Assembly: GCF_025420585.1 (NCBI RefSeq)
Contig: NZ_JAOEGB010000022.1
Coordinates: 1-64,000 of the forward strand
Direction of reading: 5' to 3'
DNA: 64,000 nt
Source of the DNA: Planotetraspora sp. A-T 1434
GTDB taxonomy: Bacteria; Actinomycetota; Actinomycetes; Streptosporangiales; Streptosporangiaceae
Both the position numbers and the translations under genes were made by a program. The notes beneath the pieces are model-generated. The model was given only the letters and a program-made list of their open reading frames with translations. It was not told the origin of the DNA and did not search any database. The stretch's first letter is position 1; each line of letters starts with the position of its first letter. Positions 1 to 64,000 of this stretch are shown here, piece after piece.

Positions 1-2916
1 AAGCTCTTCGACCGGGTCGGCGGGCGGCCGGTAGTCGCCGTGGTACGCCGCAGGCTCCGGCAGCGCGGCCCTGTCCACCTTGCCGTTGGCGGTCAGCGGC
101 CACTCCGGCAGCACGACGACGGCCGCGGGCACCATGTAGTCCGGCAGTTCCTCGGCCAGTGCGGCCCGCAGCTCCGGACCCGTCACCCCCTCGTCGGCGG
201 TCACGTAGCCGACGAGCTGGTTGTCGCCGGAGGCGGCCTTCCGCATGAGCACCAGCGCGGCCGTCACTCCCGGCCGCTGCCGCAGCGCGGCCTCGATCTC
301 GCCGAGCTCGATGCGGAAGCCGCGCAGCTTGACCTGATCGTCGAGGCGGCCCAGGAACTCCAGCGTGCCGTCCGGCAGCCACCGCACCCGATCCCCCGTC
401 CGATACAGCCGGCCCCCCTTGGACGTGGGAAAGGACCCGAACGGATCCGGCACGAAACGCTCCGCCGTCAGACCAGGACGCCCCCAATACCCACGAGCCA
501 GGCCCGGCCCACCCACGAACAGCTCCCCCGCGACCCCCACAGGGACCGGCGCCATCACCTCGTCCAGCACGTACACGTACGTGTCGCTGATGGGAGTGCC
601 GATCGGCACCGACGTGTCGCCGACCTCCTCGACCCGATGGCAGGAGGTGAAGGTCGTCGCCTCGGTCGGGCCATACCCGTTGATGATCGCGCATCCGGGG
701 AGCGCGTCGAGCGCCCGCCGCACATGCGCGGGAGACAGCGCCTCGCCACCGGCGAGAAGCTGGCGGAGCGGACGGAGATCGTCCAGGCGTTCCTCCACCA
801 TCCGGTGGAAAAGCCCGGCCGACAGCCACAGCGTCGTGACGCCCTCGGCCGCGATCACCTCGCCGATCTCGCCGAGTGCCGGCCGGGTCCCGGGGAACAG
901 CGCCAGCCGCGCGCCGTTGGCCAGCGCGCCCCACACCTCGAGCGTCGAGGCGTCGAAGGCCAGTGGGGCGAGGTGCAGGAACACCTCGTCGGCGGCGAGC
1001 CTGGCGTAGGAGGCCTCCTTCACCAGGCGCGTCACGCTGGTGTGCGTGACCGCCACCCCCTTGGGCCGTCCCGTCGAGCCCGATGTGTACATCAGGTAGA
1101 CGAGGTTGTCCGGCCGTACCGTCACCTCGGGCGCGGTCTCGCCCGCGCCCGCCAGCTCGTCCAGCAGCACGACGTTCGGGTGCTCGGGCAGGCCGCCGGC
1201 CAGCTCCGCGGTGGTCACGATGACGGTGGGCGCCGCGTCCTCGACCATGTACGTCAGGCGGGGCAGGGGATAGCCGGGGTCCAGCGGGAGGTAGGCCGCA
1301 CCGGCCTTGAGCACGCCCAGCAGCACCACAGGCAGCTCCACGTCCCGGGGCAGGCACACCCCGACGAGGTGCTCCACGCCGACGCCCCGGGCGGCCAGCT
1401 CGTTCGCCACCCCGTTGGCGCGCCGGTCCAGCTCGCCGTACGTCAGGGACCGGCCCTGGCACGAAACCGCGACCGCGGAGGCCTTGGCCCGCGCCTGCTC
1501 GGCCACCAGCTCGTGCACGACCCGCGGCCCCGCATAGGCGGAGGGTGTCACGTTCCAATCGGACAGGACGAGCTCGCGCTCGGCGGCGGGCCAGTAGACC
1601 AGGTCGGCGGGGCGGGCGCCGGGGTCGGCGGCGATGGCCGTGAGCATCCCGCGCAGGTGCCTGCCGAGCCGCTCGACCGTCTCCCGGTCGAGCCGGTTCT
1701 CGTCGTAGAGCAGCTTGAACGACAGGCCGCCGCCGTCGCGGGCGACGATGGTGAGCGGGTAGTTGGTCCATTCGCTGACGCGGGGGGCGTGCACGGTGAG
1801 CGGCTGCCCGCCAATTTTCGAACGGCCGTCGGAGTCCGGTTCGCGCGGATAGTTCTCGAACACGAGCAGGCTCTCGAACAGCGGCGATCCCGCGGGCAGC
1901 CCGCTCCACGACTGGACGTCGGCCAGCGAGGCGTAGGCGTAGCGGCGGGCGCGGTTCTGGGCGGCCTGGAGATCGGCGAGCCAGTCCGCGGACCGGGCCG
2001 CCCCCTCCAGCCGGGCCCGCACCGGGAGCGTGTTGATCAGCGGGCCCACCATGGCCTCGACCCCGTCGATCTCGGCGGGCCGCAGGGCCACGGTGGCCCC
2101 GAAGACCACGTCCCGTTCGCCGCTGTAGCGGCTGAGGAGAATCGCCCAGGCGCCCTGCGTCAGCGTGTTGACCGTGAGCTTGTGGTCGCGGGCGAACGAA
2201 CGCACGGCGACGGTCTCCGCCTCCGTGAGCGCGCAGTGGTGCTCGGCGAACCTCGGCGACTCCGATGTGGCCGCCCGGTCGGCTCCCAGCGCCGTCGGCC
2301 GCTCCAGCCCAGCCAGCTCCCCCTTCCAGAAACGCTCGGCGGCGGCCGTGTCCTGCTTCCCCAGCCAGGCGATGTAGTCCCGATAGGGCCGTACGGCAGG
2401 CGACGCCGGCGCCGATCCGCCCACGAGGGCGGCGTAGCAGGCCAGGGCCTCCTGGAGGACGAGCGGCATGGACCAGCCGTCGAGCAGCAGGTGGTGGAAG
2501 CTCCACACGAGCTGGTGGTCGGTTTCACCGAGCCGCACCAGGGTGATCCGCGTCAGCGGGGCGCGGTCGAGCGGGAAGCGGCGCGAGTGGTCGTCCGCGA
2601 GCAGCTCCTCCAGGCGGCCGTCCTGGTCCGCCGCGCCGCGCAGGTCCTCCTCCCGCCAGGGCAGCACGACCTCCCTGTGGACCACCTGGACGGGCTGCTC
2701 CAGCCTGTCCGACAGGAAGGCGGTACGCAGGATCGGGTGGCGGGCGATCACTCGCCGCCATGCCTGACGGAACAGGCCGGGAGCGAGCGGCCCGGTGATC
2801 CGGCAGGTGACCTGCACCCCATAGAGCTCCCGGTCCGGCGAGCGGAGTTCGTGCACAAGCATCCCGGCCTGGAGCGGGGACAGCTGATACAGGTCTTCGA
2901 TGGTGTCCAGGTTCAT
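1..2916 (-). CDS. NRPS, C-A module, 3' part beyond window edge
   Basis: Non-ribosomal peptide synthetase truncated by the left end of the window, with about 970 residues visible. The start ATG at 2914-2916 lies one base after the stop of the upstream NRPS, so the two are translationally coupled. An N-terminal condensation domain (about 1-440) carries HHLLLDG. An adenylation domain follows, with TSGSTGRPKG, YGPTE, YRTGDR and NGKVDR motifs, and a carrier domain should begin at the edge. Reading the ten specificity positions by eye against GrsA gives DALWLGGTFK, which resembles published valine codes. The upstream protein ends in an epimerisation domain, so this C domain should be of the D-donor (DCL) type. 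Substrate and module count are inferences; the domain order is clear. Confidence 0.93.
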   Translation of the reverse strand, partial: MNLDTIEDLYQLSPLQAGMLVHELRSPDRELYGVQVTCRITGPLAPGLFRQAWRRVIARHPILRTAFLSDRLEQPVQVVHREVVLPWREEDLRGAADQDGRLEELLADDHSRRFPLDRAPLTRITLVRLGETDHQLVWSFHHLLLDGWSMPLVLQEALACYAALVGGSAPASPAVRPYRDYIAWLGKQDTAAAERFWKGELAGLERPTALGADRAATSESPRFAEHHCALTEAETVAVRSFARDHKLTVNTLTQGAWAILLSRYSGERDVVFGATVALRPAEIDGVEAMVGPLINTLPVRARLEGAARSADWLADLQAAQNRARRYAYASLADVQSWSGLPAGSPLFESLLVFENYPREPDSDGRSKIGGQPLTVHAPRVSEWTNYPLTIVARDGGGLSFKLLYDENRLDRETVERLGRHLRGMLTAIAADPGARPADLVYWPAAERELVLSDWNVTPSAYAGPRVVHELVAEQARAKASAVAVSCQGRSLTYGELDRRANGVANELAARGVGVEHLVGVCLPRDVELPVVLLGVLKAGAAYLPLDPGYPLPRLTYMVEDAAPTVIVTTAELAGGLPEHPNVVLLDELAGAGETAPEVTVRPDNLVYLMYTSGSTGRPKGVAVTHTSVTRLVKEASYARLAADEVFLHLAPLAFDASTLEVWGALANGARLALFPGTRPALGEIGEVIAAEGVTTLWLSAGLFHRMVEERLDDLRPLRQLLAGGEALSPAHVRRALDALPGCAIINGYGPTEATTFTSCHRVEEVGDTSVPIGTPISDTYVYVLDEVMAPVPVGVAGELFVGGPGLARGYWGRPGLTAERFVPDPFGSFPTSKGGRLYRTGDRVRWLPDGTLEFLGRLDDQVKLRGFRIELGEIEAALRQRPGVTAALVLMRKAASGDNQLVGYVTADEGVTGPELRAALAEELPDYMVPAAVVVLPEWPLTANGKVDRAALPEPAAYHGDYRPPADPVEEL

Positions 2917-2917
2917 G

Positions 2918-5900
2918 TCATGACCGTCCGGGATCGAGAAGGGCGGCGAGGACGTCGGCGTCGCGCCGGCTGAGCCGCGCCAGGGGGAAGTCGGAGGCGG
3001 CGAGTGGCTCGTCCGCCTGTTCGGCGTAGGCCCGCAGCCGGCGGACGAAGGCGTCCGAGAGGCGCTCGACGGTCGAGGCGCGCAGGGTGTCCTCGCTGTA
3101 CGTCCAGGAGAAGCGCAGCCTTCCGCCGCTGACGAAGCCGTCGACCTCGAGGAGGTGAGGACGGCGCTGCCGCGGGCTCCTGTCGTCCGCGCCCGACTCC
3201 CTGACCAGAGTGAAGAGCGTGGAGAAGGACGCGTCGAACTGGCCGAGGTAGTTGAAGCTGACCTGCGGATGAGGCGTCGCGGCGAGCCGCCCGCCGAGGT
3301 GGCGCAGGACACCGAAGCCGATGCCGCGGCGCGGCAGCCGGCGCAGCTGCTCCTTGACGTGGCGCAGCTCCTCCCGGTCGTCGCGGGACGGGCCGAGGTC
3401 GAGCAGCAGGGGGAAGACCGAGGTGAACCAGCCGATGGTGCGTGAGACGTCCACGTCGGGTGCGAGCGGTTCGCGCCCGTGCCCTTCGAGCGTGAGGAAG
3501 AGCGAGCGCGACCCCGTCCACTCACCGAACGCCTGCGTGAACGCGGTGAGCAGCACGTCGTTGACCTCGGTGCGGAACGCCTGGGACGCCTTCCTGAGCA
3601 GGTCGCGGGTGTGCCGCTCGTCGAGCCCGTCCCAGTGCCTGCGCAGCGACGCCACGCTGTTCGCACCGCCGGGGAAGTCGACGGGCAGCGGCGCCGGGTC
3701 GCGCGGCGCCTGGCCGCTCCAGTAGCCGATCTCGTCGCGCAGCCCGTCGGCGTGCTCGCGCAGGTGCCGGGACCACCCCTGGAAGGACAGCGTCTTGGCC
3801 GGGAACCGAACGTCCTCGCCGCGCCGGAGCTGCCCGCAGGCCGACTCCAGATCCTCGATGAGCACGCGCCACGACACCCCGTCGACCACGAGGTGGTGCA
3901 CCACGAGGAGCAGGACGCCGTCCGCGAACAGCACGGCCCGCACCAGCGGCGCCTCCCCCAGGTCGAGATCGGCCTGGGCCTCCCCGATGGCGTCCTCAGT
4001 GCACGGAGCCGTGGTCACCCTCAGGACCACCCTGGCCGGTTCCTCGACGTGCTCCTGCCGCCACCCCGAGGCGTCGCGGACGAACCGCAGGCGGAGCGCG
4101 TCGTGGTGGCGCACCACCTGGTTGACCGCCTCCTCCAGCACGTCAGGGTCGACGTGTTCGCGCAGCTCCAGCAGGAAGGTCTGGTTGAAGTGGTGGGGGT
4201 CGGCCGGGTCCTGGTCGAAGAACCACCGCTGGACCGGTGTGAGCGGCACCTCTCCCGTGACCGGCCCCTCGCAAGCCGCGACGGGGACCGGCTCGTACGG
4301 CACGGCCGCCGCCAGCCGGGCGACCGTCGGGTGGTCGAAGGGGTCGCGGGTGGTGAGGCGCAGGCCCGCCTGCCGGGCGCGCGCGACGATCTGGATGCTC
4401 ACGATGGAGTCGCCGCCCAGAGCGAAGAAGTCGTCGTCGGCTCCCACCCTCGGCAGCCCGAGCACGGCCGCGTAGATGCCGGCGAGGATCTCCTCCACCG
4501 GGCCGGCGGGGGTCCGGTAGCCACTGTCGCCGGGGACGGGGTCGGGCAGCGCCGCCCTGTCCACCTTGCCATTGGCGGTCAGCGGCCACTCGGGCACCAC
4601 GACGACCACCGCGGGCACCATGTAGCCCGGCAGGCGCTCCGCCAGCGCCGCCCGCAGATCCCGGCCCGGCAGCCGCCCGCCGCCGGCGGTCACGTAGCCG
4701 ACCAGCTGATCGTCTCCGGATGCCGCCCGCCGCATCACGACCACGGCGTCGTCCACCCCGGCCTGCTCACGCAGCGCGGCCTCGATCTCGCCGAGCTCGA
4801 TGCGGAAGCCGCGCAGCTTGACCTGGTCGTCGAGACGGCCCAGGAACTCGAGGGTCCCGTCGGGCCGCCACCGCACCCGGTCCCCGGTCCGATAGAGCCG
4901 CTCCCCCGGCTCGAACGGATCCGGCACGAACCGCTCCGCCGTCAGACCGGGACGCCCCCAGTACTCCCGGGCCAGGCCGTCCCCGCCGACGAACAGCTCC
5001 CCCGCGTCCCCGGCGGGGACGGGCGCCAGCGCCTCGTCCAGCACCCACACGCGGGTGCGGGAGATGGGGCCGCCGAGCGACGGCTCGCCCGGCAGCGGCC
5101 CCTCCGGCACCACGCCAGACGTGGTCACCACCGAGTACTCCGTCGGCCCGTAGTTGTTGACCAGAGTGAACGGCAGGCCCGGCCGTGGGTGGCGGTGCAG
5201 CGCCGCCCCTCCGGTGAGCAGCACCCGCAGCGCGCACTCCGCCGGCCAGTCCAGCAGCAGCGCCCGCTCGGCCAGCGGCGTCGGCAGGAACGCCACCGTC
5301 ACCCCTTCGCCGAGCAGCCACTCCCGCAGCAGCTCGGCCGAGGGCCGCGTCTCCTCCGGCGGCAGGCAGACGCGCGCTCCGGCCGTGAGGTACGGCCAGA
5401 GCTCCCAGCCCGCGGCGTCGAAGCCCAGCCCGGCGACGAGGCTGGCCCGGTCCGCCGCCGTCACGCCGAACGTACGGCAGTGCCACTCGATCAGGTTGAC
5501 GATCCCCCGATGCGGGACCGCCACCCCCTTGGGCCGTCCCGTCGAGCCCGACGTGTAGATGACGTAGGCCAGGTGGTCCGGCCGTACGGGAACGCGGAGA
5601 TCGGTCCCGCCGGCCGCCCGCAGCTCGGCCGCGACCGCCGGGTCGTCGAGGATCAGCAGCCCCGGATGCGAAGGAAGGCTCGCGGCCGGCTCCGCGGTGC
5701 TCACCACCGCGGTCGGCGCCACGTCATCGATCATGTAGGCCAGCCGCGCCGGCGGAAGGCCCGGGTCGAGCGGCACATAGGCCGCGCCCGCCTTGAGCAC
5801 GCCCAGCAGCACCACAGGCAGCTCGACATCTCGGGACAGGCACACCGCCACCCGATGCTCGATCCCCACCCCGCGCGCCTTCAGCAGGTTCGCCACCTGG

Positions 5901-6022
5901 TTGGCGCGGCGCTCCAGCTCGCCGTACGTCAGGAACCGGCCCGCGCCCGAGACCGCCACCGCCGAGGGGGTGGCGAGGGCCTGTTCGGTGACCATCTGAT
6001 GCAGGACGACCGACTTGTTCAT
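2918..6022 (-). CDS. NRPS initiation module A-T-E, probably leucine
   Basis: NRPS of 1034 residues with adenylation (about 1-500), peptidyl carrier (GGDSI near residue 539) and epimerisation (HHLVVDGVSW near residue 709) domains. It has no N-terminal condensation domain, so it can start a chain. The specificity residues read DAWFLGNVVK, identical to a classical leucine code, so the module probably loads L-Leu and passes D-Leu to the next enzyme. The ATG at 6020-6022 overlaps the stop of the MFS gene (ATGA), with GGAG nine bases upstream. The open frame continues upstream beyond 6022, but that part is the shadow of the transporter. Domain identity is certain; the amino acid is inferred. Confidence 0.94.
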   Translation of the reverse strand: MNKSVVLHQMVTEQALATPSAVAVSGAGRFLTYGELERRANQVANLLKARGVGIEHRVAVCLSRDVELPVVLLGVLKAGAAYVPLDPGLPPARLAYMIDDVAPTAVVSTAEPAASLPSHPGLLILDDPAVAAELRAAGGTDLRVPVRPDHLAYVIYTSGSTGRPKGVAVPHRGIVNLIEWHCRTFGVTAADRASLVAGLGFDAAGWELWPYLTAGARVCLPPEETRPSAELLREWLLGEGVTVAFLPTPLAERALLLDWPAECALRVLLTGGAALHRHPRPGLPFTLVNNYGPTEYSVVTTSGVVPEGPLPGEPSLGGPISRTRVWVLDEALAPVPAGDAGELFVGGDGLAREYWGRPGLTAERFVPDPFEPGERLYRTGDRVRWRPDGTLEFLGRLDDQVKLRGFRIELGEIEAALREQAGVDDAVVVMRRAASGDDQLVGYVTAGGGRLPGRDLRAALAERLPGYMVPAVVVVVPEWPLTANGKVDRAALPDPVPGDSGYRTPAGPVEEILAGIYAAVLGLPRVGADDDFFALGGDSIVSIQIVARARQAGLRLTTRDPFDHPTVARLAAAVPYEPVPVAACEGPVTGEVPLTPVQRWFFDQDPADPHHFNQTFLLELREHVDPDVLEEAVNQVVRHHDALRLRFVRDASGWRQEHVEEPARVVLRVTTAPCTEDAIGEAQADLDLGEAPLVRAVLFADGVLLLVVHHLVVDGVSWRVLIEDLESACGQLRRGEDVRFPAKTLSFQGWSRHLREHADGLRDEIGYWSGQAPRDPAPLPVDFPGGANSVASLRRHWDGLDERHTRDLLRKASQAFRTEVNDVLLTAFTQAFGEWTGSRSLFLTLEGHGREPLAPDVDVSRTIGWFTSVFPLLLDLGPSRDDREELRHVKEQLRRLPRRGIGFGVLRHLGGRLAATPHPQVSFNYLGQFDASFSTLFTLVRESGADDRSPRQRRPHLLEVDGFVSGGRLRFSWTYSEDTLRASTVERLSDAFVRRLRAYAEQADEPLAASDFPLARLSRRDADVLAALLDPGRS

Positions 6023-7278
6023 GACTGCGTCTCCGGAATCTCCAATGTGATGGCTTTCGCCGAAGCGGCGGCGTTGCCGTGGGTGGCCGCGACGCGGGTC
6101 AGCAGGAGGGCGCCCGCGCTGGCCACGATGGCGGCGGTGAGGAACACGGGCACCGGGCCGCTCGCCTCCAGGAGCGCCCCCGCGCACAGGTACCCGGCCG
6201 CGCCGGCCAGCAGGTTGCCGGTGACGAGCGCGGTCATGACCTGGGTGCGAAGCGCCTCGGGCGGCCGCAGCGTGATCACGGTGATGTAGGCGGTGTTGAG
6301 CACGGGCACGCACACGCCGCTGACGACCAGCAGCGCCCCCACGGCCACGGCGGGCAGCGGCAGGGCGAGCGCCCACAGCGGCAGCGCGGTGACGCAAGCG
6401 GCGAAACCGCCCAGCCGGAGGGGTGGCACCCGGCCCGCCAGCCGGAAGGCCAGCAGGCTCCCCGCCACCGAGCCGCCGCCCCATGCCGCCAGCAGCCAGC
6501 CCAGCACCGCCGGATCGTCGCCGAATCTGCCCCGGGTGAGGACGGGCAGCGTGGCCAGCAGGACGGGGAACAGGAAGCCGTACATGAGGGTGGCGCCGGC
6601 GAGCCGTACGAGCAGCGGGTCGCGGAGCAGGTGGCGGAGCCCCGCCGACACACCGCCCTGGTCGTCTGCCGAGCTCCGTCCGCCTCCCCCGGGAAGCAGG
6701 GGAAGCAGGCCCAGCAGCAGGAAGGAGATCACGTACGACACCGCGTCCAGCCAGAGGACGTTGACGGCGCCGACGGCGGCGATCAGCGCGCCCGCCGCGG
6801 CGGGCCCGGCGAAGGCGGCGAAGCGGGTGCCGCCCTCGATGAGGCTGTTCGCCCGCGCGACGGTGACCTCCTCGTGGAAGACCTCGGGCAGCACCGACCG
6901 CTGGCAGGCGAGATACGGCGCGGTGAACGCGCCCACCCCGCACACCAGCAGCAGGAGCAGCGGAAACGACAGCACGCCGAGGGCGTCGAGCAACGGGATC
7001 ATGGCGATCAGCACGGCCCGGCTCAGGTCGGCCAGCCGCATGGCGGCCCTGATCCCGACGCGGGCGACCAGCATCGCGCTGGGCAGCCCGAGCAGGGCCA
7101 CGGGGACGAGCTCGGCCGCGAAGACGGCCGCCATCCGGGCCGGCGAGTCCGTGGCGCGCAGGGCGAACCACGGCAGCGCGACGAAGCTGAGCTGCGTCCC
7201 GAGCCCGGACAGCGTCTCGGCCGCGACCAGCCCGAAGAGGGTCCTGCCGGGTGTCGAGGCCAGTGGCGAGGCGGTCAT
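6019..7278 (-). CDS. MFS exporter (EntS/MFS_3 type)
   Basis: A 419-residue membrane protein with about twelve hydrophobic segments and an MFS loop (LVARVGIRAAMRLADLSRA) after the second or third helix. It resembles the siderophore and macrolide exporters of the EntS/MFS_3 group. It lies between the NTF2-like gene (4-base gap) and the NRPS gene (ATGA overlap), so it belongs to the PKS-NRPS operon and is the likely exporter or self-resistance pump for its product. The substrate is inferred from position only. Confidence 0.9.
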   Translation of the reverse strand: MTASPLASTPGRTLFGLVAAETLSGLGTQLSFVALPWFALRATDSPARMAAVFAAELVPVALLGLPSAMLVARVGIRAAMRLADLSRAVLIAMIPLLDALGVLSFPLLLLLVCGVGAFTAPYLACQRSVLPEVFHEEVTVARANSLIEGGTRFAAFAGPAAAGALIAAVGAVNVLWLDAVSYVISFLLLGLLPLLPGGGGRSSADDQGGVSAGLRHLLRDPLLVRLAGATLMYGFLFPVLLATLPVLTRGRFGDDPAVLGWLLAAWGGGSVAGSLLAFRLAGRVPPLRLGGFAACVTALPLWALALPLPAVAVGALLVVSGVCVPVLNTAYITVITLRPPEALRTQVMTALVTGNLLAGAAGYLCAGALLEASGPVPVFLTAAIVASAGALLLTRVAATHGNAAASAKAITLEIPETQS

Positions 7279-7282
7279 CGGC

Positions 7283-7717
7283 TCAGTGGCTGTGGTCGTG
7301 GGCGATCCGGAGCAGACCGCCGTCCCGCACCAGGATGAGCGAGCTCACGGCCTGCGCGGGGACCCGCGTGTCCCCTCCGCTGATGCCGGCGAGGGCGACG
7401 GTGTGGAGCGTTCCAGTGCCGACCACGTCGGTGTGGAGCTGCTCGTAGGTCAGCGTCGGCCGGTCGAACCCGGGCTTGAACATCGGGGCCTCGGCGTAGA
7501 ACCGGGCGATGCGCGACGTGCCGCGCAGCACCACGGTCTCCCGGTCCTGGACGGGCCCGTCCCCCGGCTCGTAGATGACCATCGTGGTCTCCTCGGACGG
7601 CAGGTAGGCCGCCATGTAGGCCTCGTAGTCGCCCGTGTTGTACGCCTCGGCGACCTCGTGCAGGAAGGCGTCGACCTCGGCGCGGACGCCGGGCGGCGCG
7701 GGCATGGGGTAGGTCAT
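7283..7717 (-). CDS. NTF2/SnoaL-like fold protein
   Basis: A 144-residue protein with the look of the NTF2-like superfamily: an N-terminal helix with FLHEVAEAYNTGDYEAY, then strands ending in a C-terminal sheet (SSLILVRDGGLLRIAHDHS). Such proteins serve as cyclases, dehydratases or small accessory proteins in natural-product clusters. The ATG at 7715-7717 overlaps the halogenase stop (ATGA). Whether it is catalytic or a partner of the halogenase or NRPS cannot be told from sequence. Confidence 0.75.
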   Translation of the reverse strand: MTYPMPAPPGVRAEVDAFLHEVAEAYNTGDYEAYMAAYLPSEETTMVIYEPGDGPVQDRETVVLRGTSRIARFYAEAPMFKPGFDRPTLTYEQLHTDVVGTGTLHTVALAGISGGDTRVPAQAVSSLILVRDGGLLRIAHDHSH

Positions 7718-9184
7718 CGCTCCACCGCTTCCGTGGGCTCGTCCACCCGCACGAGGGCCAGGTGCGGCGTGGTCCGCACGAAGAAGCCGTTCAGCGCCGT
7801 CTCCTCCGACAGGGCGTACTCGTTGGGGGCGACCAGCGGCCGCACCTCCGCCAGCACCTGCTCCTGCTCCTCCTCGGGCAGTCCGGCGAGCCAGGCGTCG
7901 TCCCTGCCGGAGCCCTGGGCGAAGTAGACGTCGATGAGGCGGCGCATCTCCGACACGACCAGCGCGCTGCCGCCACCTTCCGCGTCGTCGAGGTCCTCCA
8001 GCCCTGACACGACGTTCCAGAAGGCATGGATGATCCGGCCGTCGGCGACCTCCTCGCGCGACATCCGGTGCGCGTCCCAGAACAGCGACTTCTTGCCCCG
8101 GTAGTTCAGGTAGAGCGACGACACGAGGACCAGGAAGCGGATGTAGGCGGTCTGGTAGGCGCCGCGGTAGTACTCGGCGACCTCGTCCTCGCGGAGCTCG
8201 CCTCTTAGGATGCTGGAGACCCCGGCCGCGGCGAGGGTGGCGCTGAACGTGGCCAGGTGGACACCAGTGGACAGCAGCGGGTCGAGGAAGCTGGCCGCGT
8301 CGCCGGCGATGAAGTAACCCGGACCGGCCGACTCCTCGCAGATGTAGGAGAAGTCCTGCTCGACCTGGACCGGCCGGACCCGCGTCCCCGATTCCAGCAG
8401 GCCGGAGATGAGCGGCGACTCGGCCAGCGCGTCGCCGTACAACTCTTCGATCGTGCGGCCCTGGTCGCGACGGCTCTGGAAGCTCTGCTTGTGAGCGACG
8501 ACGCCGACGCTGAGGGTGCCGTCGTGCAGTGGGATGGCCCAGATCCAGCCGTCCTGGATGGAGCCGACCTGGATGGCCCCGGGCGGGCCGTGCCGCGGCG
8601 GCGTGGTGCCGGTCCAGTAGCTGTAGGCGGCGACGTTGCGGAAGCCCTCGTTGTAGCGGCGGCCGCCCAGGTAGCGGGTGGCCAGCAGGCCGGCGCGGCC
8701 CGAGGCGTCGATGAGGTAGTCGAAGGAGATTTCGCCGGTCTCCTCGGCATCGCGGGTGTTCACCCATTTCACCGAGGTGGGACGGCCGTCGGTGAAGACG
8801 ACCTCGGTCGCCTTGACGCCCTGGCGTACGCGCACGCCCTGGCTCTCCGCGTGTTCGAGCAGCAGGTGGTCGAACTCCGAGCGGATGACCTGGAAGCCGT
8901 ACCCGTCCTTGAACTCGGCGGGGTCGCCGAAGACGATCTCGAAGGTGTCGTCACCCCATTCGAGGTAGCCGCCGTATTTCCTGACGAAGCCGTGCCGCTC
9001 GGCCTTCTCCCTGGCGCCGATGAGATCGAGCACGGTGAGGATCGAGGGCAGCAGCGACTCGCCGATGTGCTCACGGGGGAACCGGTCACGTTCGAGCAGG
9101 GTGACCTGGAAGCCCTCGCGGGCGAGCAGTGACGCGGCGGTCGATCCCGCCGGGCCCCCGCCGATGACGAGGACGTTCGTGGTT

Positions 9185-9192
<8 letters not shown>
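7714..9192 (-). CDS. flavin-dependent halogenase
   Basis: A 492-residue FAD enzyme. The N-terminal GGGPAGSTAA dinucleotide-binding motif, the GESLLPS segment and the WIWAIP motif (WxWxIP) place it among FADH2-dependent halogenases rather than plain monooxygenases. It probably chlorinates an electron-rich or enolisable carbon, possibly on a carrier-bound intermediate; the substrate is unknown. The ATG at 9190-9192 has AGGAGG upstream and overlaps the end of the PKS gene by eight bases. A partner flavin reductase is not encoded nearby in the operon. The reductase gene at the far right edge of the window is unlinked. Confidence 0.88.
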
Positions 9193-13357
<4,165 letters not shown>

Positions 13358-13657
13358 GCTTCAATCCCCCCGGACACGGCCGTGTCCCCCGTAAGTCGAA
13401 TGGTCCCCACCTTCGCCGAACACGGATAACGGTCACAAAGCCGTCTTGCGACAGACTTGCAGGGGAATGGGATTCCTAGTCAGAGCAGCTGTTCTCCAGC
13501 TTCATTGGCCGTTGACCAGCGACCACTGACGGCGGCCACCAGCGAGGTGAACGACGGTGCGGAAGTGACCGTCGTCATCGATTGCCCGGCTCCGGTAACC
13601 GACCAGCCTGGTGGATCCGCACCGGCGCCCGGCCACCGAACGCCAGTGCCACGGGAG
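13358..13657 (-). promoter_or_regulatory. leader and promoter region of the PKS-NRPS operon
   Basis: About 300 bases between the PKS start and the end of the DMT gene. The region should hold the promoter for the minus-strand biosynthetic operon. Apart from the palindrome nearest the start codon I see no convincing -35/-10 pair, and no gene. Confidence 0.3.
13372..13387. promoter_or_regulatory. 16-bp perfect palindrome upstream of the PKS start
   Basis: GGACACGGCCGTGTCC is its own reverse complement. It ends 15 bases before the PKS ATG, directly upstream of the G-rich ribosome-binding site. It could be an operator or an mRNA hairpin controlling translation of the whole operon. No regulator is identified. 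Confidence 0.4.
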
Positions 13658-14605
13658 TCATCGCGTCTTCCCATCCGGAAGCGGGGCGGCGTTCTGCTCC
13701 GACTTGGCCAAGAACGGGGACCGCCCGAGAATCACGATGCCCGCCACCATCGCGATCAAGCCGATCACCTCGGCCGCAAGCGCCTCCGGGCTGACCCGCA
13801 AGCGCTCGGCAAAGATCGCGATCCCAAGCACGATTCCGGTGATCGGTTCGGCCGCGGTGGTAGCCGGCAGTGAGATCTGGAGCGGCGCGGCGTCGAACGC
13901 GCTCTGGTTGAGCAGCAGTCCCACTACGGCCACGCAGAGCAGGGTGTAGGGCTGCCAGGTTTCGAAGGGGACCTGAAACCCCTTGCTCAAGCCAAGCAAT
14001 GAACTGTGAGTCAGCACGTCCTGAAGTCCGTACAGCACTCCGGCGGCTGCCGCCAGCAACATCGCCTTGATCTTCAGAGAACGCCGGAGTCCGGCGAAGA
14101 CCAGCCAGGCCGCGACCACGATCACCGCCAGCACCGCCAGCCAGCGCATAGAGCCCGGCTCAGGCAGATGGTCTCCGTTCGGCTGCCCGAAGAGCAGAAA
14201 GAGCGATGCTCCTCCGCTGACAAGTACGGCGCCCAACCACTCCGTCCGGCCGAAATGTTCCTGGTAGACGACATGCGCGGCGGCCAAGGCGAACAGCAGG
14301 TTCGTCGCGAGAATCGGCTCCACCCATGCCATGCTCGCCTCCCGAAGGGCGACCGCTCCGAGGATCTGGCCACAGAGCATGAGGCCGATCCCGATAAGCC
14401 ACAGCGGCATTCGGACAAGATCCAGAATCAGATGCGGGTGCAGCATCTCCTTCAACGGCTCGCGATATGCGGCATGTTGCTGGGCAACGAAGCCCAGACC
14501 GAGAAGGCACGCCGCACCCAGGGAAATCGCGATGATAACGAACAACGACTGTCTCCGATGTCCGGTCAAGAGGTATGGGCGCCGAACTAAAAGAGACTGG
14601 CTCAT
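13658..14605 (-). CDS. DMT-family (EamA-like) transporter
   Basis: A protein of about 315 residues with nine or ten hydrophobic helices and two related halves. AVALREASMAWVEPILATNLLFALAAA-type helices and the second-half PLQISLPATTAAEPITGIV segment are typical of drug/metabolite transporters. The start chosen is the ATG at 14603-14605; an in-frame GTG at 14636-14638 would add eleven residues. It reads in the same direction as the PKS operon but is separated by about 300 bases. A role in export or resistance is possible but unproven. Confidence 0.8.
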   Translation of the reverse strand: MSQSLLVRRPYLLTGHRRQSLFVIIAISLGAACLLGLGFVAQQHAAYREPLKEMLHPHLILDLVRMPLWLIGIGLMLCGQILGAVALREASMAWVEPILATNLLFALAAAHVVYQEHFGRTEWLGAVLVSGGASLFLLFGQPNGDHLPEPGSMRWLAVLAVIVVAAWLVFAGLRRSLKIKAMLLAAAAGVLYGLQDVLTHSSLLGLSKGFQVPFETWQPYTLLCVAVVGLLLNQSAFDAAPLQISLPATTAAEPITGIVLGIAIFAERLRVSPEALAAEVIGLIAMVAGIVILGRSPFLAKSEQNAAPLPDGKTR

Positions 14606-14700
14606 CCGGCGAACGTTGCTGAAAGCTTTAGTCCACACCTTCCCTGGATACCGACTCCCTACCTCGTGGCCCGGCCATGGTCAAAGGTTGCGTGGTGCAG

Positions 14701-14842
14701 CGAACTGGACGACCCAGAGCGTGCGGAGGGGCTGGCGCACCTGCGCGAGCTCGCGAAGGGCCGGACGCTGACGCTGCTCACCGCGACCAAGCAGCCCGAG
14801 ATCAGCGAAGCCGCAGTCCTCGCCGACCTGCTCCGCGGCTGA
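14701..14842 (+). pseudogene. DUF488 protein remnant, C-terminal end only
   Basis: In one plus frame the DNA reads ELDDPERAEGLAHLRELA followed by TLLTATKQPEISEAAVLADL and a stop. This matches the C-terminal end of DUF488 proteins as I remember the family. The conserved N-terminal part is absent: upstream DNA has no matching frame, and no start or ribosome-binding site precedes it. It is a decayed gene end, perhaps left by a rearrangement at the border of the biosynthetic cluster. Confidence 0.6.
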
Positions 14843-15047
14843 CCTCGGCGATCAAACCACACACAGATAGCCGGTCGTTGATTGCTCGCGTGTACGGGAT
14901 ACGGCACGGCAGGGACGTCGCGGCCTGACATTCGAACGGGGACAAGGGCGGACGAAATGACACCTACGAGCGATCATTGACCGGCAATTGACAAAAAGTT
15001 ACATTACGTCGGCAGATCGGGGGGTCCTCGAAGGGAGAACCGTCCTC

Positions 15048-16388
15048 ATGGTGCGACGAGTCCTGATCTCCACTGCGGCAGCCGTACTCTTCCTGATTTG
15101 GGGTGTTCCATCAGCCGCCTTCGCGGTGGACGGCATTCGAACTCCATCGTCGCCCTCCTACACGGTCGCCCTGACCAGCAACGCGTCGGGCAGCACATGG
15201 ACGGGACACGAGAGCGTCACCTTCACCAACCCGTCCGCGGACCCGTTGACCGAGGTCTACCTCCGGTTGTGGGACAACTACCACGGGACGTGCCCGTCCA
15301 CACCGGTCACCGTGACCAACGTGACCGGGGGCACGCCGTCCCCGCTGTCCGTCTCCTGCACCGCGCTGAAGATCACACTGCCCACCCCGCTCAACCAGAA
15401 CCAGAGCACCTCGATCGGGTTCGACCTGAGCATCGTGGTGCCCACCGGCGCGGACCGGTTCGGTCACGACGGGTCCTACAACTTCATCGGCAACGCGCTG
15501 CCGGTTCTGGCGGTCCGCGACGCGAGCGGCTGGCACCTCGACCCGTATACCGACAACGGTGAGTCCTTCTACGCGCTCATCAGCGACTACTCGGTCACGC
15601 TGGACCATCCGGCCTCGCTGCTCGTGCCCGCCACCGGCACCTCCGCCGACACGCCGGGGACGGCCGGCCGTACGATCACCAAGGCCACCGCCAAGAGTGT
15701 CCGCGAGTTCGCGTGGGCGGCCGGGCCGTTCGTCAGGACCACCGGCACCACCACCACGGGCGTCGTGGTGAACGTCTACCGGGTGAGCTCGATCAGTGCG
15801 GGCAGCGCCAGTTCGATGATGACCACCGCGAAGAACGCGCTCGTCGCCCACGCCGGGCGGTTCGGAGCCTTTCCGTACGGCGAGGCGGACGTGGTGCTGG
15901 ACAACAACTTCTGGTTCGGCGGCATGGAGTATCCCGGCTTCGTGCTCGACGTGGTGAGCTCCACGGCCCTCGCCCACGAACTGGCCCACCAGTGGTGGTA
16001 CGGCATCGTCGGCGACGACGAGTACAACAGCCCGTGGCTGGACGAGTCGTTCGCCGACTACGCGACCGACCTGTACAACAACATCTCGGGCACCAACTGC
16101 TGGAACAGCGTCTCCTGGCAGTCGTCGGCCGAGAAGATCAGCAACTCGATGGCCTACTGGGACGCCCATTCGAGCCGGTACGGAACCGTGGTCTACAACT
16201 ACGGCAAGTGCGCGCTACACGACCTGCGGCGCACGATCGGCACGACGGCGATGCAGAACCTGCTGAAGAGCTACGCCACCGCCCACTGGTACGGGATCTC
16301 GACCACCGCGGACTTCAAGGCCGCCGCCCAGGCCGCGACCTCGGTCGACCTGTCGTCCTTCTGGACCATTCACCGCATCGACGGCTGA
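15048..16388 (+). CDS. secreted M1-family zinc metallopeptidase
   Basis: A 446-residue secreted aminopeptidase-like protein. The N-terminus has Arg residues, a hydrophobic core and an AFA cleavage site (signal peptide of about 26 residues). The zinc motif HELAH is at residues 310-314, and the third ligand Glu333 lies in LDESFADY, the M1 spacing. GGMEYPG upstream corresponds to the GxMEN exopeptidase loop but is altered. The protein is short for the family, ending soon after the catalytic domain. The ATG at 15048 is chosen because AAGGGAG sits about ten bases upstream and the signal peptide starts there. Confidence 0.88.
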   Translation: MVRRVLISTAAAVLFLIWGVPSAAFAVDGIRTPSSPSYTVALTSNASGSTWTGHESVTFTNPSADPLTEVYLRLWDNYHGTCPSTPVTVTNVTGGTPSPLSVSCTALKITLPTPLNQNQSTSIGFDLSIVVPTGADRFGHDGSYNFIGNALPVLAVRDASGWHLDPYTDNGESFYALISDYSVTLDHPASLLVPATGTSADTPGTAGRTITKATAKSVREFAWAAGPFVRTTGTTTTGVVVNVYRVSSISAGSASSMMTTAKNALVAHAGRFGAFPYGEADVVLDNNFWFGGMEYPGFVLDVVSSTALAHELAHQWWYGIVGDDEYNSPWLDESFADYATDLYNNISGTNCWNSVSWQSSAEKISNSMAYWDAHSSRYGTVVYNYGKCALHDLRRTIGTTAMQNLLKSYATAHWYGISTTADFKAAAQAATSVDLSSFWTIHRIDG

Positions 16389-16401
16389 GCGGTTCGCCCG
16401 G

Positions 16402-17769
16402 TCAGGTGCTCGCGGGGGAGAGCTCGGCCGCGCTCTCCCCCGACGCCGCGCTCTCCCCCGACGCCGCGCCTTCCCCTGACGCCGTGCCTTCCCCTGACGC
16501 CGTGCCTTCCCCTGACGCCGTGCCTTCCCCTGAGGTAGCGGCGGGCACCGGCGCGGGTGGCGTACGGACGGCGACGAGGCCGAGCGCGATGGCGGTGAGG
16601 GAGCAGACGGCGAGCACCGGCCAGACCTGGTGCCCGAGCTGGATGAACAGCCAGCCGCCCACCAGCGGGCCGGCGGCCGTGCCCAGCCCGACGACGAACT
16701 GGAAGGCGCCGATGTACCGGCCCTTGAGACCCGGCGGGGCCGCGATGCCGGGGTAGGCGTAGATCGCCGGGCCGCTGACGATCTCGCCGAGCGACCAGAT
16801 CAGCGTGCCGGTGATGACGACGGCGGGGCCCATCGGCAGGCCGTAGAAGGCGACCCCGGCCCCGACCAGGGCGAAGCCCGACACGACCGTCACCCTGAAC
16901 GGCCAGCTCTGCGAGAGCTTCGTCACCAGCAGCTCGAACGCGATCACGATGAAGCCGTTCAGGGACACCGCCAGCGTGTACCAGAAGATCTTCAGCCCGG
17001 CCGCCTTCACGTCGAGCGGCAGCGTGGACAGGTACTGCACGTAGACGATCGAGTGGAGGAACATGGCGGCGAGGTAGAGGACGAAGCGCCGGTCACGGAG
17101 CACCGCCAGGTGGCGTGGTCCGGACTCGCCGGTCGTCCCGGTGCTCGCGCCGGCGGCCCGGCCGGGCGGCAGCGCGACCCGGGCGAGCGCGGCGTAAACG
17201 AGCGCGATCAGGGCCTGCCCCAGGAACAGCAGGTCGTAGCGCTGGTGGTTGAGGTTGTACAGCGCGAACCCGATCAGCGGCGCGGCCGTGGCGCCGACGT
17301 TCAGCCCGAACCGGTACATCGCGAAGATCATGATCTGCCGGCCCTCGGGCGTCAGCTCCGAAAGGAGCGTGGCGGAGGCGGGCCGGTACATCTGGCCCAT
17401 GAGGCTGACCAGAGCCACCGCGCACAGCAGCAACGCGTAGTTCGGGAGGAACAGCAGCGAGGCGATCAGCGCGCTCGAGCTGCCCATGCTGATCACGGTC
17501 GCGTTCCGCGCCCCGAGCCGGTCGGCCAGCGCCCCGCCTATGAGGACGCCGACGATCGCGCCCGCGCCGTGGACGCCGAGCGCGATCACGGCCTGCCCGG
17601 CCGAATAGCCCCTGGAGGTGAGGAACAGCACCAGGAAGATGTTGAGGAACCCGCTCAAACGGTTCACGAATATGCCGGCCAGAAGTATCTTCACCGCCAG
17701 CGGCGACTCACGGAACGTCGCCCACACGGTGGCCCTGTTCTTGGTGGCGGTCTTCTCGGTGGCGGTCAT
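16402..17769 (-). CDS. MFS transporter with repetitive C-terminal tail
   Basis: A 455-residue MFS protein with twelve predicted helices and the loop motif GGALADRLGARNA. The last 40 or so residues are a low-complexity tail of SGEG(T/A)A hexapeptides. The ATG at 17767-17769 follows GGAG. It is transcribed divergently from the ATP-grasp operon that begins at 18045, so it may be a second transporter for that pathway. It ends 13 bases from the convergent M1 peptidase gene. Confidence 0.85.
   Translation of the reverse strand: MTATEKTATKNRATVWATFRESPLAVKILLAGIFVNRLSGFLNIFLVLFLTSRGYSAGQAVIALGVHGAGAIVGVLIGGALADRLGARNATVISMGSSSALIASLLFLPNYALLLCAVALVSLMGQMYRPASATLLSELTPEGRQIMIFAMYRFGLNVGATAAPLIGFALYNLNHQRYDLLFLGQALIALVYAALARVALPPGRAAGASTGTTGESGPRHLAVLRDRRFVLYLAAMFLHSIVYVQYLSTLPLDVKAAGLKIFWYTLAVSLNGFIVIAFELLVTKLSQSWPFRVTVVSGFALVGAGVAFYGLPMGPAVVITGTLIWSLGEIVSGPAIYAYPGIAAPPGLKGRYIGAFQFVVGLGTAAGPLVGGWLFIQLGHQVWPVLAVCSLTAIALGLVAVRTPPAPVPAATSGEGTASGEGTASGEGTASGEGAASGESAASGESAAELSPAST
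16431..16535. repeat. 18-bp tandem repeat inside the MFS gene
   Basis: About six copies of an 18-base unit close to CTTCCCCTGACGCCGTGC encode the SGEG(T/A)A tail. The copies nearest the centre are identical and the outer ones diverge, suggesting slipped-strand expansion. Confidence 0.85.
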
Positions 17770-18044
17770 CGTCACAGTCTCCGCGACGCCGTTTCGCGTC
17801 CTCAATCGCAATCGTGCGGAAATTCCTGCCGTACCTGAGTGCCTTACCAGACGTGGGAAGAGCGCGCGAATTTTAGCAGCTCTTCTATCGATTGACATCC
17901 CTTACGCAAGCAAATCGAACCGCGCAATTGAGAAGATGCACCCCTGTCCGGCCGGTTGTGACGATAAGTCCGCGCCGCAGCGTGATCGTGCACAGGGCTC
18001 CCAGCCTCGCGTACGCCGAAGTCCGACCCCCGGAGAGGACTCGA
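17770..18044. promoter_or_regulatory. divergent promoter region, MFS / ATP-grasp operon
   Basis: 275 non-coding bases, richer in A/T than the surroundings. A TTGACA hexamer at 17892-17897 could be the -35 box for the rightward operon, though the -10 is weak. No clear operator repeat was found. Confidence 0.35.
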
Positions 18045-19067
18045 ATGATCAGCGGAACCTTCTGCCGGCTGGACGACCCGCTGCCCAGCCTCCGGCTCAC
18101 CCCCATCGACGACGGTCCGGCCCTGCGCCGGTACCCGGGCCTCGCGGCATGCCGCGACCTGATCGGTAACACCACTCTGCTCGACGTGCCGTCCCCCGAG
18201 GGCGGCGCGCGGATCGCGGCCAAGTGCGAGTTCGAGAACCCGGCCGGCTCGGTGAAGGACCGGGTGGCCTACGCGCTGCTGTGCGAGGCGATCCGCGGCC
18301 ACGACGAGAGCGGACCGCCACTCAAGATCCTCGACTACTCGGGCGGCAGCCTGGCCAGGGCGTTCGGCTACCTGGCGCAGTTCACCGGCATCCCGATGCG
18401 GTTCACGCTGCCCGCCTTCATCCCCCCGAGTTGGCTGCGCGCAATCGAGGCGTACGGCGTGCAGACCGACCTGGTGGACGGCACCAAGGGGATCATGGGC
18501 ATCGTCGACCTGGCCCTGGACATCGCCGCCCAGGACCCGAGCTGGACGCTGCTCTACCAGCACCGGAACCTGGCGAACGTCGCCGTCCACCTCTACGGCA
18601 CCGGCCACGAGATCCTGCGCCAGCTCGGCGACAGGAAGCCCACGCACTGGATGGCCGGGATCGGCTCAGCCGGCACGCTCGCCGGCGTCGCGCTCGCCCT
18701 GCGCGCGAAGTTCCCCGATCTGGCGGTCGCCGGCATCACCCCCGCCGAGATGCCGTACGGCACGCCCGCCCTCCCCAACACGCAGCCCAAGTTCTCCGGT
18801 GGTGGCGGGCTCGGCTACGGGCTCCGTCATCCCTTCGTCGAGTCGTTCGTCCCGGACACCACGCACATCACGCTGACCGCCCCCGAAGCGTTCTCCGCGA
18901 TGTGCCGGTTCCTCGACCTCACCGGCATCCGCATCGGGAGCTCCTCCGCCGCCAACTGGCTCGCGGCGTGGCGGCTGGCCGAGACGCTGCCACCGGACGC
19001 CCTCGTCCTGACCGTCTTCGCCGACGCCGGACCACCAGAGGAGTGGGAACGCGCCATTTCCTCTTAG
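18045..19067 (+). CDS. PLP-dependent cysteine synthase homologue (fold type II)
   Basis: A 340-residue CysK/CBS-fold enzyme. The PLP lysine sits in GSVKDR, and GGSLARAFGYLAQ matches the phosphate and substrate loop. GIGSAGTLAG is the second glycine-rich loop. Relatives act as cysteine synthases, SbnA-type phosphoserine enzymes or O-ureidoserine synthases: they replace the acetyl or phospho leaving group on serine with a nucleophile. A CysE homologue directly downstream suggests O-acetylserine is the substrate. No SbnB partner is present, which argues against diaminopropionate. The ATG at 18045 has GGAGAGGA upstream. It is the first gene of a twelve-gene operon. Confidence 0.88.
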   Translation: MISGTFCRLDDPLPSLRLTPIDDGPALRRYPGLAACRDLIGNTTLLDVPSPEGGARIAAKCEFENPAGSVKDRVAYALLCEAIRGHDESGPPLKILDYSGGSLARAFGYLAQFTGIPMRFTLPAFIPPSWLRAIEAYGVQTDLVDGTKGIMGIVDLALDIAAQDPSWTLLYQHRNLANVAVHLYGTGHEILRQLGDRKPTHWMAGIGSAGTLAGVALALRAKFPDLAVAGITPAEMPYGTPALPNTQPKFSGGGGLGYGLRHPFVESFVPDTTHITLTAPEAFSAMCRFLDLTGIRIGSSSAANWLAAWRLAETLPPDALVLTVFADAGPPEEWERAISS

Positions 19068-19077
19068 GAGGCTGAAC

Positions 19078-19665
19078 ATGACTGGCCTGCCAAGGATTTT
19101 GGCTCGCGCCGAGGAGGATCTCCACACGGTCATGGTCAGGGACCCCTCCATTCACAGCGTCGGGGAGGCGCTGCTTCATCCGATGATCCCCGCGATATGG
19201 GCTCACCGCCTGGCCCACGCGCTGATCCGGCGACGGCACCGCGTGCTCGCGCGGCTGGTGAGCAACGTCGCGCGTGTCGTCTCCGGCGGCATCGAGATCC
19301 ATCCCGGAGCCGTGGTGGGCCGCCGCGTCTTCATCGACCACGGGGCCGCCGTGGTGATCGGCGAGACCGCCGTCGTCGGCGACGACGTGACGATCTACCA
19401 GCAGGTCACGCTGGGCGCTGTCGGCTGGTGGCGCGACAGTCTGCGGCCCCCCGGCGAGCGCCGCCATCCGCGGATCGGCGACCGCGTGGTCGTCGGCGCG
19501 AACGCCACCGTGCTCGGCCCGATCGACGTGGGCGACGACGCGGTGATCGGCGCCCAGTCACTGGTGCTGCACGACGTCGCCCCCGGCGTCCACATGGGCG
19601 CCCCGGCGGCGGCACCTCATCACAACGGCATGAACCGGAGAAGACCGAGAGTAGGGATCCGATGA
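19078..19665 (+). CDS. serine O-acetyltransferase-like (CysE/EpsC type)
   Basis: A 195-residue hexapeptide-repeat acyltransferase. The left-handed beta-helix shows as repeats such as IEIHPGAVVGRRVFIDHGAA and VVVGANATVLGPIDVGDDAV. DHG and the H of IHPGA are the usual catalytic and CoA-site residues. It most likely makes O-acetyl-L-serine for the neighbouring CysK-like enzyme. AGGAGG lies just upstream, ten bases after the preceding stop. The stop overlaps the next gene. Confidence 0.88.
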   Translation: MTGLPRILARAEEDLHTVMVRDPSIHSVGEALLHPMIPAIWAHRLAHALIRRRHRVLARLVSNVARVVSGGIEIHPGAVVGRRVFIDHGAAVVIGETAVVGDDVTIYQQVTLGAVGWWRDSLRPPGERRHPRIGDRVVVGANATVLGPIDVGDDAVIGAQSLVLHDVAPGVHMGAPAAAPHHNGMNRRRPRVGIR

Positions 19666-20414
19666 TGACCGCTGTTTCCACCGACACCCCTGCGTCCACC
19701 GACACCCACTGGAACGAGCTGAACACCGACTACGACGTGGTGCTGGCCACCGACCCGTCGAACCGGGCGCTGCTGGCCGGCGTGCTCGATCTGCTGCCCC
19801 GCGACGCCCAGAGCCTGCTGGACCTGGGCAGCGGCACCGGCCGCCTCACCGCGATGTGCCGGGAGGTCCTGCCCGAGGCCGAGTTCGTCGGCCTGGACCC
19901 TGCGCCGAACATGGTGGCCGACGCCCGCGTGAAGTTCGCCGGCGACCCGAAGACCCGGTTCGTGGAGGGCGTGGCCGAAGACCTCTCCCAGTTCGCCGAC
20001 GAGTCCTTCGACGTCATCATCTCCAGCTTCGCCCTGCACCACCTCAGCCACGACGACAAGCGCGTCTCGGCGGCCGAGGCGTTCCGGGTGCTCAAGCCCG
20101 GCGGGCGGTTCATCAACGCCGACCAGTACTGCCGGGTGATGGGCGAGCCGGGCGACCGCGACCGGGTGCTCGACGTCTTCGAGCTGCTGACCGCCAAGGC
20201 TCGCTACTACCTCCTGCACGCGAGCCTCGAGCGCATGCTGCTGCAGCTCGACCTGCTGCCGCTGTTCATCCGCGAGGACGGCGAGATCCTGGCCACCGCC
20301 GAGTTCTGGGTCGAGGCGCTCTCCGACGCCGGCTTCGCGGACCCGCGGATCGTCGCGACCGAGCCCGTGGAGCTGTTCAACCGGGTCGTATGGGCGACCA
20401 AGCCGGGCCAGTGA
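19662..20414 (+). CDS. class I SAM-dependent methyltransferase
   Basis: A 250-residue small-molecule methyltransferase with motif I LLDLGSGTGRL, an acidic residue ending strand beta2 (FVGLDPAPNM) and the post-I region FDVIISSFALHHL. It begins with ATG ATG overlapping the CysE stop. In this operon it probably tailors an amino-acid or peptide intermediate; whether on N, O or C cannot be judged. Confidence 0.87.
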   Translation: MMTAVSTDTPASTDTHWNELNTDYDVVLATDPSNRALLAGVLDLLPRDAQSLLDLGSGTGRLTAMCREVLPEAEFVGLDPAPNMVADARVKFAGDPKTRFVEGVAEDLSQFADESFDVIISSFALHHLSHDDKRVSAAEAFRVLKPGGRFINADQYCRVMGEPGDRDRVLDVFELLTAKARYYLLHASLERMLLQLDLLPLFIREDGEILATAEFWVEALSDAGFADPRIVATEPVELFNRVVWATKPGQ

Positions 20415-20475
20415 CGGCCCGGGAGGACCATTCGGCGCAGCCGCGTGGCCGCCGGAAGATAGGGAGCTGGTGCCC

Positions 20476-21273
20476 ATGAGCAACCTGATCAGGCGTGCGA
20501 CGGGCTTGGTGCTGCGCGGCGCCGAGCTGGAGTATCGGCCGCACGGCGAGTGCTGGGTGAGCCGGATGGTCGGCCCCGAGATCGGCGCCCGGTTCGTCAC
20601 CGTCGACGCCGTCAAGATCCCGCCCGGCGGCCGGTGGGCACCGCCGGAAGCCGCGGGTGAGGAGAACGTCGCGGTGGTGCTGGCCGGGTCGGGGGCCGGC
20701 ACCGTCGGCTCCGGGTTCTCCCCCATGGACGCGGCCTCCGCTCTGTACTCGCCGACCGGCACCGGCTACTCCCTGTCGGCGGGCGACACGGAGATGACGG
20801 TCTACGTGTGGGGCAGCGTCCTGCCCGAGGGCAGCCCCCGGGGCAGCAGGCCGGCCAGGTTCCGCTCGCTGTGGAACGCCGAGACCCGGCTCGCCGGTTT
20901 CCCCGGCACCGGGCAGGTCGCGCCGGCGAGCCGTACGGCCACGATGAACTTCCTGTTCTGGCCGGGCACCGGCAGCGCGCGCCTGTGCCTGCACTGCGGG
21001 ATCATGATGCCCGAGGAGACCTTCAACGTTCACCTCCATCCTGCGAGCGACGAGGCCTACTTCGTCTTCGAGGGCACCGGGCAGTTCTACCTCGAGGACC
21101 GCTGGATCGACCTGGGGCCCGGCGACGGGGTGTTCGCGCCGCCGAACGTCCTGCACGGTGCCCGTAACCCGCAGTCCGGCGAGGGGGCGCGCCGCTTCGT
21201 CGCGTTCGGCGGGCCGACGCCGTTCGACCCGGCGCTGTACGACTTCGCCGGCGTGTCCGCCGAGGTCCGGTGA
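20476..21273 (+). CDS. bicupin-domain protein
   Basis: A 265-residue protein with two cupin folds. The second is clear: HLHPASDEAYFVFEGTG fits G(X)5HXH(X)3-4E(X)6G, and GDGVFAPPNVLHGA is the second motif with its histidine. The first is degenerate and lacks the histidines, so only one metal site is expected. Metal-binding cupins act as isomerases, dioxygenases or epimerases. The ATG at 20476 is preferred over the GTG at 20470 because AGGGAG then has proper spacing. Confidence 0.8.
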   Translation: MSNLIRRATGLVLRGAELEYRPHGECWVSRMVGPEIGARFVTVDAVKIPPGGRWAPPEAAGEENVAVVLAGSGAGTVGSGFSPMDAASALYSPTGTGYSLSAGDTEMTVYVWGSVLPEGSPRGSRPARFRSLWNAETRLAGFPGTGQVAPASRTATMNFLFWPGTGSARLCLHCGIMMPEETFNVHLHPASDEAYFVFEGTGQFYLEDRWIDLGPGDGVFAPPNVLHGARNPQSGEGARRFVAFGGPTPFDPALYDFAGVSAEVR

Positions 21274-23150
21274 TGTGCCGGATCTTCGGTTGCCTCGACC
21301 AGGAGGTGACCCCTCACCATCTGCGGACCCTGTCCGCGCTCCAGCGGCACGGTGGGCCGGACGCGCAGGTCAGCCGCCTCCTGGGCGACTCCGCGGTCGG
21401 CAACAACCGCCTGGCCATCATGGACGTCGACGGTGGCGACCAGCCGTACACCGAGCTGGCCGGCCGGATCCAGGTCGTCTTCAACGGGGAGATCTACAAC
21501 CACGCGCGGCTCCGGAGCGAGCTGCGGGGCAAGGGCTACGCCATCCCCGACGAGTGCGACGGGTCCGTCATCCCGGCCCTCTACCTGGAGCACGGCGCCG
21601 ACTTCCCCGAGCGGCTGGACGGGATGTACGCGGTGGCCGTGCTGGACCTGCGGGGCGACGGGCCCACGCTGGTCCTCGCGGTCGACGACATCGGCATGAA
21701 ACCGCTGTACTACCACCGCAAACCGCATGAGAGCCGTTTCTACTTCGCGTCGGAGATACCGGCGCTGCTCGCCGTGCCAGGCGTGGATCCGGAGCCGGCA
21801 CAGTGGAGCCTGGACTCCTACCTGGCCACGAAGACGCCGTTCGGCGAGGAGACCGCCTTCAGACACATCCGCGTCATGCCGCCCGCCTCGACGGCGGTGG
21901 TCCGCCGGGACGGCGAGCTACGGATCTGGCGGCGCGACCGGAACATCGCGCAGGACATCGCTCAGGACATCGCGCAGGACACCCCGCAGGACACGACGCC
22001 TGGAGCGCCGGCGGGCGCCGGCTTCCATGCGTCCGTCCAGGAAGTCCGGGAGGTGCTGCGGGGCGAGGTGCGGCGGCTCCTGGTCGCCGACGTCCCGGTC
22101 TCGGCGATCACCAGCGGCGGGCTGGACTCCAGCCTGGTCACGGCTTTCGCGGCGGAGGCCGCGCCGGCGCTGCACAGCTTCAACATCGCCTACCGGGGCG
22201 ACTGGCCCGCGGACGAGCGCCACTACGCCCGCGAGGTGGCCGAGCGCTGCGGGACCGTCCACCACCAGGTGCTCGCCGACCCTCGGTCGTTTCCCGACCT
22301 GCTTCCCGACGTGGTCTGGCATCTCGGCCAGCCGAACGCCGACCCGATCACGCTGAGCACCTACCTGCTGTTCCGGGAGGTCAGCGAGGCGGGGTTCAAG
22401 GTCGCCCTGACCGGCGACGCGGCGGACGAGCTGTTCGGCGGGTACGACCGGATCACCCGGGCGCTCGCCACGGCCGGCTCGGGAGACGGGGACGGCTGGG
22501 TCGATCCCTACGTCGAGGCGCTGGCCGCGGTGCCGTCGGCCCTGCGGACCAGGCTCTACACCGGCGAGTACCGGGACTACATCGAGCGGGAGGGATCGGT
22601 GTCCTCCCGGCTGGCCGAGCAGCTCCGCACCTCGCGGCTGAACCGGATGGCCCGGCTGTCGGAGATCGAGATCGGGCTCCGGCTCCCCGCCTACCATCTC
22701 CGCCGGGTCGACCACCTCAGCATGGCGCACGCCGTGGAGGTGCGGCTGCCCTTCTGCCAGCCCGCGGTCGTACGGCTGGCCGGCCGGCTGCCGGTGGACC
22801 ACAAGGTGCTCGGGGACGAGCGCAAGAGGGTGCTCTACGCGGCGGCCGGGACGTCCCTGCCGCGCTCGGTGCTCGACCGGCCCAAGCAGCCGTTCACCCT
22901 GCCCATCCAGGCCATGCTTCGCTCGGGGGAGCCGCTGCTCGACTTCGCCAGGAGCGTCCTGTCGCCGTCCCGGCTGCGGCGGGACGGGCTGCTCGATCCG
23001 GCCGCCGTGACGGGGCTGTTCGAGCGCCAGCTCCAGCGGCCGTCAGCCACGGCGGCGTCGGCGATCTGGGCACTGCTGATCTACCAGTTATGGATCGACC
23101 AGTTCGGCGTGCGCAGATGGGCCGCCACGGGCCAGGGGGCGGTCAGGTGA
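21273..23150 (+). CDS. asparagine synthetase B-like glutamine amidotransferase
   Basis: A 625-residue AsnB-family enzyme. The start is the ATG at 21273, overlapping the previous stop (TGATG), which puts the catalytic cysteine at position 2 (MCRIFG). The class II glutaminase domain is intact, with NNRLAIMD, FNGEIYNH and CDGS. The synthetase domain has the PP-loop SGGLDSS and LTGDAADELFGGYDR. An intact Cys2 separates it from beta-lactam synthetases and argues for ammonia transfer from glutamine to an AMP-activated carboxylate. An IAQD-repeat linker separates the two domains. Confidence 0.93.
   Translation: MCRIFGCLDQEVTPHHLRTLSALQRHGGPDAQVSRLLGDSAVGNNRLAIMDVDGGDQPYTELAGRIQVVFNGEIYNHARLRSELRGKGYAIPDECDGSVIPALYLEHGADFPERLDGMYAVAVLDLRGDGPTLVLAVDDIGMKPLYYHRKPHESRFYFASEIPALLAVPGVDPEPAQWSLDSYLATKTPFGEETAFRHIRVMPPASTAVVRRDGELRIWRRDRNIAQDIAQDIAQDTPQDTTPGAPAGAGFHASVQEVREVLRGEVRRLLVADVPVSAITSGGLDSSLVTAFAAEAAPALHSFNIAYRGDWPADERHYAREVAERCGTVHHQVLADPRSFPDLLPDVVWHLGQPNADPITLSTYLLFREVSEAGFKVALTGDAADELFGGYDRITRALATAGSGDGDGWVDPYVEALAAVPSALRTRLYTGEYRDYIEREGSVSSRLAEQLRTSRLNRMARLSEIEIGLRLPAYHLRRVDHLSMAHAVEVRLPFCQPAVVRLAGRLPVDHKVLGDERKRVLYAAAGTSLPRSVLDRPKQPFTLPIQAMLRSGEPLLDFARSVLSPSRLRRDGLLDPAAVTGLFERQLQRPSATAASAIWALLIYQLWIDQFGVRRWAATGQGAVR
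21944..21991. repeat. 12-bp tandem repeat in the AsnB-like gene
   Basis: Four units close to ATCGCGCAGGAC encode IAQD three times and TPQD once, in the linker between the glutaminase and synthetase domains. It is probably a flexible spacer grown by slippage. Confidence 0.85.
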
Positions 23151-24193
23151 TCGGGTACTTCGCCTACGCCGAGGGGAGTCCCTGCCCCACGCTCGTGCTG
23201 GACAGGGCCCCGCTCCCCGAGGAGGAGGGGGAGCTGCTGGGCGTGCTCACCGCCGTCCGGCAGTGGCTGATCTCCCGAGGGGTCGGCTCGGTGCTCAAGA
23301 TCGCGCTCATCGGCCGGTCGCCGCATCCCGCCTTCGACCTGGACTACCGGTTCGTCCAGGCACTCCCGGGCGACGGCTCCGGGTTCGACCTGGGCGGGAG
23401 CTGCGGGCACTCCATCCTGGCGTCGGTCGTCGCGGCCACCCGCCTGGGCTGGCTCCGGCCCCTGGCCCCCGGCGACCGGGTGCGGGTGCAGGTGCTCAAC
23501 AACGGCGACAACATGGTCTGCGAGGTCGACGAGGCCGACCGGTACCGCAACCGGTTCACCGTCCACCTCTTCCACCAGCCGTCGAACCGGCTCGGCGACC
23601 TGCTGCTGACCGGTGAGCCGGTCAGCTCGGTCGAGGCCGTCGGCGGCCGGGTCCCCGTCTCCCTGGTCTCGATGGGCAACCCTTACGTCTTCATCGACGC
23701 CGCGGACCTCCGCGTCGGAAGCCGGCGGGAGCTGTTCGCGAACGACCCCGTGCTGTTCTCGCGGATGTCGGAGGTCCGGGCCGCCGCCGCGTCGCTGCTG
23801 CGCTGGCCGGTCACCGGGACGTTCCCGAAGGTGGCGGTGGTCGGGCAGTTCACGCCGGGACGGCTCGCCGTACGGGCCATCTCCGTGCCGAGCTGGCATC
23901 CCACGCTGGCGCTCACCGGGGCGACCTGCCTCGGCGCGGCCTCCGCGATCGAGGGCACCATCCCCTTCCGCCTGGCCACGAGGGCGGGCTGCACGCCCGG
24001 TTCCGTGGAGATCGACACTCCCGGAGGCCGTACGAACGTCTCCACCGCGATCAGCGGCAACTCGCCGGAGAGCGCGCTGCACTGGGTGAGCATCAGCGGC
24101 AAGACCGTCCGCTTCCTGGGTTCCCTCGCCGTCGAGCCACTACATCGCTTTGTTGGCAAGGAGAGTGCCGAATGCCTGTCTCTGCTGGCTTGA
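23147..24193 (+). CDS. PrpF-like isomerase (diaminopimelate epimerase fold)
   Basis: A 348-residue protein of the PrpF/DapF superfamily. GGSCGHS in the first half and RAGCTPGSV in the second carry cysteines where the family's paired active-site residues usually sit. VSMGNPYVFIDAADL is the typical second-domain strand. PrpF enzymes shift double bonds and DapF relatives epimerise alpha-carbons; here it could racemise or isomerise an amino-acid intermediate. The GTG at 23147 overlaps the AsnB-like stop (GTGA) behind a GGGGG ribosome-binding site. Confidence 0.82.
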   Translation: MIGYFAYAEGSPCPTLVLDRAPLPEEEGELLGVLTAVRQWLISRGVGSVLKIALIGRSPHPAFDLDYRFVQALPGDGSGFDLGGSCGHSILASVVAATRLGWLRPLAPGDRVRVQVLNNGDNMVCEVDEADRYRNRFTVHLFHQPSNRLGDLLLTGEPVSSVEAVGGRVPVSLVSMGNPYVFIDAADLRVGSRRELFANDPVLFSRMSEVRAAAASLLRWPVTGTFPKVAVVGQFTPGRLAVRAISVPSWHPTLALTGATCLGAASAIEGTIPFRLATRAGCTPGSVEIDTPGGRTNVSTAISGNSPESALHWVSISGKTVRFLGSLAVEPLHRFVGKESAECLSLLA

Positions 24194-25299
24194 CCATGTT
24201 GAAGACGCGATCGTTATCGGACCTCTTATCGGTCCTGGAGAGCACCGCGCCCACCGCCGACGAGTACGGCAGGCCGGCCGATGACGCGCTGGAGGCCCTT
24301 CGCGGCTCAGGGCTGCTCGGCGCGGCCGTGCCTGTGCCGTACGGCGGGCTGGGCGGCGACGCGATCGACACCAACCGGCTGGTGATGCGGGTGGCCCGCG
24401 CGGACGCGTCGATGGCGATCGTGCTGTTCCAGCACTTCGCCGTCACGGCGCGCCTGGTCGAGCACGGGACCCCCGAGCAGCGGGAGCGCATCCTGCCCGA
24501 CCTGGCCTCGGGGAGATGGCTGGCGGCCTCCGCCTGGAGCGAAACCGGGGCCGGGGCGAACAAACGCGACCTTTCGACCGTCGCCGTCGCAGGCGGCGAC
24601 GGGACCTGGGAGCTCGACGGCGTGAAGTCCTTCGTGACCGGCGCCGGGATCGCCGACGTCTACCTCGTGCTCACCCAGACCGGGGAGAAGGGCGGGCAGG
24701 AGGTGGCCTACGGCGCGGCGGGCCAGACGTTCTTCCTGGTGGAGGCCACCAACCCGGGGCTGGTCAACAACCCGGCGATGGATCTCGTCGGCATGCGGAG
24801 CTCGGCGACGGGCGGCATCACCCTGCGCCGCTGCCGGGTGCCCGACAGGGACCGGCTGGGCGAGACCGGCCGGGCCGCGAGCATCATCGCGCGGGTGCGG
24901 GAGTCCGGCGCGTCGCTGGGCGCGGTCAGCGTGGGGGTCGCCGAGGCCGGATACGCCCACCTGGTGGCCGGGCTGCGCGATCGCGGCCAGCTCGGCAATC
25001 AGGCGGTGCGCCACCAGCTCGTCGACCTGGCCACCCGGATCGAGGCGGCCAGGGCCATCGTCGAGCAGGCCGGTCGCAGGGACGCCGAGGACCCGGGGCT
25101 GACCACGCTGCACAGCAAGCTGTTCGCCTCGGCCGTGTGCGAGGGCGTCATGGCCGACGTCGCGCGGATGCTCGGCAGCGCCGGATTCCTCCGGTCGCAT
25201 CTGGTGAACCGCCTCCAGCGGGACGCCCGCGCGGTGGCGCTCATGGGGCCGACCAACGACCTGTGCCGGGAGTTGGTGAGCGTCCAGTGGGTGAGCTGA
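24172..25299 (+). CDS. acyl-CoA dehydrogenase family flavoprotein
   Basis: A 375-residue acyl-CoA dehydrogenase homologue with the FAD-contact segment SAWSETGAGAN, a beta-barrel middle and a helical C-terminal domain (MLGSAGFLRSHLVNRLQRDARA). Family members desaturate acyl thioesters, and some act on carrier-bound amino acids or catalyse N-oxygenation. In this operon it may introduce a double bond into an amino-acid-derived or cyclic intermediate. It starts at the ATG at 24172 with AAGGAG upstream, overlapping the PrpF-like gene by 22 bases. Confidence 0.88.
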   Translation: MPVSAGLTMLKTRSLSDLLSVLESTAPTADEYGRPADDALEALRGSGLLGAAVPVPYGGLGGDAIDTNRLVMRVARADASMAIVLFQHFAVTARLVEHGTPEQRERILPDLASGRWLAASAWSETGAGANKRDLSTVAVAGGDGTWELDGVKSFVTGAGIADVYLVLTQTGEKGGQEVAYGAAGQTFFLVEATNPGLVNNPAMDLVGMRSSATGGITLRRCRVPDRDRLGETGRAASIIARVRESGASLGAVSVGVAEAGYAHLVAGLRDRGQLGNQAVRHQLVDLATRIEAARAIVEQAGRRDAEDPGLTTLHSKLFASAVCEGVMADVARMLGSAGFLRSHLVNRLQRDARAVALMGPTNDLCRELVSVQWVS

Positions 25300-26747
25300 C
25301 CACGCGCGGCGAGGCCGCCGATCTTCTCGTGCGCGACGCGCTGCTGGTCACCCCGGACGGTGTGACGCCCGGCGGCGTGACGGTCAGGGACGGCCGCATC
25401 GCGGAGATCGTGCCGCCCTCGGCCCGGCCGCCCGCACGGAAGGTGATCGACGCCCGGGGGCGCTACGTCCTGCCCGGCCTGATCGACTCCCACGTGCACT
25501 TCCGGACCCCCGGGCTGACGCACAAGGAGGACTGGCGGCACGGGAGCCGCGCCGCCGTGGCCGGGGGCGTCACCACGGTGATCGACATGCCGAACACGGT
25601 GCCGCCACTGGCCGATCCCGCCGAGGTGGCGAGCAGGGCGGAGCTGGTCCGCGGCGATTCGCTGGTCGACTTCCGGTTCCATCTGGGTGTCCGGCCCGAT
25701 CGCCTGGACCTGCTGGCCGGCGCGGACCCGGCGGCCGCGGTCAGCGCCAAGGCGTTCCTCGCCGGCCATCACACCGCGCCCAACGTCATCCGCGACCCCG
25801 AGGTGCTGCGCGACGTGTTCGCCACCGCGGCCGGGGCGGGGCTACGGCTGTTGCTGCACGCCGAGGACGACGGGGTGTTCCAGCTCCTCGACGGCTGGCG
25901 CGGCGCCCCGGAGTCCTACCGCGACTACGAGCCCCACCGGCCCCGCAGCGGAGCCATCGTGGCGGTCGCCAAGGTGATCGAGCTCGTGCGGCGGTACGGC
26001 ACGGCCGCCCACATCGTCCACGTGTCCACGGCGGAGGAGGCGGACCTGCTCGCCGCGGCGGCGGCCCAGGGGCTGCCGGTGACGTTCGAGGTCACCCCGC
26101 ACCACCTTTCGTTCACCGCCGCCGACGTGGCGCGGCTCGGCGCGCGGGCCCGGCTCAGCCCGGCCATCCGGTCCGTCCGCGACCGGGAGCGGCTCTGGGA
26201 TGCCGTGTGGCAGGGCCAGGCCGCCACCATCGGGAGCGACCACGCCCCGCACGGCATCGATGAGAAGCTTCGCGACCCGGCCGACGCCCCGCCCGGGCTC
26301 CCCGGTGTCCAGGAGCTGCTGCCCGCGGTGTTCACCGGCATGACGGCCCGCCGCCCGGACGCCGATCCCGGCGTCCTGCTCCAGCTGATCGCCCGGCTGT
26401 GCGCGGACAACCCGGCACGGCTCTTCGGCCTGTCCGCCCGGAAGGGGCGGATCGCCCCGGGGCTGGACGCGGACCTCGTGGTCTTCGACGCGGAGGAGCG
26501 ATGGACCTTCGGCCCGGTCGAGCCGCGCAGCAAGTGCCGCTGGTCCGCCTACGACGGGTGGACGTTCGTCGGCCGCCCCACGCTCACCGTCCGCCGGGGC
26601 GAGGTGGTCTGGGACGCCGGACGGGACCGGTTCGGCTCACCCGGCGGCGTCTTCCTTCCCGCCGGACGGCCCGGCGACCTGCACCGGAAAGGGGGTGTCC
26701 ATGACCAGGATTCTCATGCTCATGCCGTACCAGCAGTACGTCCGTAA
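25287..26747 (+). CDS. dihydroorotase-like cyclic amidohydrolase
   Basis: A 486-residue amidohydrolase. The metal motif DSHVHFR, the carbamylated lysine in SAKAFL, later histidines in HAEDD and HIVHVS, and the catalytic Asp in GSDHAPH are all present, as in type I dihydroorotases and allantoinases. It should open or close a cyclic amide such as a dihydropyrimidine or hydantoin. Genes for the rest of pyrimidine synthesis are absent, so a biosynthetic role is inferred. The likely start is the GTG at 25287, overlapping the preceding gene by 13 bases. Its end overlaps the next gene by 47 bases. Confidence 0.87.
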   Translation: MGELTTRGEAADLLVRDALLVTPDGVTPGGVTVRDGRIAEIVPPSARPPARKVIDARGRYVLPGLIDSHVHFRTPGLTHKEDWRHGSRAAVAGGVTTVIDMPNTVPPLADPAEVASRAELVRGDSLVDFRFHLGVRPDRLDLLAGADPAAAVSAKAFLAGHHTAPNVIRDPEVLRDVFATAAGAGLRLLLHAEDDGVFQLLDGWRGAPESYRDYEPHRPRSGAIVAVAKVIELVRRYGTAAHIVHVSTAEEADLLAAAAAQGLPVTFEVTPHHLSFTAADVARLGARARLSPAIRSVRDRERLWDAVWQGQAATIGSDHAPHGIDEKLRDPADAPPGLPGVQELLPAVFTGMTARRPDADPGVLLQLIARLCADNPARLFGLSARKGRIAPGLDADLVVFDAEERWTFGPVEPRSKCRWSAYDGWTFVGRPTLTVRRGEVVWDAGRDRFGSPGGVFLPAGRPGDLHRKGGVHDQDSHAHAVPAVRP

Positions 26748-27954
26748 GGCGGTGGCGGAGGGCTTCCGGGTCTACGCGATCTGGGATCCCTCGTACGAGT
26801 CGCCCGCCTACCTGGACGCGGTGGCGGCGCATGCCGAGGAGCTGATCCTGGCCGACTTCTCCGACGTGGCGGGGCTGCGCCGCCTCGTCGCGGAGACGGC
26901 CAGGCGGCACGACGTGGCCCACGTCCTGCACCTCGGCAAGGAGGACACCCAGTGGGCCGTCTGCGACGAGGCCGGCTCGCTGGGGCTCGCGCCGAACCCG
27001 CCGTCGGCCATCCGGCAGATCAACGACAAGGCCGCGATGAGGGCGCTGCTGCGGGAGCACGGGCTCTCCCCGGTGCGGTCCGCCGCCGTGGACTCCCCCG
27101 CCGAGGTGCCGCGCGTGCTCGACGCCTTCGACCTGCCCGTCGTCGTCAAGCCGACCGGCCTCGACGGCAGCCGTGCCGTACGGCTCGTCCGGGACCGGGC
27201 GGACCTGGACGAGTGGGCCGAGAGCCTCGGCGCGTACGGCTACACAGGCCAGGTCCTGGTCGAGGAGCGCCTGCGGGGGCCGGAGTTCAGCGTGGAGACC
27301 CTCACCGCGGCCGGCACGCATCACGTCCTCGGCGTGACGGCCAAGAGGCTGGGGCCGCCGCCGGGCTTCGTGGAGGCGGGCCACCTCCACCCGGCGCCGC
27401 TCGCGGAGGCCGAGTGGGCCTCGGTGACCGGGCTGGTCACCGCGTTCCTCGACGCGGCGGGCTACCGGTTCGGGCCGGCGCACACGGAGGTCATCCTCAC
27501 CGCCGGCGGCCCGAGGATCGTCGAATCGCAGACCAGGGTCGGCGGCGACCGGATCCCGCTGCTGATCGAGCTCGCCACCGGCTTCGACGTCGAGGCGGCG
27601 GTCTACCGGGCACTTCGGGGCGAGCCGGTCCGGCCGCCCGCCGCCGGGCGGATGGGCTGTGTCGAGTTCTTCGACCTGGGACCGGGGCTGCTGGAGTCCC
27701 TCGACGGCCTCGACGAGATCGAGGCCCTGCCGTACGTGCACGCGCTGAAGGTGAAGTTCCAGCCGGGCGACGTGCTGCCCCCGGTCGTGGATTCGAGGAC
27801 CAGGCACGGCTATGTCGTCGTGGACGCGGGCTCGCCCGGGCAGGCGGCCGAGCGCTGCGCGGCGGCGCTGGGCCTGCTCCGGGCGGTCGTACGGCCCGCC
27901 GAGGGCGACCATCAACGGCCCGCGGGCCACGAGCGTGGAGGAGCGCTGCGATGA
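26701..27954 (+). CDS. ATP-grasp ligase 1
   Basis: A 417-residue ATP-grasp enzyme. The ATP-binding lysine lies in VVVKPTGLDGS, the adenine-side acidic motif in VEERLRGPEFSVE, and the Mg2+ ligands in HTEVILTAGGPRIVESQTR followed by GGDRI. These fit PF13535-type carboxylate-amine ligases, which form amide bonds through an acyl phosphate. The ATG at 26701 is preferred over the GTG at 26695 because of the upstream GGAAAGGGGG. It is the first of four consecutive ATP-grasp-related genes. Confidence 0.9.
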   Translation: MTRILMLMPYQQYVRKAVAEGFRVYAIWDPSYESPAYLDAVAAHAEELILADFSDVAGLRRLVAETARRHDVAHVLHLGKEDTQWAVCDEAGSLGLAPNPPSAIRQINDKAAMRALLREHGLSPVRSAAVDSPAEVPRVLDAFDLPVVVKPTGLDGSRAVRLVRDRADLDEWAESLGAYGYTGQVLVEERLRGPEFSVETLTAAGTHHVLGVTAKRLGPPPGFVEAGHLHPAPLAEAEWASVTGLVTAFLDAAGYRFGPAHTEVILTAGGPRIVESQTRVGGDRIPLLIELATGFDVEAAVYRALRGEPVRPPAAGRMGCVEFFDLGPGLLESLDGLDEIEALPYVHALKVKFQPGDVLPPVVDSRTRHGYVVVDAGSPGQAAERCAAALGLLRAVVRPAEGDHQRPAGHERGGALR

Positions 27955-29207
27955 CACCTGAGAAGACCGTCCTGCTCATCGGGCACAAGACGGAGACCGT
28001 GCGGACGGCGAAGGCGTTCGGCCTCGACGTGGTGCTCTTCCAGCACCCGACGAAGATCGACCCGGTGCAGGCGAAGCTCGCCGACGCCACCTTCTTCGTG
28101 GACTACACCGACTGGTCGGTGGTCGGGCCGCTGGCCCGGGCCGCCCACGAGATCTGGCGCTTCCCCGTCGCCCTGTCGCTCACCGAGCCGGGGCTGGAGA
28201 TCGCGGGCCGGGTCAACGACCTGCTCGGCCTGGGCGGCACGGGCTACGAGGTGAGCCACCGGCTGCGCGACAAGTGGGAGATGCGGCGGCACCTGGCCGC
28301 GTCCGGCGCCGTGACGATCGGCGCGGAGCTGGTCGACGGCCGCGACAGCCTCGCGTCGTTCGGCGCGCGCCACGGGTACCCGTTCATCGTCAAGCCCACC
28401 GACATGACGGCGGGCTACGGCGTGCACCGCGTCACCGGCCCGCAGGACATCGACGAGGTGTACGCCGAGGTGCTGCACCTGCGGAAGGTCGGCGTCACCC
28501 GCGGGACCACGCTGTTCACGATCCAGGAATTCATCATGGAGGAGTACGTCAGCGGGCCCGAGTTCAGCGTCGAGGCGTTCAGCTTCGCCGGGCGCCACGT
28601 GGTGCTGGCGGTCACCGAGAAACTGGTGGACGAGGCGCACTTCGCGGAGCTGGGCCACGCGCTGCCCGCCCGCCTCGGCCGGGAGGACGAGGACGCGATC
28701 GTCGCGGCGGTCACCGCCTTCCTCGACACGATCGGCGTCAAGGACGGGCCCAGCCACACCGAGGTGCGGCTCAGCGAGCGCGGGCCGATCGTGATCGAGG
28801 GGCACAACCGCATCGGCGGCGACCGGATCAGGGACCTCGTGACGTCGGCCTACGGCATCGACCTGCTGACCTACACGGTCGGCTGGCCGTTCCGGCTCGT
28901 CGACGAGCTGCCGGACCGGCCACCGGCGCTGGGCGGTGCCTGCGTGCGCTTCCTGCACGGCGAGACCGGCCAGGTCGCGGCGGTCGACGGCATTGAGGAG
29001 GTCAGGGCCGACCCGGCCGTGCTGGCCACCGAACTGAGCGTCAAACCCGGTGACACCATCCGGTCCCTCCAGGACAACTGGGACCGGCTCGGCCTCGTCG
29101 CCGTCTCCGGGCCCGACACCGACGCCGCGGTCGAGCTCTGCGAGCGGCTGATCGACTCGGTGACCGTCCGGACAGCCGCCCCCGCCCTCGCGCACGCGGC
29201 CGGATGA
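27951..29207 (+). CDS. ATP-grasp ligase 2
   Basis: A 418-residue homologue of the preceding ligase. It has FIVKPTDMTAGYG, MEEYVSGPEFSVE and HTEVRLSERGPIVIEGHNR with GGDRI, so all nucleotide and metal residues are kept. It overlaps ligase 1 by ATGA behind a GGAGGAG site. It probably forms a second amide bond in the same product. The amino acids joined cannot be read from the sequence. Confidence 0.9.
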   Translation: MTPEKTVLLIGHKTETVRTAKAFGLDVVLFQHPTKIDPVQAKLADATFFVDYTDWSVVGPLARAAHEIWRFPVALSLTEPGLEIAGRVNDLLGLGGTGYEVSHRLRDKWEMRRHLAASGAVTIGAELVDGRDSLASFGARHGYPFIVKPTDMTAGYGVHRVTGPQDIDEVYAEVLHLRKVGVTRGTTLFTIQEFIMEEYVSGPEFSVEAFSFAGRHVVLAVTEKLVDEAHFAELGHALPARLGREDEDAIVAAVTAFLDTIGVKDGPSHTEVRLSERGPIVIEGHNRIGGDRIRDLVTSAYGIDLLTYTVGWPFRLVDELPDRPPALGGACVRFLHGETGQVAAVDGIEEVRADPAVLATELSVKPGDTIRSLQDNWDRLGLVAVSGPDTDAAVELCERLIDSVTVRTAAPALAHAAG

Positions 29208-29218
29208 GGAGGGACGCG

Positions 29219-30052
29219 ATGACCGTAGTGGTGCTTGACGCGCCGTCCGGCCCGCTCCTGCCCTACCCGTCGTGGCTGGCAGGAGCCGACGTGGTGCTCT
29301 TCACGGGGCGCTCCCCGGTGGAGATCCGGGACACGGACGGCTACGCCGGGGTGCGCCCGTTCGCCCGTTACGAGGGGTCGGCCGAGGTCGAGCGGGCCGT
29401 GCTCGCACTCGCGGAGGTCCGGACGGTCACGGCGATCGTCGCGACCGCCTCGGCGGACTCGATCCGGGCGGGAGCCCTGCGCGACCATCTCGGCCTTCCG
29501 GGACAGGGACGGGAGAGCGCGATCCTGTTCCGGGATCTGGTGGCCATGCGGCAGAGGCTGGCCGGAGAGGCGGTCCCCACCGTGCCCTTCGGGGCGGTGC
29601 GCCGGGTGTCGGACCTCTACTGGTTCGCCCACGAATGGGGCTTCCCCCTGACGGTCCGGCGGCGCCGTACGAGCGGGTGGCCCACCGTGGCGACGCTCCG
29701 GGACGAGGCCGAGGTGCGCGAGTTCACCCTGGGCGGCATCTCCGGCAAGCTCGAATCCCTGCCCGATCTCGTGGCCGAGCCGCAGACCGAGCGGAGCCTG
29801 GTCGTGACGGACCTCGGTTCCCGGCTGCCGGACACCGGCGTAGGCGGTGCGGACCTGCCCGCCGTCGCCCGCGCCGCGTTCACGGCCCTGCCGCCGCCGA
29901 CCGGCCCCTACCCCTACGCCGTGGAGGCATGCCGTACGGCCGGCGGGGCGTGGCTCGTCGGCTCGGTGGCCTGCGATTTCGGCGAAGCGCGGGCCCGCGA
30001 CGCGGTCCGCGCCCAGGCCGGTCTGGCCCCCGAGCTGGAGGAGGTCTCATGA
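29219..30052 (+). CDS. degenerate ATP-grasp-like protein
   Basis: A 277-residue protein whose order of segments follows its neighbours: an N-terminal Rossmann-like part, then a shortened ATP-grasp core. The lysine loop has become TVRRRRTSGWPT, the acidic EExxxGxExSxE motif is missing, and the Mg2+ motif is reduced to YAVEACRTAGGAW. It is therefore unlikely to use ATP and may be a structural partner of the adjacent ligase, or a decaying copy. The reading frame is intact and well translated by signal (AGGAGGGA before the ATG at 29219). Confidence 0.7.
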   Translation: MTVVVLDAPSGPLLPYPSWLAGADVVLFTGRSPVEIRDTDGYAGVRPFARYEGSAEVERAVLALAEVRTVTAIVATASADSIRAGALRDHLGLPGQGRESAILFRDLVAMRQRLAGEAVPTVPFGAVRRVSDLYWFAHEWGFPLTVRRRRTSGWPTVATLRDEAEVREFTLGGISGKLESLPDLVAEPQTERSLVVTDLGSRLPDTGVGGADLPAVARAAFTALPPPTGPYPYAVEACRTAGGAWLVGSVACDFGEARARDAVRAQAGLAPELEEVS

Positions 30053-31299
30053 GTGTTCTCATCCTGCATCGGGGCTCGCTCGCGGGCAGCGAGTACGACC
30101 AGTGGCTGGCGGAATACGACGGTGACCTGCTGCTCCTCGCGTCGCGTGAGCAGCTCGACCAGTTCGGCGAGGAGCTCCCCCGCGAGGGTTACCGTCATGC
30201 GGAGGCCATCGCCGACTACGACCTCGGGGGCGAGGTCGAGGTGCGCGCGCTGGAGCTCGCCCGCGAGCACGGGGTGAGCCACATCATCGCCACCCAGGAG
30301 CGGGACCTTGAGCGGGCGGCCCAGCTGCGGGGGATCCTCGGCCTGCCCGGCCAGGATCTCCCCAGCGTCACCCCGTTCCGGAGCAAGATTCTCACGAAGG
30401 AGCTGGTCCAGGCCGCGGGCGTGGAGGTCTCGCCGTACGCCGAGGTGGAGTGCGCGACCGACATCATCGCCTTCGTGCACGAGCACGGCCTGCCCGTCGT
30501 CGTCAAGCCGCGTGACGGCGGCGGGTCCATCGACGTCACGATCATCCGCACCCAGCCCGATCTGGACGTGTTCCTCGACCACCTGGACCTGGGCGGGCCG
30601 AGCCTGCCCAACCTGATGGTCGAGTCGTACGTCCCCGGGCTGATGTGCCACGTCGACGGCCTGGTGGTCGGCGGCCGGGTCGTGTTCTCCTGGCCGTCGC
30701 AGTACCAGTACGCGCTCGCCGTCTTCAGGGGCGACCACAGCGCGCGGCTCGACCTCACGCTCGACGCGGACGACCCGCTCTCGCGGCGGCTCATCGACCT
30801 GGTGGACCGCATCCTCGGCGCGCTCCCCTCCCCCGAGACCTTCACCTTCCACGCCGAGATCTTTCACACGCCCGACGACCGGCTGGTCCTGTGCGAGATC
30901 GCCTGCCGTACGGCCGGCGCGGCGATCCGGGACACCGTTCGGACGATGTTCTCCGCCGACCCGTCCGAGTGCTGGGTGCGGGCGCAGCTCGGGCTGCCGA
31001 TGCCGCTGCCCGAGAGCGACACACGGCTGGAGCCGACGCAGATGGCGGGCCAGCTCCTGCTGCTCAAACGCGCCGGCAAGGTGATCAGCGTTCCGGAGGG
31101 GCAGCCGCCGTTCGACTGGGTGGAGCACTACCGGCTTCTCGTACGGCCCGGCCAGGTCACGCCGGGTGCCGCCTTCGCCGGCGACTTCATGGCCACCTTC
31201 GTGGGGTCCGCCCCCACCAGGGCGGAGTGCGAGCGGCGGCTGAGAGAGCTGGCGGCGTGGTTCAACGACGGCATCGTGATCGAACCGAGCGAGCTTTGA
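30049..31299 (+). CDS. ATP-grasp ligase 3
   Basis: A 416-residue ATP-grasp protein, overlapping the degenerate homologue by ATGA. VVVKPRDGGGS is the ATP lysine loop, MVESYVPGLMCHVD the acidic motif, and FHAEIFHTPDDRLVLCEIACR the Mg2+ motif. It is more distant from ligases 1 and 2 than they are from each other. It probably makes another amide or ester link, perhaps together with the upstream degenerate partner. Confidence 0.88.
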   Translation: MSVLILHRGSLAGSEYDQWLAEYDGDLLLLASREQLDQFGEELPREGYRHAEAIADYDLGGEVEVRALELAREHGVSHIIATQERDLERAAQLRGILGLPGQDLPSVTPFRSKILTKELVQAAGVEVSPYAEVECATDIIAFVHEHGLPVVVKPRDGGGSIDVTIIRTQPDLDVFLDHLDLGGPSLPNLMVESYVPGLMCHVDGLVVGGRVVFSWPSQYQYALAVFRGDHSARLDLTLDADDPLSRRLIDLVDRILGALPSPETFTFHAEIFHTPDDRLVLCEIACRTAGAAIRDTVRTMFSADPSECWVRAQLGLPMPLPESDTRLEPTQMAGQLLLLKRAGKVISVPEGQPPFDWVEHYRLLVRPGQVTPGAAFAGDFMATFVGSAPTRAECERRLRELAAWFNDGIVIEPSEL

Positions 31300-32495
31300 T
31301 GGCTCGTCGGAACCGCGACATCACCATCTTCGGCGTCGCCGCGCTCATCGACGCCGTGGGCACCGGCACGTTCCTCGCCGGTTCGGCGCTGTACTTCACC
31401 CGGACGGTGGGCCTGTCGTCCAGCCAGATCGGCGTCGGGGTCACCGTCTCGGCGCTGGTCGGCCTGGCCGCTACCGTGCCGTGGGGTCATGTGGCTCACC
31501 GCGTTGGCGCGCGGCCGGTCTACCTCGGGCTGCTGCTCGCGAGGGCCGCCTGTTTCGCGGCCTACGCGCTGGTCGGCAGCTTTCCCGCCTACCTGTTCGT
31601 GGTCTGCCTTCTCGGGCTCGTGGACAAGCCGACCGCCCCGATCCAGCAGGAGCTGGTCGGCGTGGTGGTCGGAGACGCCGACCGGCAGCGGGCGCTCGCC
31701 TGGATCCGGTCGACCCGCAACGTCGGCTTCGCCCTGGGATCCGGGGTCGCCGCGCTGGTGTCGGTCGCTCCGGTGCTGGGCGGCTACCGGAGCGTCGTGG
31801 TCGTCAACGCGGTGAGCTTCGTCGCCGCCGCCGCGCTCGCGACGAGGCTGTCCCGGCCAGAGGCGCCGTCCGCGGCGAGGACCGCCGCGCCCCGCAAGCT
31901 GACCGGCCTGCTGGAGGATCGCCGCTACCTGGCCATGACCGTCGCGAACGGCGTGCTGACCACCCACATGACGCTGCTCTCCGTCGGGCTGCCGTTGTGG
32001 ATCATCAGCGCGACCGATCTCCCCGAGCTGACGGTTCCGCTGCTCTTCGGAGTGAACACGGTGCTCGCGGTCCTGCTCCAGGTCCCGGTGAGCGCTCGGG
32101 TGGACACGACCCTGTCGGCCGCGCGGTCGCTGGCCGTCGCCGGCGCGCTGCTGGCCGCCTGCTGCGTGACGGCCGTGCTGCTCCCGTCCGTGTCCGGGGC
32201 TCCGGGCGTCGCTCTCGCGGTCGTCGCCGTGCTGTTCCTGACAGCGGCGGAGCTGGTGCAGTCGGCGGGCGGCTGGAAGCTCTCCTTCGACCTCGCGCCC
32301 GAGCACGGCCGGGCGGTTTACCTCGCCAGGTTCAGCCTCGGCACGACAGTCCAGACGCTCGTGATGCCGCTCGTCCTCACCGCGGTCGTCTTCCCGGCGG
32401 GCGCGCTGGGCTGGCTGGTGCTCGGCGCCGTCCTGGCAGGGGTCGGCGCGGCGGCCCCGCGCGGGGCGGGTGTGGTGCCTGTCCCCGCGCGGTAG
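31299..32495 (+). CDS. MFS exporter ending the ATP-grasp operon
   Basis: A 398-residue, twelve-helix MFS protein with the loop motif WGHVAHRVGARPVYL. It starts on the ATG at 31299, overlapping the stop of ligase 3 (TGATG). Its place at the end of a long biosynthetic operon makes it the likely exporter of the product. No regulator is encoded in the operon. Confidence 0.88.
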   Translation: MARRNRDITIFGVAALIDAVGTGTFLAGSALYFTRTVGLSSSQIGVGVTVSALVGLAATVPWGHVAHRVGARPVYLGLLLARAACFAAYALVGSFPAYLFVVCLLGLVDKPTAPIQQELVGVVVGDADRQRALAWIRSTRNVGFALGSGVAALVSVAPVLGGYRSVVVVNAVSFVAAAALATRLSRPEAPSAARTAAPRKLTGLLEDRRYLAMTVANGVLTTHMTLLSVGLPLWIISATDLPELTVPLLFGVNTVLAVLLQVPVSARVDTTLSAARSLAVAGALLAACCVTAVLLPSVSGAPGVALAVVAVLFLTAAELVQSAGGWKLSFDLAPEHGRAVYLARFSLGTTVQTLVMPLVLTAVVFPAGALGWLVLGAVLAGVGAAAPRGAGVVPVPAR

Positions 32496-32522
32496 TCCCG
32501 GTGGTCGTGGTCGTGGTCGAGT

Positions 32523-32537
32523 GCGGGTCATACCCGC
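32523..32537 (+). terminator. small hairpin after the ATP-grasp operon
   Basis: A 6-base stem GCGGGT/ACCCGC with a CAT loop, 28 bases past the last stop, without a T-run. It is a weak terminator candidate. Confidence 0.25.
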
Positions 32538-32635
32538 TCAACCCCCTTGATGTACGGTGATAGGCCCATACGTCGAAGCGGCTTCAACGACCATGGCCCC
32601 GGCAGGCTCCCCCGTCAGAAGCAGGAGAGGATGTC

Positions 32636-33325
32636 ATGCGCCACCTCGCTGTCTTCGACCTCGACGGAACGCTCGTCGACACTCCCCGCGCGATCATGGA
32701 GACGTTCCACGCGGCGTTCGGCGCCATGGACATCGCCATCCCGGACGCCTCGGCCATCCGGCCCACGATCGGGATCCCACTCCAACAAGCCTTCGGCGGA
32801 CTGCTCGGACTCCCACCGGATGACGAACTCGTGGCGCGCGGCGTGCGCCACTACCTGGCGCATTTCAAGGAGATCGTGCTGCCGCGCGCTCCCGGACTGG
32901 TCTTCCCCGGTGTCGCCGAAGGGCTGGACGAACTGCGCGGCCTGGGGATCACCCTCGCCATCGCGACGAGCAAGTTCCACGCGAGCGCCGACGCGCTGCT
33001 GAGAGCGGCCGGTCTGCGCGACCATTTCTCCGTGGTCGTGGGCGCTGACGACGTCGCTCATCCCAAACCACACCCCGAATCGGGACAGCTTGTCCTCCGG
33101 ACCCTCGGCGTTCCGGCCGAACACGCGGTGATGGTCGGCGACACCGTCCACGACATCCAGATGGCACGGGCCGCCGCCATGCGGTCGATCGCCGTCACCT
33201 ACGGCGTCCACGGCCCTGCGGAGCTGGCCTCGGCCGGTCCCACCTGGATCGCGGACACCTTCGACGATGTCGTGGCCTGCCTCGGCACGGACCTGCGGAC
33301 GGAACCAAAGGGACTGGCCGGGTGA
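32636..33325 (+). CDS. HAD-family phosphatase (Gph/PGP-like)
   Basis: A 229-residue haloacid dehalogenase hydrolase. Motif I FDLDGTLVD carries the nucleophile Asp, motif II is IATSKF, the motif III lysine lies in HPKPHPE, and motif IV is MVGDTVHDI. The cap matches phosphoglycolate phosphatase-like members; the substrate is unknown. The ATG at 32636 follows AGGAGAGG. It is coupled by GTGA overlap to the two small transporter genes downstream. Confidence 0.9.
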   Translation: MRHLAVFDLDGTLVDTPRAIMETFHAAFGAMDIAIPDASAIRPTIGIPLQQAFGGLLGLPPDDELVARGVRHYLAHFKEIVLPRAPGLVFPGVAEGLDELRGLGITLAIATSKFHASADALLRAAGLRDHFSVVVGADDVAHPKPHPESGQLVLRTLGVPAEHAVMVGDTVHDIQMARAAAMRSIAVTYGVHGPAELASAGPTWIADTFDDVVACLGTDLRTEPKGLAG

Positions 33326-33783
33326 CCGGACGCGCCGTCGACTGGCTGCTCGCGCTCGCGGGTGGTGTGCTCCTTACGCTGATGACCCTGTCCAACGCCG
33401 TCCTGGCCCGGTACACCGACGCGGTGTACGCCTCCTGGGCCGCGCACGGGCTCGGGGCGCTGGTGGCGCTGATCCTCGTGGTGGTCGTACGCCGGGGCCG
33501 CCCGAAGACACCGGGCGACGATGCGGGCAGGGCGCCCCTCTGGTACTACCTGGGCGGCATCCCCGGCGCGTTCGTCGTCATCGTGTCCGCCGTCGCCGTG
33601 AACAGCGAGCTGGCCCTGGCCGGGACCATCGCGCTGATGCTCACGGGGCAGGTCGTCTTCGGCATCGTGTCGGACCGCCTGGGCCTGCTGCGCATCCCCA
33701 GGCGCCGCATCACCGCCATGGATCTGCTGGTCGCCGGATGCGTCCTCGCGGGCAGCGTGCTCATCGTGCTCGGCGGAGCGTGA
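33322..33783 (+). CDS. small DMT-type (DUF606/YdcZ-like) membrane protein, copy A
   Basis: A 153-residue protein with about five transmembrane helices, matching the DUF606 branch of the DMT superfamily, whose members often come in pairs encoded side by side. The GTG start overlaps the HAD stop. It may pair with the protein encoded three bases downstream. The substrate is unknown. Confidence 0.75.
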   Translation: MTGRAVDWLLALAGGVLLTLMTLSNAVLARYTDAVYASWAAHGLGALVALILVVVVRRGRPKTPGDDAGRAPLWYYLGGIPGAFVVIVSAVAVNSELALAGTIALMLTGQVVFGIVSDRLGLLRIPRRRITAMDLLVAGCVLAGSVLIVLGGA

Positions 33784-33786
33784 CCG

Positions 33787-34245
33787 TTGCTCTTCCACAT
33801 CATGCTGGCACTGCTCAACGGCGTGCTCATCGGAACGAGCCGCGCGGTCAACGGCCAGCTGAGCACCCGGACGGGCCCATTCAGGGCCTCCGTCTGGAAC
33901 CACGTGGTGGGGTTCGTCTTCCTGACGACGGTCCTGCTCGTCCTCCACACCTGGCCGAACGCGTCGGACGTTCCCGTCGCCGCCTACGTCGGCGGGGTGT
34001 TCGGCGCGTTCTTCGTCGCGGTCAACAGCTACGTCTTCCCGCGCCTCGGAGCGATGAACGCCGCTGTGCTGGTCATCAGCGGCCAAGTGCTCTCCGCCGT
34101 CGCGATCGACTGCGTTCAGCACAGGACGATGCCCGCGCCCGCCAGGCTCGCGGGTGTCGCCCTCGTCCTCCTGGGTCTCTGCCTGCCCCGGATAACGGCA
34201 CATCTACGAGGGAAACGCGATACGGAAGTGCCGACCGAGAACTGA
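33787..34245 (+). CDS. small DMT-type (DUF606/YdcZ-like) membrane protein, copy B
   Basis: A 152-residue, five-helix partner of the preceding protein, with LNGVLIGTSRAVNGQLS and GGVFGAFFVAVNSYVFPRLGA as the typical half-transporter segments. The start is probably the TTG at 33787, with GGAG at proper spacing; an in-frame ATG at 33802 is the alternative. The two halves may face opposite ways in the membrane, as in other paired small transporters. Confidence 0.72.
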   Translation: MLFHIMLALLNGVLIGTSRAVNGQLSTRTGPFRASVWNHVVGFVFLTTVLLVLHTWPNASDVPVAAYVGGVFGAFFVAVNSYVFPRLGAMNAAVLVISGQVLSAVAIDCVQHRTMPAPARLAGVALVLLGLCLPRITAHLRGKRDTEVPTEN

Positions 34246-34338
34246 TCGGCGCCCTTCCCAGCCTGACGCCTACTTGGACCATCCGCGAGCACCTGCGGCG
34301 CGCCCCGGCACGAGACGCGTTCGGTCAGGTGATCCGGG

Positions 34339-35751
34339 CTAGAGGCCCAGCTCGTTGAACAGGTAGAGCCAGATCTCGCTGCGGGTCGGGAACGCGGGGA
34401 TCGCGTGCCGCAGCCGCGTGAGCGGGACCTCTCCGACGATGGCGATCGTCGCGGCGTGGAGGAAGTCGGCGACCTCGGAGCCGGTGATGGTGGCGCCGAC
34501 GATGACGCCGCGTTCCTCGTCGATCAGGAAGCGACTGGTTCCGCGGGCGCCGCGGCCGTAGAACGAGCCGCCCGCGTTGCCCGACGTGGGGAGGTCGACG
34601 ACGCGCACGCGCAGGCCCGCCTCCCGCGCGGTCGCCGTCGTGTGGCCGACGGCGGCCACCTGCGGGTCGGTGAAGATCACCCGCGGCGAGCCCGCGGCGT
34701 CGGCGAGATGCTCCGCCGCCATGTCCTTGCCCAGCAGATGGTCGGCGGCGATCGCCGCCTGATACTTCGCCATGTGGGTGAACGCCGCGCGCCCGTTGAG
34801 GTCGCCGACCACGTAGAGCCAGTCGATGCCGGGAACGCGGCCGTGCGCGTCGACCTCGACGTAGCCGCCCGGCTCGATGCCCACGCTCTCCAGTCCGAGC
34901 CCCGACGTCTGCGGGGTACGGCCGGCCGCGACGAGCAACTCGTCGCCCGAAACGGTGCTGCCGTCGCCGAGCGTCACGACGACCGAGTCGCCGTCCCGGT
35001 GGACCGACGTCGCCTTCTGGCCGGTGCGGACGTCGACGCCCTGCTCGACCAGGGAGTCGGTCACCTGCTCGCAGGCGAACACCTCCTCGCGCGGGAGCAG
35101 CCGCCGCTCGCCCTCGATCAGGATGACCCGCGCGCCCAGAGAGCAGTAGGCCTGGCTCATCTCGGCGCCGACGACGCCGCCGCCGATCACGACCAGGGTC
35201 GCCGGAACGGCGGGCGCGGTCGTCGCCTCCCGGTTCGTCCACGGACGGGCGTCGGCGAGCCCGTCGATGGGCGGCAACGCCGGCGTGGTGCCGCCGGCGA
35301 GGATCACGGCACGGCGGGCTTCGAGCGTCTCGTCACCGACGACCACGCGCCTCTCGCCGGCCAGCCTGCCCCAACCGCGGAACAGCGTGATGCCGCGCTC
35401 CTCAAGCCACGGCAGCTGGGCGCTGTCGTCGAGACCGTTGATGACTTCGTCCCGGCGCCGCAGCACGGCGGCCCGGTCGAGCGGGCCGGTCACCGCCTCA
35501 GCCGTCCCCGGCACGCGGCGCACCTCGGCGAGCAGCTCGCCGGGGCGCAGGAGCGCCTTCGAGGGCATGCACGCCCAGTAGGAACACTCGCCACCGACCT
35601 TCCGGTCCTCCACGATCGCGACCTCGAGACCGGCTTCGGCGAGCCGCCCGGCCGCCACCTCGCCGCCGGGCCCGGCGCCGACCACCACCACGTCGAAGCC
35701 GCGCACCGGCCTCGACGGGTCGGACAGTCGATCGATCAAGGTGGGCTCCAT
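34339..35751 (-). CDS. FAD/NAD(P) pyridine nucleotide-disulfide oxidoreductase
   Basis: A 470-residue enzyme of the lipoamide dehydrogenase/mercuric reductase family. It shows the FAD motif VVGAGPGGEVAA, the redox disulfide GGECSYWACMPSK (two Cys four residues apart, with Trp in the loop), the NAD(P) motif VIGGGVVGAEM and a C-terminal dimerisation domain. The usual C-terminal HxxxxE pair is altered (HAIPAFPTRSE), so the classic disulfide substrates are uncertain. The ATG at 35751 has GGAGG upstream; the open frame further upstream lacks a ribosome-binding site. It is divergent from the TetR gene, which may control it. Confidence 0.87.
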   Translation of the reverse strand: MEPTLIDRLSDPSRPVRGFDVVVVGAGPGGEVAAGRLAEAGLEVAIVEDRKVGGECSYWACMPSKALLRPGELLAEVRRVPGTAEAVTGPLDRAAVLRRRDEVINGLDDSAQLPWLEERGITLFRGWGRLAGERRVVVGDETLEARRAVILAGGTTPALPPIDGLADARPWTNREATTAPAVPATLVVIGGGVVGAEMSQAYCSLGARVILIEGERRLLPREEVFACEQVTDSLVEQGVDVRTGQKATSVHRDGDSVVVTLGDGSTVSGDELLVAAGRTPQTSGLGLESVGIEPGGYVEVDAHGRVPGIDWLYVVGDLNGRAAFTHMAKYQAAIAADHLLGKDMAAEHLADAAGSPRVIFTDPQVAAVGHTTATAREAGLRVRVVDLPTSGNAGGSFYGRGARGTSRFLIDEERGVIVGATITGSEVADFLHAATIAIVGEVPLTRLRHAIPAFPTRSEIWLYLFNELGL

Positions 35752-35924
35752 CGCTTGGTACCTCCGAGGCTTAGGGTTCAGATCCTGGCCGGGTGCCCGC
35801 CCCGCGTCCTCGACGTGGGGGAACACCTCCGGCCCAAGTCGACACCGGGACCGGCGAGCGCCGCAAGTCGTGGCCGGCGACCCGGCGCCGGGGACGAGCA
35901 GGCGGGTGACCCACGCCGATCAGG

Positions 35925-36014
35925 TCACTGATGCTCCTTGATGACCCGGGACACGTGGGACTGGCCGATCCGCCACACGCCCTCGCCGAGCTGGAGGACC
36001 GGCGACAGGTGCAC
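35925..36014 (-). CDS. 29-residue open frame or gene remnant
   Basis: A GTG at 36012-36014 is preceded by GGAGG at good spacing and opens a 29-residue frame with strong G/C third positions (core LQLGEGVWRIGQSHVSRVIK). It lies between the oxidoreductase and TetR genes. It may be the start of a lost enzyme or a short leader peptide. I do not recognise it. Confidence 0.25.
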   Translation of the reverse strand: MHLSPVLQLGEGVWRIGQSHVSRVIKEHQ

Positions 36015-36061
36015 CGGCGCCTCCGCGCAGCAAGATAGTCAACTGGTCTACTACAAATTAG

Positions 36062-36073
36062 ACGACCGGTCGT
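36062..36073. promoter_or_regulatory. probable TetR operator
   Basis: ACGACCGGTCGT is a perfect 12-bp palindrome in an A/T-rich stretch 12 bases before the TetR start. The position suits autoregulation and control of the divergent oxidoreductase gene. A second, imperfect inverted repeat (TAGTCAACTGGTCTA) lies about 20 bases upstream. Confidence 0.55.
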
Positions 36074-36084
36074 ACACTTGCAAT

Positions 36085-36705
36085 ATGGGACGCAGCAGTG
36101 ACGCCAGGAACAAGATCCTCACGGCCGCGCAGTCGCTCATCGAGCTGCGCGGCTACTCCGCTTTGGGCGTGGCCGAGATCTGCAAGGCCGCCGGGGTGCC
36201 GAAGGGCAGCTTCTACTACTTCTTCGAGTCCAAGGAAGCCCTCGCGCTGACCGTCATCGACGAGCACTGGGCCGCCCAGCGCCGTGACTGGACCGGCGTT
36301 CTGGCAGGGGACGGGAAGCCGCTTGAGCGGCTGCGCCGGCTGTTCGAGGTCACCGAGGCCGCACAGCGCGCCGGTCAGCAGAGCTGCGGCACCGTGTCCG
36401 GCTGCCTGTTCGGCAACCTCACCCTGGAGCTGAGCAACCAGGCCGAGGCGATCCGAGTCCGTCTGCAGGAGATCTTCGACGCGCAGGTCGGCATGGTCGA
36501 GGCCGTCATCGCGGAAGCCCGGGATCGCGGCGAGGTCGACGTCGCGAACACGCGCGAAGCCGCACGGTCCGTGGTCGCCCAGCTGGAGGGCCAGGTGCTG
36601 TTCGCCAAGCTCTTCAACAACACCAGTCACCTCGACGTCCTGTGGGCGAACTGCCTGGCGCTGCTGGGCGCCCGCATCCGGCAAGAGGTGCCCGCCGCCT
36701 CCTGA
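36085..36705 (+). CDS. TetR/AcrR-family transcriptional regulator
   Basis: A 206-residue regulator. The N-terminal helix-turn-helix is typical: LGVAEICKAAGVPKGSFYYF, followed by SKEALAL. The C-terminal ligand domain contains CGTVSGCLFGNLTLEL, as in the subgroup of repressors with a TetR_C_16-like end. The ATG at 36085 is chosen because the DNA-binding domain starts there. It is divergent from the disulfide oxidoreductase gene, its likely target along with itself. Confidence 0.9.
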   Translation: MGRSSDARNKILTAAQSLIELRGYSALGVAEICKAAGVPKGSFYYFFESKEALALTVIDEHWAAQRRDWTGVLAGDGKPLERLRRLFEVTEAAQRAGQQSCGTVSGCLFGNLTLELSNQAEAIRVRLQEIFDAQVGMVEAVIAEARDRGEVDVANTREAARSVVAQLEGQVLFAKLFNNTSHLDVLWANCLALLGARIRQEVPAAS

Positions 36706-36760
36706 CAACGCTCACGGGGGCGAGGGCCGCGTCCCTGTTCGTCGCCTATCAGGATCAGCG

Positions 36761-37147
36761 TCAGCAGTCGACCAGTTCGGGCTTCTGGTTGAGGATCTGG
36801 GCGCGGGGAGTCACGAACTCCTCGTAGGCGTCCGTGGCCGCCGGGTGGAAGACGGCGACCCGGTGGCAGTTCTGGAAGGCGAGCCGTACGCCGAAGTGCC
36901 GTTCGAGCGCGCCCCGCATGGCGTCGCTCGCCAGGCAGCGCAGGAGCTGGCCGCGCGCGGCCTCGTCGGGCGGCGGGACCCGGTTGTCGGCGAACTCGGC
37001 GCCGGACCGGTCGCGCCGCTCGGCCAGCTCACTGATCGTGGCCCAGGCGTACGGCAGCGACTCGCGGACGCACGAGACGAACGCCGCGTCGTCGACCTCG
37101 CCCGCGCGGGCCTGGTCGAGCAGATCGTTCGGAACGGTCAGCGACAT
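36761..37147 (-). CDS. SCO5389-like conserved actinobacterial protein
   Basis: A 128-residue soluble protein with MSLTVPNDLLDQAR at the start and VPPPDEAARGQLLRCLASD in the middle. I recall this pattern from a small, widely conserved streptomycete family exemplified by SCO5389, of unknown function. The ATG at 37147 has AGGAG upstream. The C-terminal VTPRAQILNQKPELVDC ends in cysteine. It stands alone, convergent with the TetR gene. Confidence 0.65.
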   Translation of the reverse strand: MSLTVPNDLLDQARAGEVDDAAFVSCVRESLPYAWATISELAERRDRSGAEFADNRVPPPDEAARGQLLRCLASDAMRGALERHFGVRLAFQNCHRVAVFHPAATDAYEEFVTPRAQILNQKPELVDC

Positions 37148-37319
37148 GTGGCTTCTCCTCTTGGTAGGGGATCCGAAGGACCACGGAGCCGGCGACGCAG
37201 GTCCGCGGCCCGGGCGACCATGCCGATCGCAGATCGCGCATCCCCATACGCGACCATGCGACAAATGCAGACGCTAGATCGGACCGAGGGCGCCCACATC
37301 TGGCTTTAAGGCGACAACT

Positions 37320-37400
37320 TCATGGGTCGCGAGGGCTGAGCCGTACACCGAACCGGATGTCGATCCGGGCTGCGAGGTCCCCGCCGGTGACCACAGCGAG
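37320..37400 (-). pseudogene. possible carrier-protein (ACP/PCP) remnant
   Basis: In the 530-base gap between the SCO5389-like gene and the TPR gene, one minus frame ends GGDLAARIDIRFGVRLSPRD before a stop. This looks like the GGDS-x-LAARI...FGV-x-LS segment of carrier domains with its serine lost. The match is short and may be chance. The rest of 37148-37679 shows no gene. Confidence 0.2.
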
Positions 37401-37679
37401 GACATGTACCGCGGCCGCCCTCACCCGGCACGGTAAGTGGTGGCGACGCGGCGTCGCCGGAACGCGAGCCGCCGGAGCACATCGTCCTGCCGTACGCCTC
37501 ACATTGTGCCGTTGCTCGATCAATTGCGTTCCAGACCCAATTAGTACGCAATTGAACCAAAGTGCGGGTGCTCACGTTCCGAATGATGTTCGCTGTCTTA
37601 TGTCAGCCGTCGCGGATCGGGGGTTCCGCACGGCCCACACGCGCTCGGGGAGGGGCGGTCAGTGGCAAGGGGGTGGGGG

Positions 37680-39659
37680 ATGGAACAGCTCACAGCGTGC
37701 GAGGAGGATTGGGAGCTGTCGATTCTCGCGGGGGATCGCGCGCTCACGGTGGACGGTGATCTGCGGGCCGGCCGATGCTGGTTCGACGCCGCCTACCGGG
37801 AGGCCGAACGCGCGGGCGACGGTACGGCGATGGCGCGCGCCGCGCTGGGGCTGGGCGGGCTGTGGGTGCACGAACATCGCACGGCCGCCGACGCGGCGAA
37901 GGTCTGGGCGCGGCAGCGCCACGCCCTGTCGCTGATCGATCCGCGCTCGGCGCCCGCGCTGCGACTGCGGACGAGGCTGGCCGCCGAGGAGGATTACCGC
38001 GGCGGCACGCACGCCGCGGTCCTGGCGGCGGTGGCCGAGGCCAGAGCCTCGGGAGATCCGGTGTCCCTGGCCGAGGCGCTCAGCCTGGCCCACCACTGCG
38101 TCCTGGGTCCCGAGCACGGGTCTCTCCGGCTGGAGCTGGCCCGGGAACTGATCGGAGAGGCGTCCAGAACCGGCCGCCGCAGCGATCTGCTGATGGGACT
38201 GCTCTGGCGCACGGTCGATCTGTTCCTTGACGCGAACCCGCACGCCGAGCGCTCCCTCGGGGAGCTGCGCGGCATGCTGACGCGCCAGGGCCACCTCGCG
38301 GCCGGCTTCGTCGTCGACGCGATCGACGTCATGCTGACCATCAGGAAGGGCCGGTTCGCGGAGGCCGAAGCGCTGGCCGCCGCCTGCGCCGAGAGCGGCG
38401 CGGCGGCCGACGATCTGGACGCCACCGCCTGGTACGGAGGCCAGCTGGCGACGATCCGCTGGTTCCAGGGACGCATCGGCGAGCTGGTCCCGTTCCTCGC
38501 CGAGCTGGTGAACTCTCCGACGCTCAGCGCGACGGACAATTCCTATTTCGCAGTCCTCGCCGTGGCCGCCGCCACCACGGGCGACCGGCGCCTGGCGGAG
38601 GGCACCCTGGCCCGGCTGCGAGGCCGCGACCTGGCTCAGCTTCCCCGGTCGAGCAGCTGGCTGATCTCGATGTACGGCGTGGCCGAGGCGGCCTGTCTGC
38701 TCGGGAACACCGGCGCCGCGGCGGAGGCGTACGCCCTTCTCGAACCTTTCGCGCATCTGCCGGTGATCGCCAGCCTGGGCGTCACCTGTCTCGGATCGGC
38801 GCATCACCCCCTGGGAGTGGCGTCACTCGCGAGCGGTGATCTGGACCGAGCGGTGCGGCACCTGCGGTCGGCCGTGCAGGACAACCTGGCGCTGGGGCAC
38901 TGGCCCGCAGTCGCCCTGTCCCGTGCGCGTCTCGGGCAGGCGCTGGCGTTACGCGACGGGCCGCGCGACCGGGCCGCGCGGAACGAGCTCGCGCTGGCCG
39001 CCAGGGAGGCCGCCGGGCTGGGCATGGCGCTCCCCGCCGATCTCCAGTCGCCCGGTACGGCCGACGCCGTCGCCGGCACCCGCGAGGGGATCGGGGGGGT
39101 GTCACCGCTCATGGTGTGCCGGCGCCGCGGCCGGCGGTGGCAGATCGACATGGGGAGGTGCAGCGTGACCGTCGACCACAGCGTGGGCATGGGCTATCTG
39201 GCCACGCTGCTGTCCAACCCCGGGCAGGAGATCCCCGCCACCGAACTGGCCGCGGGGCCCGGATCACGGGGGACGGCGACGCCGGACAGCGGCGGCGTCA
39301 GTGGCATGGCCGGCGGCGGCTCTGCGCAGCCCGTGCTGGACGAGCGGGCCGTCAGCACGTACAAACTGCGGCTGTCGCAGTTGCAGGCCGAGATCGACGA
39401 AAGCGAGGCGCTGAACGACCTCGAACGCGCGGCCGCCCTCCGCGCCGAACGCGGCTGGCTGCTCGACGAAGTGGCCGCCGCGACCGGCATGGCAGGGCGG
39501 TCGCGGACCTTCGCCGGCGACGACGAGCGCGCCCGCGTCGCCGTCGGGAAGGCCATCCGGCGTGCCATCGCACGTGTCACGCAGGTCGACTCCGTCATCG
39601 GAGACGCCCTGCGGGCCACCATCCACACCGGCCTGCGCTGCTACTACCTGCCCAATTGA
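37680..39659 (+). CDS. TPR-rich regulator-like protein with conserved C-terminal domain
   Basis: A 659-residue, mostly alpha-helical protein of TPR-like repeats. It ends in a domain often seen on actinobacterial ATPase/TPR regulators: LSQLQAEIDESEALNDLERA, then GRSRTFAGDDERARVAVGKA and TGLRCYYLP. No Walker ATPase, cyclase or LuxR helix-turn-helix is present, so it looks like a regulator stripped to its sensor half. The ATG at 37680 with AAGGGGG is preferred over the GTG at 37662. Function unknown; a role in signalling for the adjacent RiPP island is possible. Confidence 0.7.
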   Translation: MEQLTACEEDWELSILAGDRALTVDGDLRAGRCWFDAAYREAERAGDGTAMARAALGLGGLWVHEHRTAADAAKVWARQRHALSLIDPRSAPALRLRTRLAAEEDYRGGTHAAVLAAVAEARASGDPVSLAEALSLAHHCVLGPEHGSLRLELARELIGEASRTGRRSDLLMGLLWRTVDLFLDANPHAERSLGELRGMLTRQGHLAAGFVVDAIDVMLTIRKGRFAEAEALAAACAESGAAADDLDATAWYGGQLATIRWFQGRIGELVPFLAELVNSPTLSATDNSYFAVLAVAAATTGDRRLAEGTLARLRGRDLAQLPRSSSWLISMYGVAEAACLLGNTGAAAEAYALLEPFAHLPVIASLGVTCLGSAHHPLGVASLASGDLDRAVRHLRSAVQDNLALGHWPAVALSRARLGQALALRDGPRDRAARNELALAAREAAGLGMALPADLQSPGTADAVAGTREGIGGVSPLMVCRRRGRRWQIDMGRCSVTVDHSVGMGYLATLLSNPGQEIPATELAAGPGSRGTATPDSGGVSGMAGGGSAQPVLDERAVSTYKLRLSQLQAEIDESEALNDLERAAALRAERGWLLDEVAAATGMAGRSRTFAGDDERARVAVGKAIRRAIARVTQVDSVIGDALRATIHTGLRCYYLPN

Positions 39660-39741
39660 CCCCGTCCCGGCCGCGCGGAGCGCGTCCAGCGAGTCCCACC
39701 GTGCACGCGCCGGATGACGGGAATGGCCATCTACCGTCCGC

Positions 39742-40380
39742 TCATGCGAGGAGATCACGCAGCGAGCCGAGCAGGCGCAGGCCCGCCTCCCTGCGTTCGG
39801 CTCCCAGGTCCTCGAACGCCCTCATGACGGAGATGAGCTCGCCGTACTCGCCGCCACGGGCCTCGATCGCGGCGGCGCTCCGGCCGCGTTCGGCGATGCG
39901 CAGCGCCAGCGCTGCCTGCATGGCGAACAGGGAGAGCAGGTCCAGCTCGGAGATGGCCGACCTCGCCTGCGGCGCGGGATCGAGGACCTCCAGGACTCCG
40001 CCGACGTTCTCGTCGTGAAGGAGCGGGACCGCCATGATGGCGCTGGGCACATAGCCCGTCGACCGGGCCAGATCGTGGGCGAAGGTGGCGCTGCCCGACA
40101 CGTCATCGATGATCATCGGTTCGCCGGAGGCCACCACCCATCCCGCGATGCCGCGATCCGCGGGGAAGCGCCGGCCGATGAGGAACTCCTCCCCCGCGCC
40201 CGAGACTGCTTCGAAGACCAGCTCGCCGGAGTCGCACAGGAAGATCGAGCTGGCCCGCGCCGCGAAGATGGCCCTGGCCACCTCGACGATCGACTGCAGG
40301 AGCCGCCGGCGGTCGTGGTCGCCGCCGGTCCGGGCCTCCGCGGCGGAGGCGGCGGAGGCGGCGTACGTGTCGGTACTCAT
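39742..40380 (-). CDS. GAF-domain protein
   Basis: A 212-residue protein with a single GAF domain (about 25-170; GRRFPADRGIAGWVVASGEP and AIMAVPLLHDENVGGVLEVL). It has no output domain. It is the last gene of the minus-strand RiPP set and overlaps the subtilase stop by ATGA. GAF folds bind small ligands or cyclic nucleotides, and a cyclase-domain protein is encoded two genes upstream, so it may sense that signal (inference). Confidence 0.85.
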   Translation of the reverse strand: MSTDTYAASAASAAEARTGGDHDRRRLLQSIVEVARAIFAARASSIFLCDSGELVFEAVSGAGEEFLIGRRFPADRGIAGWVVASGEPMIIDDVSGSATFAHDLARSTGYVPSAIMAVPLLHDENVGGVLEVLDPAPQARSAISELDLLSLFAMQAALALRIAERGRSAAAIEARGGEYGELISVMRAFEDLGAERREAGLRLLGSLRDLLA

Positions 40381-41228
40381 TGGCCACTCTTCACGTTCGC
40401 GGCGGTCAGATAGAGGACGTTCTTGAGCTGGAAGGCCGTCAAGCCGGGGTGCTTGCTCAGGATCAGCGCGCACAGGCCGGTGACGTGGGGGGTGGCGAAG
40501 CTGTTCCCGGTGCACCGGCTCAGCCTCCCTCCCGGCCACGCGACCTCCACGTTGGAACCGTGGGCGAAGAACTCCACGGGAGGCGTGGGGTTGTACAGGA
40601 CCAGCCGAGGATCGGCCTCGGCGTGGCTGCCGACCGATATGACCGACGAGAAGCGCCACGGGAAGCTCTCGACGGGCATGTTGTGGGCGGCGGCCACCAG
40701 CACGGTGCGGCGGAAGTAGGCCTCGTCGGCCACCTCACGCAGAGCTTCGGCGAATTTGTGCTTCGTGGTGGACAGGCTGAGGTTGATGACGTCGAAGCCC
40801 TGCCGTACGGCCCAGCGCAGTCCGGTGACGAAGCTGTCGCCGGAACCCGAGAAGCCCGCGCCGAGAACGCGCACGCTGTGCAGCTCGCACTCGGGTGCGA
40901 ACTGGCGCACGATGCCCGCGCACGCCGTGCCGTGGCCGGCGCTGTCCGACGGCCTGGTCTCCCGCACCACGGGCGCGCCGTCCGGGCCCTGCTCGACGGC
41001 GTAGGAGGCGGTGACGGGACCGACCCGGGGATGCCCGTCCTCGACGCCGCTGTCCACGACGCACACCCGCACACCCCTGCCTGTGGCGCCGCCCCATGCC
41101 CAGTCGGGAGTGATCCCGGGAGTCCACTCGGCGGCCACCGGTATGTCGGCCGGGGCCATGTTCCTCATGTTCCACACCAGTCTGGCGGGCTCCCTGACTC
41201 CGCCCCCCACGGCCGGGCCGAATGTCAT
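40377..41228 (-). CDS. S8-family serine peptidase (subtilase)
   Basis: A 283-residue subtilase with the full triad: Asp in VVDSGVEDGH, His in AGHGTACAGI and Ser in GNSFATPHVTGL. There is no signal peptide and no pro-domain of normal length, so it probably acts in the cytoplasm. Coupled by ATGA to both neighbours, it sits downstream of the aroma-sacti-like peptide and the regulator. A role in leader removal is plausible alongside the prolyl oligopeptidase encoded earlier in the set. Confidence 0.9.
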   Translation of the reverse strand: MTFGPAVGGGVREPARLVWNMRNMAPADIPVAAEWTPGITPDWAWGGATGRGVRVCVVDSGVEDGHPRVGPVTASYAVEQGPDGAPVVRETRPSDSAGHGTACAGIVRQFAPECELHSVRVLGAGFSGSGDSFVTGLRWAVRQGFDVINLSLSTTKHKFAEALREVADEAYFRRTVLVAAAHNMPVESFPWRFSSVISVGSHAEADPRLVLYNPTPPVEFFAHGSNVEVAWPGGRLSRCTGNSFATPHVTGLCALILSKHPGLTAFQLKNVLYLTAANVKSGQ

Positions 41229-44200
41229 GTCGCCGCCAGGACGGACAGCAGGGCGGCCGCGCGGTCGGCGCCGACCCGGTGGCCCTTGGCGGCGAAACGC
41301 GTGCCCGCCTGCCGGGCGGCGTCGCCCGCCGCGGTCCGCTCGGACAACGCGGTCAGGACGTAGGCCTGGTCGAGCAGCACAGTTGCCTGACAGGCCGGGG
41401 AGTCGGTGCGGGCGGCTTCCCGTACGGCCCTGGCCGCCAGGAGCCTGGCCCTGCTCGGCTGGTCGCCCGCCACGGTCCTGGCCTTCATGCCGAGGAGCTC
41501 GGCCCGGTTGATGGGGGTGCTCCCCGAGGCGCTGGAAAGGGCCAGCCCGATCCAGCCGCGGGCGCCGTCCGGATCGCCCTGGTCCAGCCGGGCTCTGGCG
41601 AGATCGCGCCAGGCGGTGGTGAGGAGCTGCCCGTCCCCCAGCGACTCGGCCGCCGTGCAGGAGCGGCGCAGCGCCGTCTCGGCCGCCTCCGGCCGACCGG
41701 CGAGCAGGTCGAGCGAGGCGGAGAACAGCGGCAGGAACGCCCCCGCGAAGGCGTGGCCGATGCCGGTCATGATGGCTTCGGCCGCCAGGAAGGCGGCCCG
41801 GGCCTGCGCGGTGTCTCCCCGCATGGCGTGCATGACGGCCAGCGGGCACTGCATCACCGCGGCGACCGTCCTGCGCCCTTCGCCGTGCTCACGCAGCAGG
41901 CCGAGGCACTGCTCGACCGCCGCCTCGACGGCCACCGGGCCAAGCCACAGGGACACCGACAGCGCCCCGAGAGCGGTCGCCCGTTCCAGCTCGGCATCGG
42001 CCCGTACGGCATGGCCGAGCGCCCTGTCCAGCGTCTCGGCGGCCTCCACGAGCCTGCCCCGCGCCTGAGCCGCCTGCCCGATCCTGATCCAGGCGCGGGC
42101 CAGCCCGAGATGGTCGCCCGCCGCCTCGAAGACCGGCAGGCAGTCGTGAGCCGTCCGCGCCGACGGCTCGGGGTCGAGGTGGCCGAGGAACAGGCGGGCA
42201 TGCGCGGCCACGCCGGCCGCCGCCCACGTGGTCGCGACGGCGGCGGACGCGTCGTCGGCCACCTCACGCAGCAGCCGCTCACCGCGGTCAACCTGCCCGA
42301 GCATGACCCATGTCTCCGCCAGCCGCTCCGCGGTGGGCAGGCGCAGCGGGTCGTCCGCGTCGTACAGGCCGACGGCGCGCTCCAGGAGGCCGGACGCCCA
42401 GTTCAGGTCTCCCCGGCGCAGCGCGGACGCGCCCGCGGCCGACAGGTGGGCGGCCGCCCTGTCGCGCAGCCGCGCCGACCGCTCGTCGGGGCGGCCCAGT
42501 CCGGCCCGGTGGCGGTACGCCTGCTCCAGATGGCGCCCGACCACCTCGTCGTCCTCGCCGTGCCCGGACGACCAGCCGGCCAGACGCTCGTGCAGATCGC
42601 TGAGCCTGCGCTTGGAGACCGCCTGGTAGCACACCTCCTGAATGAGGCCGCTGACGAAGCGGAGCCGCCCGGCCTCGGCCCCGTCCACGGGCTCCAGGAA
42701 GCGGCCGCGCACAAGCGACCCGACGGCGTCTCCGGGCGCGCCCGGCTCTCCCGAAATCCCCAGGACGCCGATCTGGGCCAGGGTGAACTCCCTGCCGGCG
42801 ACGGCCCCGCATTCCAGGACCGCGCGCTCATCCTCGGGCAGGCTCTCGACGCGGGCGGCGATCAGGGCGCGCAGGCTCAAGGGGAGCCGCTCGGGCTCCT
42901 CCCCATGGCCGAGCATCGTCATGAGCTGCTCCAGAAAGAGCGGGTTCCCCTCGGCCCTCGACACCACCTGGTCCGTCATCACGGCGCCGGCCGCGTGGGC
43001 CGACACCTCGGGCGTCTGCGATGGCCGGGACAGATCGGCCAGCTCGCACGCGAGCACGCGCGAGTCGTCGTCGGTCAGCCTTTCCACCCGGTGAAGCACC
43101 CCCGGGGCCCGGTGCCCGCGCGGCTCGGGGCGGGCCACGCACAGGACGAGCAACGGCAGGTCGCGCACCTGCGACTCCAGCAGGGTCAGGGCGTCCGTCA
43201 ACGCGGGCGCGGCCCACTGCATGTCGTCCAGGATCAGCACCACCGGACGGTCTCCGGAGACGGCCCGCAGCAGACCGCCCACGGCCCACACCGTCTCCTC
43301 CAGGCCGGTTCCCGGCGTGCCGTCGGCGAGCAGCCCGGCGGCGAGAACGGCGGCGATCTCCGGTTCGGCCTCCGTCTTCCGCGCCAGCGGGCGCAGCGCC
43401 TCGGCCAGGCTCAGCAGCGAGCCGCCCTCGCCGTACGGACGGCACCGGCCCGATGCGAGCCGGGCTCGGCGGGCCACGGGTGAGCGGCCGGCCCAGGTGC
43501 GGACCAGCCGGGTCTTACCGATGCCGGCCTCCCCGAGAACGGTCACGACCCGGCAGTGGCGTCGCGCGGTCACCGCGTCCAGGTGGGCGTCCAGGCTGTC
43601 GAAGTCGCTGTGCCGGTTGACGAAGGGCAGGTCGAACCGGCGTGACACGGCCGGGTCGTCGGCTCGCACCGACTCGACGCGCCACGCCACGACCGGGTGG
43701 TCCACGCCGCGAAGGCTGAGCGGGCCGGTCGGGGCGGCCACCACGGCCTGCCCGGCGGCGACCCTGGTGTCGTGCCCGATGACGATCTCGCCGGGCGCCG
43801 CGGCGGTCTGCAGCCGCGCCGCCACGTTGACGACCTGCCCGGACACCAGCGCCTGGCTTCCGGCGTTCTCCGCCGAGGCCACCACCTCGCCGGTGTTGAC
43901 GCCGATGCGAGCCCGCAGCCGGATCCCGATCTCGGCCTCGACCTCGTCGTTGAAGCTCTCCAGCGCGGCCCGCATCTCCAGCGCCGCCCGTACGGCCCGC
44001 AGCGCGTCGTCCTCGTGCAGCGTCGGCACGCCGAACACGCCCACCACGGCGTCCCCGATGAACTTCTCCACGACTCCGCCGTGGTACTCGACACGGTCCC
44101 GCATCAGGTCGAAGTACCGCAGCAGGATCGAGCGCAGGGACTCGGGGTCGAGCTCGCCGCTGAGCGCCGTGGACTCGGTGAGGTCGCAGAAGATCACTGA

Positions 44201-44239
44201 GACGACTTTGCGGATGACCCTGGTGCCGGCGACGTCCAT
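41225..44239 (-). CDS. adenylate/guanylate cyclase-AAA ATPase-TPR regulator
   Basis: A 1004-residue protein. Residues 10-190 form a class III nucleotidyl cyclase catalytic domain with metal Asp residues in FCDLTEST and FIGDAVVGVFG and the transition-state NVAAR motif. An ATPase follows (Walker A GEAGIGKTRL, Walker B VLILDDMQW), then a long helical TPR region. No DNA-binding domain is visible. Such proteins are thought to sense signals and regulate nearby genes. It overlaps the peptide gene upstream and the subtilase downstream by ATGA, so it is co-expressed with the RiPP genes. The domain calls are firm; active cyclase function is likely but unproven. Confidence 0.9.
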   Translation of the reverse strand: MDVAGTRVIRKVVSVIFCDLTESTALSGELDPESLRSILLRYFDLMRDRVEYHGGVVEKFIGDAVVGVFGVPTLHEDDALRAVRAALEMRAALESFNDEVEAEIGIRLRARIGVNTGEVVASAENAGSQALVSGQVVNVAARLQTAAAPGEIVIGHDTRVAAGQAVVAAPTGPLSLRGVDHPVVAWRVESVRADDPAVSRRFDLPFVNRHSDFDSLDAHLDAVTARRHCRVVTVLGEAGIGKTRLVRTWAGRSPVARRARLASGRCRPYGEGGSLLSLAEALRPLARKTEAEPEIAAVLAAGLLADGTPGTGLEETVWAVGGLLRAVSGDRPVVLILDDMQWAAPALTDALTLLESQVRDLPLLVLCVARPEPRGHRAPGVLHRVERLTDDDSRVLACELADLSRPSQTPEVSAHAAGAVMTDQVVSRAEGNPLFLEQLMTMLGHGEEPERLPLSLRALIAARVESLPEDERAVLECGAVAGREFTLAQIGVLGISGEPGAPGDAVGSLVRGRFLEPVDGAEAGRLRFVSGLIQEVCYQAVSKRRLSDLHERLAGWSSGHGEDDEVVGRHLEQAYRHRAGLGRPDERSARLRDRAAAHLSAAGASALRRGDLNWASGLLERAVGLYDADDPLRLPTAERLAETWVMLGQVDRGERLLREVADDASAAVATTWAAAGVAAHARLFLGHLDPEPSARTAHDCLPVFEAAGDHLGLARAWIRIGQAAQARGRLVEAAETLDRALGHAVRADAELERATALGALSVSLWLGPVAVEAAVEQCLGLLREHGEGRRTVAAVMQCPLAVMHAMRGDTAQARAAFLAAEAIMTGIGHAFAGAFLPLFSASLDLLAGRPEAAETALRRSCTAAESLGDGQLLTTAWRDLARARLDQGDPDGARGWIGLALSSASGSTPINRAELLGMKARTVAGDQPSRARLLAARAVREAARTDSPACQATVLLDQAYVLTALSERTAAGDAARQAGTRFAAKGHRVGADRAAALLSVLAAT

Positions 44240-44427
44240 CAGAAGAGCAACCCGCCGATCATGTGGGCCTCCACGTCGGGCGCCGCGTCCAGCATCTGGA
44301 GCTGGATGGAGATCAGCAGATTCGTCTCCTCCTCGCTGAGGCGTGAGATGACGGCGAGCTGCTCCTCATCGGCCGGGCCGAGGTCGATGCCCGCCTCCGT
44401 CAGCGCGTGGAGCGGATCGAATGCCAC
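44239..44427 (-). CDS. aroma-sacti-type small peptide (possible RiPP precursor)
   Basis: A 62-residue acidic peptide from a GTG at 44427 with GGAGG upstream. FDPLHALTEAGIDLGPADEE, LSEEETNLL, a helix and PDVEAHMIGGLLF at the end fit the aroma-sacti cluster domain as I remember it: a small actinobacterial peptide family found beside modifying enzymes. It overlaps the haem-oxygenase-like gene by 28 bases and the cyclase gene by ATGA. It contains no cysteine, so any modification must use other residues. Whether it is a substrate or an accessory protein is open. Confidence 0.65.
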   Translation of the reverse strand: MAFDPLHALTEAGIDLGPADEEQLAVISRLSEEETNLLISIQLQMLDAAPDVEAHMIGGLLF

Positions 44428-45230
44428 GGTTCCTCCAAGGTGTTCTGTGCGATCGGAGTGGCGAGGCCGGCGGGGCCGCCGAGGTCGGCCGGGCCCGGAA
44501 AACCGGCCAGCCCGGCCAGCCCGGCCAGCCCGGCCAGGTCGGCGAACAGGCGCGTCGCCGCCTGAGTCGTGTGCAGGGCGCTGAGACCGATCGCCTGCTC
44601 CTGCCGGCCGGTCAGCGGCAGCCGGTCGAGGAGGGCGTCCAGCTCGGCACGGTGCTCCAGGTCGAGCTCGGCGTGGTGCCGCAGGGTGCGGAAGGCCGCC
44701 TCCGGGTAGCCCGTCCGCACGCGCAGGTGGCCGAGCAGCGCACCGGTCGGCGGAAAGCCCTCCAGGACGGCGATGTAACCGAGCAGAGCCACGGGATCGT
44801 CATGGATCACCCAGTAGTACTGGGCTCCGACGAGAGCGGCCGCCGACGAGGACGGCCGGCCCGGGGCATGGCCGAGGGCCTCCAGGTCGTCGCGAAGCCA
44901 GACGTCGTGGCCGCGTTCCTCCTCGATGTGGCCACGCAGGTATCCGGCCAGCTCCCGCTGCCCCTGCCGTACGGCCTCGGACAGGGCGGTCTCCATGAGC
45001 GGGACCGACGCGGTGATCACCTCGTGCATGGCCGCGAGGTAGGCGGGGTAGCGCAGCCGGAGGTCGGGGGCCGCCCACAGGCGGGCCGCGGCGGCCCGCA
45101 GGCCCGGCATGAGCAACTCGATCTTGACGCGGAGCGCCCCGCTGCGCGTGCCGGGAATCGTGCGATCACGGGTCCCGCCAGGACCGCCGGCGCGGGCCCC
45201 GCTGCGAGGGCCGGGAATCGTGTCCGTCAT
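44400..45230 (-). CDS. haem-oxygenase-like diiron redox enzyme
   Basis: A 276-residue helical protein resembling the iron-containing redox (HDO) superfamily. Likely ligands are the Glu and His residues in GHIEEERGHDVW, VLEGFPPTG and HHAELDLEHRAELD. Known HDO members oxidise or cleave amino acids, fatty acids or peptides. It lies directly upstream of the aroma-sacti-like peptide and may modify it. The C-terminus carries a GLAGLAGLAG run encoded by a 9-base repeat (about 44502-44541). The ATG at 45230 overlaps the oligopeptidase stop. Confidence 0.72.
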   Translation of the reverse strand: MTDTIPGPRSGARAGGPGGTRDRTIPGTRSGALRVKIELLMPGLRAAAARLWAAPDLRLRYPAYLAAMHEVITASVPLMETALSEAVRQGQRELAGYLRGHIEEERGHDVWLRDDLEALGHAPGRPSSSAAALVGAQYYWVIHDDPVALLGYIAVLEGFPPTGALLGHLRVRTGYPEAAFRTLRHHAELDLEHRAELDALLDRLPLTGRQEQAIGLSALHTTQAATRLFADLAGLAGLAGLAGFPGPADLGGPAGLATPIAQNTLEEPWHSIRSTR

Positions 45231-47296
45231 GACGCGCCGCCTTCGCGCGATCCGGTCAGGCCCGTGTGGTGCGCGAGGAAGGTGAGGACCTTCGCGGCGA
45301 GCCGGACTGCTTCGTCCCCCATCGCACCGGCGTGTCCGGCGCCCTCCACCATGTGGTGCAGGATGGGCCCTCCATCGGCCGCGTGCTGCAACTGCGCGGC
45401 CATCTTGCGCGAGTGGAGCGGATCGACCCGCGTGTCGTTGTCTCCGCTGAGGAGGAGAACCGCCGCGTTGCCGAAGGGCGCTCTGACGTTGTGGTACGGC
45501 GAGTACTTGAGCAGCGCCTCCAGGTCCGCCGGGTCCTCCGGCGAGCCGTACTCCTGACGCCAGGCCCTGCCCAGGCCCCAGCGCTCGTAGCGGATCATGT
45601 CCAGGGGAGCCGCCGCGCTGACGACGGCGGCGTAGGCGTGGGGCCGCTGGACGACGGTCCCCATGGCGAGGAGCCCGCCGTTGCTGCCACCGAGCAGGGC
45701 GAGTTGTTCCGGCGTCGTCCAGCCCTGCCGGACGAGCCAGTCGGCTGCCGCGTGCAGGTCGGCGAACGCGTTGGGCTTGTTGGTCCTGGCTCCGTCCCGG
45801 TGCCACTGCCTGCCACGCTCGTCGCCGCCGCGGATGCCCGCGACCGCGCTCACGCCGCCGCGGAGCACCCAGGCCACGAAGTCCGGTTCGTACTTCGGGC
45901 GGAAGGAGATGCCGAAGCCGCCGTAGGCGGTGAGGATTGCCGGCCGGGGCCGGCCGGGGTCACCGTCTCCGTCCGCGGCCGGGGCCAGGATGGTGAGGGG
46001 CACCTCGGTTCCGTCGAACGAGCGATAGGTGCGGTGCAGGATCCTGATGTCCGCTCGGGGGGTTCCCTCGGAGTCGACGGGCGTCACCCGGCCCGACTCG
46101 ACGTCCAGACGCCAGACGGACGGAGGGATGACCCAGTCCGTGTAGCTCAGCGTCAGCGCTCCCGGGTCGGGGCCGGGCATGATCCCCATGACGGCGCCCG
46201 TGCCGGGAAGGACGACATCGGTGACGACCGCTCCGGTCTCCGCGTCGTGGACGGTCATCTGGCTGAGGCCGTCCCGTGTGCGCAGGGCGACCAGGCGTTT
46301 GCCGCGTCCGGTCCGGGCCAGGGCCACCGTGGAGAGGGCGGCGGCGGTGTCCTCGGGGATGAGGACCCGCCATGGCCCCCACCCGCGGGAGACGGGTTCG
46401 GCCACGAGCACCTGCCCGAACCCGGCCGTCGTCGAGACCGTGGCGAGCAACCGGCCGTCCTCGTCGACCAGGACACTGGCCGAGGACGCCCCGTCCAGCG
46501 ACAGCGGACGGGGCCGCCCCCCTGTCTCGATGTCCGCGACGAGCACCTGCGTCTCCCGGGAGGTCCCCTCACGGATGGTGAAGACCAGCCATCGGTCGTG
46601 GCAGAGCCCGACGTGATAGCGCGTGGTCGCCCCCTCGTCACCGATCAGGATCTCGTCCTCGGTGACCGGGGTGCCCACCATGTGCCAGTAGACGCCGCGT
46701 CCCGGACGGTCGAGATGATCGCGTACATAGAAGAAACCACGGCCGTCGGCCCGCCACTCGATCGGCGAGTAGCGGGTGTGCGCGATGGCGTCCACGATCC
46801 GCCCGGTGGTCACCTCCACGATCGACAACGGGGTGTGCCGCTCGTCGCCCGCCAGGACGATCTGAATGGAGAGGTGCTCCCCCGTCGGCGACGGCTGCCA
46901 GCGCCGGATGAAGGCATCGGGCGGGAAGGTGACGTCGATGGGCGTCCACGGACCGCCGTCGCGGCTCTGGAACTCCGGTTCCCAGGCGGCGAGGCTGTCG
47001 CGCCGGCCGAGCCGGAACCTCCGAGATCCAGCGATCTTGACGGGTGAACGGACGGGCCCGCTCATCAGGCCGCGTATCGCCTCTCCCCAATGGCCGAGGC
47101 CGGGGAGCCGCTCCAGATATCCCGTGCTGAGAAGCTGCTGATCGCCTATCCAGTCCCGGACGGCCTCGGTGTGGCCTCCCTCCAGCCACCGGTACGGGTC
47201 CGCGACCGGGTGCCCGTGATAGTCCTCGACGATCGGCTCGCGGGGGGCCTGCGGATACGCGGGAACGGCGACCCGCCGGTGTTCGGGAGAAGTCAT
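45227..47296 (-). CDS. S9 prolyl oligopeptidase (FlaP-like)
   Basis: A 689-residue serine peptidase with an N-terminal beta-propeller (about 70-420) and a C-terminal alpha/beta-hydrolase. The catalytic Ser is in GGSNGGLLA, the Asp in DNDTRVDP and the His in EGAGHAG. It cuts short peptides after proline. Class III lanthipeptide clusters can use such an enzyme (FlaP) to remove leaders, and four of the five precursors here have Ala-Pro just before the core. It has no signal peptide, so it acts in the cytoplasm. The ATG at 47296 overlaps the transporter stop. Confidence 0.93.
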   Translation of the reverse strand: MTSPEHRRVAVPAYPQAPREPIVEDYHGHPVADPYRWLEGGHTEAVRDWIGDQQLLSTGYLERLPGLGHWGEAIRGLMSGPVRSPVKIAGSRRFRLGRRDSLAAWEPEFQSRDGGPWTPIDVTFPPDAFIRRWQPSPTGEHLSIQIVLAGDERHTPLSIVEVTTGRIVDAIAHTRYSPIEWRADGRGFFYVRDHLDRPGRGVYWHMVGTPVTEDEILIGDEGATTRYHVGLCHDRWLVFTIREGTSRETQVLVADIETGGRPRPLSLDGASSASVLVDEDGRLLATVSTTAGFGQVLVAEPVSRGWGPWRVLIPEDTAAALSTVALARTGRGKRLVALRTRDGLSQMTVHDAETGAVVTDVVLPGTGAVMGIMPGPDPGALTLSYTDWVIPPSVWRLDVESGRVTPVDSEGTPRADIRILHRTYRSFDGTEVPLTILAPAADGDGDPGRPRPAILTAYGGFGISFRPKYEPDFVAWVLRGGVSAVAGIRGGDERGRQWHRDGARTNKPNAFADLHAAADWLVRQGWTTPEQLALLGGSNGGLLAMGTVVQRPHAYAAVVSAAAPLDMIRYERWGLGRAWRQEYGSPEDPADLEALLKYSPYHNVRAPFGNAAVLLLSGDNDTRVDPLHSRKMAAQLQHAADGGPILHHMVEGAGHAGAMGDEAVRLAAKVLTFLAHHTGLTGSREGGAS

Positions 47297-48567
47297 GGCC
47301 GGGCTCCGGATGCTACGAGGGAGGTGTCCGTGGCGGGAGGAGTCAGGTGCAGCCGTCCACGGCGCACCCAGATCAGGAAGATCACCGCCGCGAGGACGAT
47401 AAGGGCCTGGCACAGCCAGAGGCCGCCACGGACGCCGAAACGCTCACCGGCGACGCCGCCCAGCAGCGCGCCGAGCGTGCTCGCGAACGTCGTGACCGAC
47501 CCCAGGAGGGTGCCCACCCGGCCGAAGAACTCGTCGCCCACGTCGTCCGACAGAATGCCGACGAGCGCCAGGTTGGCGGCGGCGCCGAAGAACACCGGCA
47601 GCCCCATCCCGAACACGACGGCTGTCACGGCCAGCCACAGCGGGCCCTGCGCCGCCGGAAGGGTGAAGCCGCACACGGCTATGGCCGGCAGGCAGATCAC
47701 CAGCAGCCGGCGAGCGGTCAGGCGCTCCGAGAGCAGGCGAGACCCCACGAAGGTGCCCGCGGCGGCCAGCAGCGTCGCCGCCACCGCGGGCACGCTGTAG
47801 AGGGCGACCGGCAGCCGCAACGTGTCCAGCAGGAACACGGCACGCTGGGCGGTGGTGCCACTTGTGGCGACGCTCACCAGGACGGCGTAGACCGTGTAGG
47901 CGACGAGGAGGCCGTGCGTGCGAACGGCGGTCACCCCGTCGCGCAACTCCCGCAGCAGGCCGGCCCGGGCTTGTGTGGGCGCCTCCCGCCGGTCCGGTGA
48001 CCGCAGGGCGCCCAGAGCCAGGGCGCTCACCAGATAGGTCAGCGCGTCCAGGAAGAACAGCAACGCGGCGCCCAGCCCCGCCACAAGGGGCCCGGCGGTG
48101 CTCGCCGCGACGGACCGGGAGAGCAGCTCGGACGACTGCAACTTCCCCCTGGCCTTGCTGAGGTCGCCGACGTCGAGACTGCGGAGGTGGGAGAAGTACA
48201 GGGCGCCGGTGACGACCTGCGCGAGGCCCAGCGCGAAGGACGTTCCCGACAGGATCAGGACGCTCAGCAGGCCGCTGAAGGCCATGACGGCGCACACGAG
48301 CGTCGCCACACCGCAGGCCAGATCGACGAGTATGAGCGTGCGCCGTGGGCGGGTCACCCGATCTGCCAGGACCCCGAGAATCGGCCCGAACAACAGTGCC
48401 GGCGAGGTCCCGGCGGCGACGATCAGGGAAACCTGACGCGGTCCGGCGTCGAGGATGGCCACCGCCACCACCGAGGTGGCGGTGGCGGTCAGTGTGCTGC
48501 CGAAGGCCGAGGTGGCCTGCCCCCACAAATAGAGGCGCATGTCGGTAGGTCGGGCGATGAGGGGCAC
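47293..48567 (-). CDS. MFS exporter of the lanthipeptide set
   Basis: A 424-residue, twelve-helix MFS_3-type transporter (GVLADRVTRPRRTLILVDL loop). The start is the GTG at 48565-48567 with GGAG upstream; a longer frame exists but covers the small peptide gene upstream in another frame. It probably exports the mature lanthipeptides or protects the host. No ABC transporter is encoded in the island. Confidence 0.88.
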   Translation of the reverse strand: MPLIARPTDMRLYLWGQATSAFGSTLTATATSVVAVAILDAGPRQVSLIVAAGTSPALLFGPILGVLADRVTRPRRTLILVDLACGVATLVCAVMAFSGLLSVLILSGTSFALGLAQVVTGALYFSHLRSLDVGDLSKARGKLQSSELLSRSVAASTAGPLVAGLGAALLFFLDALTYLVSALALGALRSPDRREAPTQARAGLLRELRDGVTAVRTHGLLVAYTVYAVLVSVATSGTTAQRAVFLLDTLRLPVALYSVPAVAATLLAAAGTFVGSRLLSERLTARRLLVICLPAIAVCGFTLPAAQGPLWLAVTAVVFGMGLPVFFGAAANLALVGILSDDVGDEFFGRVGTLLGSVTTFASTLGALLGGVAGERFGVRGGLWLCQALIVLAAVIFLIWVRRGRLHLTPPATDTSLVASGARP

Positions 48568-48599
48568 GGGAGACTCCGCCGTTGTCGTTCGCTTTGAGA

Positions 48600-48767
48600 T
48601 CAGCCCGGAAAGGGATCCGAGCAGAAGGCCATCGACAGCACGCTGTTGGGCGCGTCGAAGCCCATCTCCATTTCCACTTCCATGTCCATGTGCGCATGGA
48701 CGTCCGCGTCGTCGAGCCCGTAAGGAATGTCGTGCGGCAGATTGTTGAGTGACATCACTTGGTCCAT
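48600..48767 (-). CDS. 55-residue Met/His-rich peptide, unknown
   Basis: A short gene from an ATG with AGAAGGA upstream. The peptide starts MDQVMSLNNLPHDIPYG, has an alternating acidic/Met run MDMEVEMEM after DVHAHM, and ends with one cysteine (AFCSDPFPG). It lies between the last lanthipeptide precursor and the exporter in the same direction. It lacks the ILxLQ leader motif, so it is not a copy of the five precursors. It may be a precursor for another enzyme of the island or a metal-binding peptide. Confidence 0.6.
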   Translation of the reverse strand: MDQVMSLNNLPHDIPYGLDDADVHAHMDMEVEMEMGFDAPNSVLSMAFCSDPFPG

Positions 48768-48796
48768 GGTTCCTTCTCTTCACCAGAGTTCGGCTG

Positions 48797-48827
48797 GGTA
48801 CCGGGGTGAGTCGCCGTCCCCGGCACC
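48797..48827 (-). other. hairpin between short peptide genes
   Basis: GGTACCGGGG and CCCCGGCACC form a 10-base stem with one mismatch, between the Met-rich peptide and precursor A. The same spacer is duplicated upstream at 49017-49050. Confidence 0.5.
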
Positions 48828-48881
48828 CGCCATCGGTTGCTGATTCAGCTCATCGAGCCGAATCCGGACCTCGAGCCGTTA

Positions 48882-48986
48882 CTACTGCTGATTGGTGCAC
48901 AGGAAGTAGCTCGTGGCGCTGAAGGCCCCGTCCTCCTCAGCGCCTTCCGGATTGCGCAGGTCCTGGAGCTTCAGAATCTCAATCAT
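48882..48986 (-). CDS. class III lanthipeptide precursor A
   Basis: A 34-residue precursor starting from an ATG with AAAGGAAA upstream. The leader has ILKLQ, the class III recognition motif (ILELQ-like), and an acidic patch. The core SATSYFLC is a labionin-type Ser-x2-Ser-x3-Cys motif, followed by TNQQ. Unlike the other four it has no Pro before the core (EEDGAF). It is the most divergent of the three x3-ring copies. Confidence 0.87.
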   Translation of the reverse strand: MIEILKLQDLRNPEGAEEDGAFSATSYFLCTNQQ

Positions 48987-49016
48987 CGCGTTTCCTTTCT
49001 CGGGCTGTTCAGGTCG

Positions 49017-49050
49017 GTGCCGGGTGTGAGTCGCTGCCCCCACCCGGCAC
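49017..49050 (-). other. hairpin between precursors A and B
   Basis: GTGCCGGGTG and CACCCGGCAC form a perfect 10-base stem with a 14-base loop. It is a possible attenuator or mRNA processing site setting the ratio between precursors. Confidence 0.55.
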
Positions 49051-49105
49051 TCGCCATCGGTTGCCGAATCAGCTCATCGAGCCGAATCCGGACTTCGAGC
49101 CGTTG

Positions 49106-49210
49106 CTACTGCTGTGCCGTGCACAGGAAGTAGCTCTTGGTGCTGTCGGGCGCCTCCTCCTCCGTGCCTTCCGGAGTGCGCAGGGCCTGGAGCTTCAGAA
49201 TCTCCGTCAT
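49106..49210 (-). CDS. class III lanthipeptide precursor B
   Basis: A 34-residue precursor. The leader is MTEILKLQALRTPEGTEEEA, then Pro, then the core DSTKSYFLCTAQQ with Ser-x2-Ser-x3-Cys. The ATG at 49210 has AAAGG upstream. A longer open frame runs through it from upstream but lacks a ribosome-binding site. It is nearly identical to precursor C. Confidence 0.9.
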   Translation of the reverse strand: MTEILKLQALRTPEGTEEEAPDSTKSYFLCTAQQ

Positions 49211-49308
49211 CGTGTTGCCTTTCTTTGACTTGTTCAGGAGGGCGCGGGGGAACGCACCCCGGCCTGAATTTCTCCGGCTGATCGAGCCCGTTTGGACTCG
49301 AGCCGTTA

Positions 49309-49413
49309 CTACTGCTGCTCGGTGCACAGGAAGTAGCTCCTGGTGCTGGTGGGCGCCTCCTCCTCCGTACCTTCCGGAGTGCGCAGGGCCTGAAGCTTCA
49401 GAATCTCGGTCAT
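49309..49413 (-). CDS. class III lanthipeptide precursor C
   Basis: A 34-residue precursor differing from B in only a few core residues: EEEAP then TSTRSYFLCTEQQ, again Ser-x2-Ser-x3-Cys. The start ATG follows AGGGGAGGG, the strongest ribosome-binding site of the set. B and C are probably a recent duplication. Confidence 0.9.
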   Translation of the reverse strand: MTEILKLQALRTPEGTEEEAPTSTRSYFLCTEQQ

Positions 49414-49535
49414 TTTCCCTCCCCTCTGATATCGCTTGTCTATTGGAACGGCGCCGGGTATCGGACCACGGACACCGGCCACTGGCGTGGAAAGTCTTCT
49501 ATGGATTAGAACAGGTCAGAGCTGCGCATCCGCGT

Positions 49536-49655
49536 TCAGCTCGGCGGTCTCGGAGGCGGGCAGAGAACGCCGACGCTGAATGTGCTCACCGTCCACGGCG
49601 CCTTGTCCGTCTCCTCCGGACCGCGCAGAACCTGGAGTTTCAGAATCTCAGTCAC
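49536..49655 (-). CDS. class III lanthipeptide precursor D
   Basis: A 39-residue precursor with a GTG start at 49655 (GAAGGG upstream). The leader has TEILKLQVLRGPEETDKAP; the core has STFSVGVLC, a Ser-x2-Ser-x4-Cys motif with one more spacer residue than A-C. A proline-rich tail CPPPRPPS follows and is unusual for the class. The tail might limit or guide a proline-specific peptidase. Confidence 0.85.
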   Translation of the reverse strand: MTEILKLQVLRGPEETDKAPWTVSTFSVGVLCPPPRPPS

Positions 49656-49685
49656 CTTTGTTTTCCCTTCTTCTATGGCCTCGGC

Positions 49686-49796
49686 TCACTCGGGGACTAT
49701 GCAGCCGTGGTAGAAGTTGCTGACGGAGCTGACGGGCGCGTCCTCCTCGATCTCTCCGGAGTTACGCAGAAGCTGCAACTTGAGAATTTCGGTCAC
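49686..49796 (-). CDS. class III lanthipeptide precursor E
   Basis: A 36-residue precursor with a GTG start at 49796 and AAGGAGAG upstream. It overlaps the end of the synthetase gene by 35 bases. The leader is TEILKLQLLRNSGEIEEDAP; the core has SSVSNFYHGC, a Ser-x2-Ser-x5-Cys motif, the largest spacing of the five. The tail is IVPE. Confidence 0.86.
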   Translation of the reverse strand: MTEILKLQLLRNSGEIEEDAPVSSVSNFYHGCIVPE

Positions 49797-52374
49797 GGTT
49801 CTCTCCTTGCTGGACGGCGTCGAGCGTGAACAGCGGGTCCGGAAGCCCTGTGAGCATTCGCGTGAGTGCGAGAAGCACGCCGGCCGAGCCGCTCCACAGA
49901 TCCGCGGAGAATCGCATGAGGAGCGGGCCGCCCCCGAGGAACCGCACCCCGTCCTGGCCAGCCACCGCGTGCTTGAAGAGCGCGATCCCGGCTGCGCGCT
50001 CCTGGGCCGCCAGGTCCGGGCGATCCAGCAGTACGGAGGCCTGCCCCAGGGCCAGGGCCATCCCGGCCTGCCCGCCGAGCAGCCCGGCGGCCGCGGCGAA
50101 TCGCACGGAGCAGTAGCGCAGGCTGCGCCGCAGCGCGTCGGCCAGTCCGGCGTCGTCGATCATCGTGAGGTAGCGGGCCACGACGTGCGCGTATCCGGCG
50201 CTGCCCCACTGCAGGTAGGGCATGTTGCGCCGGTCCACGGTGGACACCCGGAACCCGAGCGCGTCGACGTCCAGCGGCTGGCCGTGTGACAACTCCTCGC
50301 GCAGGAGGCGGGCACCGCGGTCCAGCATCGCCCGGTCACCGGTGAGCCGGCTCAGGTAGTACAGGGCCAGCGCGATGCCGGGGCGCCCGTCCACCAGACC
50401 GGAGGCGTCGTCGGGGCCGAGCAGGGGGACGAGCGCGGCCCCGTCGGGGATTGCGGTCAGCGCCTGCTCGGCGGCCGCGATGTGCCGGTCGTCGCCGGTG
50501 TGGCCGTGGAGGGACAGGTGGGCCATGGCCAGCCCGGCGGCGCCTCCGCCGAGTGTGGCGCAGGCGCGGCTGAGCGGATGCCGGTCGGCCGCGGCGAGCA
50601 ACTCGCCGGCCGCGTCGATCTCCCCCAGGTCGGCCAGGACCCAGGCGATGCCGGCGTTGCCGTAGAACAGGCCGGGCGGGGTTTCGTCGCGCTCCCGGAT
50701 CGACTCGTCGCGTAGCCGGGTGACGATCCGCGGGTCGATCCGGCGGCCCGCCGCCCGCAGGGCGTGGAGCACTCCGGCGGTCCCGTGGGCCACGCACCGG
50801 GTGTTGGACACCGCCCCCTGGGGTGTCGTCGGGTAGACCCAGCGCGGGTTGTCCGGCTGCGCCATGGCCTCGATCGCGTCCGCCGTGCGCTCCCGCAGCC
50901 ATCGCAGGTGCGTGAGCGGCTCCTGCCGTACCTCATCGGGCGTGGGCAGCAGCGGGCGCTCGGGACTCGCGTGGAATCGGGTCACGACGCGCCAGAGCCG
51001 ATCCGGGATCGGAGCGAGGTCGGTCAGGTCGCGGTGCAGGTGACCGGCCACCTCCGGCGTGCGCTCCAGGACGTTGTGCAGCGGGAACAGCAGCATCTGC
51101 GCCACGGCCGAGATGCCGTACTCGTCGATCCGCCGAGCGTCCTTGGCGGCGGGACTCTCCGGATCGCGGATCTCCGCGGGCAGGAACCCGGGGGCTCCTA
51201 TCGTCCTGAACTCCGCGTCCAGGCGGCAGGCCCCCTCGAAGTCGACCAGCCTGATCCGTTCGTTGTCGTCGATGAGAATGTTCTTCGGGTTGAGGTCGAC
51301 GAACGCGTATCCCACGTCGTGCAGGGTCGCGATCAGCCCCTTGAGCTGGTCGAGGATCGACAGGCAACTCCGGTAGTAGCCCGCGAACACCTCCGGCCGC
51401 TGCTCCACCCGGATGCTCGGCTCGTTCGCCACCACCCACTTCATCAGGGTGGTTCCGGGGACGAGTTCCGAGACCAGGAAGGTGTTCTCCCACTGCTGGA
51501 ACAGCTCGATCGGCTCGGGGCATATCCCGGGATGCGCGGCGTGCAGCGCCCGCAGCGTCCGGTGCTCCTGCGCCAGCAGGGTCTGCGCGTCGGTCCCGTC
51601 CCACCAGTAGCCGTTGTGCGCCCGCGCCTCCTTGACGAAGACCTGCCTGCCGTCCTCGGTCCGGGCGACGTAGGCGCCGCCGGCGTTGCTGTGCTGCAGC
51701 ACCGACTCGAAGGTGTAGCCGCCCAGCGTGATCGGCTGGTCGCCGGCGTCCGCCGGTTCGGTCCCGAACGGGTCCGCGATCCCGGGCGGCAGCATGAACA
51801 TCGGCTGGCGCTCGTCGGGGATCTCCTGCCCGTCGAGGTCGAGCATGACCGGCTGCCGGGTGCCGTCCGGCTGAAGCCTGTGCCGCGGGCGGAACGCGCC
51901 GTACCGGTACGCCACGGACGAGGAGGCGCCGAAGCGCCGATCGGTGAGGATGTACGGCCCGGCGAAACCCGCGAGCCGCTCCTCCAGCCGCACCAGGATT
52001 TCGTGGGCGATCCGCGGGGTCGCCGGATACAGGGCGCAGAACTTCCCGCTCTGCACGCGGGAGCCGTGCTTGTGATGCATCCACAGGAACAGGCGCCTGC
52101 TGCTCACATGCTTGAAGGGGACGGAGAACTCGGCGCAGACCTCTGTGACGATGTCGAGCACGGCCTGCGCGTTCTCCAGCGAGCTGGAGACATGTACCTT
52201 CCACCCCTGGTCGGCAAGGTCGCCCTCAGGGGGTGTCCACATCGTCCAGACGCTGCTCGTGTGCCGGCTCCAGTGCTCGGGCACGACCGTCGGCGCGTAG
52301 GTGACACCGGGCTCGACCAGCTCGGCCGGCTCGTAGTAGTCAGGGTGGGCGAGGGTGAAGCCGAAGTACTGCAT
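49762..52374 (-). CDS. class III lanthipeptide synthetase (LanKC)
   Basis: A synthetase of about 870 residues. It has an N-terminal phospho-Ser/Thr lyase domain (WKVHVSSSLENAQAVLD, KHVSSRRLF, GKFCALYP). A kinase domain follows, with the lysine in VFVKEARAHN, the catalytic loop FVDLNPKNILI and the DFE variant of DFG. The C-terminal cyclase domain (GNAGIAW, QWGSAGYA, DLWSGSAGVLLAL) lacks the zinc Cys-Cys-His, which defines class III. The start is placed at the ATG at 52374, with GGGA upstream, because known homologues begin near this residue; an ATG at 52416 is possible. It leads the minus-strand set with five precursor genes immediately after it. Confidence 0.95.
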   Translation of the reverse strand: MQYFGFTLAHPDYYEPAELVEPGVTYAPTVVPEHWSRHTSSVWTMWTPPEGDLADQGWKVHVSSSLENAQAVLDIVTEVCAEFSVPFKHVSSRRLFLWMHHKHGSRVQSGKFCALYPATPRIAHEILVRLEERLAGFAGPYILTDRRFGASSSVAYRYGAFRPRHRLQPDGTRQPVMLDLDGQEIPDERQPMFMLPPGIADPFGTEPADAGDQPITLGGYTFESVLQHSNAGGAYVARTEDGRQVFVKEARAHNGYWWDGTDAQTLLAQEHRTLRALHAAHPGICPEPIELFQQWENTFLVSELVPGTTLMKWVVANEPSIRVEQRPEVFAGYYRSCLSILDQLKGLIATLHDVGYAFVDLNPKNILIDDNERIRLVDFEGACRLDAEFRTIGAPGFLPAEIRDPESPAAKDARRIDEYGISAVAQMLLFPLHNVLERTPEVAGHLHRDLTDLAPIPDRLWRVVTRFHASPERPLLPTPDEVRQEPLTHLRWLRERTADAIEAMAQPDNPRWVYPTTPQGAVSNTRCVAHGTAGVLHALRAAGRRIDPRIVTRLRDESIRERDETPPGLFYGNAGIAWVLADLGEIDAAGELLAAADRHPLSRACATLGGGAAGLAMAHLSLHGHTGDDRHIAAAEQALTAIPDGAALVPLLGPDDASGLVDGRPGIALALYYLSRLTGDRAMLDRGARLLREELSHGQPLDVDALGFRVSTVDRRNMPYLQWGSAGYAHVVARYLTMIDDAGLADALRRSLRYCSVRFAAAAGLLGGQAGMALALGQASVLLDRPDLAAQERAAGIALFKHAVAGQDGVRFLGGGPLLMRFSADLWSGSAGVLLALTRMLTGLPDPLFTLDAVQQGENRDRNSQVAASA

Positions 52375-52621
52375 CAGGTGTCCCGTCAAAGCGTCCGGTG
52401 GCTCCGTCGCCGGCATCGGCCGGCAACGACGAAGCTAGGCAGCCCCGGTTGGCAGACAGTTCGGTCCCGGTATGGAAACGGCGAATTCGCAGGTGGAGAA
52501 GGAGTTGCGCGCACCTTCCCGCAATGCGGTGAAGGCGCGGCGCCGTCCCGGCGTGGAACGAGATGTCACGGAATGGCACGCCCTTGTTCGGGGGCCATTT
52601 CAGCTCGAGAACGGGACCTGG
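52375..52621. promoter_or_regulatory. divergent region between the two lanthipeptide synthetases
   Basis: The region between the class III and class IV synthetase genes, with lower G/C than the genes. It should hold both promoters. I see no clear paired boxes. The right half could instead code for the N-terminus of the class IV enzyme if an ATG at 52472 is used. Confidence 0.35.
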
Positions 52622-55597
52622 ATGAACGATGGGGGCGGGCCGCGTGACACGCGCGCCCACGAGAACGCACGTGAGGTGGACGACTCGCGGTTACTGCAGG
52701 ACATCCTGCGGGCCGTAATGGCGCGCGAAGACGCGGGCCACACCTGGAAAGTCGAAACCCGGGAGCCCTGGTGTGTCGTGACGCCACCGGAAGGCCGCAT
52801 GCGCGACCAGGGCTGGAAGTTGCACGTCTCGGCGACGCAACTGTCGGCGCCGGTCGTGCTGAGCCGTGTCGCCGAGGTGCTCGTCCGCGGCGGCTGCGCG
52901 TTCAAGTTCGCACGCGGGCTGCGGGAGCTCGGCCGGCTGCTCGACGGCGACTGCGACCGCGGCAGCGGCGGGAAGTTCGTCACGGCATACCCGGCTGACG
53001 ACGAGCGGTTCCGTGAGCTCGCGACGGAGCTGGACCGGGTGACCGACGGGCTGCCCGGGCCGGTGATCCTCTCCGATCGGCGACTGCGCCCGGGGAGCCT
53101 GGTCCACTACCGCTTCGGGGTCTTCGGCGCCTCTCCGGTGCTCTCCAACGACGGCGGCTTCGAGTCCATGCTCACCGCGCCGGACGGCAGGCGTCAGAAG
53201 GACGAACGGCTCGCCTGGTTCAGCCCGCCGTCCTGGGCGCCGGCACCACCACTGCAGAAAGCGCTGCAGGAAGCACCGGCCGAAGCGCTGCCGGAAGCAC
53301 CGGCACCGCTGGTGGCTTCCGGGACCGCCGAGCCGGGAGCCGTCCTTCTCGGTGGCCGGTTCCTCGTCCGCGAAGCCATCCGGCAGTCCTATCGGGGCGG
53401 TGTCTACCGGGCCGCCGACCAGCACACCGGGGCCGAGGTCGTCGTCAAGCAGGCTCGGCCACACGTCCTGGGCTCGCTGACCGGGCGGGACGCCCGGGAC
53501 GCGTTGCGTCACGAGGCGAAGATCATGGACCTGCTCGGCCCGCTGGGATTGACTCCACGCAAGGTGGCGTTGTTCACCCACCAGGAGAACGTGTTCCTGG
53601 CCGAGGAATCCGTGCCGGGCGTCACGCTTCGCCAGTGGGCCTCGGAACGCGCCGTCACCGAATGGCGGGGCCAGGGGGCACCACCGGCCGAGGCCGTCGA
53701 CAAGGCCGTCCAGCTGGCGGACATCATGACGGCGGTCCACGACCAGGGCCTCGTGCTGCGCGACTTCACCCCGAACAATCTCATGGTCACGCCGGACGGC
53801 CGGCTGCGGCTGATCGACCTGGAGCATGTGGTCCCGGCCGGTTCCAGGGTGGCCCGCGCCTACACCACGGCCTACGCGGGCCGGGAGCAGACGTCCGCGC
53901 CCTGGTTCGGGCCGGCGCCGTCACCGCGGTCGGATCTGTTCAGCCTGGGCGCCACCGTTTTCTATCTGGTGACCGGCATCGATCCGCTGCTGCCCGCCGA
54001 CGAGCCCCGTCCGGGGACCGCCGGGCGGCCGGACGAGGAGCGGCTGGAGGCTCTCGTCACCGCCATCGCATCCCGCATGCCGGCGCTGCGGTCGCTCTCC
54101 CCCTTGGTACGGGGACTGATGCGGGACGACCCGGAGGAAAGGTGGAGTCTGAAGCAGACGCGGGACTTCCTGGCCGCCGCGGGCCGCCCCGGGAGGCGGC
54201 GAACCGAAGGGCCGCCGATCACGATGAAGCGCACGCTGCGCGACGCGACGACGGACACGCTGCGGGAAGCAGTCGGGGACGTCATGAAGGAGCGCCTCCT
54301 CGCCGACGGGCTCAGGCACGTCCTGCGCACGATGACCCCCGAGGGGCCGCGGCTGTGGAAGGCCGGGGCGTTCGGCGACACCACCGATCCCTGCAACGTC
54401 CAACACGGCGCGGGCGGGGTGCTGGCCGTACTGACCAGATCCGCGCAGGTCCTCGGCGGCGACCCGCACGGCATCCCGCACCGTGACCGGCACGGGGACC
54501 TGCGCGGTGACCTGCACGGGGACCTGCGCGGTGATGACCTGGGGGCTGAACTGCGCGAGGGCGTGGCGGCGGTGGCGGGCTGGATCGGAGGGCGGCTCTT
54601 CGACATTCCGCGCGTCCTCCCCGGGCTCTACTTCGGCAGATCGGGTACGGCATGGGCGCTCCATGACGCGGCACGGTTCCTGGGGGACGACCACATGGCC
54701 GCGCGAGCCGTCGAGCTGGCCAAGCGTGTTCCCGTGGAATGGCCCAACCCGGACATCTGCCACGGCGCGGCGGGCGCGGGCATGGCCCAGCTTCACCTGT
54801 GGACGTCGACCGGCGATCCGGAGCCGGCGCGCCGCGCCGTCCTCGCCGCCGACTGCGTGCTGAATGCGGCGCGCGAGCGCGACGGCCACCTGATGTGGCC
54901 CATACCCGCGACATTCGACTCGAGCCTGGCGGGGCTGACCCACTACGGGTTCGCGCACGGCGTGGCCGGAGCCGGGACCTTCCTGCTGTACGCCGGGCTC
55001 GCGACCGGCCGGCCCGAGTATCTGCGGGCCGCCCACCGCGCGGGGGAAACGCTGGAGGCGGTGGCCGACGTCGAGGACGGCGCGGCCTGGTGGCCGAGCG
55101 GCGAAGCCGGCGAACCCTCCCGCAGCCGGTTGAGGCACTGGTGCAGCGGCTCCTCAGGGGTCGGCACGTTCCTCATCCGCCTGTGGCGGGCCACCGGGGA
55201 GCGCCGCTTCCGGGACCTCGCCGAAGCGGCCGCCGTGGCGATCCGCCGGGACCGGTGGTACTCGTCCGTCAGCGCCTGCCACGGGCTGGCCGGGGACGGG
55301 GAGTTCCTGCTGGACCTCGCCGGTTTCACCGGCGACCGGCGCTACCGCGACTGGGCGGAGGAGCTCGCCACGGTGATGTACGCCCGTCATGCCGTCCGGG
55401 ACGGGCTCCTGGTGCTGCCCGACGAATCCGGCATGCACGTCCACGTGGGCTACAACACCGGGCTCAGCGGCGCGCTGGGGTTCCTCCTCCGGCTGCGCCA
55501 CGGAGGGCCTCGCTGGTGGATGCCCGACGAACTGCTGGCCCAGGAGGGACGTGCCCACACCGACCGCCGTCGGCCGGCGGCGGTGATGGCCTCATGA
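52622..55597 (+). CDS. class IV lanthipeptide synthetase (LanL)
   Basis: An enzyme of about 991 residues. The lyase domain contains CVVTPPEGRMRDQGWKLHVS, FKFARGL and GKFVTAYP. The kinase has VVVKQARPH, the loop LRDFTPNNLMV and DLE in place of DFG. The LanC-like cyclase keeps the zinc ligands Cys841 (HWCSG) and Cys886-His887 (SACHG), which separates class IV from III. An earlier ATG at 52472 would add 50 residues, but it has no ribosome-binding site, weaker codon bias and no counterpart in relatives such as VenL. A 24-base repeat inserts an HGDLRGDL run before the cyclase. Two cysteine-rich precursors follow. Confidence 0.93.
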   Translation: MNDGGGPRDTRAHENAREVDDSRLLQDILRAVMAREDAGHTWKVETREPWCVVTPPEGRMRDQGWKLHVSATQLSAPVVLSRVAEVLVRGGCAFKFARGLRELGRLLDGDCDRGSGGKFVTAYPADDERFRELATELDRVTDGLPGPVILSDRRLRPGSLVHYRFGVFGASPVLSNDGGFESMLTAPDGRRQKDERLAWFSPPSWAPAPPLQKALQEAPAEALPEAPAPLVASGTAEPGAVLLGGRFLVREAIRQSYRGGVYRAADQHTGAEVVVKQARPHVLGSLTGRDARDALRHEAKIMDLLGPLGLTPRKVALFTHQENVFLAEESVPGVTLRQWASERAVTEWRGQGAPPAEAVDKAVQLADIMTAVHDQGLVLRDFTPNNLMVTPDGRLRLIDLEHVVPAGSRVARAYTTAYAGREQTSAPWFGPAPSPRSDLFSLGATVFYLVTGIDPLLPADEPRPGTAGRPDEERLEALVTAIASRMPALRSLSPLVRGLMRDDPEERWSLKQTRDFLAAAGRPGRRRTEGPPITMKRTLRDATTDTLREAVGDVMKERLLADGLRHVLRTMTPEGPRLWKAGAFGDTTDPCNVQHGAGGVLAVLTRSAQVLGGDPHGIPHRDRHGDLRGDLHGDLRGDDLGAELREGVAAVAGWIGGRLFDIPRVLPGLYFGRSGTAWALHDAARFLGDDHMAARAVELAKRVPVEWPNPDICHGAAGAGMAQLHLWTSTGDPEPARRAVLAADCVLNAARERDGHLMWPIPATFDSSLAGLTHYGFAHGVAGAGTFLLYAGLATGRPEYLRAAHRAGETLEAVADVEDGAAWWPSGEAGEPSRSRLRHWCSGSSGVGTFLIRLWRATGERRFRDLAEAAAVAIRRDRWYSSVSACHGLAGDGEFLLDLAGFTGDRRYRDWAEELATVMYARHAVRDGLLVLPDESGMHVHVGYNTGLSGALGFLLRLRHGGPRWWMPDELLAQEGRAHTDRRRPAAVMAS
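54491..54538. repeat. 24-bp tandem repeat in the class IV synthetase gene
   Basis: Two copies of a unit beginning CACGGGGACCTGCGCGGTGA, with a related partial copy before them, encode alternating HGDLRGDL residues in the linker between the kinase and cyclase domains. It looks like slippage in a tolerant loop. Confidence 0.8.
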
Positions 55598-55666
55598 GGT
55601 CTTCACCGCGGACCGGCATCCGGCACTCAACGACCGACCCAACGGGGCACGAGGAGGTGCAGAACA

Positions 55667-55801
55667 GTGGAGATTGACATCAGCGCATTGGAGCTCCTTC
55701 CCGCGAGGGCGGCAGGCCGCGTGCCGTGCAATCCCACGGGGAGCAGTTGCAGCTGGTCCTGCACATACAGCTGTGGCGATTCCTGTCAGGTGACCGAATG
55801 A
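55667..55801 (+). CDS. class IV lanthipeptide precursor 1
   Basis: A 44-residue precursor from a GTG with GAGGAGG nine bases upstream. The short leader is EIDISALELLPARAAGR. The core has five cysteines with the last four in strict CxxxC spacing, each preceded by Ser (SCSWSCTYSCGDSC). The serines and threonines next to cysteines suit lanthionine formation by the class IV synthetase encoded just upstream. The stop overlaps the next gene by ATGA. Radical SAM modification is an alternative, given the neighbours. Confidence 0.85.
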   Translation: MEIDISALELLPARAAGRVPCNPTGSSCSWSCTYSCGDSCQVTE

Positions 55802-55986
55802 CCGTCGCCGGCGCTGTGGCTCAGCCATTTCATCGAATCAACACCCGAATCGCGGAAATCGACATCGCCCTGCTGGATCTGTTGCCCGCACAGCTCATTG
55901 AGCCGAAGCAGTGCGGCACGGAGAGCACATGTTCCGGGACCTGTACGAACACCTGTAAGAATTCGTGCAGGATAACGAACAGGTGA
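55798..55986 (+). CDS. class IV lanthipeptide precursor 2
   Basis: A 62-residue paralogue of precursor 1. After an extra N-terminal stretch of about 18 residues the leader repeats the motif (EIDIALLDLLPA against EIDISALELLPA). The core TCSGTCTNTCKNSC again shows [S/T]-C every four residues, with one further upstream Cys. The ATG overlaps the first precursor's stop; an internal GTG at 55816 is also possible. The DNA here is visibly lower in G/C than the synthetase, common for precursor genes. Confidence 0.83.
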   Translation: MTVAGAVAQPFHRINTRIAEIDIALLDLLPAQLIEPKQCGTESTCSGTCTNTCKNSCRITNR

Positions 55987-55990
55987 AAAG

Positions 55991-56024
55991 GCGGCGGCCC
56001 GGTCAGCTCTGGCCGGGCCGCCGC
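55991..56024. terminator. bidirectional terminator between converging RiPP genes
   Basis: GCGGCGGCCCGG and CCGGGCCGCCGC form a perfect 12-base stem with a 10-base loop. The loop contains the stop of the convergent radical SAM gene. It would end transcription of the class IV operon, and probably that of the opposing genes. Confidence 0.7.
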
Positions 56025-57112
56025 GCCCCGCCGAGCACGCCGAGCATGGTGAGCAGCGGGTCGTGGGCCGGGTCGGGGATGCGCTCGGCCACCAGCCAGC
56101 ACAGCTCGCAGATGCTGGTGAACCGCCGGTCCGCGAGGTCGGCGAGGCGCGGGTCGGCGGTGATCGGCCCGGGTCCCACCGTGGCCACGACGGAGAACAT
56201 GGCGTGATGCCGCAACTCCTTGAGGGCTTCCGCCGTCTCGGGCGCGTCACCGCACGTGCGGCGGAACTCGGCGGGTCCTCGGCCCATGACGACGGCCTCG
56301 TTGCAGCAGGCGGCCACGACGCCGTCGTAGCGGACGACCGGGCTGCGCGCGACGCGGCACGGGCCGAAGTCCTTGCCCGCGACGAGGGGCCTGGGCGCGA
56401 CCAGACCGGCCGCGCGGCCGTACGGCAGCAGCCCGACCCTGTTGAGCTCCGCGGCCTCCGGCCAGCACGGCCCGAGCGCCTGCTCGAGTAGACCCACGGC
56501 GCGGTCGACGGCGTCCTGGTCGTCGACCACTTGGACGACGAGGGGCGTTCCCTCGTCCGCTATGGCGCGAGCGGCGTTCGCGAAACGCTCGTCGGCCAGC
56601 CGGGCCTGGTGGAAGGCGTCGGTGCTGAGGAACACGCACGAGCAGGCGCGCAGCACTCGACGGACCCAGCCGGAGGTTCGATTGCCCCAGAACCCGCTGG
56701 TGTACACGACGAGATGCTTACCGGCGGCGGTTATCCGGTCGGCCGCGAGCGTGAGCGCACGCCGCTCGGCGAACGGCTCCCCGCCCGATACGCCGATGAG
56801 GCGCGGTTCGCCGGCGCATAGAGCGTCCAGGACGCCCTCGAACAGCGTGAAGTCGGTCACGCGCGGACTGTCCGGGCGCGAGTCGACCGAGCAGTGACCA
56901 CAGCCGACCGGGCAGCGGTCGGTGATGAACAGCAAGGCGCTGGCCCCGGGCGTGTCCCGGGCGGCCTCGACGTCCGCGAGCCTCAGGCGGGGCGAGGTCG
57001 CGGCCTCGCCGCACGGAAACGGCAGGCGGGGCGTCGGCGCGGCATCGCGGTACGACAGGCGGGGCGTCGGCGCGGCATCGCGGTACGACAGGCGGGGCGT
57101 CGGCGTGGTCAT
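56003..57112 (-). CDS. radical SAM protein 2 with C-terminal Cys motifs
   Basis: A 369-residue radical SAM enzyme. The cluster motif CPVGCGHC (CxxxCxxC), SGGEPF and the C-terminal cysteines (FGPCRVAR, AACCNEAV, CELC) suggest a SPASM/twitch-like auxiliary cluster, as in peptide-modifying members. The N-terminus carries an RLSYRDAAPTP repeat encoded by 33-base units and then a leader-like stretch. It overlaps radical SAM protein 1 by ATGA. Likely substrates are one of the small peptides of the island, but none is proven. Confidence 0.85.
   Translation of the reverse strand: MTTPTPRLSYRDAAPTPRLSYRDAAPTPRLPFPCGEAATSPRLRLADVEAARDTPGASALLFITDRCPVGCGHCSVDSRPDSPRVTDFTLFEGVLDALCAGEPRLIGVSGGEPFAERRALTLAADRITAAGKHLVVYTSGFWGNRTSGWVRRVLRACSCVFLSTDAFHQARLADERFANAARAIADEGTPLVVQVVDDQDAVDRAVGLLEQALGPCWPEAAELNRVGLLPYGRAAGLVAPRPLVAGKDFGPCRVARSPVVRYDGVVAACCNEAVVMGRGPAEFRRTCGDAPETAEALKELRHHAMFSVVATVGPGPITADPRLADLADRRFTSICELCWLVAERIPDPAHDPLLTMLGVLGGARRPGQS
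57025..57106. repeat. 33-bp tandem repeat at the start of radical SAM protein 2
   Basis: Two exact 33-base units and a partial third encode TPRLSYRDAAP repeats at the protein's N-terminus. Confidence 0.85.
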
Positions 57113-58179
57113 CGGCCCAGGCCCACGAGCTCGCCGTACCGGGCGGAGCCGTAGCGGCGGGCGAATCCGGCGGCCCCCTCGGCGACTTGGCGGCGGGTGG
57201 CATCCGCGTCCAGGAGCGAGAAGACGGGGCGGGTCGCGACCGCCTCGGCGCGCGGGTCGTCGGAGAGGAGCCGGCAGGTCTCGCAGTAGCCGCCGCCCTC
57301 GGGGACGCCGCCCATCGAGGCGACGTACTGCGGACCCACCGCTCTGATCGCTCTCAGCAGCGGCCTGCTGAGGCAGCGTTCCCTGATCTCCGGCCAGCCG
57401 TCCCGGGCCGCGTGCCCCAGGGTCAGATGCGGTACGGCCTCGCCCCGATCCGCCACGTCCTGGTTGCAGCAGGCGACCACCGTGCCGTCGAAGGTCACCA
57501 CGGGCCAGGCGGCCATCGTGCACGGCGCGGGTGGAAGGGCGATCGGCCGGTGCGTGAGGACTCTGCGCCGTTCCTCCGGCCAGTCCCCCAGCCAGCCGGC
57601 GGCCCTGCCGACCGGGCCGACGAGTCCGACGAGGACGGGAACCCGGTCGCCCAGCGTCTCGCGGATGTCTCCGACGGCTTCGGCCAGATACGGATCGTCG
57701 TCGCCCAGCCCGGTGAGCTGGACGCTGACGTCCTTGCCCTCCGCCCGCAGCGCGCCCAGCACCTCCAGGACCGCTCGACGGGGAACCTCCTCCTCGTGGA
57801 AGGCGTCGACGCTGGCGGCGAAGTGGTCGACCGCGTCGATGGCCTTCTTGATCGGGCCGGGGATCCGCCCGTCGCGGGCGAAGAACATACCCGAGAGCAC
57901 GTACGACGCGGTTCCCGACTCCCGAGCCCTTGTGGCGATCCGCTCGACGAGCGAAGGCCGGAGCAGCGCCTCTCCACCGGACATCAGGACGAGACGGGGA
58001 TGGGCGTCAGGGGTGAAGGACTCGACGAGGCGCGTGAAGAGGTCCGGTGAGTGCTCCTCGCTGCCGATGGCGGAGTTCGTCGAGCAGTGGCGGCACGACA
58101 GTGGGCACCGCCGGGTCAGGGACAGGAAGACCGCGGAGGCGGGGACGGGACGCAGGGCAAGGATGTCCAGAAGATGCAC
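57109..58179 (-). CDS. radical SAM protein 1 with C-terminal Cys motifs
   Basis: A 356-residue paralogue of radical SAM protein 2. CPLSCRHC binds the 4Fe-4S cluster, and MSGGEALLR is the SAM-binding motif. PPAPCTMA, VVACCNQDVA and YCETCRLL are candidate auxiliary-cluster ligands. The start GTG at 58179 has GGGGGA upstream, 12 bases after the SARP stop, so it is probably co-transcribed with the SARP gene. Two tandem paralogues may form a heterodimer or act on two residues. Confidence 0.86.
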   Translation of the reverse strand: MHLLDILALRPVPASAVFLSLTRRCPLSCRHCSTNSAIGSEEHSPDLFTRLVESFTPDAHPRLVLMSGGEALLRPSLVERIATRARESGTASYVLSGMFFARDGRIPGPIKKAIDAVDHFAASVDAFHEEEVPRRAVLEVLGALRAEGKDVSVQLTGLGDDDPYLAEAVGDIRETLGDRVPVLVGLVGPVGRAAGWLGDWPEERRRVLTHRPIALPPAPCTMAAWPVVTFDGTVVACCNQDVADRGEAVPHLTLGHAARDGWPEIRERCLSRPLLRAIRAVGPQYVASMGGVPEGGGYCETCRLLSDDPRAEAVATRPVFSLLDADATRRQVAEGAAGFARRYGSARYGELVGLGR

Positions 58180-58191
58180 GTGTGTCCCCCG

Positions 58192-60030
58192 TCAGTGTGA
58201 CGGCGTCCGCGCCGACACGGCAAGCCAGCGCGGAATCCGGTAGGAAGGCGACGGTCCGTCGGCAGAGGCGACCATCGCGACGTCCATGAGCTGGTCGATG
58301 ATCCGCGCCGTCTCCCACGTGGACAGGCCCAGGAGCACGGCGCCTTCCTCAAGGGTGAACGGCTCCGAGCCGAGCTCGGTGAGCTGAAGAAACGCCGACC
58401 ATGTGGACCGGTCCACTTCGTGGCGGTAGGTCGTGGCGGAGCCGGGCAGAACCAGGTCGCCCTCGCCGTACGTGAGTTCCTTCACCAGGACCTGGTCGTC
58501 GCTGATCCACTCGGCGTATCTGGCCAGCTCCAGGTGTCGTTGGACCGACAGACGAGCGCCGGCGATCCGGATCCCCAGCGGCAGCCCGCCGCAGGCTTCG
58601 ACGATCCGCTCGGCGGCCCCTGGATCGGACTCCACCCGCCCGGAGCCGATGATCTTGCCCAGCAACTCGGCCGCCTCGGTGGCCGGCAACCCGCCCAGCT
58701 CCACGTGCCGGGCCGACTCCAGCGCGCTGAGCCGTCGCCAGCTCGTGATGATCACGCCGTTGGCGCCGGCCCCCGGGAGGAGTGGCCGTACGGCACGCTC
58801 GCTGGAGGCGTCGTCAAGCACCAGCAGCATGCGCCGGTCGGCCAGCCAGGACCGGTACAGAGCGGTCCTGCTCCCTTCGGCGGACGGTATTTCGCCGTTG
58901 TAACCGGTGGCGCCCAGCACCTCGGCCTGCACGCTGGAAAGAGGGCGCGCCTGGCCCCACATGTCCCGCAGCTTCACGAAGACCTGCCCGTCCGGGAAGC
59001 GCTCCCGCAGGCGGTGCGCCGCGTGCACCGCCAGCGCGGTCTTGCCGCTGCCGCTCAGCCCTGACACGACCACGATGGGACCCGACACCGTGCGCCCCAC
59101 CCGCAGGGCCGACAGCACCTCGCGGACCTCGGCGCCGCGCCCGGTGAAGTCCGACAGGTCCCTCGGCAGCAGCGTCGGAGCGCCCGTCTCGCGGCTCGGA
59201 GGACTGATCGTCACCACGCCCTGGGGGGTGAGGGGAGCCGCCACCTTGGGATCCGCGGTGAGTATGCCCTGGTAGAGGCGTTCCAGGACGGGACTGGGGC
59301 GGAGGCCCAGGTCTCTGGAGAGCGTCTGACGCATGCTCTCGTAGGCGGCCAGCGCCTCCGCCTGCCTGCCGGATCGGTGCAGCGCCAGCATCTGGGCGCT
59401 GCGCAGGCGCTCACGCAACGGGTGGCTCTCCACCTCCCGCTGAATCGACGGCAACATGCCCACGTGGTCGCCCAGGGCCAGTGCGAGCTCCGCCCAGTCT
59501 TCGAAGGCGCTGATCCGGGTCTCCTCCAGCGCCGTCACCTCACTGGCGATGAGGGGCATCACCGTGAGGTCGGGCATCGGCGCGCCGCGCCACAGGCCGA
59601 GCGCGTCGCGCAGGGCCCGCGCCGCGGACGGCGACTCGCCTCGGCCGGCCGCGGCGCGAGCCGTCTCCAGCAACTTGGCGAAGCGAAGCAGGTCGAGCTC
59701 GTCCGGCCCCATGCGGAGCAGGTAGCCGGGCGGGCTGTGCACCAGGTGGCCGCGCATGGGCCCCAGAACGTCCCTGCGCACCGTGGCGATGTAGACCTGC
59801 AGGTTCTTGTGCGCCGTTCGCGGCGGCGCGTCGTCCCACACCGCCTCGCTGAGGGTGCTCACCGAAACCACGCGGTTCGCCCGGCACAGCAGCATCGCCA
59901 GCATCGCTCGCTGCTTGAACGGACCGAGTGCCACCGGCTGCTCCCCACGGCGCGCCTCCAGCGGCCCCAGCACGGCGAAGGTGGTGTCGTCTGCGGCCCC
60001 GGCGCTCGCCGCGGGGCCCGGTGCGTGCAC
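58192..60030 (-). CDS. SARP-family regulator (OmpR wHTH-BTAD-NB-ARC)
   Basis: A regulator of about 612 residues: an N-terminal winged helix (FAVLGPLEARRG, TLSEAVWDDAPPRTAHKNLQ), a BTAD domain (about 110-255) and an NB-ARC ATPase (Walker A GLSGSGKT, Walker B LLVLDDAS). SARPs bind direct repeats and activate antibiotic clusters. The start is set at the GTG at 60030, with GGGG eight bases before it; a GTG at 60072 is possible. A TTG at 60105 lies within the predicted -10 box and is excluded. Its place at the end of the RiPP island makes it the likely activator of the radical SAM genes and perhaps the whole island. Confidence 0.9.
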   Translation of the reverse strand: MHAPGPAASAGAADDTTFAVLGPLEARRGEQPVALGPFKQRAMLAMLLCRANRVVSVSTLSEAVWDDAPPRTAHKNLQVYIATVRRDVLGPMRGHLVHSPPGYLLRMGPDELDLLRFAKLLETARAAAGRGESPSAARALRDALGLWRGAPMPDLTVMPLIASEVTALEETRISAFEDWAELALALGDHVGMLPSIQREVESHPLRERLRSAQMLALHRSGRQAEALAAYESMRQTLSRDLGLRPSPVLERLYQGILTADPKVAAPLTPQGVVTISPPSRETGAPTLLPRDLSDFTGRGAEVREVLSALRVGRTVSGPIVVVSGLSGSGKTALAVHAAHRLRERFPDGQVFVKLRDMWGQARPLSSVQAEVLGATGYNGEIPSAEGSRTALYRSWLADRRMLLVLDDASSERAVRPLLPGAGANGVIITSWRRLSALESARHVELGGLPATEAAELLGKIIGSGRVESDPGAAERIVEACGGLPLGIRIAGARLSVQRHLELARYAEWISDDQVLVKELTYGEGDLVLPGSATTYRHEVDRSTWSAFLQLTELGSEPFTLEEGAVLLGLSTWETARIIDQLMDVAMVASADGPSPSYRIPRWLAVSARTPSH

Positions 60031-60103
60031 GTTGGAAACCCCGTTCTTCCCCGTGAACTTTGTGGACAGCACTCTTACCGGATAGTTGGCAGAGGCAATC
60101 AAC

Positions 60104-60133
60104 AAATTAAATTGATTTGACGCTATTCGTCAA
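60104..60133 (-). promoter_or_regulatory. SARP promoter with overlapping inverted repeat
   Basis: On the minus strand a -35 box TTGACG (60133-60128) and a -10 box TAATTT (60109-60104) lie 18 bases apart in A/T-rich DNA. An inverted repeat TTGACG-N5-CGTCAA (60117-60133) covers the -35 box and could be an operator. Confidence 0.5.
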
Positions 60134-60316
60134 TCCAGTTGCGGTGCGTGCTCGGGACGTGCCCGTATGAAATCGCCGCCACTTTATCGAGCCCGTGAAA
60201 TGGGAATTAACCGAAAACAAACCGCCGAGCGGCCCCACCGGCCTGCCCGTCCTCCGGCTCCGGCCGTGGCCGGTTCACACGCCGTCGTCCGGGTTTGTGA
60301 TGGCACTATACACCAA

Positions 60317-60330
60317 ACCAAGCGCTTGCT
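60317..60330. promoter_or_regulatory. KstR2-like operator
   Basis: ACCAAGCGCTTGCT fits every fixed position of AnCAAGnnCTTGnT, the published mycobacterial KstR2 site. It lies 12 bases before the start of the DapB-fold gene, just after a TATACA-like -10. The gene order downstream (ending in cholesterol oxidase) supports steroid control. Confidence 0.55.
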
Positions 60331-60341
60331 ACGCTCCGGCC

Positions 60342-63669
<3,328 letters not shown>

Positions 63670-63686
63670 CGATCTCCCGATCTGAC

Positions 63687-63714
63687 GGCCGGCCACGGAC
63701 GCGCGTGGCCGGCC
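63687..63714 (+). terminator. terminator after cholesterol oxidase
   Basis: GGCCGGCCAC and GTGGCCGGCC form a perfect 10-base stem with an 8-base loop, followed by TTCCCT, starting 18 bases after the stop. Confidence 0.7.
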
Positions 63715-63876
63715 TTCCCTATGCGGCGACGCCCCGCCCGGTGGGCCATCCACACAGGGAGGACTAAGGAAATATTTGTAGCTCAGGTTTGTTGATAGCA
63801 TCCGACATGGTGAAACGGTCTCCCGTCGGGTCCGTCCGCCATGCGAGAGCCGTACAACATCTGAGGAGAACGCGTC

Positions 63877-64000
63877 ATGGCCAAGTTGGAAATCATCGTC
63901 GCCAGCACCCGGCCCGGCCGGGTCGGTCTCGCGATCGGGCAGTGGATCGAGGGAGAGGCGAAGGCGCACGGCGGCTTCTCGGAGGTCGAGCTCGTCGACC
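63877..64000 (+). CDS. NADPH-dependent FMN reductase, 5' part
   Basis: Only the first 41 codons are inside the window. The start is the ATG at 63877 with GAGGAGA upstream. The N-terminal IIVASTRPGRVGLAI is the phosphate-binding loop of flavodoxin-fold FMN reductases. It would reduce FMN or quinones with NADPH. The 160 bases between the terminator and this gene are A/T-rich and probably contain its promoter. Confidence 0.85.
   Translation, partial: MAKLEIIVASTRPGRVGLAIGQWIEGEAKAHGGFSEVELVD

Follow-up and report, generated by a model that had tools for sequence, protein, structure and literature searches.

Does a single class III lanthipeptide synthetase, followed by a run of small genes whose predicted rings differ in span, work through a graded series of ring sizes, or is the variation of a more ordinary kind? 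The locus that raises this question lies in the first 64,000 nucleotides of contig NZ_JAOEGB010000022.1 of Planotetraspora sp. A-T 1434; this whole stretch is referred to below as the window. A sequence-only reading had described five class III precursors at 48882-49796, sharing an ILKLQ leader and a Ser-x2-Ser-x(n)-Cys motif, as a natural experiment in ring size.

Identification of the precursor genes

Both strands of the whole 64-kb window were scanned, blind to gene positions, for open reading frames (ORFs) that combine the leader register M-x2-h-x2-h-x2-h with an SxxSx(2-5)C motif among the 25 C-terminal residues. Exactly six were found: the five precursors already proposed (A to E), all on the minus strand, and a sixth (F) that the sequence-only reading had missed (Table 1). 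Random sequence generated from an order-1 Markov model gave a mean of 0.13 such ORFs per window and a maximum of one, and a stricter leader pattern gave no matches in 40 randomised windows. With six found against 0.13 expected, chance ORFs were rejected as an explanation.

Table 1. Features of the lanthipeptide locus (positions in the window; n, number of residues between the second Ser and Cys).
Feature	Positions	Strand	Details
Precursor A	49686-49796	-	VTEILKLQLLRNSGEIEEDAPVSSVSNFYHGCIVPE; core SSVSNFYHGC, n=5
Precursor B	49536-49655	-	VTEILKLQVLRGPEETDKAPWTVSTFSVGVLCPPPRPPS; core STFSVGVLC, n=4
Precursor C	49309-49413	-	core STRSYFLC, n=3
Precursor D	49106-49210	-	core STKSYFLC, n=3; tandem copy of C/E
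Precursor E	48882-48986	-	core SATSYFLC, n=3
Precursor F	48600-48767	-	MDQVMSLNNLPHDIPYGLDDADVHAHMDMEVEMEMGFDAPNSVLSMAFCSDPFPG; ring motif SVLSMAFC, n=3
LanKC, class III lanthipeptide synthetase (lyase-kinase-cyclase)	49762-52416	-	884 aa; NF038151; RamC_N and Pkinase domains
MFS exporter	47293-48569	-	likely GTG start about 48569; MFS_1 E 1e-20, MFS_3 E 6e-11
S9A prolyl oligopeptidase (POP), likely leader protease	45227-47296	-	Pfam S9 and S9_N
Haem-oxygenase-like iron enzyme	44400-45230	-	PF14518 E 3e-11
Small peptide with aroma-sacti domain; possibly the precursor of a third RiPP	44239-44427	-	NF045560 67.5 bits, cut-off 30
LanL, class IV synthetase	52472-55597	+	NF038150 1084 bits, cut-off 650
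LanL precursor 1, Cys-rich	55667-55801	+	VEIDISALELLPARAAGRVPCNPTGSSCSWSCTYSCGDSCQVTE
LanL precursor 2, Cys-rich	55798-55986	+	62 aa; ends CGTESTCSGTCTNTCKNSCRITNR
Radical SAM protein 1	56003-57112	-	PF04055 just below cut-off
Radical SAM protein 2	57109-58179	-	PF04055 40.8 bits
SARP/BTAD-type regulator, likely of the cluster	58192-60105	-	BTAD E 9e-40; NB-ARC

The shared ILKLQ leader is indeed present in all of A to E, and supplies the LxLQ element (a hydrophobic residue at every third position) of class III leaders; the class III core motif SxxSx(2-5)C occurs in six of six precursors. Read in the direction of transcription, from A to F, the spacing is n = 5, 4, 3, 3, 3 and 3, and the values of 3, 3, 3, 4 and 5 previously given for the five are those of E to A. 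C, D and E have the ring motif S-x2-S-YFL-C. The precursors do not, as had been stated, end in Cys, but continue for 4-7 residues beyond it: with Cys C-terminal in none of them, and without a LanD-type match among the neighbouring genes scanned, identity as lipolanthines was rejected. Individually, A to E fall under the NCBI curated cut-offs for class III lanthipeptides (precursor C matches NF038159 with E 3e-4, below the curated cut-off). No further copies of their leader were found elsewhere in the genome, and a scan for promoters and terminators returned none.

The leader of precursor F is divergent (M-x2-V-x2-L-x2-L): M1, V4, L7 and L10 keep the register of MTEILKLQAL, with the literal LQ absent. 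A homolog (MDEVMSLNDLPYELDDGEVQAHMEMTGNLTGPLSMMSLVCPNAFPI; tblastn E 1e-7), with n=2 and GP-x-S, occupies the same place in Planobispora takensis, between the precursors and the MFS gene (L020:13190-13330). Because the two are only 46% identical and dN/dS is not clearly low, it is the combination of leader, motif, position and ribosome site that supports F.

The synthetase and the proposed pathway

That one class III synthetase precedes the precursors is true of LanKC, which reaches 709.6 bits with the class III profile NF038151 (cut-off 575) and only 358 bits with that of class IV (cut-off 650), and whose best solved relatives are the class III LanKC structures 8sap and 8sam. The gene lies upstream of the precursors and its 3' end overlaps precursor A, the GTG start of which stands within lanKC behind AAGGAGAG. 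What had escaped notice is a class IV synthetase, LanL, on the divergent strand and starting 55 bp from LanKC. In an alignment with ThurKC the cyclase zinc-ligand sites of LanKC are not Cys and Cys-His: YLQWGSAG and GLLGGQAG stand in place of HWCSG and ACHG, motifs that the neighbouring LanL does carry. In this, LanKC agrees with class III enzymes, whose cyclases lack zinc ligands (PMC10604976). A second class III LanKC (961 bits) is encoded in another part of the genome (L031, G000:C55:12000-31500), where the scan found no precursor, and a 471-aa open frame (L032, G000:C46) has a RamC_N-type match without the remaining LanKC parts.

The prolyl oligopeptidase is a genuine prolyl endopeptidase relative (match to 2bkl, E 1e-79). 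Pro precedes the first motif Ser as P-x-S in A, C, D and F, and as P-x3-S in B; it is absent from E (DGAF), the one precursor in which AP does not stand ahead of the core. The locus combines, as do class III clusters with POP leader proteases of the FlaP/NorP type, an S9 prolyl oligopeptidase with Pro near the leader/core border. P-x-S is also found in both P. takensis precursors, and Pro is absent in G175, a relative that bears a POP. The MFS genes of syntenic loci are 57-72% identical.

Very probably these genes form a class III operon in which LanKC modifies six precursors, POP cuts and the MFS protein exports, the spans having arisen by duplication and drift; the earlier claim is supported as to the class III nature of the precursors, their single cognate LanKC and the predicted differences in ring span. 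From the genes, leaders, motif, synteny, enzyme class and protease class observed here we infer modification, ring type, cleavage site, export and any activity of the peptides. LanKC would bind the short amphipathic leader, with its hydrophobic residues at positions 1, 4, 7 and 10, and would phosphorylate and eliminate both Ser of Ser-x2-Ser; addition of the single Cys would then close, in each peptide, one labionin or lanthionine whose span on the Cys side is 3, 4 or 5 residues. In all precursors but E, the prolyl oligopeptidase would cut after the Pro preceding the first motif Ser, and the MFS protein would export the product. For cores cut after AP and lacking two waters, the calculated [M+H]+ values are 1601.74 for A, 1991.02 for B, 1527.69 for C, 1455.66 for D and 1535.67 for F. 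Cleavage by POP is proposed because FlaP, the prolyl oligopeptidase of the class III flavipeptin cluster, provides a precedent: it cuts after a leader Pro, and only in modified flavipeptin (PMC10885120). FlaP cuts at Pro(-12), however, and further trimming is needed (PMC10885120), whereas Pro here lies 1-3 residues before the ring. Against the proposed pathway stand the absence of Pro from E and from G175, and the scores of A to E under the curated cut-offs.

The haem-oxygenase-like iron enzyme is conserved in the P. takensis and G208 loci. Adjoining it is the aroma-sacti peptide, which is 62 aa long, Cys-free and ends in EAHMIGGLLF; it is 76% identical in P. takensis and is also kept in G208. 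It may be the precursor of a third RiPP, on which the two radical SAM proteins would act. A literature search for the term 'aroma-sacti' gave no match.

Relatives of the cluster

Close relatives of LanKC occur in 11 of 343 genomes of the family, this one included. An order-level search returned the same genomes, a genome contig scan gave one relative, and a survey of the phylum gave mostly SapB/AmfS-type loci with motifs that are all n=3. LanKC is 74% identical in an uncharacterised cluster of P. takensis NBRC 109077 (L020), where LanKC, precursors, F, MFS, POP, iron enzyme, aroma-sacti peptide and a cyclase/AAA gene stand in the same order, the proteins of this block being 72-77% identical. 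On the other flank P. takensis also has the regulator, which there adjoins LanKC and is 64% identical, together with the two radical SAM genes (73% for protein 1 and 77% for protein 2), in a block inverted relative to the present cluster; its precursors number only three (two identical with n=5, and the F homolog with n=2) against six here. Among more distant orthologs, n=3 is found in G175 and G210 and n=4 in G208, and G007, G009 and G012 have the form T-x2-S-x4-C. These last three loci and that of G008 (L023, L024, L025 and L026 for G008, G007, G009 and G012), which encode close LanKC relatives, have a single precursor with a core like LTMSSKGSIC, that is Thr-x2-Ser-x4-Cys, and an extra upstream Cys (ELAC).

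In Planobispora the flanking radical SAM genes are part of the class III cluster, and LanL is absent at this place from the P. takensis class III cluster, so that the class IV system has apparently been inserted between LanKC and the two radical SAM genes.

Ring type, enzyme and the order of ring sizes

The label "labionin" was a guess, for the product of Sx2Sx3C is lanthionine or labionin depending on the class III peptide (PMC7268733), and the mode by which class III enzymes form labionin has been called unclear (PMC10604976). The sequence here would allow either, and a labionin has the mass of a lanthionine plus dehydroalanine. It is quite possible, if short of likely, that LanKC forms plain lanthionine instead of labionin, in all six peptides or in a subset, joining Ser to Cys and leaving a dehydroalanine free, as the mixed fate of Sx2Sx3C would allow: SapB and AmfS carry lanthionine (PMC13380574), and the position of ThurKC Phe770, which is Phe in most class III relatives, is Leu in LanKC (motif GLLGGQAG). 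In ThurKC this residue is needed for ring formation and F770A lost the protected ring (PMC10604976); given the Leu, efficient formation of labionin is not assured. The well-studied single-Cys class III products noursin (PMC10206099) and andalusicin (PMC10604976), on the other hand, carry labionin. A far slighter prospect is a part for LanL in modifying some ILKLQ precursors, to be considered at all because LanL starts so close to LanKC and because class III and class IV leaders are reported to have a common hydrophobic register. LanL has two precursors of its own, however, with an EIDI-type leader ending in LLP; among ten genomes of the family in which LanL relatives were sought, G210 (L056) again has both classes side by side, its LanL (61% identical) lying some 8 kb from LanKC and being paired with a precursor of the same leader type; and P. 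takensis retains the class III cluster without LanL.

D and E are 87% alike over 182 nt including the spacer, and C 66%, from which it follows that these three genes arose by tandem copying and that only three independent sizes are ordered; by our reckoning, three items fall in monotone order by chance one time in three, and since the neat order rests on three sizes we give it little weight. The view that 3-3-3-4-5 has meaning as a stepwise series, kept by selection as a ladder of ring sizes for one enzyme, has this monotone order along the operon in its favour, but is very unlikely: the values in the nearest relative are n=5, 5 and 2, and class III motifs normally range over n=2-5. Selection of the series as such was rejected on the evidence of the duplicates and the relatives. 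Of the "stepwise natural experiment" there remains the fact that the predicted spans differ; such variation is not unusual, lying within the published range, and the nearest relative itself pairs n=5 with n=2. The n=5 of A is shared with the P. takensis precursors, and C and D differ at core positions only, outside Ser, Ser, YFL and Cys, with a leader dN of 0. The differing spans would reflect gene duplication and drift of the core inside a range that class III enzymes already accept. B (weak Shine-Dalgarno, odd Pro-rich tail CPPPRPPS) and E (without Pro, and with similar dN and dS in comparisons with C and D) could be decaying duplicates, so that only some precursors would be working genes; yet all six retain open frames, the leader register, both Ser and Cys, and we consider this unlikely.

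Relation to known systems

Labionins with different Cys-side spans are made by one class III enzyme in the case of LabKC, with n=3 and n=5 both within labyrinthopeptin A1. The labyrinthopeptins differ from the present cluster in having two motifs per core, a disulfide and fewer precursors. More generally, SxxSx(2-5)C is the stated substrate motif of class III enzymes (PMC11251773, PMC8960859), and several precursors per LanKC are familiar: the clusters of ThurKC (andalusicin) and PttKC (paenithopeptin) have one LanKC, precursors A1 to A7 and an LxLQ-type leader (PMC10604976, PMC8960859), and a Bacillus cereus cluster has 13 identical precursors (PMC7268733). The ThurKC and PttKC clusters are from Firmicutes and have M16B proteases, in contrast to the POP here, and that of ThurKC includes a methyltransferase. 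The noursin cluster (nor, NorKC) resembles ours in its LanKC, single-Cys precursor with an L-x-LQ leader, S9 peptidase and transporter, but has one precursor, a histidinobutyrine cross-link and no tandem precursors (PMC10206099); its labionin, spanning residues 3/7/15, is larger than any predicted here (PMC10206099). Because the motif is a textbook substrate and many precursors per LanKC are known, we rank the cluster as a known kind: it adds a tidy case to an established family of peptide natural products, and is not a new phenomenon.

A fuller reading would credit one class III lineage with single-ring cores whose labionins cover all the allowed spans, 2 to 5, and one post-proline protease with the release of them all, in a compound locus that also acquired a class IV system and whose radical SAM and iron enzymes would work on a third peptide, so that two or three RiPP types would be made under one regulator; as a whole, this reading seems unlikely. 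While the cluster alone reveals no new principle, it is unusually convenient for work on ring size. The same leader and enzyme with spans of 3, 4 and 5 (and 2 in the sister cluster) provide a ready-made set of substrates for ring-size tolerance, suited also to testing the choice of class III cyclases between lanthionine and labionin, and the near-identical pair C and D, along with E, which has no Pro, offer natural controls where the specificity for cores and that of the protease are concerned.

At some distance in the window, a large protein encoded at 9185-13357 on the minus strand begins, as judged by eye, like a polyketide/beta-ketoacyl synthase (EIAIVGMAGRFPGARNLDEFW); the gene beside it (7714-9192), likewise judged by eye, resembles flavin-dependent oxygenases/halogenases.

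Follow-up and report, generated by a model that had tools for sequence, protein, structure and literature searches.

Two probable neighbouring peptide systems in Planotetraspora: a class IV lanthipeptide module beside the radical SAM pair of an aroma-sacti/class III island

Introduction

For venezuelin, the lanthipeptide of the class IV enzyme VenL, rings in which the cysteine lies N-terminal to the dehydrated residue (Dhx) have been assigned (PMC2843593). Cysteine-periodic peptides are also described as radical SAM targets, in the Cxxx-repeat family TIGR04114. We analysed a stretch of 64,000 nucleotides from Planotetraspora sp. A-T 1434 (contig NZ_JAOEGB010000022.1; hereafter the window) in which a class IV gene with two cysteine-periodic precursors stands next to a pair of radical SAM genes. 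The gene content, motifs and spacing described below are those of two adjacent systems, a reading to which we give a probability of roughly 85%: a self-contained class IV module, and a radical SAM pair that belongs to an aroma-sacti/class III island.

Results

A class IV synthetase with two cysteine-periodic precursors

The class IV module comprises three genes:

52472..55597, + strand: LanL, class IV lanthionine synthetase (lyase, kinase, zinc cyclase); longest ORF
55667..55801, + strand: precursor A (class IV); GTG start with an AGGAGG ribosome-binding site ahead; five Cys, each with Ser/Thr at +3
55798..55986, + strand: precursor B (class IV); five Cys, four with Ser/Thr at +3

LanL carries the RamC_N, Pkinase and LANC_like domains in one protein and has the zinc ligands CHG / WCxG / CHG. 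It scores 1084 bits against NF038150 (cutoff 650); the match begins at residue 92, and the true start is probably downstream of that of the longest ORF. The two precursors follow directly, with the ATG of B overlapping the stop codon of A (ATGA). The domains, the zinc ligands and the adjacent Cys/Ser/Thr precursors with a conserved leader together define LanL as a class IV enzyme. Precursor A is MEIDISALELLPARAAGRVPCNPTGSSCSWSCTYSCGDSCQVTE (in shortened form ...RVPCNPTGSSCSWSCTYSCGDSCQVTE); precursor B is MTVAGAVAQPFHRINTRIAEIDIALLDLLPAQLIEPKQCGTESTCSGTCTNTCKNSCRITNR (in shortened form ...EPKQCGTESTCSGTCTNTCKNSCRITNR). The leader of A contains IDISALELLP, common to the precursors of related LanLs, and that of B contains IDIALLDLLP. 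Neither peptide passes the VenA (NF038147) or ALQxL (NF038157) model, A giving no match at all, and their relatives score near the cutoffs of both. As they pass no curated precursor subfamily model, A and B are assigned to class IV by their enzyme only. On TIGR04114, B scores a weak 15.1 bits (cutoff 20) and A gives no match.

An earlier sequence-only reading had noted a Ser/Thr-Cys pair every four residues in both precursors. This is borne out for four cysteines in each, at an exact period of four and all preceded by Ser/Thr, but both peptides have in addition a first cysteine, 7 residues ahead of the run in A and 6 in B, with no Ser/Thr before it. In shuffled A and B cores a four-cysteine run of period four arose in about 0.5% of cases, and a run with four [S/T]C pairs in about 0.04%. 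The further statement that the spacing is unlike venezuelin-type cores went too far, since a similarly spaced relative scores 26.4 bits on the VenA model (cutoff 35).

The spacing is a trait of the enzyme's clade. The nearest LanLs (71–74% identity over the cyclase) have period-four precursors of their own without the window's radical SAM pair, and many further LanLs also carry similar cysteine-periodic precursors without it; among 61 LanL loci, the pair was found in the window only. Forty of the LanL loci yielded 70 distinct precursors that resemble A and B in leader and spacing, counts that depend on profile thresholds of our own setting, on the leader-motif filter by which precursors were picked and on LanL relatives sampled mostly from one family. 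Gaps between successive cysteines were four residues in 117/209 cases (the N-terminus of B was shortened for this count, with no effect on its cysteine spacing), and in the non-window precursors Ser/Thr directly preceded 178 of the 201 cysteines other than the first. A radical SAM origin of the spacing was rejected, as the same spacing recurs in LanL loci that lack both window radical SAM genes.

A candidate second LanL (L081) was discarded: it lacks the zinc ligands, and its class III and class IV scores are nearly equal. The top-scoring class IV LanLs of the family (L121–L150) showed no obvious precursor within 1.5 kb in the eight loci inspected closely, and thus have little to say about precursors. 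A scan of viral contigs found nothing.

The repeat unit and the direction of ring closure

The position of Ser/Thr relative to each cysteine was tallied in the 68 non-window precursors. Ser/Thr stood at +3 of 182/267 cysteines overall, including 53/68 first cysteines and 54/66 last cysteines (shuffled tails: mean 21, maximum 33). It was scarce on the N-terminal side, at −3 in 46/269 cases and at −4 more rarely still (26/269), and it directly preceded the first cysteine in only 2/68. Judged by these frequencies, the conserved unit is C-x-x-[S/T], of which '[S/T]C every four residues' is the tandem repeat; in the window it fits 9 of the 10 cysteines of A and B.

With this unit conserved, ring closure most likely joins each cysteine to the dehydrated residue at +3. 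LanL would phosphorylate the core Ser/Thr residues and turn them into Dha/Dhb by phosphate elimination, after which its zinc cyclase would add the cysteine thiols. The products of A and B would most likely be chains of small (methyl)lanthionine rings, one next to the other, each with its cysteine on the N-terminal side. Ring formation itself is predicted from the genes, and its direction from composition alone. Forward rings, with Ser/Thr N-terminal to cysteine ([S/T]xxC or TxxxC), are unlikely: suitable pairs do exist (S29-C32 and T33-C36 in A, with equivalents in B), but the low counts at −3 and −4 against those at +3, last cysteine included, argue for closure from the cysteine.

A convergent pair of EpeE-like radical SAM genes

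Two radical SAM genes lie outside the class IV module, convergent with it, followed by a regulator:

about 56003..57112, − strand: rSAM2, EpeE/YydG-like radical SAM protein (the called ORF, 56003-57523, is over-long)
57109..58179, − strand: rSAM1, EpeE/YydG-like radical SAM protein
58192..60105, − strand: SARP regulator, which travels with the radical SAM genes

The two paralogues and their auxiliary-cluster cysteines had been recognized from the sequence, and both observations hold. The proteins are 31% identical, and each has CxxxCxxC and four further invariant cysteines, suited to one auxiliary cluster. In rSAM2, the cluster cysteines and a CC motif are invariant in 13 homologues. The structure model of rSAM1 (pLDDT 92.8) has EpeE entries as its best PDB matches (TM about 0.61–0.63 by query length), and its sequence profile also best matches EpeE. 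Both proteins keep the CC motif of EpeE. The catalytic cysteine of EpeE at first seemed to be missing from the pair, a view that was discarded, as the C223A structures place Cys223 as the second cysteine of this motif. A cysteine at that H-donor position is present in both window proteins, in 13/13 rSAM2 homologues and in 25/37 rSAM1 homologues. The EpeE Asp210 position is, in contrast, an invariant proline in rSAM1. On the EpeE/YydG model TIGR04078 the pair scores 29 and 32.7 bits against a cutoff of 300; we therefore call the proteins EpeE-like, with only a putative epimerase role.

The island on the other side of LanL

Genes of an aroma-sacti system and of a class III lanthipeptide system, all on the minus strand, occupy the region beyond LanL:

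40377..41849, − strand: subtilase (S8), QhpE/mycosin-like; the ORF carries the conserved domain in its C-terminal half
41225..44239, − strand: nucleotide cyclase/AAA/TPR regulator of the aroma-sacti system
44239..44427, − strand: aroma-sacti peptide, probable substrate of the radical SAM pair; NF045560, 67.5 bits (cutoff 30)
about 44400..45226, − strand: haem-oxygenase-like protein (PF14518, iron-containing redox enzyme), 41.5 bits; start uncertain in ORF 44400-45806
45227..47413, − strand: prolyl oligopeptidase (S9)
47293..48783, − strand: MFS transporter; start uncertain
48600..48767, − strand: precursor of a second type in the rSAM/LanKC cluster, with a DADVHAH motif and an SxxSxxxC core
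48882..49796, − strand: five tandem class III-like precursors, M(T/I)EILKLQ..., before LanKC; most cores of SxxSxxxC (labionin) type
49762..52416, − strand: class III lanthionine synthetase LanKC; NF038151, 709.6 bits (cutoff 575)

One of the five class III-like precursors scores below the cutoff on the class III precursor models. The aroma-sacti peptide, MAFDPLHALTEAGIDLGPADEEQLAVISRLSEEETNLLISIQLQMLDAAPDVEAHMIGGLLF, is above the NF045560 cutoff and so gives the pair's locus the defining peptide of an aroma-sacti cluster; on the StsA-related model NF045559 it falls short (40.9 of 75 bits). The whole peptide contains no cysteine, and is therefore not itself a sactipeptide. Its core region (...DVEAHMIGGLLF, with MIGGLLF after DVEAH) also lacks serine and threonine, which excludes thioether chemistry there.

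An EVEAH-like motif is common to the aroma-sacti peptide and the LanKC-side precursors of rSAM1 loci (window 48600-48767; L093, L084, L096 and L113). This hints at a protease or enzyme shared by both peptide types.

Genomic companions of the pair

Relatives of rSAM1 were present in 15 of the 341 genomes of the family search, the window's own genome included. Scanning 84,980 species yielded 132 relatives, with loci retrieved for 80. Occurrences were counted over 86 rSAM1 loci by profile thresholds of our own setting; a few share one genome and some contigs are truncated, so that the counts are of loci and not of independent events. The aroma-sacti peptide was found in 81/86 and the haem-oxygenase-like protein in 84/86, and the window holds both of these usual companions. 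SARP was present in 62/86, rSAM2 in 25/86 and a LanKC-like gene, within the stretch retrieved, in 31/86. A class IV LanL with zinc ligands, or small ORFs with periodic cysteines, occurred among the 86 loci in the window only.

Planobispora takensis (L041) has the window's rSAM/LanKC cluster gene for gene, with identities of 77% for rSAM1, 73% for rSAM2, 74% for the class III LanKC, 64% for SARP, 76% for the aroma-sacti peptide, 67% for the haem-oxygenase-like protein, 71% for the S9 peptidase, 66% for the MFS transporter and 46% for the DADVHAH-type precursor. That cluster contains no LanL orthologue (LanL matches LanKC alone, at 29%) and no cysteine-periodic peptide. In the window, the SARP-rSAM1-rSAM2 block has an inverted orientation with respect to LanKC, and the class IV module sits at the junction. 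We read the module as an insertion into the aroma-sacti/class III island.

Homologues of rSAM1 (42–49% identity) were also seen in Mesorhizobium and in Burkholderiales, Symploca and Planctomycetaceae MAGs (L058, L085, L092 and L112). Two genomes (G175 and G302) have an rSAM1 locus and a LanL on one contig, 41 and 45 kb apart, which we take as neighbouring clusters. A large gene near many rSAM1 loci was considered as a class I LanB and rejected, the domain search giving nucleotide cyclase/AAA/TPR.

A different radical SAM family beside class IV enzymes

In 17 of the 61 LanL loci, a radical SAM gene of a different family lies downstream of LanL on the same strand, at 0.2–6 kb (e.g. L185:10720-11784 and L190:10299-11381). 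These proteins are MftC/StsB-like, below the MftC and StsB cutoffs, with a CxxxCxxC motif and a SPASM-like C-terminus without conserved auxiliary-cluster cysteines in the usual place. The family is absent from the window, whose genome has distant homologues only (best 34% identity). Relatives may thus have hybrids of class IV and radical SAM chemistry.

Discussion

The sequence-only reading allowed A and B lanthionines, radical thioethers or both. The lanthionine half is supported, with a full class IV LanL and its zinc ligands directly upstream and period-four cores that are a clade trait. The radical-thioether half, as far as it depended on the window's pair, is not: co-occurrence, named in that reading as a means of refuting it, gives no link in either direction, the rSAM1 loci examined having no class IV LanL or cysteine-periodic peptides and the LanL loci having neither rSAM gene, the window excepted. 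Nor does the pair recur with such precursors across genomes, as the cognate radical SAM gene of a sactipeptide or ranthipeptide would. The general idea retains some support from the different radical SAM family that recurs downstream of LanL in relatives.

That the pair nevertheless also modifies A and B, giving hybrids of lanthionines with radical thioethers or D-residues, is highly improbable. The genes are adjacent and convergent, B has its sub-cutoff TIGR04114 match, and a radical SAM gene of another kind is present in class IV loci of relatives. The adjacency in the window is real, neighbouring clusters can share enzymes, and G175 and G302 have both loci on one contig. Against this stand the mutual absence of the two systems from each other's loci outside the window, and the lack in A and B of the EVEAH-like motif common to the peptides of rSAM1 loci. 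We rate a shade lower still the particular outcome in which an EpeE-like pair acting on the class IV peptides leaves tandem reverse lanthionines together with radical-made thioethers or D-residues. Action of the pair on the class III LanKC precursors, instead of or besides the aroma-sacti peptide, to give a lanthipeptide/epimerised hybrid, is doubtful but clearly less remote. The LanKC-like genes of rSAM1 loci and the motif shared by many LanKC-side precursors with the aroma-sacti peptide speak for it, whereas in many rSAM1 loci the retrieved stretch includes the aroma-sacti peptide but no LanKC.

We therefore favour two adjacent systems. LanL with A and B would form a self-contained class IV module, and the pair would belong with the subtilase, cyclase regulator, aroma-sacti peptide, haem-oxygenase-like protein, S9 peptidase, MFS transporter, LanKC with its precursors, and SARP. 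Its substrate is likely the aroma-sacti peptide, about 12 kb away, and possibly also the related DADVHAH precursor; EpeE-like epimerisation is our best guess for the chemistry on the former.

Two clusters that proximity alone would merge are thereby told apart. For the class IV clade a testable rule follows, in which the C-x-x-[S/T] repeat predicts Cys-first rings. Across Actinobacteria, an EpeE-like radical SAM protein goes together with a peptide free of cysteine and a haem-oxygenase-like protein, and frequently with a class III lanthionine enzyme as well; a separate radical SAM family recurs with class IV enzymes. A literature search, with most subscription journals outside its scope, returned no paper on either link.

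Among known systems, the TIGR04114 targets share with A and B a cysteine at every fourth residue, but the spacing here is accounted for by a class IV enzyme, and only B matches, weakly. The ALQxL family resembles A and B in leader position and pattern (ALELLP / LLDLLP), and relatives of the two peptides fall at or just under its cutoff, whereas A and B themselves give no match at an E-value of 1 or less. Venezuelin and VenL share the LanL architecture, and venezuelin has Cys-first rings of the kind predicted here. A and B differ in not matching the VenA model and in their tandem C-x-x-[S/T] cores, whereas the four rings of venezuelin overlap and are of other sizes.
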